Positions 1 through 35,198 of a stretch of DNA of 35,198 nt are shown here, piece by piece. The stretch lies in the IMG/VR virus record IMGVR_UViG_3300042879_003928, positions 1 through 35,198 of that record; one strand, given 5' to 3'. Source of the DNA: a virus. The position numbers and the translations under genes were made by a program. The notes below the pieces were generated by a model that was not told the origin of the DNA, searched no databases, and saw nothing but the letters and a program-made list of their open reading frames with translations. The stretch's first letter is position 1. Each line of letters starts with the position of its first letter.

Positions 1-939
1 AATATTTGTTCCATTATCATAAATTATACTATTATTTAAACTATTAGTTCCAGTCCATTTTGTAATAGAATTGGCTGAGCCAGTTCCTGTTGGAACCTCT
101 GTGCCACTAACTTGTAGTGTAGTAAAATTTCCACTAGAGCTAGGAACCCACAATCCACCAACACTATTATACTGTAAAAATTGTCCATTAGTCGCACCGG
201 TTACAGCAACATTATGAAGCTCTTCCAACTCATAACCATTTTGAACCCTAACCTCAATAACTCCTTCGTTTTGATGAGTTCGTACAATAGTTCCCATAGC
301 CACAATATGATAAGGAGCATATGGTTTAGTTGTTGTTAACGCTCCTGATACTGTAGGACTCAAATATAAAACTGATCCATTAACATCTCCTATTGGCGCA
401 GTTGGATTAAACTGATCAGTATTTAATCCTGTTAATGCGCCGAGCACAATAACTCTACCACTGCTCATATTATCTATAGCTTCGTAGGTTATTCCATAAG
501 TACCAGCGCTACTAATATCAGCAGTAGCAAGAGCTTTTTGTATAGTAGGAAGATCACCCTGACCACCATTTATATAAACAGCAGTCATTTTGGGAATACT
601 AGCCCCTGTTTTATTAAATACTGTTGTAACAACCGAAGCTGATGTTTCAACAGATGTCATAGTATTGCTAATGGTATAAATACCACTAATGCTAGAAACC
701 GATATATCCGATCCTGCAACTATGTTTTTGACTGGGAGAAGCCCGCTTACAGCATTATTAAAATAGTTTCCGCTAAGATTAACAGGATTTAATCCTGACC
801 ATTGAGTAAATCCATCTCCAATTTTTAAAAGATTATTTGTAAGATCATAGCCGGGTTCACCACTAGCTAAAACAGGATTAGTCGATGCCCACTCAGACGA
901 TAATCCTTTGCGAAGTTGTATGGTGTTATTAACTGGCAT
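1..939 (-). CDS. Tail-fibre-like protein, Mtd-type N-terminus (partial)
   Basis: Open reading frame running off the left edge of the window; 313 codons are present and the C-terminus is missing. The first 50 residues (MPVNNTIQLRKG..., then ...LKIGDGFTQW) match the N-terminal module of phage receptor-binding proteins of the major tropism determinant type, with the usual GE.G and IGDG..W signatures. The rest is Gly/Ser/Thr/Asn-rich beta-type sequence typical of fibres. An AGGA Shine-Dalgarno lies 6 nt upstream of the ATG. The same N-terminus opens the neighbouring 607-aa protein, so the two are paralogs that probably attach to the same virion site. The role in host recognition is inferred. Confidence 0.75.
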   Translation of the reverse strand, partial: MPVNNTIQLRKGLSSEWASTNPVLASGEPGYDLTNNLLKIGDGFTQWSGLNPVNLSGNYFNNAVSGLLPVKNIVAGSDISVSSISGIYTISNTMTSVETSASVVTTVFNKTGASIPKMTAVYINGGQGDLPTIQKALATADISSAGTYGITYEAIDNMSSGRVIVLGALTGLNTDQFNPTAPIGDVNGSVLYLSPTVSGALTTTKPYAPYHIVAMGTIVRTHQNEGVIEVRVQNGYELEELHNVAVTGATNGQFLQYNSVGGLWVPSSSGNFTTLQVSGTEVPTGTGSANSITKWTGTNSLNNSIIYDNGTNI

Positions 940-1010
940 AATAGTCCTATAATCTTACTAGAAATGTACTATAATCTACAATATAATAGCCAATATAAGA
1001 ATTATGTCAA

Positions 1011-2834
1011 TCAGGGTGAACCACCGTCGATTACAGCGTAGTAGATATAAGTTGGACTACCAGCACTAACGCCACTGATTCTAGTTAAGCCGTCTATTAC
1101 CGTACTAGTTTGTCCTAGATTTACTACTGTACTGCCTAATGTTATGCCGCTACTAGCTAATTTAGTGACCGAAATTGCAGCAGTTGCATTAATATCTGCA
1201 TTTACAATAGTTCCATCTACAATTTTAGCACTAGTAACAGTATTATCTGCTAATGTGACACTAATATTAAGAGTACCATTTTGTAGATCCGTTAATGTAA
1301 CAGATCCTGTACCAGTAACATCACCAGAAAGAACACCAGTAATAATCGGATCTGGTTTATTTAATACTTTTGACCAGTCAATATTGGCATCTATTTCGCC
1401 AACAGCACCACTGAATACTTCACTAGTATTTGTAGCATCGGGAATAAATGTGAATTTGCCAGTATTATCGTCAAAACCAAAGAAACCTACTTTAGCTGCG
1501 CTGCCATTATGATATAAGAATTCAATACCCCTGTCTTTATTATCATCAAAAGTTGGACTATCGCCGCTGCCAATAGTGATAATTGGATCTCTAAGTTTAG
1601 TTACTGTGCTTTCAATAGTAGTGGTTGTACCCGCTACACTAAGATTACCATTAATTGTAACATTACCAGTTGTTGATAAATTATTTGTTACATAAACAGT
1701 GCCTAGTGTAACATCTCCAGTTGCGGACAAATTTCTTAAACTACTAAGATCTTTATTAGAATCAACTACTAAAGCTCTACTAGCCGCTACGGTACCAGCT
1801 GTAACACCAGATAAATATGCTAATTCAGCTAGCGTGGCTCTTGTTGAAGCATCTGTAATATTTGCCCATAGGTGGGTGTGAGAAGATAATGCATATCCGC
1901 TAGTATCAATTGTCAGTGTTCCGGCGCCATCATTATAAGATAGTTGCACACCAGTACCAGCAACCACCATACCACCAACGACATCTTGTACAGCTTCATT
2001 AAAGTCTGTGATGTCCGTTGACGGATGTTGATGAGCGGCAGCTGTAAATCCGGTCGGTTTACTGGTAATGTTGCCCCAGTGAACCTGACCGCCAGCGCCG
2101 CTGGTGTTTAATTCTGTTTCGGTATAGTATCTATCATCATGTGTGTGACCGCTAAAACTAACACCAGTAACATTAATATTAATTAATTGAGTGCCATTGT
2201 CGTCGTATTCTATATAAATTCCCGTACCGCCATTTAGTCCAGTAGCAACAACATCTCTAATTTCTTCTGGGCTAATACTAGCGGCTGTTACTCTAGCATC
2301 AACGGCAGAATTAAAATCCGTAATCTGAGTCGATAAAATGCCAGTCACAGAAAATGTTATAGTATTATTATTATCATCAACAGAAATACCAACACCACTA
2401 TTACCAATTAAAATACCTCCAATAAGATCTCTAACATGTTCATTATCTAAATTAATTTGATAATCATCACCAGCTTGTACAACACCTATTCCAGTTCCAG
2501 CTGATACTGTGGTTGGAGAAGATCCGGCGATTACAATATCGTTACCACTTAATGTTAAACTAATATTTGAACCAGCTCTAATAGCATTAAAAATAGAAAT
2601 ACCAGTAACAATATTATTACTATCTCTAGAATATGATAATCCAATTCCGGTACCACTAGACAACGGAATGCCAGGATAGTAAGGCAAGCTTGTCCATGTG
2701 GTGAGACCATCACCAACTTTAAATAGCTGGCTATTAGTATTAAGACCAACCTCACCATTGCTGAGAGTCGGATTAACGGTATTCCAACCTGAGTTACTGC
2801 CTCTTCTTAGTTGTAGTGTTGTATTAACTGGCAT
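1011..2834 (-). CDS. Tail fibre / receptor-binding structural protein
   Basis: 607 aa. Residues 1-50 form the same Mtd-like N-terminal module as the next gene (LQLRRGSNSGWNTVNP, IGDG near 40-44). It is followed by repeats starting with GTGIG or GTGI separated by about 50 residues, a fibre-type GHTHDDRYYTE motif (HxH, often metal-binding in trimeric fibres), and a TVTKLRDPIITIGSG segment seen in T4-like structural proteins. The C-terminal part is low-complexity Thr/Val/Ser-rich. It probably forms a trimeric tail fibre or whisker. A GGAG ribosome-binding site precedes the ATG. The exact virion position cannot be told from sequence. Confidence 0.75.
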   Translation of the reverse strand: MPVNTTLQLRRGSNSGWNTVNPTLSNGEVGLNTNSQLFKVGDGLTTWTSLPYYPGIPLSSGTGIGLSYSRDSNNIVTGISIFNAIRAGSNISLTLSGNDIVIAGSSPTTVSAGTGIGVVQAGDDYQINLDNEHVRDLIGGILIGNSGVGISVDDNNNTITFSVTGILSTQITDFNSAVDARVTAASISPEEIRDVVATGLNGGTGIYIEYDDNGTQLININVTGVSFSGHTHDDRYYTETELNTSGAGGQVHWGNITSKPTGFTAAAHQHPSTDITDFNEAVQDVVGGMVVAGTGVQLSYNDGAGTLTIDTSGYALSSHTHLWANITDASTRATLAELAYLSGVTAGTVAASRALVVDSNKDLSSLRNLSATGDVTLGTVYVTNNLSTTGNVTINGNLSVAGTTTTIESTVTKLRDPIITIGSGDSPTFDDNKDRGIEFLYHNGSAAKVGFFGFDDNTGKFTFIPDATNTSEVFSGAVGEIDANIDWSKVLNKPDPIITGVLSGDVTGTGSVTLTDLQNGTLNISVTLADNTVTSAKIVDGTIVNADINATAAISVTKLASSGITLGSTVVNLGQTSTVIDGLTRISGVSAGSPTYIYYAVIDGGSP

Positions 2835-2860
2835 TTTAATTCTCCGAAATTAGGATGGTT

Positions 2861-3103
2861 TTATGGTGTTCCGCAGTCTATCTCATAGTTATCGATAAAA
2901 TTACTTAAATAAACATCTAAATCAGTAATTTGAGATGTTGTTATGGTTCCAGTAAATGATACTGGTGGTAGATCTGATACTAAAATTTTTTCAGTATTAA
3001 CAACTTCCAAATAAATATTAGGAATATCTGCTATAGAGCCGCTTTCGATCTCTATAGATGTCAATGGTTCACTTTCAATTTCTACAACATAGATATAGCT
3101 CAT
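2861..3103 (-). CDS. Small virion-associated protein
   Basis: 80 aa starting MSYIYVVEIESE; acidic, with no recognisable family. An upstream in-frame TTG could add three residues, but the ATG is preferred because it overlaps the stop of the preceding gene as TAATG, a usual coupling arrangement. The segment TTSQITDLDVYLSNFID resembles the ITDF/ITDL..A motifs in the adjacent 607-aa fibre protein, which suggests a short fibre-related or adaptor protein. No function is assigned. Confidence 0.6.
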   Translation of the reverse strand: MSYIYVVEIESEPLTSIEIESGSIADIPNIYLEVVNTEKILVSDLPPVSFTGTITTSQITDLDVYLSNFIDNYEIDCGTP

Positions 3104-3504
3104 TATGTACAATCCAATAAAGTGTCAGTTTTACTTTTACGCTTCAAAATAGTTACAGTACCATATATAATTCTAATAACGTATTTTCCACCTTCACTAT
3201 AAAAGTTATCGTCTGACTGCAATTCTAAGTCATATTTAGCATTGGTAAATGAAAATCCATTGGTGGTATTAGCTGGAAATAATAAAGTTAATTTCCCATT
3301 AGCACCATCAATAGTAAATTTATATACACTATAATCAATGTTCTCTGTTGTAAAAACCTGTGTTACATTAGCATTAGTCTTCCATATTAGCCGAGCACAC
3401 CATCCTGTGATATTGATAGGACTGCCGCTATCGTCTTTATATACTAATGCCAATTTAAAAGAGCTACCTTGTTCTATACTAAAGTTATATTCTGCTGCTG
3501 GCAT
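3103..3504 (-). CDS. BppU-like baseplate/tail structural protein
   Basis: 133 aa. The pattern F.IEQGSSFKLALVYKDDSG, then INITGW.ARL.WK and a late GKLTLLFPA, is typical of the N-terminal beta-domain of baseplate upper protein (BppU)-like proteins and related head-tail or fibre-anchor proteins. The AGGAG ribosome-binding site is well placed. It is the first gene after the terminator downstream of the capsid gene and is coupled to the next gene by TAATG. The family call is from pattern recognition only. Confidence 0.55.
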   Translation of the reverse strand: MPAAEYNFSIEQGSSFKLALVYKDDSGSPINITGWCARLIWKTNANVTQVFTTENIDYSVYKFTIDGANGKLTLLFPANTTNGFSFTNAKYDLELQSDDNFYSEGGKYVIRIIYGTVTILKRKSKTDTLLDCT

Positions 3505-3561
3505 TAAATGACTCCTGAAAAAGAGTGCTTATCATTATATTAATACACCCATCACAATAAT

Positions 3562-3592
3562 AAAAAAAGCCGCCCGAATGAGCGGCTTTTCT
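3562..3592 (-). terminator. Intrinsic terminator after the capsid gene
   Basis: A GCCGC/GCGGC stem with an 8-nt loop is flanked by A and T runs, so it can work in both directions. On the minus strand it ends with seven T and lies about 25 bp after the major capsid stop codon. Confidence 0.85.
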
Positions 3593-3617
3593 TATTCATT
3601 GCAAAATCAACGAACTA

Positions 3618-4628
3618 TTATAGAGAGCCAAGAAGAACTCTACGATTATCAAGAACAGCAAAGCCTTGCTCTGCCCAACCGTAGAAACCAGCTCTTTTCT
3701 GACGATGTAGGGTATCGTCTTCGAAGATCTGAACCTCTTCACGAATTGGCATTATGAAACTATCTCTCTTACGGAGATCAAGACCAACAACTAGCTCGTT
3801 GTCACCACCTGGGAGACTGGCGCTTAGTGTGTTGTTGTAGAAGAGTTGATATTCTTGACCTTCACCAAGTTCGTCTAGGTCGTGAAGATTAACACCAAAG
3901 ACTCTGTTAACAGAACCATCAGCAGCGGTATAGATTTCACGACGAGTGACTTCATCAACCTGATCAACGCCCCAATTACGGATATCTTCCATAGCTTCGG
4001 GAGAAACGTATAGATCTGTTAAAAGACCACGATTATTTGAAGCAGAGTTACCGCCACCGTTACGACGCATAACGGTCTTCATCAAACTAACGAGACGCTT
4101 TGTGAACTGACCAGCAGCAGCATCACTATCATAAACTACGATGTTGCGATCAACACCAGCAGCCAGAAGTGTATGCCAGCCATCATCATTCATCTTCTTA
4201 ACAAATGAAGCCTCTAGAACTTCCATAGCACGACCAACAACATCCCAGCGAGCATCTCTAGCATACTTTAGGAGATAGTCGATACTGGCGCCAATATCGA
4301 AGGTTGGGACCATAACATAGTCACCCTCAACATGGCGTTCTGGAATATAGCCGTGATTTGGAACAGTATAGGCAACAAAGTCCTTTTCTGTTCCTGGAGC
4401 TAGAAAATCAAGGGGAAATTCTGGAGTAGCACTTTGAGCCAAACGAATTGGTTCGAAGATGCCGTTCAGAATATCGCCATTTAATACACCCTGACGAAGT
4501 GGCTGCTCTAGAGCTTTTGCAAACTCTGCATTAGCAGCTAACGATGTTTCTCTGTGTGCAGAGCCAGAACGAACAAGAAGATCTGTTAATTCTGGTGTTG
4601 GTTGAAAAACTTTACTATTTGCTGACAT
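3618..4628 (-). CDS. Major capsid protein (HK97 fold)
   Basis: 336 aa, the usual size for a short HK97-fold major head protein. The N-terminal 60 residues are helical and polar; the body has the expected E-loop/P-domain pattern, including DGWHTLLAAG, a DLYVSPEAMEDIRNWG helix and a late VGLDLRKRDSFIMPIREE beta segment. It sits right after the decoration-like protein and protease/scaffold genes, the standard head-gene order, and is followed by a strong terminator, fitting high expression. GGGAG lies 8-9 nt upstream of the ATG. The call rests on context plus overall character. Confidence 0.85.
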   Translation of the reverse strand: MSANSKVFQPTPELTDLLVRSGSAHRETSLAANAEFAKALEQPLRQGVLNGDILNGIFEPIRLAQSATPEFPLDFLAPGTEKDFVAYTVPNHGYIPERHVEGDYVMVPTFDIGASIDYLLKYARDARWDVVGRAMEVLEASFVKKMNDDGWHTLLAAGVDRNIVVYDSDAAAGQFTKRLVSLMKTVMRRNGGGNSASNNRGLLTDLYVSPEAMEDIRNWGVDQVDEVTRREIYTAADGSVNRVFGVNLHDLDELGEGQEYQLFYNNTLSASLPGGDNELVVGLDLRKRDSFIMPIREEVQIFEDDTLHRQKRAGFYGWAEQGFAVLDNRRVLLGSL

Positions 4629-4652
4629 GTTTATGTTCTCCCTTTTGTTTGA

Positions 4653-5123
4653 TTAGGCAATGTTTACTGCTACTTTGACATAACCATCTGCGTCTTTTGA
4701 ACTCAAAAAACGACCAACTTTATAAACTGCATCTTCTGTTGTGCCGTCCGCAGGAGCAGAAGCGGAGAAATAACCGCTTGCACCAACATAAGCAGCAGCA
4801 CCAGCAGATGGTGTACCGGTTACAAGATTAGTTGTAACTTGACCAACTTGTAGCAAAGTAACTTTGCCACCGACTTGAACTTCGTCTTTGTGCCAATTGA
4901 TGTGTTGTCTTGTAAGATCAAGATTAACAACATCATTTAGAAGAACACCAACAGGCTTGCATCCACTAGTTGTTGCGGCGTAACTAACAACAGCGTTGCT
5001 GTCGTCCATTGCCACGCCAGAACCACCGGTAGATACTGAAGCAACGCCACCTCTGGTAGCTGTTGTGTTCATGAAAAATGAAACGTCTGTTTGTAATTCG
5101 ATACGATCAGGTTTTAGAGCCAT
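4653..5123 (-). CDS. Head decoration-like protein
   Basis: 156 aa, small-residue-rich (Gly, Ala, Ser, Thr, Val), beta-type. It carries the pattern GCKPVGVLLNDVVNLD ... VQVGGKVTLLQVGQV ... YFSASAP...VGRFLSSKDADGYVKV seen in capsid-stabilising or decoration proteins of the DUF2190/gpD-like type. It lies between scaffold and capsid genes. The ribosome-binding site GGGAGAA is strong, matching that of the capsid gene, which suggests comparable expression. Confidence 0.65.
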   Translation of the reverse strand: MALKPDRIELQTDVSFFMNTTATRGGVASVSTGGSGVAMDDSNAVVSYAATTSGCKPVGVLLNDVVNLDLTRQHINWHKDEVQVGGKVTLLQVGQVTTNLVTGTPSAGAAAYVGASGYFSASAPADGTTEDAVYKVGRFLSSKDADGYVKVAVNIA

Positions 5124-5139
5124 GTTTACTTCTCCCTTA

Positions 5140-5889
5140 TTATGAGTTTTTACCGAGTCTAGCGCTTACGAATTCTAAAAGTTCTGCACGAACTGTTTCT
5201 GTTTTTGTTTCTGTCTCATCACTGCCAACACTAAGATCAACAGTTTCTTCGACTTCAACTTCTTCTAGGGCAGAAACACTTTCGTCTTCTGATGCCATGG
5301 GCTTCTTCTTTGGTGGCATAACGGCAGCTTCTTCTTTCTTGGTCTTGTCTTTCTTGATTTTTTCTAACCAAGGAGGCATTTTACCAGCAAATAGTGAAGT
5401 CATGCTATCAAAAGCTTCGTCTTCGATGGATTCGAATTTATCCACAACACTCGCTGCGACCTCAGTGTCTACGCCTTGTTCAATTAGAGAGGCCATTCTT
5501 TTCATTTTCTTTTCTTTCTTAGCCATCTCTTCTTCTTTCATTTTCATAGCGGCTAAAGCTTCGTTAGCGACATCTAGTTCGCTCTTAGTTTTCTTAGCCT
5601 CTTCGTCCATAACTGCCTTTTCACTATCGTACTTTTTGGCTAATGTCTCAAGTTCTACATCAAAAGCAGCTTTCATCTTCTTCATTTCTTCTTCCATATC
5701 TTCTTTTGCTGCTTTCATTTTCTTCATCTCTTCGTCTTTTTCTTTCATAGCAGCTTCAAGAGTTTGGTTAGTATCTTTGAGTTGAGAAGCTAATGAATAT
5801 GCTTCTTTGACAGTATCAGCGCAGTTAGCTGAAACGTTATCAATTTTTGCGCCTAGTTCTGCCACTTGTTTTTCTAGATTTTCAGTCAT
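5140..5889 (-). CDS. Nested scaffold protein (internal start)
   Basis: 249 aa in frame with the end of the protease-scaffold gene, starting MTENLEKQVAELGAK. On the minus strand its ATG follows GTGGAGAATATAACT, so GGAG sits 8 nt upstream: an excellent ribosome-binding site inside a coding region. The product would be coiled-coil scaffold alone, made in excess over the fused protease, as for lambda Nu3. It is predicted from the site and domain boundary; no expression data. Confidence 0.6.
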   Translation of the reverse strand: MTENLEKQVAELGAKIDNVSANCADTVKEAYSLASQLKDTNQTLEAAMKEKDEEMKKMKAAKEDMEEEMKKMKAAFDVELETLAKKYDSEKAVMDEEAKKTKSELDVANEALAAMKMKEEEMAKKEKKMKRMASLIEQGVDTEVAASVVDKFESIEDEAFDSMTSLFAGKMPPWLEKIKKDKTKKEEAAVMPPKKKPMASEDESVSALEEVEVEETVDLSVGSDETETKTETVRAELLEFVSARLGKNS

Positions 5890-6708
5890 AGTTATATTCT
5901 CCACATTTGAGGTAGACTTATTTAGTATTACACCTGAATTAGATAAATCTTCATTTTTTTTCGTCAATATATCAGTCATTTGCTTTTTAGTAAAAATAAT
6001 ACTATCAGGATTAGCTGGTTTATCGACAAAACCTTTACCACTAAAAGTGATATTTCTTAGTACTCGACCTATCTTATAGTCTTGGTGTTCGCCTTTTCCA
6101 CCATAGGCTCTAAGATGTTTTGTTAAATATGCAGTATCATTATTTCTTGCTAAAATTTTATATTCTGAAGTGGCTTTATTAATTAATCCATAATCAAAAT
6201 TTCTAAAATAACATTCCATACTAACATATTTTGTTCCATTTTCAATTTCAGCAATTAATTTTTCAGCTCTTTCTTTAAGATCTGTACTGCTAAAAGCCCT
6301 ATAAATAACTGAACCAGTTAAAATATGAAATTTATCTGGTAATAAACCAGGATCAATATTGTCATCAATTGGAGTACCATCTTCATCAATAGGCCAATTA
6401 GATGTGATATGTCCTATAATAAGATTTTCATCATGTTCCAGATTAGTGGGTTTATCTTCAGGTGTTTTACGAGCAGCCCAAACTTCAGCTTTATCAAAAA
6501 TATCATCGTTTTTATTCCAAGAAGAGCTTACTAAAATTGATTGAACATAATATAGATCAGCATCGCTGAATGATCCGGAACTTTTTGCTGCTATACTTTT
6601 TAGCTTAGATAATTCTACTGGTTCCAGAATAGAAGCATATGCTATAGAAGCAGAACTAGATATCTGTTCTGCTAATCCATCATCTGTCTCTTGAGGATAA
6701 ATAATCAT
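5140..6708 (-). CDS. Prohead protease-scaffold fusion
   Basis: 522 aa. Residues 1 to about 235 form a globular domain (ISSSWNKNDDIFDKAEVWAA, LEHDENLIIGHI, GTKYVSMECYFRNFDY, GKGFVDKPANPDSI) with features of phage prohead proteases: a central H in the LEHDEN segment and a VSMECYF strand. Residues 270-450 are a long, highly charged E/K/M-rich coiled coil typical of scaffolds. The C-terminus is acidic. The arrangement matches lambda C/Nu3-type protease plus scaffold. Catalytic residues are not proven. Confidence 0.7.
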   Translation of the reverse strand: MIIYPQETDDGLAEQISSSASIAYASILEPVELSKLKSIAAKSSGSFSDADLYYVQSILVSSSWNKNDDIFDKAEVWAARKTPEDKPTNLEHDENLIIGHITSNWPIDEDGTPIDDNIDPGLLPDKFHILTGSVIYRAFSSTDLKERAEKLIAEIENGTKYVSMECYFRNFDYGLINKATSEYKILARNNDTAYLTKHLRAYGGKGEHQDYKIGRVLRNITFSGKGFVDKPANPDSIIFTKKQMTDILTKKNEDLSNSGVILNKSTSNVENITMTENLEKQVAELGAKIDNVSANCADTVKEAYSLASQLKDTNQTLEAAMKEKDEEMKKMKAAKEDMEEEMKKMKAAFDVELETLAKKYDSEKAVMDEEAKKTKSELDVANEALAAMKMKEEEMAKKEKKMKRMASLIEQGVDTEVAASVVDKFESIEDEAFDSMTSLFAGKMPPWLEKIKKDKTKKEEAAVMPPKKKPMASEDESVSALEEVEVEETVDLSVGSDETETKTETVRAELLEFVSARLGKNS

Positions 6709-6729
6709 ATGATTAAACCTTCAAAATTA

Positions 6730-8898
6730 TTATTGTTGATTAATAAAAGCATAGTATGTGGCTTTAGCCTGTTTTTGTTCATCTGATGACAATTCTCTGC
6801 CCAACTCAGATACTACGCCTTTTATCCATACACTATAACCTTCTAAAGATTGATGATTTATATTAGATATTTTTTCTGAAATATATTCAGAATTAATTGT
6901 GCAGAAGGGCTTTAGTCCAAAAAGTATTTCTGCTTTAAGGTTTTCTAGCTCTTTAACCTCTGTGCTTGATAGTGATCGCAAGTTTTTTTTCTGATAAAAT
7001 TCTAGCATAATGGGATTGATAATACTAGCTATATTTTCTTGTGCTTGTGACGCCCAAAGAATTAGACTGGCTCCGGTTTGCGGTCGAAATTCTTTTTGTT
7101 TGCGCTTTTCGGAATCTCTGGATAATTTTGGCCTGCCTTGCTGCGGCTCCCCTGGCAAAGATTCTGGCGAATCTTTGGCCAACTGTGTTGGTTTAAAAGC
7201 TTGCCTTAGTTCTAATGAGCTTTTTTCTCCATTTTTTCTAGCATCTAATTGTAGACCAACTTCGCTAGGAGATGCTACGCCACTTTGTAACGCAATTTTC
7301 TTGAGTCCGTTTTCTGGTTGTGGATCGTGCCAAGGCCCGGATTTTTTAACCATTCTTTCACTCTTTCTATCTCTAGCTTCTCTATTAAGTCTACTCTTTT
7401 CCATGTCCGGATCAATGCCAAATCTATGTTGTAATAATTCATCGCTAATAAGACTTCTATCAGCTAGTTGTATTAATAGAGCCTTTTCAGCATCTTCGTT
7501 ACTGAGATCCATTTTATCAAATTCTACACGAGCAGGGTATCTAAATCCCATGGCTTTTTGTACTAAAGCTATCTCTCTGTCCCAAAATTCTGTTAATGCA
7601 TCTCTTCCGTATTGAAGTCTCTGTGTGAGAGTTTTTAAGCTGATAAAGTTATTTGTTGTTCCAGCTGCTCCATACGTTCCAGTTAGTGTTGGAGGAATAC
7701 CTAAACCAGCATAAACACTATTAAGGTGTGGCGTATATTTAGCTTCTCCTAAAAATTGATGAACATTAGTTTTACTCTCAATTAGTTCTATGTCTGGACC
7801 CCAAACAAGATCCATAGTGCCGCCACCAACATTATTACCAAGAATCTGAGCCAGCTTTGCTGCCGCAGCTTTTGTTGGAGAAATTTTATGTTCAAGGCTA
7901 CCGAGTTTAAAAATGCGAATATTACTAATTGCGCCGTCTAAAGCCGCCATATCTGCTAATTTTAATTTTTCTATAACTGTAATATCGTCCATAATACTAT
8001 AGATCATAGGATAAGCCCAGCTTTGCCAATCATCTTTCTTGTAATGAAAAACTAAAACCTTATCCGGGTCTAGAGGAAAAGGCTTCTTGGTTTTAGCTGC
8101 TTCAACAATTTGAATTGGTAAATTAGTTACTATGGCTTGTTCTTGTGGTGTTTTGGGAGAATTAATAACTCTTCTTAAGGCTGCTGGTAATACTAGTTCG
8201 TAGGTTTTGCTTGAAGAAAAAGAGGATAAAGCTCCAGCAGATACCTCAACATAAAATGGATCAATGAAAGTATATTTCCATGGAATTTCTCTTTTTTCTA
8301 ATTTGATAGTTTCTGTTTCGTTTATTTGTAAATCAGCATTACCAACGGCTTTATATAGTTCATCAGATACTTTAAGACTAAGTTTTCCAGTTTGTCTATT
8401 AATAACAACATTGCCTGTTTTGTATAGATTATTAAGAAATCGTTCGCTGCGTTCTTTGCCTTTGATTTTTTTAAACCATGTTCTGTAAAATCTTTCAATT
8501 CTTTTGTTTTTATGAACTAGACGAATACCTTGGGATCCAAAATCGCCCATAAGATCGACAACATTTTTTACTAAACCTATTCGTTGGTAAATATCTTCTG
8601 CTTTTTTAATAATACCTTTTATTCTTTTAGGAACTGCTTCGTCTGGTCTAAAGAAGTCATAATCACTACGCGTTAGGCCAGGACGACCATCAGTATTAGA
8701 ATCTAAGCCAGAATAGTCTAATCCATAGCGTCTCATAGCAGAAGAATGTTCTACTAAAGTATATTCCGACATAGCTTCTGAGGATGTTTTAAGAGCTTCT
8801 TTTTTACTGCCTAGATCGTCTCCCCATGTAACATAGGCTTCTTCACCAATTATGGAAGCATCATTAATAGCGCTACTTTTTGGATATTTTTTGCTCAT
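6730..8898 (-). CDS. Portal protein
   Basis: 722 aa. An N-terminal charged tail leads to LTRSDYDFFRPDEAVPK and a central stem/wing region with WKYTFIDPFYVEV, VLVFHYKKDDWQSWAYPM, and then the portal-like GLGIPPTLTGTYGAAGTTNNF and WDREIALVQKAMGFRYP segments. The C-terminal 150 residues are polar and may be an extra domain. The position between large terminase and protease/scaffold supports the call. It would form the dodecameric DNA entry ring. The ribosome-binding site is weak. Confidence 0.8.
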   Translation of the reverse strand: MSKKYPKSSAINDASIIGEEAYVTWGDDLGSKKEALKTSSEAMSEYTLVEHSSAMRRYGLDYSGLDSNTDGRPGLTRSDYDFFRPDEAVPKRIKGIIKKAEDIYQRIGLVKNVVDLMGDFGSQGIRLVHKNKRIERFYRTWFKKIKGKERSERFLNNLYKTGNVVINRQTGKLSLKVSDELYKAVGNADLQINETETIKLEKREIPWKYTFIDPFYVEVSAGALSSFSSSKTYELVLPAALRRVINSPKTPQEQAIVTNLPIQIVEAAKTKKPFPLDPDKVLVFHYKKDDWQSWAYPMIYSIMDDITVIEKLKLADMAALDGAISNIRIFKLGSLEHKISPTKAAAAKLAQILGNNVGGGTMDLVWGPDIELIESKTNVHQFLGEAKYTPHLNSVYAGLGIPPTLTGTYGAAGTTNNFISLKTLTQRLQYGRDALTEFWDREIALVQKAMGFRYPARVEFDKMDLSNEDAEKALLIQLADRSLISDELLQHRFGIDPDMEKSRLNREARDRKSERMVKKSGPWHDPQPENGLKKIALQSGVASPSEVGLQLDARKNGEKSSLELRQAFKPTQLAKDSPESLPGEPQQGRPKLSRDSEKRKQKEFRPQTGASLILWASQAQENIASIINPIMLEFYQKKNLRSLSSTEVKELENLKAEILFGLKPFCTINSEYISEKISNINHQSLEGYSVWIKGVVSELGRELSSDEQKQAKATYYAFINQQ

Positions 8899-8955
8899 AT
8901 ATTTTTAATACCATTGTATTGGGATTGTAATGCGATTGTATCTTTAATACACTAA

Positions 8956-10992
8956 TTATCTATAAATTCCGCCGTAAATATCGTCGTTGGCCCCGGCTAC
9001 AAACCAATCTGGTCCTTTATACATCTGTCCTTCATGTTTTACTATTTGATCTCTGTTGCCTCCAATAACCTCATAGTTATTTTGAGGAACTAAAGCTATT
9101 CTTTGTTGTCTAGCTATCATATTAGCTATTACTAAAGCACTATATCGGTCTTTTCTTAGTCTTCCTTTTTTACCGTTTTGTAGTTTAACTTCTGGAGTAT
9201 CCCATCGATCTCTTCCTCCGGACCCTGTACTGGTTTGTGTCATTACTATAGTAGTAAGCTCATTTTTTAGTTCTTCTATTTCTAAAATGCATTCACTGAG
9301 GCTGTCATATAGTGGAGATAAATCTGTGTTCATAATATCTTTACCTTCTTTATCTAAAGCTAATCCAAGCGTTAATTGATCAAAGCGAGGAAATAGCAAA
9401 GCCTTATCCTCTAAGTCTTTTCTTAGTCCATGATTAGCCTGACCAGTCCAATCTGCTCTAACAAATTGAATTAGTTCAAGAATATGTTGTCCTGGTTGAT
9501 CATCAGTGTCTTTAGATTTATCATAATCAATAACAGGCCATATTAAAGATTCTCCTTCTTGAAGACGATTAGGGTCGTGTAAAGCTTCTTCAATAGATAC
9601 TCCACCACCTTGAGCATCAAGCCCGATGCGTAAAGGAGGAAAGCTTTTCATTAAATCTCGTATCTTTCTAGCACAATAGCTATAAAAATCATGGTCTTTA
9701 ATCAGCCCTGTTTTTTGTCTTTCTTTAAAATTATTACGATTAGTAGTCCAACAATAAACTACTCTACAATGGTCTTTATGAACTTCTAATATAACAATAC
9801 TAAAGTTGTCTCTTTCAGAAGCAGGGTCTATACCATATACATAGTGATGATTAGCGTTTCCAGTTACAGTTGCATCAAACAGAATAGGTTTACTATCTAG
9901 TAATATGGGTTTAGTATCACTAACAACACAACTCTCTATAAGGCTTCGTTTAAAAAATCCGTCACTATCAGCAGTAAAGCAAGCAGCGTATTCCATATTA
10001 TATATACCAGTATGAATAGTTGCTTTGGCTCGTGCCACTTGTTTATCATCCATAAAACCCTTGGGTATTAATTCATACGGTATGCGAATAATACTATAGT
10101 CTTGCCAATTAAAATTATCTGGAACTTCTCCATTAAATATTTCTCCTAGCTTTCTATTGTCTCCGCCGCTTTCTATAATTGCTTTATATCGTCTCCAATA
10201 GGATGCAAAATGTTTAAAGGCATAATCAGCAGTTCCACTAATAATAGCTTGGTTGCCCATTTTATAACTTAAAATTTCTAAATCATTATTCCAAACACCA
10301 GCATCTTTCATAGCTTGTTTACGGGCTTCTTCTTTAACGTTCTGAATAGGACTAGCAGATACAGCAGCGAATCCAGCTACTACTGTTTCATAAATGTCCG
10401 GAGATATTGATGCGAACTCGTCTGCGATGATAATGTGTGCTCTTAATCCTCTAATTTTGCTACCATCGCCCATTGGTACAGCAATTGTCCAGCTGTCTCC
10501 TAACCTTATTGTACATCTATCAACATCTCGACGCGGACCATCATCAGATCCTGTAAATATACTGCGTAAGATCGGACTAGTACGCCACATATTTTCCATA
10601 TATTCAAAGATAATTTTACTTTGACGAAATGCAGCACCAACAATAACTATTTTAGTTCCCGGATGAAAAATGCATCGTAAAACAGAATACAAAGCTAATA
10701 AAAAGCTTTTACCCCAACCACGACTAGCAATATACATAGGGAATGGACGATTCCAAAATTCCTGTAAAATTACTACTTGCATAGGATGAAGTTCAATATT
10801 AAAAAGTAATTTGCAAGTAGCACCAAAATATTTTGGATCACGTAATAATCGTATAAGATGTAGGTCTGGATTCTCTATCTCTTTTTCGGTTCGTCGAATC
10901 ATGGGATTATTCGGTATGTTTAAAACCGACAAATCACCAAGACCCAACCAAGCATTATCAAATATTTTTTTCTGGTTGTCCGTAAAGCTCAT
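8956..10992 (-). CDS. Terminase large subunit
   Basis: 678 aa DNA-packaging motor. Walker A is SRGWGKS (residues 90-96) and Walker B is HIIIADE (about 186-192), followed by the coupling region. In the second half, YGIDPASERDNFSIVIL and IGLDAQGGGVSIEEAL carry the acidic residues expected of the RNase H-like nuclease. The start overlaps the ERCC4-like nuclease gene by 35 nt, so the two are probably translated from the same message. Length is normal to slightly long for this family. Confidence 0.92.
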   Translation of the reverse strand: MSFTDNQKKIFDNAWLGLGDLSVLNIPNNPMIRRTEKEIENPDLHLIRLLRDPKYFGATCKLLFNIELHPMQVVILQEFWNRPFPMYIASRGWGKSFLLALYSVLRCIFHPGTKIVIVGAAFRQSKIIFEYMENMWRTSPILRSIFTGSDDGPRRDVDRCTIRLGDSWTIAVPMGDGSKIRGLRAHIIIADEFASISPDIYETVVAGFAAVSASPIQNVKEEARKQAMKDAGVWNNDLEILSYKMGNQAIISGTADYAFKHFASYWRRYKAIIESGGDNRKLGEIFNGEVPDNFNWQDYSIIRIPYELIPKGFMDDKQVARAKATIHTGIYNMEYAACFTADSDGFFKRSLIESCVVSDTKPILLDSKPILFDATVTGNANHHYVYGIDPASERDNFSIVILEVHKDHCRVVYCWTTNRNNFKERQKTGLIKDHDFYSYCARKIRDLMKSFPPLRIGLDAQGGGVSIEEALHDPNRLQEGESLIWPVIDYDKSKDTDDQPGQHILELIQFVRADWTGQANHGLRKDLEDKALLFPRFDQLTLGLALDKEGKDIMNTDLSPLYDSLSECILEIEELKNELTTIVMTQTSTGSGGRDRWDTPEVKLQNGKKGRLRKDRYSALVIANMIARQQRIALVPQNNYEVIGGNRDQIVKHEGQMYKGPDWFVAGANDDIYGGIYR

Positions 10993-11437
10993 AGATTTTT
11001 CTCATAATTGTTATGGCCATTTTTTCTGCATTAGACGCATCACCACAAAATACTACTTTAATATTATGTAATATTTGTAGTTCAATAATATGTTTAAGAA
11101 TAAATTTTGGACCTATTTTTAATTTATCCCACATTCTTTTGGGAACATTCGAACCGACAGGATATATTAAAATGTCTTCAAGATCAAATTCTAATAGTAA
11201 AAAAGCATAAGGAATGCGTCTCATGCGATCAATAACATCCTTGAATCTTTTTTCCGTAATATTATTAGCGAATTCGCTAACGCTTCCTTTTCTTTCTATA
11301 CAAAATAGGGTCTCTAGTCCTTGTAGCGAATAGTCTCCAGTATCTAATTTAGATACGCTTTTAGTCATGTGTTCAAAAACCCATGGATGTTGTTCTCTTG
11401 TATCAACAATAATATGAAAGTTACTGAAGTCTATCAT
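10958..11437 (-). CDS. ERCC4-type (XPF/Mus81-like) nuclease
   Basis: 159 aa single-domain nuclease. Motifs: VDTREQ (residues 11-16), GDYS (34-37) and ERK (48-50) give the GDxnERKxxxD-type active site of the ERCC4 family, whose members cut branched or flapped DNA. No helix-hairpin-helix domain follows. It is packed between HNH nuclease and terminase genes, so it may resolve branched DNA before packaging. That role is inferred; the family call is firm. Confidence 0.88.
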   Translation of the reverse strand: MIDFSNFHIIVDTREQHPWVFEHMTKSVSKLDTGDYSLQGLETLFCIERKGSVSEFANNITEKRFKDVIDRMRRIPYAFLLLEFDLEDILIYPVGSNVPKRMWDKLKIGPKFILKHIIELQILHNIKVVFCGDASNAEKMAITIMRKIYELYGQPEKNI

Positions 11438-11690
11438 TGGCTAATATTCTTAAAAAGGTTTCTGCATAAATTTCTTCCATGCCTTTAATTAAATCATGAT
11501 GATATTTGCAAAGAGTAATACCGTTATTAATATCAAATCTTAATCCAGGATAGTTTGCCCAAGTTTTGATATGATGAGCATTAATTTTTCGTTTTAGAGT
11601 ACAATTTGGCCATCTGCACTTATACTGGTCTCTTTCGTAAACGCTTTTGCGCCACTGTTTATATTGAGAATCTCCAAAATTTCTAAACAT
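11421..11690 (-). CDS. HNH endonuclease
   Basis: 89 aa starting MFRNFGDSQ, chosen over a longer upstream start because that would lie deep in the preceding gene. A CRWPNC pair, NAHHIKTWANYP, the N of FDINNGITL and CKYHH form a complete HNH signature with a zinc site. It overlaps the dehydratase gene by 8 nt and the ERCC4 nuclease by 17 nt. HNH proteins next to terminase genes often act in packaging, as in HK97-like phages; a homing role is the alternative. Confidence 0.88.
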   Translation of the reverse strand: MFRNFGDSQYKQWRKSVYERDQYKCRWPNCTLKRKINAHHIKTWANYPGLRFDINNGITLCKYHHDLIKGMEEIYAETFLRILANDRLQ

Positions 11691-12672
11691 GATCGTATAC
11701 TCTAAGATCACTTTCAACCATTTCGTTAACTAGGTCTTCGAATGAATAGTCACTATGCCACCCAAGACTCTTTTGGGCTTTGGTTGGAATACCTCGTAAA
11801 TATTCTACTTCTGCTGGTCGATATAAATTTTCGTCAATAGATAGGTGATCTTTGTAATTTAATCCGGCTTTACCAAAAGCAATTTTAACAAAATCATAAA
11901 CACTATATGTGCTGCCCGTTGCAACAACATAATCGTCCGCAATATCATTTTGTAACATTAGCCACATAGCTTTAACATAATCTTTAGCGTGGCCCCAGTC
12001 TCTTTTGGCGCTTAAATTTCCTAGCTGTAAAACTTTATTAGTGCGATTATTAACAAGGTCGCCGATATATTTGGTTATTTTTCGCGTCACAAAGTTTTCG
12101 CCTCGTCGTGGACTTTCATGATTAAATAATATGCCGCAACATCCGAATAGCCCATAAGCCTCACGATAAATTCCTACTAATCGATGACTAGCTAATTTGG
12201 CTACTCCGTATGGACTTTGAGGAATAAACATGGTATCTTCGTCCTGGTATGGTTCATCATATTTAATAGTATCATAGTTTTTACCATACATTTCGCTGGT
12301 GCTAGCTTGATAAAAGCGTGTTGCAGGAGAGTACGCTCTAATGGCCTCTAGTATGTTGACTACTCCTAGAGTGTCAATTTCTATGGTCGTGGACGGATTT
12401 TTAAAAGATGATCCTACGTGGCTTTGTGCTGCTAAGTTATAAAATTCATCGGGCTGATATTTATTTATTAAATTAGATATGCCTGCTGGATCCGTCAGAT
12501 CGCATTCTTCTAAAACTAAATGGGGGGATTTTATTAGGTGATGGATTCTATCAAAATTATTAATACTACTTCGTCGATGCATTCCAATGACTTTATAGTT
12601 CTTGTCTAGTAGTAGTTCTGCTAAATAGCTACCATCTTGTCCAGTAATGCCTGTTATGATTGCGGTTTTCAT
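11683..12672 (-). CDS. gmd: GDP-mannose 4,6-dehydratase
   Basis: 329 aa short-chain dehydrogenase/reductase fold. The nucleotide-binding GITGQDGSYLAELLL is at residues 8-22, RRSSINNFDR follows, the catalytic segment is ASTSEMYG and the YxxxK pair is YGVAK near residues 155-160; FNHESPRRGENFVTRKI is diagnostic of this enzyme. It converts GDP-D-mannose to GDP-4-keto-6-deoxy-D-mannose, the first step to GDP-fucose or related sugars. It starts within the stop of the preceding gene (ATGA) behind a GAGG site. Its place among packaging genes is unusual. It may alter host surface sugar or glycosylate phage components (inference). Confidence 0.93.
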   Translation of the reverse strand: MKTAIITGITGQDGSYLAELLLDKNYKVIGMHRRSSINNFDRIHHLIKSPHLVLEECDLTDPAGISNLINKYQPDEFYNLAAQSHVGSSFKNPSTTIEIDTLGVVNILEAIRAYSPATRFYQASTSEMYGKNYDTIKYDEPYQDEDTMFIPQSPYGVAKLASHRLVGIYREAYGLFGCCGILFNHESPRRGENFVTRKITKYIGDLVNNRTNKVLQLGNLSAKRDWGHAKDYVKAMWLMLQNDIADDYVVATGSTYSVYDFVKIAFGKAGLNYKDHLSIDENLYRPAEVEYLRGIPTKAQKSLGWHSDYSFEDLVNEMVESDLRVYDHV

Positions 12673-13502
12673 GAATTTTCCTCTCGTGCTAAAACAATCT
12701 CTGGGGTAAGAAGCGGACTATCCAGAGTATTATCAGCATAAGAGTGATATTCGGATAGTTTATTTTTATAGTTATCGGCTGCTATTTCCATAATAGCCAT
12801 TTCTTTGCCTTCTTTTTCTCTTGTCTCTTCGTCTTCAAGCATTCGTATTAATCCGACCCAGGAGCTTTTACCATCTTCTATTCTTTTGATTCGTTGTTCA
12901 CGAGTAGCTTTAAGGTCTTTGCTAATCTTTTGCTGTTCATTAAGCAGTTTGGTATACTCATTAGTATAATTAGCGATACTGTTGCGGGCGAATGATAGTT
13001 GTGTTTCGAGGTTGGCCAGTTTTGGAATATCTCGTTGATCTTCACTTTTGGCATATTCTTTATCCACTTCATTTTGAAGTTTTTCGGTATCACTGATGTG
13101 GCGTTTGCGTTCTTTCATGCTGCGGTTAATAAGAATATCAATAGTGATAAATTGTTTGATTTGAAGTTCTTCTGCGGGCAAAACATCTTCTCGAAACTGT
13201 TTAATTAATCCTACCCAAGTATTTTCAAAGTAAGATAATTCTCCACTATCTTTATCAAACTGTTTTTCAATCTCAGACCAAAAGGTTTTTAGATATAGCT
13301 TTTGTTTAAGTATTTGATCATCTGATGATGTTGATGATAGTTGAGTTTGTTGAACGTACTTTTCAATAGGGGCGGTACTACGATTAAGATTAGCTGCAAT
13401 TTGTTCAATAGTTAAAGCGCTAATATTATCTCTTATATACTTTTCTTCGTCTAATCCTAGTTGTCCTCTTTTTTTAGGACCTTTATGATTTTGATTTTCC
13501 AT
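12669..13502 (-). CDS. HTH/coiled-coil protein, possible small terminase
   Basis: 277 aa. Residues 15-50 (LGLDEEKYIRDNISALTIEQIAANLNRSTAPIEKYV) look like a helix-turn-helix of the kind found at the start of terminase small subunits. The rest is helical and charged, with a coiled-coil-like stretch around 130-230 and two W(V)GLI repeats. Size and position upstream of the packaging genes suggest the DNA-recognition terminase subunit, but this is inference. The start overlaps the sigma factor gene by 20 nt. Confidence 0.5.
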   Translation of the reverse strand: MENQNHKGPKKRGQLGLDEEKYIRDNISALTIEQIAANLNRSTAPIEKYVQQTQLSSTSSDDQILKQKLYLKTFWSEIEKQFDKDSGELSYFENTWVGLIKQFREDVLPAEELQIKQFITIDILINRSMKERKRHISDTEKLQNEVDKEYAKSEDQRDIPKLANLETQLSFARNSIANYTNEYTKLLNEQQKISKDLKATREQRIKRIEDGKSSWVGLIRMLEDEETREKEGKEMAIMEIAADNYKNKLSEYHSYADNTLDSPLLTPEIVLAREENS

Positions 13503-14121
13503 GAGTATCTAGTATCTCTTTAATAATGGGTAAAATCTTTTGTAGATCAGACTTATAAATTTTATCTCCGTGTTTTAGTTTAAGATAGGTTTCTCTATGT
13601 GGTGCAGGAATGTGTTTATCTAGTAGATCGAAAATTTGTTTATTATTAACATAATCGGCTACTGATTCTAATGAGTGTAAATTAAGAGAATTATCTCCAA
13701 CATCTTCAATAGCAACGGGCTTCATGATATTCTTCTTATTCATATTACGAGTATACCAAGCATCATATTCTTCGCAATCATTTTTATTTTTAAATTCTGT
13801 GCATTGATTTTGTGAATTGGCACAGTGTTTGTCATAAAAGCGACAACTTAGACAGGGTTTATCGGGCCTTTGGTAGTTGTCTCGTTTGTAATTAAACAAC
13901 CGATTACGAACATGGGTCCATAAAAAGTTTTCTAGTGGGCGAGAGTTATCGTACTTTTTTAAACCTTCGAGAGCAAATATAGCTGCCTGTTGTTTCATGT
14001 CTTCAATACTATGATATCCAAAATTAAATTTGTAGGCTAATCTTTTGCTAATGTTTTCTAAAACTGTAAGAAACTCTTCTTCATTCACGTTGTTCGGTAG
14101 TGGGTTTTTCTTTTTGCTCAT
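13483..14121 (-). CDS. Phage RNA polymerase sigma factor with Cys-rich insert
   Basis: 212 aa. Residues 14-80 fit sigma-70 region 2: YHSIEDMKQQAAIFALEGL, KYDNSRPLENFLWTHVRNRLFNYKRD. Straight after it is a cysteine cluster (C90, C93, C100, C107, C116) that may bind zinc. The C-terminal third is a small helical region without a convincing region 4. Small sigma factors of the T4 gp55 type direct late transcription; this gene heads the leftward structural operon, so a similar role is likely but unproven. Confidence 0.75.
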   Translation of the reverse strand: MSKKKNPLPNNVNEEEFLTVLENISKRLAYKFNFGYHSIEDMKQQAAIFALEGLKKYDNSRPLENFLWTHVRNRLFNYKRDNYQRPDKPCLSCRFYDKHCANSQNQCTEFKNKNDCEEYDAWYTRNMNKKNIMKPVAIEDVGDNSLNLHSLESVADYVNNKQIFDLLDKHIPAPHRETYLKLKHGDKIYKSDLQKILPIIKEILDTHGKSKS

Positions 14122-14230
14122 ATAATAATTCTGCTATGCTTTTTCCTTCGGGCATATTAAGATCGTTAGTAATATCTACGGTTCCTGATGCTTTAATGTC
14201 TAAAGTTGAATTTGCTAATGAAAAATTCAT
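14081..14230 (-). CDS. Small protein leading the late operon
   Basis: 49 aa, MNFSLANSTLDIKASG...; no known family. GAGG lies 7 nt before the ATG, and a sigma-70 promoter on the same strand lies directly upstream. The 3' end overlaps the sigma factor start by 41 nt in another frame, indicating co-expression. Confidence 0.6.
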   Translation of the reverse strand: MNFSLANSTLDIKASGTVDITNDLNMPEGKSIAELLYEQKEKPTTEQRE

Positions 14231-14267
14231 AATTGAACCTCTTGCGTTAAAATGATCAAGTATTAGT

Positions 14268-14295
14268 ATAATACTGTTGTTACACTATTTGTCAA
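14268..14295 (-). promoter_or_regulatory. Leftward sigma-70 promoter
   Basis: On the minus strand TTGACA (14290-14295) and TATTAT (14268-14273) are 16 bp apart, 38 bp before the first leftward gene. The spacer lacks the CCGATA motif of the right-arm promoters. The palindromic-looking AGTATTAGTATAATACT next to it could hold an operator or a divergent promoter. Confidence 0.65.
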
Positions 14296-14314
14296 CTTAA
14301 ATAAGGAAAAAATT

Positions 14315-14533
14315 ATGGCTAACTACAAAAAGTGGTCAAACGAAGAGATGGAATTTATAAAGAATAATCACGGGGTTGTGCGAGATGAGGAACTTGCTGT
14401 TAAGCTTAGTCAAATGACCGGGCAAAATGTTACAACGGCCATGATCAGACGACAAAGGCGAAAGCTAAGTCTCAAAAAGAGTCGAGGGCGACCAAAGAAG
14501 CAAGGCATCTTAGCATCAAATAATCAAAACTGA
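14315..14533 (+). CDS. Small DNA-binding protein (Myb/SANT- or HTH-like)
   Basis: 72 aa. W8-SNEEMEFIKNNHG, then DEELAVKLSQMTGQNVTTAMIRRQRRKL is a helix-turn-helix pattern close to Myb/SANT-like phage regulators, followed by a basic tail KKSRGRPKKQG containing an AT-hook-like RGRPKK. It is the first rightward gene, directly facing the leftward promoter, and could regulate the divergent region. AAGGA ribosome-binding site 8 nt upstream. Confidence 0.7.
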   Translation: MANYKKWSNEEMEFIKNNHGVVRDEELAVKLSQMTGQNVTTAMIRRQRRKLSLKKSRGRPKKQGILASNNQN

Positions 14534-14610
14534 TAGATTATAAAGACTATTCAGGGGCCATCTGTGAGGTTTAGGTGATACATTTATGGTATGTGTCGCT
14601 TACTGTTTAT

Positions 14611-14629
14611 GCCCTCCGGGCGGCTTTTT
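14611..14629 (+). terminator. Weak intrinsic terminator
   Basis: A short GCCC/GGGC stem followed by GGCTTTTT, 78 bp after the small DNA-binding gene. Confidence 0.5.
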
Positions 14630-14659
14630 GAGATTTATTCTCAATAACGGCACAAAACG

Positions 14660-14683
14660 AAAAAACCCCCCATAGGTGGGGGA
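14660..14683 (-). terminator. Minus-strand terminator hairpin
   Basis: CCCCC and GGGGG with a 7-nt loop; on the minus strand it is followed by six T. It would stop antisense transcripts coming leftward out of the right arm before they reach the control region. Confidence 0.5.
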
Positions 14684-14691
14684 TAGCCGCA

Positions 14692-14765
14692 GCAAATAGT
14701 ATGCCACAAAAAATCTTTTTTTCTCTAATTTTTTTTCTTGCAATTGCCGATACTATTTGTAGAAT
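14692..14765 (+). promoter_or_regulatory. Promoter with upstream GCAAAT block
   Basis: TTGCAA (14738-14743), 16-bp spacer with GCCGATA, TAGAAT (14760-14765). Upstream are GCAAAT, a TGCC element, an A-tract and a CTAATTTTTTTTC T-tract. Confidence 0.8.
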
Positions 14766-14793
14766 GATGGAAACGAAAGAGAAGGGTAGAAAA

Positions 14794-15015
14794 ATGTTGA
14801 CGATTGCAAAGATTCAAAATTGTGTTCAAAAGATTTTTGGCGACGAGTCGCATAACGTGCGAATCCTACACGCCGGAAACATGTTCAAAATCGAGATTCG
14901 GAATAGGATCCATGACGGGGTGTGGATTCGTTCCGAAAATACGATGGAAGAAAAAATCAACGATATTTTCTACGATTATTGTATGGAAAATGTCGATTGG
15001 ATGGGGATTTCATAA
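14794..15015 (+). CDS. Hypothetical early protein
   Basis: 73 aa, MLTIAKIQNCVQKIFGDE...; no known family. An ATG further upstream would begin almost at the -10 box; this one follows GAGAAGGGTAG and fits transcription from the promoter. The middle is a beta-type segment (NVRILHAGNMFKIEIRNRIHDGVWIR) and the end is acidic. Single-gene operon. Confidence 0.65.
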   Translation: MLTIAKIQNCVQKIFGDESHNVRILHAGNMFKIEIRNRIHDGVWIRSENTMEEKINDIFYDYCMENVDWMGIS

Positions 15016-15052
15016 TAGGTAAGATGGGCGGATTAGCTAATCTGCTCGGGCA

Positions 15053-15127
15053 GCAAATATCGTGCCACAAAAAACAAAAAGATTTTCTATTTTTTTTTCT
15101 TGCGTTGGCCGATAAGTAATGTAGAAT
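15053..15127 (+). promoter_or_regulatory. Promoter with upstream GCAAAT block
   Basis: TTGCGT (15100-15105), 16-bp spacer with GCCGATA, TAGAAT (15122-15127); the same GCAAAT/TGCC/A-tract/T-tract block precedes it. Confidence 0.8.
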
Positions 15128-15169
15128 GATTGAAACGGAACGATAAGACTAGAAAAAAGGAAAAGTAAA

Positions 15170-15511
15170 ATGGCTATCTTTACTCGCCCCCGTGCTAATG
15201 GTGGAGTTGACGTTGTGGGAACCCGGATTGTCTGCAACTATCAGGGGTCGAAGGATCCCGCCCCTCTTCGAATTGAGGGTATCGTCAAGAGTCAACGAAA
15301 AATCGAGGGTAAGGGTAATTTGCTCGTGGTCGAGACTGCGGACGGGTTCCGGTCGATCTACTTCGAGAAGGCTACCGATGTCACGTTCACCATGGTCGAG
15401 GGTGACCCCCGCCGTCGGGTGGTTCACAATACCGATGATGGATATGATGCTTGGAAAGATGATAACCTTGTGAAGTATGGATACGTCCCCCGATATAGGG
15501 GGCGTTGGTAG
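15170..15511 (+). CDS. Hypothetical protein, DGFRSIY-type beta domain
   Basis: 113 aa, unknown function. The core VETADGFRSIYFEKATDVTFTMVEGDPRR closely parallels KAEQGYRSIYLDKCITFDML in the 59-aa protein encoded at 16580, and more loosely TPDGKIRNFYAERTSNV at 21399. This suggests a small paralogous beta-barrel (SH3/KOW-like) family. AAGGA ribosome-binding site; single-gene operon. A CCCCC/GGGGG hairpin lies at the 3' end of the reading frame. Confidence 0.75.
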   Translation: MAIFTRPRANGGVDVVGTRIVCNYQGSKDPAPLRIEGIVKSQRKIEGKGNLLVVETADGFRSIYFEKATDVTFTMVEGDPRRRVVHNTDDGYDAWKDDNLVKYGYVPRYRGRW

Positions 15512-15537
15512 TCGAAAAGATTTGCTGTTTTCTTTTC

Positions 15538-15565
15538 TTGCAATTGCCGATACCTAATGTAGAAT
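15538..15565 (+). promoter_or_regulatory. Promoter with GCCGATA spacer
   Basis: TTGCAA, 16-bp spacer containing GCCGATA, TAGAAT; starts 26 bp after the previous stop, without a family A repeat. Confidence 0.78.
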
Positions 15566-15590
15566 GAGTGAAAAGAAGGAGAGAAGGAAA

Positions 15591-15803
15591 ATGAGAAAGC
15601 CCCCTAAGATTGAAACGATAAAGGGTAAAATTAATGCCTATGCTTATAAGTGTGGGTTTACCTATCATCCCCAAGAGGATGGCACGTTCGCATTATTCGA
15701 TATCCATATGGGGTATTACGTTTGCCGTGGTTCTCATGATAGGATTGTTCAGTTTGTTGTAGATGAGTTGTGGGCTAAGTATTATAGGCTTTGCCATTCT
15801 TGA
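15591..15803 (+). CDS. Hypothetical early protein
   Basis: 70 aa, MRKPPKIETIKGKINAYAYKCG...; no family recognised. The start is chosen because AGAAGGA is 5 nt upstream; the earlier in-frame ATG overlaps the -10 box. Aromatic-rich beta-type middle (FTYHPQEDGTFALFDIHMGYYVC) and a helical end. First gene of a two-gene operon. Confidence 0.65.
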   Translation: MRKPPKIETIKGKINAYAYKCGFTYHPQEDGTFALFDIHMGYYVCRGSHDRIVQFVVDELWAKYYRLCHS

Positions 15804-15816
15804 AAAAGGAAATACA

Positions 15817-16017
15817 ATGAACATTTCAGAAATGATCGTACGGCTTGAAGAATCGGGATGCACTGTGCAACGTGTTCCGGGAGACAACCGTACACTACAC
15901 GTTGACGGTTATCACCACCCCCAAAGTAAGGGGTTGCCCGATTGGTTGTGGGACTGCCCCGGATGGGGGATATCGTCGTGCGGATGGGGTAGAGCGTTTT
16001 TGTTCAAGGCATGGTAA
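15817..16017 (+). CDS. HicA-like small protein, possibly frameshifted
   Basis: 66 aa. Residues 1-33 (MNISEMIVRLEESGCTVQRV, then DNRTLHV) parallel the HicA-like protein at 21137 (INQIIRSLQKAGFKVEF). After the CACCCCCAAAG run the similarity stops and the frame becomes Trp/Gly/Cys-rich. In the +1-shifted frame the same bases give a Cys-rich stretch (GCPIGCGTAPDGG ... FCSRHG) that looks like a zinc-binding tail. Either a C-run indel breaks the gene or the tail has diverged. AAAGGA ribosome-binding site. Confidence 0.45.
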   Translation: MNISEMIVRLEESGCTVQRVPGDNRTLHVDGYHHPQSKGLPDWLWDCPGWGISSCGWGRAFLFKAW

Positions 16018-16079
16018 CCCCCCAATAGGGGTGTGTTACCTAATCCGGCCGGTCAGCGCACCCCACCTATGGGGTATCG

Positions 16080-16165
16080 ACGTAAACCCTTACGGCTTAA
16101 GGACTTACGACGAAAACGCGCCCGCAATTTTGACGTAAGTGCTTATATATCAACGACTTACGACG
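16080..16165. repeat. Family A repeat, copy 1
   Basis: Four alternating inverted half-sites: CGTAAACCCTTA, TAAGGACTTACGACGA, GACGTAAGTGCTTA and GACTTACGACG, with a GC-rich core between the second and third. It separates two operons. Confidence 0.85.
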
Positions 16166-16169
16166 CATA

Positions 16170-16244
16170 GCAAATATCATGCCAAAAAATAATTTTCTTT
16201 TTCTAATTTTTTTTTCTTGCAAGTACGATAATGATATGTAGAAT
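16170..16244 (+). promoter_or_regulatory. Promoter with upstream GCAAAT block
   Basis: TTGCAA (16217-16222), 16-bp spacer with TACGATA, TAGAAT (16239-16244), preceded by GCAAAT, ATGCC, A-tract and T-tract directly after repeat A copy 1. Confidence 0.8.
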
Positions 16245-16273
16245 AAGTGAAAAGAAAGAAAGAGAGATTGAAA

Positions 16274-16504
16274 ATGGCAAACCTGATTGTTCTGAATACT
16301 AAGGCTGAGTTGGTTGACCTTATCAACAATACGGAAATGACGACGTTTGTAAATCGTGTGGCCTTTGCCATGGATTTGCTTGACCATGTTCGTGCTAATG
16401 GTAATGAGATTGCCATTGACGATGAGTTAGGATTCATGGATGATGGTGGATACATTCAGATTGACGATATGGGCTATGTTGTGGCCGATTTTGCAATCTG
16501 CTGA
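16274..16504 (+). CDS. Hypothetical acidic early protein
   Basis: 76 aa, net acidic, no family recognised. The N-terminal helix LIVLNTKAELVDLINN leads to a second helix and an acidic C-terminus (DELGFMDDGGYIQIDDMG). The downstream ATG was chosen because the upstream in-frame one lies only a few bases from the -10 box. Confidence 0.65.
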   Translation: MANLIVLNTKAELVDLINNTEMTTFVNRVAFAMDLLDHVRANGNEIAIDDELGFMDDGGYIQIDDMGYVVADFAIC

Positions 16505-16514
16505 TTTTCTTTTC

Positions 16515-16542
16515 TTGACAACTAAAGTTTCGAATGTAGAAT
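16515..16542 (+). promoter_or_regulatory. Promoter, ACTAAAG spacer variant
   Basis: TTGACA, 16 bp, TAGAAT. The spacer has ACTAAAGTT rather than CCGATA, but TGTCGATATA follows the -10 box; the promoter at 19436 shares both features. Confidence 0.75.
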
Positions 16543-16579
16543 GTCGATATAAAGAGTAAGAAAGAAAGAGAGAAAGAAA

Positions 16580-16759
16580 ATGAATGTTGGTGATTTTGTT
16601 TTCGCCGAATATGATAATGGCGAGATTGTGAACGGTGAAGTGGTCACGGTTAGAACGTTTGGGGATCGTATGCTCTTGACTGTCAAGGCAGAACAAGGGT
16701 ATCGGTCGATCTATCTTGACAAGTGTATCACGTTTGATATGCTGGAAGCCTCTAACTGA
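16580..16759 (+). CDS. Small DGFRSIY-family beta protein
   Basis: 59 aa, MNVGDFVFAEYDNGEIVNGEV...; looks like a complete SH3/KOW-sized beta barrel. The end (QGYRSIYLDKCITFDML) is a paralog of the 15170 product. Purine-rich leader AAGAAAGAGAGAAAG before the ATG. First gene of a five-gene operon that runs to 17452. Function unknown. Confidence 0.68.
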   Translation: MNVGDFVFAEYDNGEIVNGEVVTVRTFGDRMLLTVKAEQGYRSIYLDKCITFDMLEASN

Positions 16760-16768
16760 AAGTGTAAT

Positions 16769-16957
16769 ATGTTGACTGTCAAGCCCGAACATTATCGTAA
16801 GACTTTCGAAGATATGAAAACTGAACATTTGCAACTGTGGCTTCATCTCGCACAGAATGAACTCCCCTCTAAAATGGGGGCTGCTCGGGAACTTATCAAA
16901 GCGGGTATTAGTGCTGCGGCCAGTGAATTGTTGTTCCGGTGGAGGCATAGCCTGTGA
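16769..16957 (+). CDS. Hypothetical helical protein
   Basis: 62 aa, MLTVKPEHYRKTFEDMKTEH...; mostly helical, with no family recognised. It begins 10 nt after the previous stop; the Shine-Dalgarno is weak. The 3' end contains a GGAGG that serves the next gene, whose GTG overlaps this stop. Confidence 0.55.
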   Translation: MLTVKPEHYRKTFEDMKTEHLQLWLHLAQNELPSKMGAARELIKAGISAAASELLFRWRHSL

Positions 16958-17082
16958 TATACTGGGAAACTTCAAGATGCTCTGATAGATATAGAGTATG
17001 GAAAAATGGCGATATCGTGGGTGATAATCTTACAATCGATGAATGTTGGAAACTAATAATCTCTATACAGGATAACAAATAA
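16954..17082 (+). CDS. Hypothetical microprotein (GTG start)
   Basis: 42 aa starting (GTG)IYWETSRCSDRYRVW. GGAGG is 8 nt upstream and GTG overlaps the previous TGA as GTGA; its TAA overlaps the next ATG as TAATG. The two overlaps and the strong site support a real coupled gene. No function recognised. Confidence 0.55.
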   Translation: MIYWETSRCSDRYRVWKNGDIVGDNLTIDECWKLIISIQDNK

Positions 17083-17270
17083 TGAATAGCCTTGATAAGA
17101 TTCTGGCAGCTATGCGAACTGGCAAGTATGGTAGTGTTATTGATACTAAAGGTAATGCTCATGTTGGTATTATCAATAGTATCATGCGAGAAGATGGTAG
17201 CGGAAAGAATTGGATTGTAACAGTGAACAATCGTACAGTAAGTGAACAAGTGTTCATTCATGCGTCATAA
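17082..17270 (+). CDS. Small beta-type hypothetical protein
   Basis: 62 aa, unknown function. After a helical start (MNSLDKILAAMRTGK) it has YGSVIDTKGNAHVGIINSI and NWIVTVNNRTVSEQVFI, a beta layout resembling the DGFRSIY family. Translation is coupled to the previous gene by TAATG. Confidence 0.6.
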   Translation: MNSLDKILAAMRTGKYGSVIDTKGNAHVGIINSIMREDGSGKNWIVTVNNRTVSEQVFIHAS

Positions 17271-17281
17271 AGGAATAATAC

Positions 17282-17452
17282 ATGAGAAGTATCGACACCC
17301 TTACACTGCAACACGAATTACGACGCTCACAGTTTGTTCTTGATAGATGTACAACCGAGCAGCAGAGACAAATGTATAGGCTATATATAAAAGACTTATC
17401 TGCTGAACTACTCTATAGATATCGTGAAATGAAGTTAGCCCCACCGGCATAG
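17282..17452 (+). CDS. Hypothetical helical microprotein
   Basis: 56 aa, MRSIDTLTLQHELRRSQFVL...; Arg/Gln-rich, likely one helical hairpin. AAAGGA lies 8 nt before the ATG and the previous stop is 11 nt upstream. It ends the operon; element B copy 1 follows 17 nt later. Confidence 0.6.
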   Translation: MRSIDTLTLQHELRRSQFVLDRCTTEQQRQMYRLYIKDLSAELLYRYREMKLAPPA

Positions 17453-17468
17453 TATACGTCTGTACCAG

Positions 17469-17504
17469 CTAACCCTACGGGTTGGCAAGATGGGCTATAG
17501 CCAG
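17469..17504 (+). repeat. Element B, copy 1
   Basis: 36 nt, from CTAACCCTACGGGTT (stem AACCC/GGGTT, loop TAC) to TATAGCCAG; one base shorter than the other copies. It abuts repeat A copy 2. Confidence 0.7.
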
Positions 17505-17590
17505 CGTAAACCCTTGATATATAAGGACTTACGACAAAAAAGCGGGCGAGATTTTGACGTAAGTGCTTATGCTGCAATGACTTACGACAT
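17504..17590. repeat. Family A repeat, copy 2
   Basis: Half-sites GCGTAAACCCTTG, TAAGGACTTACGACAA, GACGTAAGTGCTTA and TGACTTACGAC; core AGCGGGCGAG. Confidence 0.85.
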
Positions 17591-17593
17591 AGA

Positions 17594-17667
17594 GCAAATG
17601 CTGTGCCGCAAAAAACTTTTTTTGACTGATTTTTTTTAGTTGACAAACCGATACTAGAATGTAGAAT
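17594..17667 (+). promoter_or_regulatory. Promoter with upstream GCAAAT block
   Basis: TTGACA (17640-17645), 16-bp spacer with ACCGATA, TAGAAT (17662-17667); GCAAAT and TGCC lie upstream. Confidence 0.82.
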
Positions 17668-17696
17668 GATTGAAAAGAAAGAAAGAGAGAAAGCAA

Positions 17697-17822
17697 ATGG
17701 AATGGCTGGTTTTCAACGGTAATATGCAAGTGATTGGTACGGTTGTTGCTGACGGTTATACTGAGGCTTTTATGGTCGCCCGTTGCCGATTTGGTTATGT
17801 CGAATACATTGAGCAAATGTAG
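17697..17822 (+). CDS. Hypothetical microprotein
   Basis: 41 aa, MEWLVFNGNMQVIGTVVADG...; the pattern W.V..N...IG.V....EA..VA...FG..YVE recurs in the 70-aa protein at 21963 (LWAVWQHNRLIGYVQ ... GLYVE), so the two are paralogs. AGAAAGAGAGAAAG leader. Function unknown. Confidence 0.6.
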   Translation: MEWLVFNGNMQVIGTVVADGYTEAFMVARCRFGYVEYIEQM

Positions 17823-17825
17823 GGA

Positions 17826-17854
17826 TTGACAGTCTACCAAACCTTTGATAAGAT
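17826..17854 (+). promoter_or_regulatory. Sigma-70 promoter
   Basis: TTGACA, 17 bp, TAAGAT; no CCGATA in the spacer. It starts 3 bp after the previous stop. Confidence 0.65.
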
Positions 17855-17878
17855 AGTCTCAACAAGAAAGAAGAAAAA

Positions 17879-18253
17879 ATGAAAACGAAGTATGCTATCA
17901 TTGAAAACGCCAAGCGTCAGGCCCGGATGATCTTCAAGGGTATCGCTATTCCGATGCTCGTCGAGATTCCGGACGATAAGGTAATCGAAGGTGAGGATGC
18001 TTACTATGTCTACAGTGTTGACGGCCAAAAGCGATACCTTGTCACCGAAAAGGTTCTCAAGTTCAATCGCAAGGCTCTGCGTCGTGCTGGTACTGTCAAG
18101 GTCACCAAGGCCGACCCCCGACTTGTGGGGGGTGAGGATCTTATGCGATTCCCGGTTGGTAAGCCCGGCAGTCGTGAGCGTGTTGAGGCTCTTGCTGCAC
18201 AGTATGCTAGTCTGTCAGAAGATGAGATGAGCCCCTTTGCTGATGAGGAGTAA
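17879..18253 (+). CDS. Hypothetical basic early protein
   Basis: 124 aa, unknown function. MKTKYAIIENAKRQARMIFKG is a basic beta/helix start; YYVYSVDGQKRYLVTEKVLKF and TKADPRL loosely recall the DGFRSIY family. GC-richer than its neighbours, with strongly biased codons (AAG, GTC), which suggests high expression. An internal CCCCC/GGGGG hairpin lies near codon 80. Leader AAGAAAGAAG. Confidence 0.7.
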   Translation: MKTKYAIIENAKRQARMIFKGIAIPMLVEIPDDKVIEGEDAYYVYSVDGQKRYLVTEKVLKFNRKALRRAGTVKVTKADPRLVGGEDLMRFPVGKPGSRERVEALAAQYASLSEDEMSPFADEE

Positions 18254-18257
18254 AAAC

Positions 18258-18413
18258 ATGCTCAAGAATCTTGAAGATAAAACGCTCTCAGTAATGTGGA
18301 CAGTAACAGAAGGTACTAATGATTTGTACAGTATTTATCTTGATGGACAACTGTACATGAGTCACCTGTCGTTCGATGAGTTCTACCCCATATATAGGGG
18401 GTTGCTTAAATAG
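18258..18413 (+). CDS. Hypothetical microprotein
   Basis: 51 aa, MLKNLEDKTLSVMWTVTEG...; beta-type with YSIYLDGQLYMSHLSFDEF. GAGGAG in the previous gene's end gives a good ribosome-binding site. The TAG stop directly abuts repeat A copy 3, and CCCC/GGGG bases bracket ATATATA near the end of the gene. Confidence 0.6.
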   Translation: MLKNLEDKTLSVMWTVTEGTNDLYSIYLDGQLYMSHLSFDEFYPIYRGLLK

Positions 18414-18499
18414 ACGTAAACCCTTACGGCGTAAGAACTTACGTCAAAAGGGCGCCGCCCGCCGCGTCGTAAGTGCTTATGCCACAATGACTTATGACC
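18414..18499. repeat. Family A repeat, copy 3
   Basis: Half-sites CGTAAACCCTTA, TAAGAACTTACGTCAA, CGTCGTAAGTGCTTA and TGACTTATGAC; the core GGGCGCCGCCCGCC is the most GC-rich of the set. Confidence 0.85.
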
Positions 18500-18503
18500 A
18501 CTA

Positions 18504-18579
18504 GCAAAAATTATACCAAAAAGAAAAAACTTTTTTCGCTAATTTTTTTTCTTGACGTTTCCGATATCTAATATATAAT
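18504..18579 (+). promoter_or_regulatory. Promoter with upstream GCAAAA block
   Basis: TTGACG (18552-18557), 16-bp spacer with TCCGATA, TATAAT (18574-18579), behind CTAATTTTTTTTC. Confidence 0.82.
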
Positions 18580-18610
18580 CGAAGCACCAACCCACAAAGG
18601 AGAATCCACA

Positions 18611-18805
18611 ATGCTTCACGATTTTGATGAAATCAATGTTATCCTCTCCGCCATGCACGACGAAGGTTTGGTCGAACCGATTGATGAGCCGTCATGTCAT
18701 CCTCTTGAGTGGGCGGAGGTTACTGGGCTAATCGAGGAAGTGATGGAAGAAATCTATCCCGAACCCATGGTTGACGAACACGGTATTCTTTGGTATACTT
18801 ACTGA
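18611..18805 (+). CDS. Hypothetical acidic early protein
   Basis: 64 aa, MLHDFDEINVILSAMHDEGL...; strongly acidic, helical, no family recognised. AAAGGAGAA gives a strong ribosome-binding site. Followed after 13 nt by the Asp/Tyr-rich gene in the same operon. Confidence 0.65.
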   Translation: MLHDFDEINVILSAMHDEGLVEPIDEPSCHPLEWAEVTGLIEEVMEEIYPEPMVDEHGILWYTY

Positions 18806-18818
18806 AAAGGAGAAAAAG

Positions 18819-19133
18819 ATGAGTCACCCCGATTCCTGCTACGATCCCGATAACTCTTACGAGGATGATGACATGGCATACAACTATGACGATTACAATG
18901 GCTTTCATGACGAGGACAGTGCGGGCTATCATCCAGATGCCGAGCATGAGGTTGCTTCACAATTTAATGAGAATGACGAAGATGAAGAATGGTTTGACGA
19001 TTATGATGATAGTATGGATGGAGATCACGAGTCCGGCCTTGCGAGTGCGGGTTGGGGGACCGATGAGGATTACGGCCACTATGGAGATGACATCGATTCC
19101 TTCCACGATTATTATGGTGGAGAGGACTACTGA
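18819..19133 (+). CDS. Asp/Tyr-rich low-complexity protein
   Basis: 104 aa, extremely acidic and probably disordered, with runs such as YEDDDMAYNYDDYNG and ENDEDEEWFDDYDD. It is similar in composition to the 60-aa protein encoded at 30853. AAAAGGAGAAAAAG precedes the ATG. Such acidic proteins can mimic DNA or bind basic host proteins, but nothing here proves that. Confidence 0.65.
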   Translation: MSHPDSCYDPDNSYEDDDMAYNYDDYNGFHDEDSAGYHPDAEHEVASQFNENDEDEEWFDDYDDSMDGDHESGLASAGWGTDEDYGHYGDDIDSFHDYYGGEDY

Positions 19134-19179
19134 TAAAAAATAATAATACGGGGTATTATCAGTTTCGAAAGGATAAATA

Positions 19180-19353
19180 ATGTCAAAAGATGAACCGTAT
19201 GTATATGTATTAGATAATCATCGTGGTGATAGAGTATGGGTGCGGGAAAATTATGTAAAGTTATATCCTCATCTATATACGCCCATACAGTTTAATGGAA
19301 AAACCATGACCAGTGACTGCCCGAACGCAAACCCTTGTGTCGTAAAGACTTAG
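19180..19353 (+). CDS. Hypothetical protein whose stop lies in repeat A
   Basis: 57 aa, MSKDEPYVYVLDNHRGDRVW...; beta-type. AAAGGATAAATA precedes the ATG. The last residues VVKT and the TAG are encoded by repeat A copy 4, so the repeat sets the C-terminus. No family recognised. Confidence 0.55.
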   Translation: MSKDEPYVYVLDNHRGDRVWVRENYVKLYPHLYTPIQFNGKTMTSDCPNANPCVVKT

Positions 19354-19409
19354 GGCGAGCGGGGCCGGCCGACTTTAACGTAAGTCCTTATTCGACAACA
19401 CTTTAGAGC
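19325..19409. repeat. Family A repeat, copy 4
   Basis: Half-sites CGCAAACCCTTG, TAAAGACTTAGGGCGA, ACGTAAGTCCTTA and ACACTTTAGAGC; core GGGGCCGGCC. Confidence 0.85.
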
Positions 19410-19435
19410 AAATTAAAAAATTGTCTTTTTTTTCT

Positions 19436-19463
19436 TTGACAACTAAAGTTGCTTTGATAGAAT
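19436..19463 (+). promoter_or_regulatory. Promoter, ACTAAAG spacer variant
   Basis: TTGACA, 16 bp, TAGAAT followed by GTCGATATA; spacer ACTAAAGTT as at 16515. A T-tract lies upstream. Confidence 0.78.
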
Positions 19464-19497
19464 GTCGATATACAAGTAGAAGAAGGAGAAAATACAG

Positions 19498-19704
19498 ATG
19501 AGAAAGCTAAGCAAAACGGAAATTGCTGATTTAGAGTTTGACGCTGATCTTATGGGTTATAGGGTGGTCTATCTGCCAAAACCACTTGACGAGAATCATT
19601 TCGTGTTGTATCGTAAAGAGCCAGTGTTGACTCATATCGGACACTATCGTAATCTTATCAAGGTTCGACAGGCTATGCAGGATAACTACGTTAGTCCTAG
19701 CTAA
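19498..19704 (+). CDS. Hypothetical early protein
   Basis: 68 aa, MRKLSKTEIADLEFDADLMG...; short alpha/beta protein, no family recognised. AGAAGGAGAAAA gives a good ribosome-binding site. The stop TAA lies in the first bases of element B copy 2. Confidence 0.65.
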   Translation: MRKLSKTEIADLEFDADLMGYRVVYLPKPLDENHFVLYRKEPVLTHIGHYRNLIKVRQAMQDNYVSPS

Positions 19705-19737
19705 CCCTACGGGTTTGGCTGGTGTGGCTTTAGTCAG
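19701..19737 (+). repeat. Element B, copy 2
   Basis: 37 nt; AACCC/GGGTT hairpin with loop TAC, then GGCTG...CAGCC pairing around the conserved TAGTCAG. A promoter follows 16 nt later. Confidence 0.75.
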
Positions 19738-19753
19738 CCTAAAGTTTTGACTC

Positions 19754-19781
19754 TTGACAAGACGATATATTATAGTAAACT
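19754..19781 (+). promoter_or_regulatory. Promoter with GACGATA spacer
   Basis: TTGACA, 16 bp with GACGATA, TAAACT. Confidence 0.65.
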
Positions 19782-19801
19782 GATGCAGGAAAGGGAGACT
19801 T

Positions 19802-19972
19802 ATGGTAACTCTGCTGTTTACGATTGCTGGTGTAAGTGGTTTATTTTTATTTAGTGAGATTCTTGCTAAGATTTGCAGGGATCTCAACGAATATAATACT
19901 ATGAAGCAAAGAGGATTTATGCGTATGAAGGATGATAAGGGCGAAGATTTCTGGGTAGGTTACGGGGATTGA
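19802..19972 (+). CDS. One-helix membrane microprotein
   Basis: 56 aa. Residues 2-23 (VTLLFTIAGVSGLFLFSEIL) form one membrane helix; a basic and then mixed-charge tail follows. GGGAG lies upstream. First of three small membrane genes in a row. Confidence 0.6.
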   Translation: MVTLLFTIAGVSGLFLFSEILAKICRDLNEYNTMKQRGFMRMKDDKGEDFWVGYGD

Positions 19973-19994
19973 CTCTAATTATAGGAGAACACGG

Positions 19995-20105
19995 ATGTTT
20001 GAAATTGATTTTGTTAGTGTTGTACTTGGTTATATTCTCGGGGTTATACTTTGTTATAATACTGCACCTCTCTTTTTTATGGAGAAGAATGATGAGGATA
20101 AGTGA
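19995..20105 (+). CDS. Membrane microprotein
   Basis: 36 aa, MFEIDFVSVVLGYILGVILC...; a hydrophobic helix with an acidic MEKNDEDK tail. TAGGAGAA lies 6-7 nt upstream. The 3' end overlaps the next gene. Confidence 0.55.
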   Translation: MFEIDFVSVVLGYILGVILCYNTAPLFFMEKNDEDK

Positions 20106-20166
20106 TCTGATTTTGTGGAGTGTGGCTTTTATTTGTGGCTGTACGGCTACATATCTAATGAATTAA
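20092..20166 (+). CDS. Membrane microprotein
   Basis: 24 aa, MRISDLILWSVAFICGCTAT...; a single short hydrophobic helix. GGAG lies 6 nt upstream within the previous gene. Very short, so tentative. Confidence 0.4.
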   Translation: MRISDLILWSVAFICGCTATYLMN

Positions 20167-20174
20167 AACTGTTC

Positions 20175-20262
20175 GATGTAACCCATTGCCACTAAACAAC
20201 TTAGGGCAAAATGGGCCGGCCGAATTTTTCCTAAGTCTTTATCTATCAACAACTTACGTCTA
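20175..20262. repeat. Family A repeat, copy 5
   Basis: Half-sites TGTAACCCATTG, TAAACAACTTAGGGCAA, CCTAAGTCTTTA and CAACTTACGTC; core GGGCCGGCCG. Confidence 0.82.
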
Positions 20263-20285
20263 AAGATTTTTTCTAATTTTTTTTC

Positions 20286-20313
20286 TTGACATTACCGATC
20301 TATAGAGTAGAAT
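20286..20313 (+). promoter_or_regulatory. Promoter with ACCGATC spacer
   Basis: TTGACA, 16 bp with ACCGATC, TAGAAT, behind a TAATTTTTTTTC T-tract. Confidence 0.82.
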
Positions 20314-20335
20314 CAAGAAAACGAAGGAGATAAAG

Positions 20336-20575
20336 ATGCTCGACGGATATAAGAAAACCTATACGTTTGGCAATGGTTACGGAGCCAGCGTTGTTTGCAA
20401 TCGGCACACCTATGGTGGCGACAGGGGGTTTTTTGAGGTTGCTGTGCTAGACATGGCCGGAGAGATTGTGTACGATACTTCTGTGACTAGCGATGTGATC
20501 GGATGGCTTGATTTTGATGGTGTTGCTAAGACGCTGCAAGCAATCCAGAATCTTCCAAAAAAGACTAATGTTTGA
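20336..20575 (+). CDS. Hypothetical early protein
   Basis: 79 aa, MLDGYKKTYTFGNGYGASVV...; beta-rich first half (SVVCNRHTYGGDRGFFEVAVLD) and a helical tail (GVAKTLQAIQNLPKK). This resembles small phage proteins of unknown function. GAAGGAGA ribosome-binding site. Confidence 0.7.
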   Translation: MLDGYKKTYTFGNGYGASVVCNRHTYGGDRGFFEVAVLDMAGEIVYDTSVTSDVIGWLDFDGVAKTLQAIQNLPKKTNV

Positions 20576-20576
20576 C

Positions 20577-20605
20577 TTGACAAGCGTCGATCTATAGTAT
20601 AGGAT
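20577..20605 (+). promoter_or_regulatory. Promoter with GTCGATC spacer
   Basis: TTGACA overlaps the end of the previous gene; 17 bp with GTCGATC; TAGGAT. Confidence 0.6.
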
Positions 20606-20612
20606 TTGAAGC

Positions 20613-20744
20613 ATGACTGAAATCGAGATGTGGGCTACGCTAGCCATCTGGTTTATTGGTGGATGGTTTGTAGGTTCTACCGTTGGTTGGTATGCCTTTC
20701 TTTACGCTTTTAAACTGTTTAACGATTATCTGCACAGGAACTAA
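20613..20744 (+). CDS. Membrane microprotein
   Basis: 43 aa, MTEIEMWATLAIWFIGGWFV...; one Trp-rich membrane helix with GG and GS small-residue spots, then a polar FKLFNDYLHRN tail. It starts about 8 nt after the -10 box, so the message is nearly leaderless and the ribosome-binding site is weak. Confidence 0.5.
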   Translation: MTEIEMWATLAIWFIGGWFVGSTVGWYAFLYAFKLFNDYLHRN

Positions 20745-20745
20745 A

Positions 20746-20829
20746 ATGGACGCTCTGATTGGTTTAAGTTTTGTTATTGCTTACGCTGGTTTTTTCTACT
20801 GCACTGTCTCTCTTTACGAAAAGGGTTGA
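20746..20829 (+). CDS. Membrane microprotein
   Basis: 27 aa, MDALIGLSFVIAYAGFFYCT..., one hydrophobic helix and a short charged end. It starts immediately after the preceding stop (TAAAATG). Confidence 0.42.
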   Translation: MDALIGLSFVIAYAGFFYCTVSLYEKG

Positions 20830-20831
20830 AT

Positions 20832-21140
20832 ATGACTCACGCCGAAGCTGTTACTATGGTTCGTGGTAAGACTAACCGGACTAGCCGTAAAATTGGTAAT
20901 AATACTCGTGGATATATCGAGTATGATGGTAGTGTTAGTATCGAATTGCATAGCACTAAGGTTGTGGTGTTGTATCCGAATGGCCTTGTGAAGTTGCAGA
21001 CTGGTGGATGGCAAACGGTTACTACAAAGGATCGTATCAACCAGTATAGCCCCGTAAGAGTTTACCAAAGAAATTACGAGTGGTTTGTCAAGTTGAATGG
21101 CAAAGAATATCCATTCATCGAAAATATGGTGGTATCATGA
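20832..21140 (+). CDS. Conserved-type phage hypothetical protein
   Basis: 102 aa. A basic N-terminus (TNRTSRKIGNNTRGYIEYDG) is followed by VVVLYPNGLVKLQTGGWQTVTTKDRINQY, a beta layout I recognise from other phage early proteins of unknown function. ATG chosen over an upstream TTG because AAGGG is at the right distance. The stop overlaps the next ATG (ATGA). Confidence 0.72.
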   Translation: MTHAEAVTMVRGKTNRTSRKIGNNTRGYIEYDGSVSIELHSTKVVVLYPNGLVKLQTGGWQTVTTKDRINQYSPVRVYQRNYEWFVKLNGKEYPFIENMVVS

Positions 21141-21334
21141 AAAATATCAACCAGATTATTAGATCATTGCAAAAGGCAGGATTTAAAGTAGAGTTTGGTA
21201 ATGGTAGTTTGGTAAAGCTATATCCTGTGGATTCGACTCAACCATTCTATTCTTTGCATATTGGTGAACGCGCTATTCATCCGTTGAAGAGATTTGCAAA
21301 GAAAAATTGGAATATCGAGTTGAATAAACTGTGA
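21137..21334 (+). CDS. HicA-like small protein
   Basis: 65 aa. INQIIRSLQKAGFKVEFGNGSLVKLYP, then FYSLHIGERAIHPLKRFAKKNW follows the alpha-beta-beta-beta-alpha layout of HicA-type dsRBD-like proteins, but the catalytic His of HicA toxins (GSHHIF) is not evident. There is no HicB partner nearby. It may be a phage-specific RNA-binding derivative. Paralog of the 15817 product. Confidence 0.6.
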   Translation: MKNINQIIRSLQKAGFKVEFGNGSLVKLYPVDSTQPFYSLHIGERAIHPLKRFAKKNWNIELNKL

Positions 21335-21335
21335 C

Positions 21336-21363
21336 TTGACAAGTAGTTTTTTTGTGGTATGCT
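21336..21363 (+). promoter_or_regulatory. Sigma-70 promoter
   Basis: TTGACA, 16 bp, TATGCT, immediately after the preceding stop; the spacer is T-rich and lacks CCGATA. Confidence 0.62.
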
Positions 21364-21398
21364 TGGTGTGTCTTCTAACTAATCGAAAGGAAAAGAAA

Positions 21399-21800
21399 AT
21401 GAACGAGTTTGTTATTGCTGGTATGGTTTGTGGTGTTGTTGCTGTTGTTGGTTTCATCCTGTTTCATGTGTGTCGTGGTACTGCCGATACTCTAAGTAAT
21501 GCTCGTATTGGTGGTGTGTATAACTTTCAGTACGAACAGCCAGTAACTGGTGATCCTGAGCGTTTTATGGCTAGGGTTATTAGTGTGCATCGTTTGAGTG
21601 CAGATAGTATTCAGAGACTGAATCGTACTAGCCGTTATCGTAAGCATGACAATCAGTTTGTGCGTACCACACACCTTGTTACTGCACAAACTCCGGATGG
21701 TAAGATTCGTAACTTCTATGCCGAACGTACTAGCAATGTTCGTCGCCCCCTCCTTGGTGGGGCGTTGTTCAAGAGCGGTTTGGCTGCGATGATTTTCTAA
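21399..21800 (+). CDS. Membrane-anchored DGFRSIY-family protein
   Basis: 133 aa. Residues 3-24 (EFVIAGMVCGVVAVVGFILF) are a membrane helix; the rest is a basic cytoplasmic-type domain with VTAQTPDGKIRNFYAERTSNV, related to the 15170 and 16580 proteins. GAAAGGAAAAG ribosome-binding site. A GCCCC/GGGGC hairpin lies in the 3' coding end. Function unknown. Confidence 0.65.
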   Translation: MNEFVIAGMVCGVVAVVGFILFHVCRGTADTLSNARIGGVYNFQYEQPVTGDPERFMARVISVHRLSADSIQRLNRTSRYRKHDNQFVRTTHLVTAQTPDGKIRNFYAERTSNVRRPLLGGALFKSGLAAMIF

Positions 21801-21813
21801 AAACCGGTCGCTC

Positions 21814-21905
21814 TTCCTAAGTTCTTATACCACAAGGACTTAGGGAGAGTGCGGCCGCAGCATTTTACTGTAAGTTGTTATCCCACAAGGACTTAGGACG
21901 ACTAA
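21814..21905. repeat. Family A repeat, copy 6
   Basis: Half-sites TCCTAAGTTCTTA, CAAGGACTTAGGGAGA, CTGTAAGTTGTTA and AAGGACTTAGGAC; core GCGGCCGC (a NotI-type palindrome). Confidence 0.82.
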
Positions 21906-21915
21906 AGTTTTGCTG

Positions 21916-21943
21916 TTGACAAGCCGATATTCTATAGTAGAAT
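21916..21943 (+). promoter_or_regulatory. Promoter with GCCGATA spacer
   Basis: TTGACA, 16 bp with GCCGATA, TAGAAT. Confidence 0.82.
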
Positions 21944-21962
21944 GATCGAAACGGAGAAAGAG

Positions 21963-22175
21963 ATGAAACCGTATTTGTGGGCTGTGTGGCAACATAATCG
22001 TTTGATCGGTTATGTTCAATCTTTTAGTGAATGGGATGCTATGAGATATGCTCATTCTAAATATGGTAATGGATTGTATGTAGAAAGATGCCTACATTGT
22101 GTACCATCTAATCTTACGGATTCGGCTAGAGTGGCTGTAGTCAGTCAGAATACGGAGAACAGAAATGCTTCATGA
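21963..22175 (+). CDS. Hypothetical early protein
   Basis: 70 aa, MKPYLWAVWQHNRLIGYVQS...; paralog of the 41-aa protein at 17697 through GLYVE. The C-terminal 20 residues (SNLTDSARVAVVSQNTE) are encoded by element B copy 3, so the natural end may once have been near residue 49. AACGGAGAAAGAG ribosome-binding site. Confidence 0.6.
   Translation: MKPYLWAVWQHNRLIGYVQSFSEWDAMRYAHSKYGNGLYVERCLHCVPSNLTDSARVAVVSQNTENRNAS
22108..22144 (+). repeat. Element B, copy 3 (inside a reading frame)
   Basis: 37 nt; stem AATCT/GGATT around TAC and the conserved GTAGTCAGTCAG end. It is followed by the ribosome-binding site of the next gene. Confidence 0.72.
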
Positions 22176-22362
22176 ATGTACCAAACAGTTGATTAGAAAT
22201 CAGGTTGCAGATTTTTCGGAAAGGCTGATTACGTGTGCTGTAGAAAGAGACAATGAGGGGTGTTTGCAGGAGATGACTTCGTTTTATGAATTCTTTTGTG
22301 GGGCCTTGACAGTGGCTCTCAGGGATGGTAGAAAGAGTGCTGAACGAGTAAGCGTCAACTGA
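22165..22362 (+). CDS. Hypothetical helical protein
   Basis: 65 aa, MLHECTKQLIRNQVADFSER...; all-helical, with no family recognised. ACGGAGAA, contributed just after element B copy 3, is the ribosome-binding site. Overlaps the previous reading frame by 11 nt. Confidence 0.6.
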   Translation: MLHECTKQLIRNQVADFSERLITCAVERDNEGCLQEMTSFYEFFCGALTVALRDGRKSAERVSVN

Positions 22363-22372
22363 AAGGGAAAAG

Positions 22373-22873
22373 ATGCCTAATTGGTGCCAGAATAATCTGA
22401 CGATTGAGCATGATGATCTGTCTAAGGTAATGGAATTTGTTCTTGCCTATAAGGAAGGCAAGGTTTGTGACCATTATCTGCCCGTGCCAAGAGATGAGAA
22501 GGGTGAGGTTATCACAGATGAATCTAGCCCACACTACTGGTATACTTGGTGCATAAATAACTGGGGTACTAAGTGGGATATTGGTAGTGATAATAATGAG
22601 GCCCATGGATTGAAACCTACCGTTGTGGGTAATCAGGCCACTATGGCTTTTGATAGTGCGTGGAGTCCTCCGGTTGGACTCTACGAAAAGTTGCAAGAAC
22701 TTGGATTTAGTGTAGAGGCTACGTATTTTGAGCCGGGTATGGCTTACTGTGGTATCTGGCATGATGGAGACGATCATTATGTTGAGTATACTCATAAGGA
22801 TATGATTCCTAAGCGTATTTGGGATGACTATAATTTGGCTGACTTTTTTGTTGATGAGGAGGAGACTGTATGA
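22373..22873 (+). CDS. YubB/Api92-like ferredoxin-fold protein
   Basis: 166 aa starting MPNWCQNNLTIEHDD, the signature of the DUF1281/YubB ferredoxin-like family common on plasmids and phages. The NNWGTKWD motif and a late YFEPGMAYCGIWHDG segment support it. No enzymatic role is established for the family as far as I know. GGGAAAAG ribosome-binding site. Its TGA overlaps the next ATG. Confidence 0.8.
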   Translation: MPNWCQNNLTIEHDDLSKVMEFVLAYKEGKVCDHYLPVPRDEKGEVITDESSPHYWYTWCINNWGTKWDIGSDNNEAHGLKPTVVGNQATMAFDSAWSPPVGLYEKLQELGFSVEATYFEPGMAYCGIWHDGDDHYVEYTHKDMIPKRIWDDYNLADFFVDEEETV

Positions 22874-23043
22874 GACCTTGTCCATGTGGCTCTACTAAAA
22901 ATAGTTGGTGGGAAAGCGATGCTAGGGGTATTCCGCTGGCTAGGGTGTGTGTGGAGTGCAAGGAAAAGAAGTTGGGTAAGTTTAGACCGGAAGTGCTTGC
23001 CAACTCAAACTACTACGCAGACGAGCCTATCGAAGCCGAATAG
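22870..23043 (+). CDS. Zinc-ribbon microprotein
   Basis: 57 aa. CPCGS at the N-terminus and CVECKEKKL in the middle form a likely CxC...CxxC zinc site; WWESDARGIPLARVCVECK is a pattern seen in phage proteins. Coupled to the previous gene by ATGA. Function unknown. Confidence 0.7.
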   Translation: MRPCPCGSTKNSWWESDARGIPLARVCVECKEKKLGKFRPEVLANSNYYADEPIEAE

Positions 23044-23050
23044 GTGAATC

Positions 23051-23136
23051 GCTCTAAGTTCTTTGCCCAAGAGGACTTAGGGCGAGTTCGGCCGGCCGGG
23101 TTCGTCGTAAGTTCTTACGGCTAAACACTTTATGAC
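23051..23136. repeat. Family A repeat, copy 7
   Basis: Half-sites CTCTAAGTTCTTT, GAGGACTTAGGGCGA, TCGTCGTAAGTTCTTA and AACACTTTATGAC; core CGGCCGGCCGGG. Confidence 0.85.
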
Positions 23137-23190
23137 TTGTTTCATTTTCTGCAACAACTGGCACACGCTTTGCTCTCTAAAGATTCCCTC

Positions 23191-23218
23191 TTGACTTGCC
23201 GATAAACTATGCTAGGAT
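23191..23218 (+). promoter_or_regulatory. Promoter with GCCGATA spacer
   Basis: TTGACT, 16 bp with GCCGATA, TAGGAT. Confidence 0.75.
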
Positions 23219-23240
23219 AGCAGCACACAGGAGAGAAACG

Positions 23241-23951
23241 ATGAAAACAGCAAATGGTAATGATAAGTTGGGTAAGGAAAACTGCATTGTGGTGAGTCGC
23301 CCCGTTGGTGATACTTGCCCGCCCGATTGTGATTTTCTCGGAAACGGCTGCTATGCCGAGGACTTGGAAAATATCTATCCCGGTGTTCGTCCTGCTGGTA
23401 TGCAGAATCTTATCACAGAAAAGAATCGTATTCGCTCTATGCTTGTGGATGCGGTCAAGAAAAACAAAGATGTCCGCTGGCATGAGCGTGGCGACTTTTT
23501 CAAGGATGGTAGTCTCGACACCGAGTATGTAGATAACGTACTGTGGGCGTGTGAGAGTATTCTTGCTAGTGGTGGTAGTCTGCCGACTATGTGGGCTTAT
23601 ACCCATATTTATGATAGTCGTTTATCTACCGAACTTGGCAAGTATATAAATATGTATGCTAGTATTCATGACGGCGAAGATATGCGACAGGCTAAGGCTG
23701 CTGGTTTCAAACTGTTCGCGTGGTGTGATAGTGATACTAAGATTGCACCTAAGCGTCCGCGTGGTAAGGCCAAGGCCGACGCATGGCGAGCATCTTTGCC
23801 GAAACTGGTTGTGCTGGAAGGTGAGAAGTTTATCACTTGCCCGGAAATCCGTCGTGGTCGTGGTGTTGTGACTTGCACACAAACGAAGAATAGCGTACAC
23901 TGTGACTTGTGCCCGCGTGGTTTGGCTAACGTGTTGTTTCCATCACACTGA
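23241..23951 (+). CDS. Cysteine-rich phage protein
   Basis: 236 aa, among the larger early proteins. CPPDCDFLGNGCYAE (residues 26-40) and a C-terminal cluster (ITCPEIRRGRGVVTC, CDLCPRG) could bind a metal or an Fe-S cluster. The layout recalls phage proteins loosely linked to the Gp37/Gp68 type (GCYAE), but I cannot confirm it. ACAGGAGAGAAACG puts GGAG at a good distance. Function unknown. Confidence 0.65.
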   Translation: MKTANGNDKLGKENCIVVSRPVGDTCPPDCDFLGNGCYAEDLENIYPGVRPAGMQNLITEKNRIRSMLVDAVKKNKDVRWHERGDFFKDGSLDTEYVDNVLWACESILASGGSLPTMWAYTHIYDSRLSTELGKYINMYASIHDGEDMRQAKAAGFKLFAWCDSDTKIAPKRPRGKAKADAWRASLPKLVVLEGEKFITCPEIRRGRGVVTCTQTKNSVHCDLCPRGLANVLFPSH

Positions 23952-23958
23952 GGTATAT

Positions 23959-24132
23959 ATGGAAAACTGGATTTTTGTGAACGACCATAAGATTAGACAC
24001 CGTTGGGAATGCCCAGAGTGTGATGGGCATTCGTATGTACAACCGTGGTATTATTCAGAGATGGGCGAGCCTATGTGTACTGATTGTGATAGTGATATGG
24101 AATATGTAAGAACGGAGTATAATAATGGCTAG
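23959..24132 (+). CDS. Zinc-ribbon microprotein
   Basis: 57 aa. Two CxxC knuckles (CPEC and CTDC) about 22 residues apart make a zinc ribbon: RWECPECDGHSYVQPWYYSE and GEPMCTDCDSDMEY. GAGG is upstream. It overlaps the kinase-like gene by 8 nt. Confidence 0.7.
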   Translation: MENWIFVNDHKIRHRWECPECDGHSYVQPWYYSEMGEPMCTDCDSDMEYVRTEYNNG

Positions 24133-24700
24133 TGTTTATGTTGGACAATATGATGATGCTGGAAGCAAAAATGCTTTTTACATTATTCCACAACGTAGGT
24201 TTGGTCGAAAGCGTATCGGATTCAAAGAGTTTGAAAATAAAAATGAAGCAGACTTTGCGTATAGGATTCAGAGTATTTTAGCAGATAAGGATTTGGCCCC
24301 AAAGGTTTATGGTCAAGTAGGACGAATCCAAAAGTCTGGTTATGATGGTGAGTTGACTGGCTATGGATACCTTACAGAAATTGCCCGACCTATGGCATAC
24401 TGTAATGATGAATATTGTGATGGTGAGTGTTATGATAGTGATTGTAGAAATAGTAGTATCATAGCAGATATTGTGGGTATGTTAGATTTTTATGGATTGG
24501 CTTATAGTGACCATCATCGTGCGAACTTTGGGTATGTTCGACGTAATCGACAGTGGATTCCCGTTGTAATAGATGTTGGTATTGAAAGTTTTGATGGTTG
24601 GGATGAGAGTATTTATGGAGAGTTTCAGTCTGACGACGAAGAAAACTATGGATCGTGCAACTGTGTATGTTGTCGCCAATATGCTAATCCCGAAAGGTAA
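24125..24700 (+). CDS. Kinase-fold-like protein
   Basis: 191 aa. A protein-kinase-like order of motifs is visible: GFKEF with K34 (beta-3 lysine), E41 in the following helix, LAPKVYG, a hinge-like GYLTEIARP (80-89), SDHHRANFGYV (D129, N134; catalytic-loop pattern D-x4-N) and VVIDVG with D150 in place of DFG. The lobe after the DFG site is nearly absent, and a Cys-rich tail (SCNCVCC) ends it. It may be a minimal kinase or a pseudokinase; the call is from motif order only. Confidence 0.55.
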   Translation: MASVYVGQYDDAGSKNAFYIIPQRRFGRKRIGFKEFENKNEADFAYRIQSILADKDLAPKVYGQVGRIQKSGYDGELTGYGYLTEIARPMAYCNDEYCDGECYDSDCRNSSIIADIVGMLDFYGLAYSDHHRANFGYVRRNRQWIPVVIDVGIESFDGWDESIYGEFQSDDEENYGSCNCVCCRQYANPER

Positions 24701-24703
24701 ATC

Positions 24704-24934
24704 ATGGCTAAATACTACATTAAGTGTGGAACATTGGAACTAATCTACTCATGCAACAAGGCTCCACGATATGCTGCTATGGATGCTATATGGGAATTAA
24801 ATGATAATGATGTGCTAGACGAGCATATCTATTTGGATGAGCGAAGCTATAAAGACTATACTAATGCTGATGGTTTGACTACCGTTTTACACACTTCGCA
24901 TATCTTGAAGGATGCAGGCTGGAGTTTGGAGTAG
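24704..24934 (+). CDS. Hypothetical early protein
   Basis: 76 aa, MAKYYIKCGTLELIYSCNKA...; the pattern of an N-terminal strand pair, a helix (APRYAAMDAIWELN) and a C-terminal strand fits a small alpha/beta fold. GAAAGG lies upstream. Last gene of its operon, ending right at repeat A copy 8. Confidence 0.65.
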   Translation: MAKYYIKCGTLELIYSCNKAPRYAAMDAIWELNDNDVLDEHIYLDERSYKDYTNADGLTTVLHTSHILKDAGWSLE

Positions 24935-25020
24935 ACCTAAAGCCTTGATCGTAAAGGACTTACGACGAGGCTGGCCGCAGGATGTTGACGTAAGTGCTTG
25001 TGTGGTATAGGGTTGCATCA
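24935..25020. repeat. Family A repeat, copy 8
   Basis: Half-sites CCTAAAGCCTTG, AAAGGACTTACGACGA, GACGTAAGTGCTTG and a degenerate fourth site; core CTGGCCGCAG. Confidence 0.8.
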
Positions 25021-25054
25021 ACAGAATTTTTTCCAGAATTCCTATAGAAGCCTC

Positions 25055-25083
25055 TTGACAAGTGACGATAATGCTTGTAGAAT
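25055..25083 (+). promoter_or_regulatory. Promoter driving a candidate structured RNA
   Basis: TTGACA, 17 bp with GACGATA, TAGAAT. The region downstream lacks a convincing gene for more than 500 bases, so it probably makes RNA. Confidence 0.8.
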
Positions 25084-25089
25084 ACAAGA

Positions 25090-25525
25090 GTAAGACAAAA
25101 CAAAAGTGATGGCGAGTTGGATAAACGTCGATAAAAATAGCCAACTCATAAAACGCAACCCTAATGGTGAGAGTGCTTATTTAGCCAAGCCACACTTTTA
25201 CAAACATTCGTGGGTCCATGCTCGGGACTAGATTGGGATAAGCCATTACGATAAACCTACCGGCTGTAATGCAGCGGAAAGGTTGCCAGCGGGCTTATAC
25301 GTTGGATAGTAGTGCCAATTTATGGGGGATAGCGTCCTCACCACGACCATACAATCCGGAATTATCCTTCATCGGGTAATAGAGTGAATTAACACCGCAA
25401 CATTACGCTTGCGTTCTATCTTTCATCGGGTAGAATCACTGAAATAACAGCCGGATACCGAACAACCAGTAACCGCTCCCAAGAGCCAGACCAAAGTGAC
25501 TGTTGCTAGCAGACTATCACTTTGC
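25090..25525 (+). ncRNA. Candidate structured non-coding RNA (~435 nt)
   Basis: No long reading frame and no ribosome-binding site. Visible helices include AAAAGTG/CACTTTT enclosing GAGTTGG/CCAACTC, GTCC/GGAC, GATAAGCC/GGCTTAT, and two related hairpins with TTCATCGG on the 3' side of the loop: ATTATC/GGTAAT and TTCTATC/GGTAGAA. The lower stems of those two differ but still pair. CAAAGTGA/TCACTTTG closes the 3' end. A 40-codon frame from 25109 (MASWINVDKNSQ...) exists but lacks a good start signal. The RNA matches no class I recognise (not tmRNA or RNase P by eye). Confidence 0.55.
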
Positions 25526-25602
25526 AGGGAGGATTTCCGTGGACGGTTTTTATAGAATCGGGGCGTAAAAGATTCGCTGGTTATAATACAAAAGGAGAAG
25601 AT

Positions 25603-25779
25603 ATGAATAAAGAAGAATCAGACAGAAACGCAGCGATAGTGAAGGTTCTCAGGGTTCTTAAAAATCCCATGCTGATTATGAGTCCTGCTAAAAAAGAGGC
25701 ATTGACTTTAGCAGAAGAGCATGGTATAACGGTATCAGACTTGATTAGTGAATACGAAAAGATAGCAATGAGGGTATAA
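25603..25779 (+). CDS. Hypothetical early protein
   Basis: 58 aa, MNKEESDRNAAIVKVLRVLK...; helical, with no family recognised. AAAGGAGAAG is a strong ribosome-binding site. It begins a six-gene cluster coupled by TAATG and ATGA overlaps and could be transcribed by read-through from the structured RNA or from a weak TATAGAAT-like signal near 25552. Confidence 0.65.
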   Translation: MNKEESDRNAAIVKVLRVLKNPMLIMSPAKKEALTLAEEHGITVSDLISEYEKIAMRV

Positions 25780-25958
25780 TGGCTAAAACCGTAGACGTTG
25801 AACTGACTAAGGTGGAAATCGAACTGCTACATGGTCTGGTTCAAGACCATATTGATAGTGGTAGTTATTATGGTAATAAGAACTGGTTTCTGGTTATGCA
25901 GGCCAAGGTGTTTGAAAAGTTGGCCGATGCCTATTCTGAACTGGAGAATGAAGTATGA
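25779..25958 (+). CDS. Hypothetical helical protein
   Basis: 59 aa, MAKTVDVELTKVEIELLHGL...; helix, YYGNKNWF turn, helix. Linked to its neighbours by TAATG at the start and ATGA at the end. No function recognised. Confidence 0.65.
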   Translation: MAKTVDVELTKVEIELLHGLVQDHIDSGSYYGNKNWFLVMQAKVFEKLADAYSELENEV

Positions 25959-26167
25959 AAGCATACGCTATTATTTGTGAGTATGGGGCTGCTAGCATCC
26001 ATGAATCTATTGAGATGATTTGTAAGACTGAAAAGATTGCACGATCATATTATAATGATGCAGAGTTTTACGGTAGGCCGATTGATATTCGTGAAATAGA
26101 GATTGTGACTAAGCCATATCAAAAGTCTCCCATATACTTGAAAAGCATCAAAAGGAAAAAGAAATGA
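25955..26167 (+). CDS. Hypothetical alpha/beta protein
   Basis: 70 aa, MKAYAIICEYGAASIHESIE...; a strand, a helix (ICKTEKIARSYYND) and a strand (DIREIEIV), ending in a basic SIKRKKK tail that might touch nucleic acid. The stop overlaps the next ATG. Confidence 0.65.
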   Translation: MKAYAIICEYGAASIHESIEMICKTEKIARSYYNDAEFYGRPIDIREIEIVTKPYQKSPIYLKSIKRKKK

Positions 26168-26388
26168 CCGTTAACGAACTTATTGAGCAGTTGAAGAACT
26201 ATCCGGGCGATATGCGGGTTCTTACCCTTGGTTATGAGGGTGGGTATAATGATGTCAATCTAAAGACAGAGGAGATTGTATTCAATTTCTCCAAGAATGA
26301 TGCTTGGTATTATGGGCCGCATGAGTGTGTGAAGTTTACTGATGGTGATACTGGTACACAATGCTTGATTGTTACGAGGGAAAAATAA
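26164..26388 (+). CDS. Conserved-type phage hypothetical protein
   Basis: 74 aa, MTVNELIEQLKNYPGDMRVL then GYEGGYNDVNLKTEEIVF. The leading helix plus YPGD.RV pattern is a familiar one among phage and plasmid proteins of unknown function. Coupled on both sides (ATGA, TAATG). Confidence 0.7.
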   Translation: MTVNELIEQLKNYPGDMRVLTLGYEGGYNDVNLKTEEIVFNFSKNDAWYYGPHECVKFTDGDTGTQCLIVTREK

Positions 26389-26705
26389 TGGAATGGAATA
26401 ATTCTCATAAGAATCCGCCAGAGAGTGGACAGAAGATTTATTACTTTGGACCTAATATTGGTATAGGTATTGGTCATTATTCTTATCAAGAGAGTCGTGG
26501 ATTCTTTCCTTACTATTACGATGAAATAGGCGTAAAGATTTACGAAAGAAAAAGAGTAGAACTCTGTCCCCATATTTTTACTAATGAAAATTTTGGGGTC
26601 GTAGATGCTTGTGATGCTCCTTACTGGCTTCCTTACGACGAGGAACGAGCAAAGAGTTGGTGTCCTATTATTCCTGAAAAGTATACGAAAGATTTGTACG
26701 ATTGA
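26388..26705 (+). CDS. Hypothetical aromatic-rich protein
   Basis: 105 aa, MEWNNSHKNPPESGQKIYYF...; the start resembles DUF551-like openings (W...P.SG..Y...) and the end WLPYDEERAKSWCPIIPE is Trp/Pro-rich. The start was set by the TAATG overlap, not the longer upstream frame. Confidence 0.62.
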   Translation: MEWNNSHKNPPESGQKIYYFGPNIGIGIGHYSYQESRGFFPYYYDEIGVKIYERKRVELCPHIFTNENFGVVDACDAPYWLPYDEERAKSWCPIIPEKYTKDLYD

Positions 26706-26707
26706 AT

Positions 26708-26839
26708 ATGGAACTTAAAACACTTAGTGATATTTGTCCATGTGGGGCGTGTGAAGTTTTGGTGTGGAAATATGACAATAATGGCTTAATCTGGAACTTT
26801 TGCCAGCAATGCTATTGGTGGTATGTCGCAAATGATTGA
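26708..26839 (+). CDS. Zinc-ribbon microprotein
   Basis: 43 aa with CPCGAC and CQQC forming a compact zinc site; Trp-rich between and after (VWKYDNNGLIWNF, CYWWY). It starts 2 nt after the previous stop and shares the CPCG opening with the 22870 protein. Confidence 0.6.
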   Translation: MELKTLSDICPCGACEVLVWKYDNNGLIWNFCQQCYWWYVAND

Positions 26840-26841
26840 CA

Positions 26842-26909
26842 CATAAAGACTTATGGCAAACCGGGCCGGCCGAATTCGTCGTAAGTCCTTGGATATAAGC
26901 CACTTAGGA
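26842..26909. repeat. Family A repeat, copy 9 (first half-site lost)
   Basis: Half-sites TAAAGACTTATGGCAA, TCGTCGTAAGTCCTTG and CCACTTAGGA; core CGGGCCGGCCGAA. The expected first half-site is absent. Confidence 0.82.
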
Positions 26910-26927
26910 TTTTTTCAAGATTCTCTC

Positions 26928-26955
26928 TTGACTGTACCGATACTATATGTATAAT
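26928..26955 (+). promoter_or_regulatory. Promoter of tRNA-Leu
   Basis: TTGACT, 16 bp with ACCGATA, TATAAT; the tRNA starts 9 bp later, so the transcript begins close to its mature 5' end. Confidence 0.82.
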
Positions 26956-26963
26956 TGAAGCAT

Positions 26964-27036
26964 GGGAGCGTAGACCAACGGCAGAGTCAAAGGACTTAAA
27001 ATCCTTCAAGTGTGGGTTCGAATCCCACCGCTCCTA
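26964..27036 (+). tRNA. tRNA with UAA anticodon (Leu), class I shape
   Basis: 73 nt: acceptor GGGAGCG/CGCTCCT, anticodon stem AAGGA/TCCTT with loop CTTAAAA (anticodon TAA, reads UUA), T-arm GTGGG TTCGAAT CCCAC, discriminator A. The variable loop is only five bases, whereas bacterial leucine tRNAs normally have a long variable arm. No CCA is encoded. Confidence 0.8.
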
Positions 27037-27042
27037 CTAGCA

Positions 27043-27180
27043 AACAGATGCGGGCCGCTGGCAGAATGATATCAAAGAAGCCACGGTTAAATGCAAGGCC
27101 GAGTATGGCATAACCCGACTGTTTGTATTTGCTAATCCTACGGATTCGCTGCCGTTGCTGATAGTCAGTCAGAAGTAGGG
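27043..27180 (+). pseudogene. Start-less reading-frame remnant after tRNA-Leu
   Basis: 45 codons open from a TAG 3 nt after the tRNA to a TAG at 27178: QTDAGRWQNDIKEATVKCKA..., reading protein-like but without ATG/GTG/TTG or ribosome-binding site. Its end is encoded by element B copy 4. It may be a gene 3' remnant left by tRNA acquisition, or chance. Confidence 0.3.
27132..27168 (+). repeat. Element B, copy 4
   Basis: 37 nt; AATCC/GGATT stem with loop TAC, then CTGATAGTCAGTCAG (CTGA/TCAG hairpin). A promoter starts 15 nt later. Confidence 0.75.
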
Positions 27181-27183
27181 GTC

Positions 27184-27212
27184 TTGACAAGAGTGACTCG
27201 ATAAAGTATATT
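27184..27212 (+). promoter_or_regulatory. Promoter with CTCGATA spacer
   Basis: TTGACA, 17 bp with CTCGATA, TATATT. Confidence 0.72.
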
Positions 27213-27232
27213 GTGCAGACAGGAGAACTTTT

Positions 27233-27475
27233 ATGGTTGCTTTTGCTGATAGAGATCGACAGTTGGTGGCCTCTTGTGTTCATTGTGGGGCCGAATATAT
27301 TTTGTGGGTAAATGAACAGGATTTTCTTGACTGGACTAGTGACTCAGGGTATATTCAAGATAAGTTGCCCTATCTTAGTGCTGATGAGCGTGAGTTGTTA
27401 ATTAGTGGTACTTGTGGTAAGTGCTGGAAAGATATGTTTGGGGGCATGGATGATGAGGAAGATGAAACAGAATAA
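27233..27475 (+). CDS. Zinc-ribbon small protein
   Basis: 80 aa. CVHCG (residues 15-19) and CGKC (61-64) form a split zinc site; the middle is acidic and the tail (MDDEEDETE) very acidic. ACAGGAGAA ribosome-binding site. The tail overlaps the start of the next gene. Confidence 0.7.
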   Translation: MVAFADRDRQLVASCVHCGAEYILWVNEQDFLDWTSDSGYIQDKLPYLSADERELLISGTCGKCWKDMFGGMDDEEDETE

Positions 27476-27875
27476 GTTACACGCCGAAGTTCGATTCCAT
27501 CTGTCTAGTGGCAAAAACTATATGCACTGGCAGATAAAGATTATGCAAGGTAGCAAAAAAGTAGATGTATACTACTACAATCCGACCGAATACCAATTGG
27601 AGATGGTTGGATGCAAGCTGGTGAATCGCCCCAATAAGGCCAAGCAGGTATTTGAGGCTGGTGTGCATGATGTTAGTGGCTGGGTAAAGTGTGAAGAGGT
27701 TCGTCCTGTTCGACAAATGCCAGTTGACAATCTTGAGAAGTTGTATTATAATCCCATTCGTGACCCGTACTGGCGACGAGAAAGCGATAGTAATGAGTTT
27801 ATTTGGGATAATAGCGAATACGCTACGCTAGTTACTAGTGGCAAACAAGTTTACGTTTTGGAGGAAAGAACATGA
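27462..27875 (+). CDS. Hypothetical beta-rich protein
   Basis: 137 aa, MKQNKLHAEVRFHLSSGKNY...; N-terminal beta region (HWQIKIMQGSKKVDVYYYNP) is seen in some phage proteins of unknown function. Start chosen at the ATG with GAGGAAG upstream. The stop overlaps the next gene (ATGA). Confidence 0.7.
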   Translation: MKQNKLHAEVRFHLSSGKNYMHWQIKIMQGSKKVDVYYYNPTEYQLEMVGCKLVNRPNKAKQVFEAGVHDVSGWVKCEEVRPVRQMPVDNLEKLYYNPIRDPYWRRESDSNEFIWDNSEYATLVTSGKQVYVLEERT

Positions 27876-28231
27876 TTAACATTGGCATGACGATTCGTGA
27901 GATGGTTGCTCTGGCTTCTAACCCCAGTTGCACTGGTGATCTGTATGAGAGGATCATCAAGGCCATTGAAGAGGCTACCGGCAATACCATGATGATGGTG
28001 GCTTGTAATGGTGTGAGATATGATGGTCAGTTTTGGGACCACAAGATAGCAGCCATCAAAAGCTTGAGACTCTCTACGGGCTGGGGTCTTCGAGAGGCGA
28101 AGGATTGGGTTGAAAACTGTATGCATAATGGTAGGACGTATTATACTCCTACTATGACTGCCGAGAAGGCTCGTGAATTGAGCGAGTCTTTGGAGAAGCT
28201 CGGTTGTTCTTGCTGGACAACCCCTGCTTGA
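27872..28231 (+). CDS. Ribosomal protein L7/L12 C-terminal-domain-like protein
   Basis: 119 aa. Residues 58-119 follow the bL12 C-terminal domain: KIAAIKSLRLSTGWGLREAK matches the family motif K(I/V)xVIKxVRxxTGLGLKEAK, then DWVE and a C-terminal helix TAEKARELSESLEKLGC like xxEAExxKxxLExAGA. In ribosomes this domain recruits GTPase factors. The N-terminal 57 residues are not the dimerisation domain of bL12. GAGGAAAG ribosome-binding site. It might compete for or recruit translation factors (inference). Confidence 0.75.
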   Translation: MINIGMTIREMVALASNPSCTGDLYERIIKAIEEATGNTMMMVACNGVRYDGQFWDHKIAAIKSLRLSTGWGLREAKDWVENCMHNGRTYYTPTMTAEKARELSESLEKLGCSCWTTPA

Positions 28232-28313
28232 CATAAAGCCTTGACCCTAAACAACTTAGGGCAAGGCCAGCCGCAACATTTTGACGTAAGTGCTTATGTG
28301 ATAACACTTTGCA
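28231..28313. repeat. Family A repeat, copy 10
   Basis: Half-sites CATAAAGCCTTG, TAAACAACTTAGGGCAA, GACGTAAGTGCTTA and ACACTTTGCAAC; core GGCCAGCCGC. Confidence 0.82.
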
Positions 28314-28353
28314 ACAAATCAAAGAAAAACGAATTTTCATTCAAGAGAAGGAC

Positions 28354-28382
28354 TTGACAGTGACGATACACTAGGGTAGAAT
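28354..28382 (+). promoter_or_regulatory. Promoter with GACGATA spacer
   Basis: TTGACA, 17 bp with GTGACGATA, TAGAAT. A decayed relative lies at 32911. Confidence 0.8.
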
Positions 28383-28412
28383 GATAGAAACGCAACGCAA
28401 GTGGCTGCCACG

Positions 28413-28523
28413 ATGCCAACGCTAGAAACCTTCATGGCAGACTTGACAAGCGGTAATCAGTTATGTATACTGGTTATGTTGGTTCCAGTTTGGTTTACTT
28501 TACTACTTGGAGGTTTACTATGA
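28413..28523 (+). CDS. Possible membrane microprotein
   Basis: 36 aa, MPTLETFMADLTSGNQLCIL... with a hydrophobic second half. No ribosome-binding site, and a second promoter lies inside it, so it is tentative; its TGA overlaps the next ATG. Confidence 0.35.
   Translation: MPTLETFMADLTSGNQLCILVMLVPVWFTLLLGGLL
28443..28471 (+). promoter_or_regulatory. Second promoter before 28520 gene
   Basis: TTGACA, 17 bp, TATACT; the spacer lacks CCGATA. Confidence 0.65.
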
Positions 28524-28777
28524 AGGCTTTTAGTTTCAACGTGACGATTGCTGCCGATGGTCTGGATACGGATGTTATTGAGGATACGCTTCGTCAGGCT
28601 CTTACTGACGGTCTGCCCGAGGAGACTCTTGCTCTCGTCAAGGCCGATGGTGTGAAGGAGTATAGCGAGCAGGGTTGGAAGGTTGCTCGTAATCGTAAGT
28701 TCGGTATCGGTGTCAAGGAGGCTGGCGACGGCCACAAGGCTAAGTCATCCAAGGTGGCTGCGGAGGCAACCGCCTGA
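28520..28777 (+). CDS. Hypothetical early protein
   Basis: 85 aa, MKAFSFNVTIAADGLDTDVI...; a strand-helix layout (DTDVIEDTLRQALTDGLPEE) with an Ala/Lys-rich tail. GC-rich with strong codon bias; two promoters and GGAGG 6 nt upstream suggest high expression. Function unknown. Confidence 0.7.
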   Translation: MKAFSFNVTIAADGLDTDVIEDTLRQALTDGLPEETLALVKADGVKEYSEQGWKVARNRKFGIGVKEAGDGHKAKSSKVAAEATA

Positions 28778-28779
28778 CA

Positions 28780-28807
28780 TTGACAAACTGGACTGTGCCA
28801 GTATAAA
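28780..28807 (+). promoter_or_regulatory. Promoter of second candidate RNA / tRNA-Arg
   Basis: TTGACA, 16 bp, TATAAA, directly after the previous stop; no protein gene follows before tRNA-Arg. Confidence 0.72.
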
Positions 28808-28813
28808 TAGCAT

Positions 28814-29018
28814 TTAGGCACAGTGCGGCGGGGTAAAACCCGCGTATGAGGCTCGTTGCAGTGCCCAAGGTGCAACCTAGAGAAGGTCTAACCAACCAGA
28901 TAAAACGGGTGGTTCCGTTGAAGTTATCGACCCTCTAGCGTATAATTATGATAGGATGGTAAGACGATAACACCATCAACCTGCATAGCCTCTATGGGAC
29001 GCCGTGGGGGCTTGCAGT
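28814..29018 (+). ncRNA. Candidate structured RNA upstream of tRNA-Arg
   Basis: No convincing reading frame. A chain of short helices is visible: GCGGG/CCCGC, GTTGCA/TGCAAC, TAGA/TCTA, AACCA/TGGTT (or the competing AACGG/CCGTT), GATGGT/ACCATC and CTGC/GCAG enclosing ATAG/CTAT. It probably shares a transcript with tRNA-Arg and may be released by tRNA 5' processing. No known RNA class recognised. Confidence 0.45.
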
Positions 29019-29024
29019 ATTGAC

Positions 29025-29096
29025 GGCCCCGTAGTTCAATGGATAGAATAAGTGACTTCTAATCTCTAGATGCAGGTTCGATTCCTGCCGGGGCTA
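29025..29096 (+). tRNA. tRNA-Arg (UCU)
   Basis: Acceptor GGCCCCG/CGGGGCT, loop CTTCTAA (anticodon TCT, reads AGA), T-arm GCAGG TTCGATT CCTGC, discriminator A. The anticodon stem has one T-T mismatch (AGTGA/TCTCT). Confidence 0.88.
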
Positions 29097-29099
29097 TTT

Positions 29100-29180
29100 A
29101 TGAAAGATGACGCAAAAACTACGGAAGATTTTTTGAAGGCTTGTGAGCTGCTCCTAAACTCTTTGAGAATAAAGACTTAG
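29100..29180 (+). CDS. Possible microprotein ending in repeat A
   Basis: 26 aa, MKDDAKTTEDFLKACELLLN...; helical. No ribosome-binding site, since it starts 4 nt after tRNA-Arg. Its last codons (AAG ACT TAG) belong to repeat A copy 11. Tentative. Confidence 0.3.
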   Translation: MKDDAKTTEDFLKACELLLNSLRIKT

Positions 29181-29233
29181 GAGAAAGACGGCCGGCCGGA
29201 TTCGTCGTAAGTCCTTAGCCGTAAAGACTTTAG
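29152..29233. repeat. Family A repeat, copy 11
   Basis: Half-sites CCTAAACTCTTT, TAAAGACTTAGGAGAA, TCGTCGTAAGTCCTTA and AAGACTTTAGAA; core CGGCCGGCCGGA. Confidence 0.85.
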
Positions 29234-29252
29234 AATTTTCTAAAGTTGAGTG

Positions 29253-29281
29253 TTGACAGAGGCCGATACGTAGAGTATGAT
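29253..29281 (+). promoter_or_regulatory. Promoter with GCCGATA spacer
   Basis: TTGACA, 17 bp with GGCCGATA, TATGAT. Confidence 0.78.
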
Positions 29282-29309
29282 GATACCACGCAGAAGGAGA
29301 GGCGAACGG

Positions 29310-29675
29310 ATGATTCAATGGATTGGAGTGATTATTGCTCTGTTGGGTTTTGCTTATAATGGTGTAAAAGATTATCAAAAAGGTGATATAAAATTACCAA
29401 AACTGCCACAAAAACAAGTATTGACAAAACCAGTTTATCCGATACAATACTGTCTAATGGCTTACGATCCTAATGTTGAGAAGGTTTTTTACTTACACGA
29501 AAATGGACAATGGCATGATTACGCTCCACAACAACGACGATATGCAGCGACCACGACGCAACATCATCAAGGTCAAGAAGGTTATGCCGTGGGAGGTTCG
29601 ACAGGGACACAAGGAGCATCGGGATACGGTTATGGACAACAGACCCAAGCGCCTTCGCACACGCCGAGATATTGA
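29310..29675 (+). CDS. Membrane-anchored Gly/Gln-rich protein
   Basis: 121 aa. Residues 1-19 (MIQWIGVIIALLGFAYNGV) are a membrane helix or uncleaved signal. Then comes a short domain with VYPIQYCLMAYDPNVEKVFY and a low-complexity end rich in Gly, Gln and Tyr. That end lies where a second gene overlaps in another frame, which may explain its composition. GGAGAGG upstream sets the start. Confidence 0.65.
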   Translation: MIQWIGVIIALLGFAYNGVKDYQKGDIKLPKLPQKQVLTKPVYPIQYCLMAYDPNVEKVFYLHENGQWHDYAPQQRRYAATTTQHHQGQEGYAVGGSTGTQGASGYGYGQQTQAPSHTPRY

Positions 29676-29703
29676 GCGATCATGGCAAAAGGAGTATGAA
29701 TAA
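29503..29703 (+). CDS. Out-of-frame overlapping basic protein
   Basis: Up to 66 aa (starts possible at 29503, 29515 or 29542). The end KKVMPWEVRQGHKEHRDTVM then DNRPKRLRTRRDIERSWQKE is well-formed and resembles a phage protein pattern (PWEVRQGH..HR). It overlaps 29310-29675 in the +1 frame for 170 nt or more, and its TAA overlaps the next ATG (TAATG), fitting translational coupling. The start site is uncertain. Confidence 0.55.
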   Translation: MDNGMITLHNNDDMQRPRRNIIKVKKVMPWEVRQGHKEHRDTVMDNRPKRLRTRRDIERSWQKEYE

Positions 29704-29879
29704 TGTATCACTATATTACAGTGCAAATTGTGATGCGTGATTGCGAATCTAAAACAGACGCTAAAAGAAAGTGTGTACAACTTCTACCATGTCATCCAGA
29801 TGAAAATACTAGGCATATGGAATCTTGGGAAATTATAAAAGTGGTAGAGGCTGGACAAGACCTAGGATCGAGAGTATGA
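29703..29879 (+). CDS. Hypothetical early protein
   Basis: 58 aa, MYHYITVQIVMRDCESKTDA...; strand, helix, then WEIIKVVEA. Starts in a TAATG overlap with the preceding gene; last protein gene before the tRNA cluster. Confidence 0.6.
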   Translation: MYHYITVQIVMRDCESKTDAKRKCVQLLPCHPDENTRHMESWEIIKVVEAGQDLGSRV

Positions 29880-29948
29880 TATGTAAGCGTCCTGTCTACC
29901 CATGTGGATAGAGGGATCTTGACTCGTCAGAGATGGCGAGTCTTGCAA

Positions 29949-30020
29949 GCCGACGTAACTCAGTGGTAGAGTAGTTGTTTTGTAAACAACCTGTCGGGGG
30001 TTCGATTCCCTCTGTCGGCT
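29949..30020 (+). tRNA. tRNA-Thr (UGU)
   Basis: Acceptor GCCGACG/TGTCGGC, anticodon stem GTTGT/ACAAC with loop TTTGTAA (anticodon TGT, reads ACA), T-arm GGGGG TTCGATT CCCTC. No clear promoter of its own. Confidence 0.9.
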
Positions 30021-30021
30021 C

Positions 30022-30092
30022 TCCGGGGTAGTGTAACGGTAGCACTAGAGATTTTGGTTCTCTTTGTCTGGGTTCGAATCCTAGCCCCGGAA
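30022..30092 (+). tRNA. tRNA-Gln (UUG)
   Basis: Acceptor TCCGGGG/CCCCGGA, anticodon stem AGAGA/TCTCT with loop TTTTGGT (anticodon TTG, reads CAA), discriminator A. It begins 1 nt after tRNA-Thr. Confidence 0.9.
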
Positions 30093-30102
30093 TTGTAAAT
30101 GA

Positions 30103-30174
30103 TGTCCGATAGCTCAACGGTAGAGTAGGCGGCTGTTAACCGCTTGGTTCTAGGTTCGAATCCTAGTCGGACAG
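30103..30174 (+). tRNA. tRNA-Asn (GUU)
   Basis: Acceptor TGTCCGA/TCGGACA, stem GGCGG/CCGCT with loop CTGTTAA (anticodon GTT), T-arm CTAGG TTCGAAT CCTAG, discriminator G as usual for Asn. Confidence 0.9.
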
Positions 30175-30177
30175 TTT

Positions 30178-30264
30178 GGAATCTTGGCCGAGTGGTTTAA
30201 GGCAGCGGTTTACTAAACCGCCGAGGGTTAAAATCCTCCGGGGGTTCGAATCCCTCAGATTCCG
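30178..30264 (+). tRNA. tRNA-Ser with ACU anticodon
   Basis: 87 nt class II tRNA with a long variable arm; acceptor GGAATCT/AGATTCC, stem GCGGT/ACCGC, loop TTACTAA. The anticodon reads ACT rather than the usual GCT, so it would decode AGU; discriminator G. Confidence 0.85.
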
Positions 30265-30277
30265 CTAAAGGTTGGGG

Positions 30278-30306
30278 TTGACAACTGCCGATAACGAATG
30301 TAGAAT
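30278..30306 (+). promoter_or_regulatory. Promoter of tRNA-Ile
   Basis: TTGACA, 17 bp with GCCGATA, TAGAAT, 9 bp before the tRNA. Confidence 0.85.
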
Positions 30307-30315
30307 AGAACACAC

Positions 30316-30391
30316 GGGGCGTAAGGTAAGCCGGTTGCATCCGACACTCTTATAAGGTGTTCATAGGTACGTTCGACTCGTACACGCCCTA
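30316..30391 (+). tRNA. tRNA-Ile (UAU)
   Basis: Acceptor GGGGCGT/ACGCCCT, stem ACACT/GGTGT with loop CTTATAA (anticodon TAT, reads AUA), T-arm GTACG TTCGACT CGTAC, discriminator A. The D-arm is somewhat irregular. Confidence 0.82.
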
Positions 30392-30431
30392 CTTTTATGC
30401 TTCGGAGGCTGACGTTTGAGTTACGGTGGCT

Positions 30432-30504
30432 GGCCCCATCGTCTAACGGTTTAGGACCTTGGATTTTCGTTCCAAGTATCGGGGTTCGAATCCCCGTGGG
30501 GTCA
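30432..30504 (+). tRNA. tRNA-Glu (UUC)
   Basis: Acceptor GGCCCCA/TGGGGTC, stem TTGGA/TCCAA with loop TTTTCGT (anticodon TTC, reads GAA), T-arm CGGGG TTCGAAT CCCCG, discriminator A. Confidence 0.88.
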
Positions 30505-30505
30505 T

Positions 30506-30534
30506 TTGACAAATCGATAACGGTGTGGTAGACT
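30506..30534 (+). promoter_or_regulatory. Promoter with ATCGATA spacer
   Basis: TTGACA, 17 bp with ATCGATA, TAGACT, starting 1 bp after tRNA-Glu. Confidence 0.75.
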
Positions 30535-30558
30535 CTTGGAATAAGAAAGGAATTATAG

Positions 30559-30723
30559 ATGAAAACCGTAAAGGTTTATGATATTCTAACTTATGATGGA
30601 CAGACCCTAGCCGATATCCAATTAGAAATGCACGACGAATATGAATGGATCGACATTTTTTACAAGTTGGATGAGCTGACAGGACAGGACATTGACAGTT
30701 ATAGTTCTCATGAGGTAGAATGA
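30559..30723 (+). CDS. Hypothetical acidic microprotein
   Basis: 54 aa, MKTVKVYDILTYDGQTLADI...; acidic, strand-helix layout (YEWIDIFYKLDELTGQDIDS). AGAAAGGAA lies upstream. A protein gene inserted in the tRNA cluster; tRNA-Lys follows 6 nt after its stop. Confidence 0.6.
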   Translation: MKTVKVYDILTYDGQTLADIQLEMHDEYEWIDIFYKLDELTGQDIDSYSSHEVE

Positions 30724-30729
30724 TAAGGC

Positions 30730-30802
30730 GGGCCTCTAGCTCAATTGGCAGAGCAAGGAGCTTTTAACTCTTAGGTTCGGGGTTCGAGTCCCCGGGGGCC
30801 CA
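30730..30802 (+). tRNA. tRNA-Lys (UUU)
   Basis: Acceptor GGGCCTC/GGGGCCC, stem AGGAG/CTCTT with loop CTTTTAA (anticodon TTT, reads AAA), T-arm CGGGG TTCGAGT CCCCG, discriminator A. Confidence 0.9.
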
Positions 30803-30831
30803 TTGATAAGTGTTGTTTGTTGGTGTATCAT
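30803..30831 (+). promoter_or_regulatory. Sigma-70 promoter after tRNA-Lys
   Basis: TTGATA, 17 bp, TATCAT; no CCGATA. Confidence 0.55.
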
Positions 30832-30852
30832 CATGTTACCAAGGAGAGAGTT

Positions 30853-31035
30853 ATGAATTATTACGAAGATTATGACTATGACTATCATAGCATGGCTAAC
30901 GACGCTTATTATATCGAATATCAAGAAGATGACATAAACGAACCTTGGGATATTGATGATATGGATTATGATACTAATGATATCAAAGAATATGAAAACT
31001 ATTATCATGATATCATAGACGATATAGAAGACTAA
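30853..31035 (+). CDS. Asp/Tyr-rich low-complexity microprotein
   Basis: 60 aa, MNYYEDYDYDYHSMANDAYY...; very acidic with many Tyr, like the 104-aa protein at 18819. AAGGAGAGAG ribosome-binding site. Possibly a DNA-mimic or sequestering protein, not demonstrable here. Confidence 0.62.
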   Translation: MNYYEDYDYDYHSMANDAYYIEYQEDDINEPWDIDDMDYDTNDIKEYENYYHDIIDDIED

Positions 31036-31042
31036 TTTTAGT

Positions 31043-31120
31043 AACGGACGCAGCTTGGTGGGACAAGTTATCATTTCTTTATTCCTTTCTTTCTAGTACG
31101 TTCGAATCGTACCGTCCGTT
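31043..31120 (+). pseudogene. tRNA-like relic without anticodon arm
   Basis: An 8-bp acceptor AACGGACG/CGTCCGTT, a D-like arm GCTT/AAGT and a perfect T-arm GTACG TTCGAAT CGTAC are present, but between D and T arms is a 27-nt pyrimidine-rich stretch (ATTTCTTTATTCC...) with no stem. It ends 2 nt before the phosphoribosyltransferase start. Confidence 0.6.
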
Positions 31121-31122
31121 AT

Positions 31123-31614
31123 ATGATTACCATCGATACTCATCGAAAAACTAAAGATGGTAAAGTGATTCAGGGTTGTTCTCATACTTCTCTGATTCTG
31201 AATCATAAAGAACGTAATGCTATTGTTATGAAAGCAGTAGCGGATCTAAGGAAACTTAGCTTTGATAGTATCGTCTGTAGTGGAACAAGCGGATTATTAG
31301 TTGTTCCACAAATAGCAGAAATACTAGATAAGCATATAATAGTAGTGCGTAAACCAAGCGAGAAAAGATATTCCATTTTTGAAATAGAAGGAGTAACACC
31401 GCATCATTATATTATTGTTGATGATCTTATTTGCTCAGGAAGTACCATAAAATTAATCAAGAAAACTTTACACAATGAATGTCCGCGTTCTATATGCGTA
31501 GGAGCTTATTTCTATATGCCTCACGAATGTGCATATGTTGGTGAGGATGGCTCTAAACTTTTTCTGAGGGAGTACGGCATCCCTGCTCTAAATCCTTTCC
31601 CGCAAAGGACTTAG
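31123..31614 (+). CDS. Phosphoribosyltransferase
   Basis: 163 aa of type I PRTase fold. The PRPP-binding loop YIIVDDLICSGST lies at 96-108 (DD acidic pair, then SGST), and an early SGTSGLLVVPQIAE segment fits the PPi-loop region (residues 53-66). The substrate base cannot be told; salvage of host nucleotides is a fair guess. No ribosome-binding site: the ATG follows the tRNA-like relic by 2 nt. The stop is provided by repeat A copy 12 (PQRT, ACT TAG). Confidence 0.8.
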   Translation: MITIDTHRKTKDGKVIQGCSHTSLILNHKERNAIVMKAVADLRKLSFDSIVCSGTSGLLVVPQIAEILDKHIIVVRKPSEKRYSIFEIEGVTPHHYIIVDDLICSGSTIKLIKKTLHNECPRSICVGAYFYMPHECAYVGEDGSKLFLREYGIPALNPFPQRT

Positions 31615-31670
31615 GGCGAAGCCGCCCGGCCCACCTTGACGTAAGTCCTTATTTCTCAACTGGTTACATC
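31587..31670. repeat. Family A repeat, copy 12
   Basis: Half-sites TCTAAATCCTTT, AAAGGACTTAGGGCGA, GACGTAAGTCCTTA and TGGTTACATC; core CCGCCCGGCCC. Confidence 0.83.
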
Positions 31671-31697
31671 GCAAAAATTTTTTCGCAAGTTTGGTAC

Positions 31698-31725
31698 TTG
31701 ACACTGCCGATATGTGTTGTATACT
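31698..31725 (+). promoter_or_regulatory. Promoter with GCCGATA spacer
   Basis: TTGACA, 16 bp with TGCCGATA, TATACT. Confidence 0.82.
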
Positions 31726-31769
31726 TGGCGTATCAGAGTTGAAGAGTTCTAAACACGAAAGGGTTGATT

Positions 31770-32717
31770 ATGCCTGCTATGGTTGAAAAGATGATGTTTG
31801 TTGGTTCTACCCCTTGGCACGGTGAGGGTACGCAGTTGGATGAGAATCCGTCTATCAGCGAGGCCATCGTGGCCGCTGGTCTGGATTGGGAAGTCGGAAC
31901 GAAGCCGCTGTTTACGGCAGAAGGCGAGGAAGTCAATGCCAAGGCGACTTTCCGCAAGACCGACAATCGTGTGCTGGGAGTTGTGGGTCCGCGTTATACC
32001 CCTCTCCAGAATCAGGATGCGTTCGATTGGTTCCAGCCGTTTCTGGATGCTGGCGAATGCCAGTTGCATACTGCTGGTTCGCTCTCCGAAGGCGAGAAGG
32101 TTTGGGTGCTTGCCCAACTGAATCGCTCGAATAGCGAAATTGTTCCGGGTGATGAGGTGAGCAAGTTTATTCTGCTCTCTAATAGTCACGACGGTTCAAC
32201 GTCCATTCGTGTCGGATACACTCCGATTCGCGTTGTCTGCGTCAATACTCTTGCCGCTGCTCATAGTAGCAAGGATAGTCAACTGATTCGTATTCGTCAC
32301 ACCCGCTCCAGCAAGACCAATCTGGACAACGTGCGTGACATTATGGACAATATCAATGCTCAATTTGAGGCGACTGCGGAACAGTATAGATTCCTCGCTT
32401 CAAGAGATTTCAACCAGAACGACGTTCGCAAGTACGTCAAGGTGCTTCTCGGTATCGACAAGACTGCCGACGAGGACATCAAGACTCGTACCAAGAATAT
32501 CATGGATGAGATTCTCACGCTCGTCGAAGGTCCGAAACAGGCTGCGGTTGGGGTTCGTGGAACGTGGTGGGCTGCCTATAACGGTTTCAACGAATATCTC
32601 AACTACAATAAGGGTCGCACGGTTAGCAATCGTCTCGACTCTCTCTGGTTCGGCCAGAATGGAGTTGACAATCTCAAGGCTCTAAATACTGCGATGGATT
32701 TTGCCAACGCAATCTAA
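31770..32717 (+). CDS. DUF932 phage/plasmid-like protein
   Basis: 315 aa. TPWHGEGTQL, the DNRVLGVVGPRYTPLQNQDAF segment, GEKVWVLAQL and a mid-protein VGYTPIRVVCVNTL are hallmarks of the DUF932 family (plasmid/phage-like protein, sometimes TIGR03299), whose exact role is unsettled. Strong host-like codon bias, a GCCGATA promoter and its own terminator mark a highly expressed single-gene operon. AAAGGG lies upstream of the ATG; the in-frame TTG six nt earlier was not chosen. Confidence 0.88.
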   Translation: MPAMVEKMMFVGSTPWHGEGTQLDENPSISEAIVAAGLDWEVGTKPLFTAEGEEVNAKATFRKTDNRVLGVVGPRYTPLQNQDAFDWFQPFLDAGECQLHTAGSLSEGEKVWVLAQLNRSNSEIVPGDEVSKFILLSNSHDGSTSIRVGYTPIRVVCVNTLAAAHSSKDSQLIRIRHTRSSKTNLDNVRDIMDNINAQFEATAEQYRFLASRDFNQNDVRKYVKVLLGIDKTADEDIKTRTKNIMDEILTLVEGPKQAAVGVRGTWWAAYNGFNEYLNYNKGRTVSNRLDSLWFGQNGVDNLKALNTAMDFANAI

Positions 32718-32742
32718 TCTCTCTCCTTTCGTGGCGTGGCTC

Positions 32743-32785
32743 GGGGAGGCCGTCCCTCGCAAGAGGGGCGGCTTCCTTTTTTATA
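32743..32785 (+). terminator. Strong intrinsic terminator
   Basis: GGAGGCCGTCCCTC pairs with GAGGGGCGGCTTCC around a GCAA tetraloop and is followed by six T. Confidence 0.93.
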
Positions 32786-32805
32786 TATGCGAAATGGCAC
32801 ACTAA

Positions 32806-32890
32806 GCGTAAGTCATTGCGGCATAAGGACTTAGATCAAAATGGGCCGCCTAATTTCGTCCTAAGTTTAGTATCCATAAGGGTTTACGAC
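32806..32890. repeat. Family A repeat, copy 13
   Basis: Half-sites CGTAAGTCATTG, TAAGGACTTAGATCAA, a degenerate TCGTCCTAAGTTTAG and AGGGTTTACGAC; core GGGCCGCC. Confidence 0.78.
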
Positions 32891-32938
32891 AAAAGACTAT
32901 AGACTCAGACCCCCAGTGACGATATACTATATGGGTAG

Positions 32939-32970
32939 TTGACGTAAGGTGTTGACTGGTAAGGATTTAG
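32939..32970. repeat. Partial family A half-sites
   Basis: TGACGTAAGGTGTT and TAAGGATTTAGG form one inverted pair without core or outer sites. Confidence 0.5.
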
Positions 32971-33022
32971 GAAGAAATAGTAAAAGTGAATGTATAAAAA
33001 ATAATGTATAATTTTGTATCAG

Positions 33023-33059
33023 CTAATCCGCCAGATTTGCCGGTCATGCCGACAGTCAG
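33023..33059 (+). repeat. Element B, copy 5
   Basis: 37 nt; AATC/GATT stem with CGCCA loop, then the conserved AGTCAGTCAGAAG end. Confidence 0.7.
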
Positions 33060-33098
33060 TCAGAAGATTATGATCGTAACTCTAGATTCTTCAAGCAC

Positions 33099-33127
33099 TT
33101 GCGTCAAGTAGCAGAGTGTGTTATACT
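33099..33127 (+). promoter_or_regulatory. Promoter, TTGCGTCAAG type
   Basis: TTGCGT, 17 bp, TATACT; shares TTGCGTCAAG with the promoter at 33865. Confidence 0.65.
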
Positions 33128-33148
33128 ATAGTTACATGCGGTGGTACT

Positions 33149-33205
33149 ATGCTTATATTTATAATTGTATTTTTTATGATCTACATGCTGGATGAATATT
33201 CATAG
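33149..33205 (+). CDS. Possible membrane microprotein
   Basis: 18 aa, MLIFIIVFFMIYMLDEYS, entirely a hydrophobic helix plus an acidic end. It sits 21 bp after a promoter with a modest GGTGG site. Tentative because of its length. Confidence 0.35.
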   Translation: MLIFIIVFFMIYMLDEYS

Positions 33206-33211
33206 TCGCAC

Positions 33212-33248
33212 CTAATCCTTTCAGTTTGGCGGTCGTGGTGATAGTCAG
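33212..33248 (+). repeat. Element B, copy 6 (degenerate stem)
   Basis: 37 nt; the 5' stem is weak (AATCC...AGTTT), but spacing and the GATAGTCAGTC end are kept. Confidence 0.6.
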
Positions 33249-33288
33249 TCGGTTTCTATAGTCCTTTGTTATGCAGATAGGAAACATA

Positions 33289-33474
33289 ATGGGTATAACT
33301 TTTCCACTCAAGCTTATTACTTTGTCTATTGATCTTGGTATTGGTTCTGATGAGTGTGATATAAAGTCTAAGGAAAGTATAGCAGAATTTTTAAATAAGA
33401 AACTTTACGAAGACCCTGAGTTCTTTGGGGATTTTGGTCCAGAAAATATATTAGATATAAAAGATATAGATTAA
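33289..33474 (+). CDS. Hypothetical acidic protein
   Basis: 61 aa, MGITFPLKLITLSIDLGIGS...; a hydrophobic beta start and an acidic end (FFGDFGPENILDIKDID). ATAGGAAACATA gives AGGA upstream of this ATG, preferred over one six codons earlier. Function unknown. Confidence 0.58.
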   Translation: MGITFPLKLITLSIDLGIGSDECDIKSKESIAEFLNKKLYEDPEFFGDFGPENILDIKDID

Positions 33475-33475
33475 T

Positions 33476-33703
33476 ATGAAACTAATACATCACGGGAGAC
33501 AACATCTAAAAGATAATAATATGACATATGCCCAGCACTGGAAATTTGCTGTTGGACATGGGCTTTTATGTTTAGAGGCTGGATTATTTCTTATAGTACA
33601 TGGTTTTTTCCCATGCTTTTTCCAACGAGCCGGATCAGTATTAGTAAGAATATTAAATAAATCTTTTGATCAACATAAAAAGGATATCAAAAAATGCAAG
33701 TAG
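33476..33703 (+). CDS. DUF6356-like membrane protein
   Basis: 75 aa. HWKFAVGHGLLCLEAGLFLI then VHGFFPCFFQRAGSVLVRIL matches the layout of DUF6356-like phage/bacterial membrane proteins (two hydrophobic segments, HG..P..F...GS). The actual start may be the later MTYAQHW. Starts 2 nt after the previous stop. Confidence 0.6.
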   Translation: MKLIHHGRQHLKDNNMTYAQHWKFAVGHGLLCLEAGLFLIVHGFFPCFFQRAGSVLVRILNKSFDQHKKDIKKCK

Positions 33704-33840
33704 ATATATCAAAACAAGAAGCATGGAAACTATTAGATGCTATTGAAGCATATAAAAAAGATTATAGCTTGACTGCTCCTGTTACTAAAATGTTTACTAA
33801 TATAACTAAGAAACTAAAAGACATAGTTTCTGACTCTTGA
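33694..33840 (+). CDS. Hypothetical helical microprotein
   Basis: 48 aa, MQVDISKQEAWKLLDAIEAY...; two helices with Lys-rich faces. AAAAGGATATCAAAA gives a good ribosome-binding site inside the previous gene, and the genes overlap by 10 nt. Confidence 0.6.
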   Translation: MQVDISKQEAWKLLDAIEAYKKDYSLTAPVTKMFTNITKKLKDIVSDS

Positions 33841-33870
33841 CGTAAGTTCATATTCCTCAACCTGTTGCGT
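33837..33870. repeat. Partial family A half-sites
   Basis: TTGACGTAAGTTCATA followed by TGTTGCGTCAA; only the third and a degenerate fourth half-site, merging into the next promoter. Confidence 0.5.
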
Positions 33871-33893
33871 CAAGGTCCAGCTAGTGGTATAAT
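33865..33893 (+). promoter_or_regulatory. Promoter, TTGCGTCAAG type
   Basis: TTGCGT, 17 bp, TATAAT. The same bases (AGCTAGTGGTATAATGGTAG) resemble a tRNA D-arm, so it may descend from a tRNA 5' half. Confidence 0.65.
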
Positions 33894-33943
33894 GGTAGAC
33901 TGCGCCTGTGATTTCTTTTCTTTTACAAAATGGAGAATAATGT

Positions 33944-34163
33944 ATGACAAATAATTGTTGCAGATGCTGGATGTGATTGGCTAGAACACTCCCGACATGT
34001 ACTTGTTATAGTACCTTGTCGTGTAAACTTGTCAACCACAAAATTTTGGAAATCTCACTATGGTATTTATTCTTTTGTTGATGGTGCTTCTGGCAGACTA
34101 AGGGGTATATTAGTATGTATTACTCTAAGAGATATACTCTCACCCGCTCTGCATAATATATAA
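33944..34163 (+). pseudogene. Frameshifted small gene
   Basis: ATG with GGAGAATAATGT upstream opens a frame that stops after ten codons (MTNNCCRCWM). One base removed from the early AAAT run would join it to a 66-codon open frame reading IIVADAGCDWLEHSRHVLVI and on to ILSPALHNI. It is either a disrupted gene, a programmed shift or a sequencing error. Confidence 0.5.
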
Positions 34164-34213
34164 CCTAATTCTTAGATTTGTCAAGACCCAAATTTATCTT
34201 AAAGGGAACTCTT

Positions 34214-34480
34214 ATGAAAATCGAACCTAAATCTATATCTTATGACGGCTTAGTGTGTGATCTATTATTTCAACAGGTTCCTAAGCCTAAAAATATGATA
34301 ACGTGCAAAGCTGTGAATGTTTTTGATAATCGTTATCGTATTAATGTTTATGCTAAAACTATTATTGATGACAATGGATTAGAGGGACAAAAAATAGCTT
34401 ATAGTTGTTTCGCTAGACTTGATGACAACAAGTTTCTCAGAATAATAGATCCTGCCCCAACAGGAAATATGGCTCTTTAA
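34214..34480 (+). CDS. Hypothetical protein
   Basis: 88 aa, MKIEPKSISYDGLVCDLLFQ...; beta-rich (ITCKAVNVFDNRYRINVYAK, KIAYSCFARLDDNKFLRIID), with no family recognised. AAAGGGAAC lies 9 nt before the chosen ATG. Element B copy 7 follows the stop by 10 nt. Confidence 0.65.
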   Translation: MKIEPKSISYDGLVCDLLFQQVPKPKNMITCKAVNVFDNRYRINVYAKTIIDDNGLEGQKIAYSCFARLDDNKFLRIIDPAPTGNMAL

Positions 34481-34490
34481 TTTGTCTTAT

Positions 34491-34527
34491 CTAACCCTTC
34501 GGGTTTGCCACAGTTGCTCATAGTCAG
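34491..34527 (+). repeat. Element B, copy 7
   Basis: 37 nt; stem AACCC/GGGTT with loop TTC, and the CATAGTCAGTTGG end. Confidence 0.73.
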
Positions 34528-34688
34528 TTGGATTATGGGCCACTTGAAAAATCATCATCTTGCCATCATGACCCCTCAACCTAGTATAGAGTGTTGAATG
34601 AACACTCATGGTATCGTTATGGCTAGTAATGATAATATGGTTATTAATTCATGGATTTTGTTTAACTTTTTTATTTAGGAGACTATGT

Positions 34689-34901
34689 ATGAAGTATATT
34701 CTACTAGTTGCTTTAATGCTTGTTCCAACAGTTTCATTTGGCGGCGAATGTGTTAACGGATCTTGTAAGCTACGAAGTCGTGTTGTTAATGTAACACGAG
34801 AAATTGTTAGCGTTCCGGTTCAGGTAACTCGTCGCACTGTTGAAGCAACCCGTAATCTGGGACGAAGAACAGTAAATCGCGTTCGTGATGTTGTTCGTTG
34901 A
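34689..34901 (+). CDS. Secreted small basic protein
   Basis: 70 aa. MKYILLVALMLVPTVSFGG is a clear signal peptide with a likely cut after SFG. The mature part has CVNGSC (possible disulfide) and an Arg/Val-rich helical tail with a repeated R.V..TR.TV pattern. TAGGAGACTATGT ribosome-binding site. A terminator follows. Periplasmic or envelope action is inferred; function unknown. Confidence 0.7.
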   Translation: MKYILLVALMLVPTVSFGGECVNGSCKLRSRVVNVTREIVSVPVQVTRRTVEATRNLGRRTVNRVRDVVR

Positions 34902-34922
34902 ACCATAATCGTATTTTCATAA

Positions 34923-34955
34923 GCCCCGGAGGAGTAAAATCTTCCGGGGTTTATT
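34923..34955 (+). terminator. Intrinsic terminator
   Basis: CCCCGGA/TCCGGGG stem extended by AG/CT pairs, then TTTATTTATT. Confidence 0.85.
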
Positions 34956-34973
34956 TATTCAAGGAGGAATAAT

Positions 34974-35198
34974 ATGAGAATTTGTATGATAGTTTTTATT
35001 CTTAGTTTTTGCTCTATGTTTAGTGCGGAGGCCGCTAGGCCAAAGTATTATTCTTATAGTCAGCCAAAAAGTGTGACCCAAAGTTATACTATTAATGTGG
35101 GAGGAGATGATCAGAGTAGATGTCAAGCAGAAGCAAACTACATGGCATCAAATAATATTACTGGTCATGTTTGGGGAACAATAGGAAGCTTTGAAGGT
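34974..35198 (+). CDS. Secreted protein, CAP-like/planctomycete-type (partial)
   Basis: 75 codons present, running off the right edge. MRICMIVFILSFCSMFSAEA is a signal peptide. The mature part includes SRCQAEANYMASNNITGHVW and GTIGSFEG, a pattern (QA.A..MA..G..GH......EG) I associate with secreted proteins of planctomycetes related to CAP/SCP domains. AAGGAGGAATAAT is a strong ribosome-binding site. The family call is tentative. Confidence 0.6.
   Translation, partial: MRICMIVFILSFCSMFSAEAARPKYYSYSQPKSVTQSYTINVGGDDQSRCQAEANYMASNNITGHVWGTIGSFEG

What the first reader, a model, noticed from the sequence alone, without database searches (positions are those of the whole stretch)
25084..25602. 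Promoter-driven ~435-nt structured RNA of unknown class
A strong promoter leads into more than 500 bases without a supported gene. Several long-range helices are visible. Two hairpins share TTCATCGG, but their lower stems differ in sequence while keeping pairing (ATTATC/GGTAAT, TTCTATC/GGTAGAA), an internal covariation signal. A closing CAAAGTGA/TCACTTTG hairpin marks the end. It does not look like tmRNA, RNase P or a group I intron by eye.
Basis: partly seen in the sequence, partly recalled or inferred. Interest (0 to 1): 0.78.

Follow-up and report, generated by a model that had tools for sequence, protein, structure and literature searches.

The report
Modular structured RNA of large phages
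A strong promoter in a large, uncultured bacterial virus reads out a chain of separately folding RNA units that match no known RNA family, whose folds are preserved in about 85 related virus fragments, and whose side units are swapped between relatives like beads on a string.

Summary
The RNA is real, but it is not one 435-nt fold. Behind a strong promoter (25055-25083) lie four separately folding modules: D (25103-25198), A (25208-25346, with a pseudoknot), B (25355-25455) and C (25464-25582), joined by A-rich linkers (consensus AATACAA).

A and C form a core found once per genome, side by side, in about 85 IMG/VR contigs (some up to 244 kb). No homologue was found in 50,697 phage records. 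In GTDB genomes it appears only on one 4.6-kb lake MAG contig.

Covariation is strong. A: 93% of cells paired, 24 of 50 pairs changed on both sides, pseudoknot 99.7% paired. C: 93%, 19 of 32. B: 100%, 5 of 31. An unbiased scan recovers the main helices and finds no convincing A-C helix. A covariance model found divergent A units exactly upstream of C in four loci outside its training set. No Rfam family matches.

About 35 segment families sit before, between or after A and C, including weak tRNA-like units. Two viruses with identical terminases differ by gain or loss of D.

Most likely: an early, trans-acting modular noncoding RNA with a conserved A-C core and exchangeable accessories, comparable to but not a member of GOLLD/ROOL. 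Function is inferred, not shown.

The parts
25055..25083 (+). Sigma-70-type promoter TTGACA-17-TAGAAT; start of transcription expected near 25090 (inferred)
   Evidence: promoter-like site upstream in 65 of 67 distinct homologous loci
25103..25198 (+). Module D: accessory RNA unit closed by AAAGTG/CACTTT, with inner GAGTTGG/CCAACTC; absent from the otherwise near-identical relative G001
   Evidence: MFE z = -2.5; one homologue in L165 placed between A and C, with a changed closing helix ATGAGT/ACTCAT; absent in L116 = G001
25208..25346 (+). Module A: core RNA unit with helices P1, P2, P3, P5, P6, P7, P8 and a pseudoknot
   Evidence: 57-sequence covariation; CM R1 hit 25197-25351, 161.6 bits; unbiased stack scan
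25238..25243 (+). Module A pseudoknot, 5' strand ATAAGC, pairs with 25293-25298
   Evidence: Pseudoknot helix 99.7% paired, 3 of 6 pairs changed on both sides
25293..25298 (+). Module A pseudoknot, 3' strand GCTTAT, inside the loop of P7
25347..25354 (+). Linker CCATACAA between A and B (consensus in relatives CCAATACAA)
   Evidence: Upstream sequence of B and C in relatives: AATACAA in 6 of 7 and 28 of 40 distinct copies
25355..25455 (+). Module B: TCCGG/CCGGA closing helix, two UUCAUCGG hairpins and a variable middle hairpin
   Evidence: 9 copies; 8 distinct rows, 100% of cells paired, 5 of 31 pairs changed on both sides; MFE z = -3.3
25456..25463 (+). Linker TACCGAAC(AA) between B and C
25464..25582 (+). 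Module C: core RNA unit closed by AACCAG/CTGGTT, with P2, P3, GAATC/GATTC hairpin; the optional hairpin of relatives is missing here
   Evidence: 47-sequence covariation; CM R2 hit 25462-25584, 117.9 bits
25492..25524 (+).
   Evidence: All 8 pairs changed on both sides among relatives, 88% of cells paired
25504..25511 (+). Palindrome TGCTAGCA in the P3 loop region of C, a possible self-pairing (kissing) site
   Evidence: Palindrome in 21 of 25 distinct hairpins, three unrelated kinds; type-level shuffle p = 0.018
25583..25597 (+). Linker ATAATACAA followed by ribosome-binding site AAGGAG of the next ORF; relatives often have a T-run here instead
   Evidence: 17-18 of 63 distinct tails T-run, about 15 linker plus RBS plus ORF, at least 13 another RNA module
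25603..25779 (+). 58-aa ORF downstream of the RNA, no family match; other genes follow in most relatives

Best explanation
This is a modular noncoding RNA that acts in trans, made early in infection from a strong host-type promoter. Its conserved core is A plus C; before, between and after them sit exchangeable domains (here D and B). Each module folds on its own behind its own closing helix, and A-rich linkers keep neighbours apart. I propose that the core gives a stable RNA platform that engages a host component, most plausibly of the translation or RNA-handling machinery, perhaps as an oligomer, and that the swappable modules serve as interchangeable ligands or decoys for host factors, including RNA-targeting defences. 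Shown: structure, modularity, conservation, linkage of A with C, conserved promoter. Inferred: trans action, early expression, target, oligomer, decoy role.
For: Covariation in A, C and B and an unbiased scan that finds the same helices and no convincing A-C helix. A and C are neighbours, nearly always once per genome, in large contigs, and the model finds a divergent A exactly upstream of C in four loci outside its training set. Conserved promoter at distances that fit zero or one extra module. In 17-18 of 63 distinct loci a T-run directly follows C, nearly always with a new promoter after it, and the downstream genes differ between relatives, which favours a product working on its own. 112 distinct accessory segments in 35 families, exchanged between relatives, some of them weak tRNA-like units; module G sits behind tRNA-Leu here and in front of A elsewhere. 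D is present or absent between two phages with identical terminases. The window also has nine tRNAs and an L7/L12-like protein, a setting of interference with translation.
Against: No expression data. In the window C is not followed by a T-run but by a linker, a ribosome-binding site and an ORF, so here the RNA may be the front of a longer mRNA. A single-copy, well-kept core is not what a pure decoy would predict. Nothing here tests any binding partner. Some of the 35 segment families may be coding sequence or fragments.
Confidence: 0.45

Rival explanations
1. A self-assembling ornate RNA particle like GOLLD or ROOL: many copies of the A-C RNA join through loop-loop contacts (such as the palindromic P3 loop of C) into a closed or chain-like RNA complex that may hold tRNAs or ribosome parts.
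For: Palindromes of three unrelated kinds in the P3 loop region of C, 21 of 25 distinct hairpins, type-level shuffle p = 0.018. Large phage, near a tRNA cluster, tRNA-like units in the same arrays; GOLLD has a conserved 3' region and sometimes tRNAs in its linker (PMC12286853).
Against: The palindrome statistic is modest and four hairpins lack one. Modules look independent. A 125-150-nt module plan is unlike the single large folds of GOLLD and ROOL.
Confidence: 0.2
2. A cis-acting 5' leader or riboswitch that controls the ORFs behind it (here the 58-aa ORF at 25603).
For: In the window and in about 15 of 63 distinct loci C leads directly to a ribosome-binding site and ORF.
Against: The following genes differ between relatives; other loci have a T-run plus new promoter, or another RNA module, after C. 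No alternative anti-terminator or RBS-masking pairing was seen.
Confidence: 0.15
3. One or more modules are catalytic RNAs that cut the array into units; A, with its nested pseudoknot, would be the candidate.
For: A has a compact pseudoknot core with many invariant bases, and Pistol ribozymes are present in these phages.
Against: No match to any Rfam ribozyme; no conserved cleavage site could be defined; linkers vary.
Confidence: 0.08
4. Chance folding or a decaying relic without function.
For: Folding energy of the whole stretch is only borderline, and modules come and go between relatives.
Against: Covariation far beyond shuffles and slid controls, conserved promoter, constant A-C linkage.
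Confidence: 0.02

Closest known systems
GOLLD RNA
   Same: Large structured RNA of phages and prophages, often near tRNA islands, with a conserved part and a variable part; tRNAs sometimes inside its variable linker; function unknown (PMC12286853, read).
   Different: No sequence or structure match in Rfam. Here the RNA is a chain of separate 100-180-nt modules with exchangeable units; GOLLD is one fold, often over 800 nt.
ROOL RNA
   Same: Phage-borne large RNA near tRNA islands with pseudoknots and no known protein partner (PMC12286853).
   Different: No Rfam match; ROOL is a single fold of about 600-660 nt; modular swapping is not described for it in the paper read.
Phage tRNA arrays and stable RNAs such as those of T4 (from memory)
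   Same: Several small stable RNAs in one phage transcript, some of them tRNAs or tRNA-like.
   Different: A, B, C and D are not tRNAs; most units have no known family.
Type III toxin-antitoxin RNAs such as ToxI (from memory)
   Same: Tandem folded RNA units separated by short A-rich linkers, some with pseudoknots.
   Different: Units here are about four times longer and mostly unlike each other, and the ORFs that follow differ between relatives, so no constant toxin gene is visible.

Membership tests
GOLLD / ROOL ornate RNAs | Match to the Rfam covariance model | tested here: not met
   No Rfam match at gathering scores or at E up to 5; relatives matched only tRNA and Pistol
GOLLD / ROOL ornate RNAs | Encoded in phages near tRNA genes | tested here: met
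   Phage record with nine tRNAs at 26964-30802; tRNAs near A-C in relatives
GOLLD / ROOL ornate RNAs | Symmetric RNA-only oligomer (cage) | not testable with these tools
   Palindromic loops are only a hint
tmRNA, RNase P RNA, group I or II intron, 6S RNA, HEARO, phi29 pRNA | Match to the Rfam covariance model | tested here: not met
   all 4227 Rfam families
Cis-regulatory leader / riboswitch | Constant class of downstream gene | tested here: not met
   Varied ORFs, T-runs or other RNA modules follow C
Independent noncoding RNA | Conserved promoter and covarying structure without a conserved ORF | tested here: met
Independent noncoding RNA | Discrete transcript with defined ends | not testable with these tools
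   No RNA-seq data available; T-runs after C in 17-18 of 63 distinct loci are indirect support
Type III toxin-antitoxin RNA | Tandem repeats of one short pseudoknot unit next to a ToxN-like gene | tested here: not met
   Units are 96-180 nt and unlike each other; downstream ORFs differ between relatives and the window's own downstream ORF has no family match

The most novel reading that the evidence does not exclude
Large phages carry a combinatorial RNA cassette system: one conserved two-domain RNA core (A-C), present once per genome, onto which dozens of unrelated, separately folding RNA units, some tRNA-like, are added and exchanged as interchangeable RNA effectors or decoys against host factors, in the way that accessory genes are exchanged at the protein level.
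Probability: 0.3. Interest if true: 0.9.

Novelty: new variant of a known kind. Interest (0 to 1): 0.74.

Why it matters
It adds at least three covariation-supported RNA families (A with a pseudoknot, B, C) that Rfam 15 lacks, in a widespread lineage of large uncultured phages with no close cultured relative found. The cassette-like swapping of folded RNA units around a conserved core is unusual. It makes the open question of what large phage RNAs such as GOLLD and ROOL do more testable, because nature supplies many versions with single modules gained or lost.

Tried and rejected
Folding energy alone: borderline, not used as proof. Rfam matches at loose threshold (mir-4003, GlsR14): far below their gathering scores, chance. 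DNA search against 50,697 phage records with the whole region and with A and C apart: only short matches with weak E-values, rejected as chance. A first pattern for A was mistyped and its empty result means nothing; the corrected pattern found 55 stretches. The 16-nt hairpin word of B alone brought in 15 contigs, most of which do not hold B by nhmmer. GTDB pattern scans: none for A; three for C, of which one (L225, 4.6-kb lake MAG contig) also carries A and is probably a mis-binned phage piece; the other two look like chance. AATACAA is not enriched in the window as a whole, so the linker claim rests on its place before modules in relatives. A search for helices between A and C found nothing convincing. 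RNAalifold alone missed the pseudoknot and much of A. An intron was considered and rejected: the RNA lies between genes behind its own promoter and matches no intron model. Literature searches found no description of these RNAs in the papers held; subscription papers were not covered.

Full report
What the window is. The window is a 35,198-base IMG/VR virus record carrying terminase, portal and structural proteins, a cluster of nine tRNAs and a Pistol ribozyme. A terminase search found 80 kept loci with 75-100% identity in IMG/VR. The nearest relatives in 50,697 phage records are only about 25% identical, so the lineage has no close relative in that collection.

Check of the observation. The promoter is at 25055-25083. 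The region has no ORF longer than 41 aa inside it. The 519-nt stretch folds only slightly better than shuffles (z = -1.8; 6 of 100), so energy is not proof. The reverse strand shows nothing. Rfam gives nothing, at curated or loose thresholds.

Homologues. A pattern from the two UUCAUCGG hairpins found four other contigs, and whole-record searches found matches in 15 of 30 related contigs. Patterns for the two most conserved parts then brought in 55 and 52 stretches. Iterated nhmmer over 182 sequences found module A 93 times in 87 sequences, C 86 times in 85, and B 9 times. D has one relative, in L165.

Modules. Comparing loci shows that the RNA is a chain. In the window the order is D-A-B-C. 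Relative G001, with an identical terminase (L005), has A-B-C without D and with an extra hairpin in C. Others have A-C directly, A-A-B-C, or A followed by another unit and then C. Clustering of what lies before, between and after A and C gave 112 distinct segments in 35 families. A few of these may be coding sequence or fragments, so the number of true RNA modules is somewhat lower. Module G, found in 57 loci, sits between promoter and A in about ten relatives; in the window it sits behind tRNA-Leu at about 27040-27126.

Structure of A. Proposed helices: P1 25208-25213 with 25341-25346, P2, P3, P5, P6, P7, P8 and a pseudoknot 25238-25243 with 25293-25298 inside the P7 loop. On 57 sequences 93.3% of cells pair, 24 of 50 pairs have changes on both sides (shuffled mean 16.0, none of 500 reach 24), and sliding the partner strand by 1-3 columns drops pairing to 32-42%. 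The pseudoknot is 99.7% paired with 3 of 6 pairs changed on both sides. P6 is less regular and absent in L225.

Structure of C. P1 25464-25469 with 25577-25582, P2, P3 (25492-25499 with 25517-25524), an optional hairpin missing in the window copy, and a GAATC/GATTC hairpin. On 47 sequences 93.3% of cells pair and 19 of 32 pairs have changes on both sides. B: 100% paired, 5 of 31 pairs with changes on both sides, four of them in the middle hairpin. An alternative helix in B (columns 29-33 with 82-86) fits equally well.

Unbiased check. A scan of all antiparallel stacks with covariation, without my structure, returned five A helices including the pseudoknot and the main C helices. Between A and C it returned only one 3-bp stack, which I judge to be noise. 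The modules therefore look independent.

Prediction test. Covariance models built from A and C find one copy each in the window. In 35 large contigs they find A in 28 and C in 27, next to each other and nearly always once per genome. Four loci that had C but no A by sequence search have a divergent A exactly upstream of C by the model (E 2e-11 to 3e-10). Seven contigs have no A; some are fragments, so absence is uncertain.

Transcription. Of 67 distinct loci 65 have a promoter-like site within 330 nt upstream (42% of random positions do). Distances from promoter to the first core module peak at 16 nt (A first) and about 100 nt (one extra module). After C, 17-18 of 63 distinct sequences start with a T-run, almost all followed by the next promoter. 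About 15 lead through a linker to a ribosome-binding site and ORF, and at least 13 lead to another RNA module. The window belongs to the ORF class. Together with the varied downstream genes, this favours a product that works on its own, but a leader role is not excluded.

tRNA-like units and setting. Weak tRNA matches (32-44 bits, against about 51-76 for ordinary tRNAs of these phages) lie beside A or C in several relatives, one with a four-base anticodon by ARAGORN. The window also encodes an L7/L12-like protein. These point, weakly, to translation and RNA-targeting defences as the arena.

Possible self-association. The P3 loop region of C holds a palindrome of 6-8 nt in 21 of 25 distinct hairpins, of three unrelated kinds, the short form as a 9-nt loop AG-TCATGA-A. 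On loop types the shuffle probability is 0.018. This is a lead, not a demonstration.

Comparison with the known. The closest in kind are GOLLD and ROOL, phage RNAs near tRNA islands that form RNA cages and whose function is unknown (PMC12286853). This RNA is not a member by covariance model. It differs by its plan of separate exchangeable modules. I found no description of it in the papers held.

Verdict. A real, new, modular structured RNA of a lineage of large phages. The identity (structured, modular, conserved, promoter-driven) I hold at about 0.9. The mechanism (trans-acting platform with exchangeable ligands or decoys) is inference at about 0.45.

Noticed in passing
24934-25031 and 12 more places starting at 16083, 17507, 18417, 19329, 20179, 21818, 23055, 26830, 28234, 29155, 31589, 32809: An imperfectly palindromic repeat of about 80 bp, 13 copies in the window and over 1,100 strand-wise hits in 100 related loci. 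All nine copies right of 20 kb lie 12-58 nt before a promoter-like site, as if each copy separates two transcription units (terminator, insulator or regulator). One copy sits just before the promoter of this RNA, the next at 26830.
   Followed up: partly
27040-27126: Module G, another structured-looking RNA unit without Rfam match, directly behind tRNA-Leu; in about ten relatives it lies between the promoter and module A. RNAalifold gives few pairs with two-sided changes.
   Followed up: partly
28787-28849: Pistol ribozyme (52.9 bits), also present in several relatives.
   Followed up: no
27872-28231: 119-aa protein with a ribosomal protein L7/L12 C-terminal domain (E 4e-8, above the Pfam cut-off).
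   Followed up: no
31043-31120: tRNA-like stretch with acceptor-like ends (AACGGACG / CGTCCGTT) and a T-arm but no match by ARAGORN or Rfam; possibly a degenerate tRNA or a tRNA-like unit.
   Followed up: no
20000-35198: Unusually dense near-consensus sigma-70 promoters (66 sites on both strands against 36 expected, the best ones mostly on the plus strand), suggesting many short early transcription units.
   Followed up: no
L082:6894-6968 and weak tRNA-like units next to A or C in L084, L144, L160, L176, L193: tRNA-like units with low Rfam scores, one with a four-base anticodon by ARAGORN.
   Followed up: partly
L225 (RFNS01000242.1, 4.6 kb, titled Alphaproteobacteria MAG, Lanier): The only GTDB contig with both A and C; probably a phage contig binned with a bacterium. 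Its A lacks P6.
   Followed up: partly
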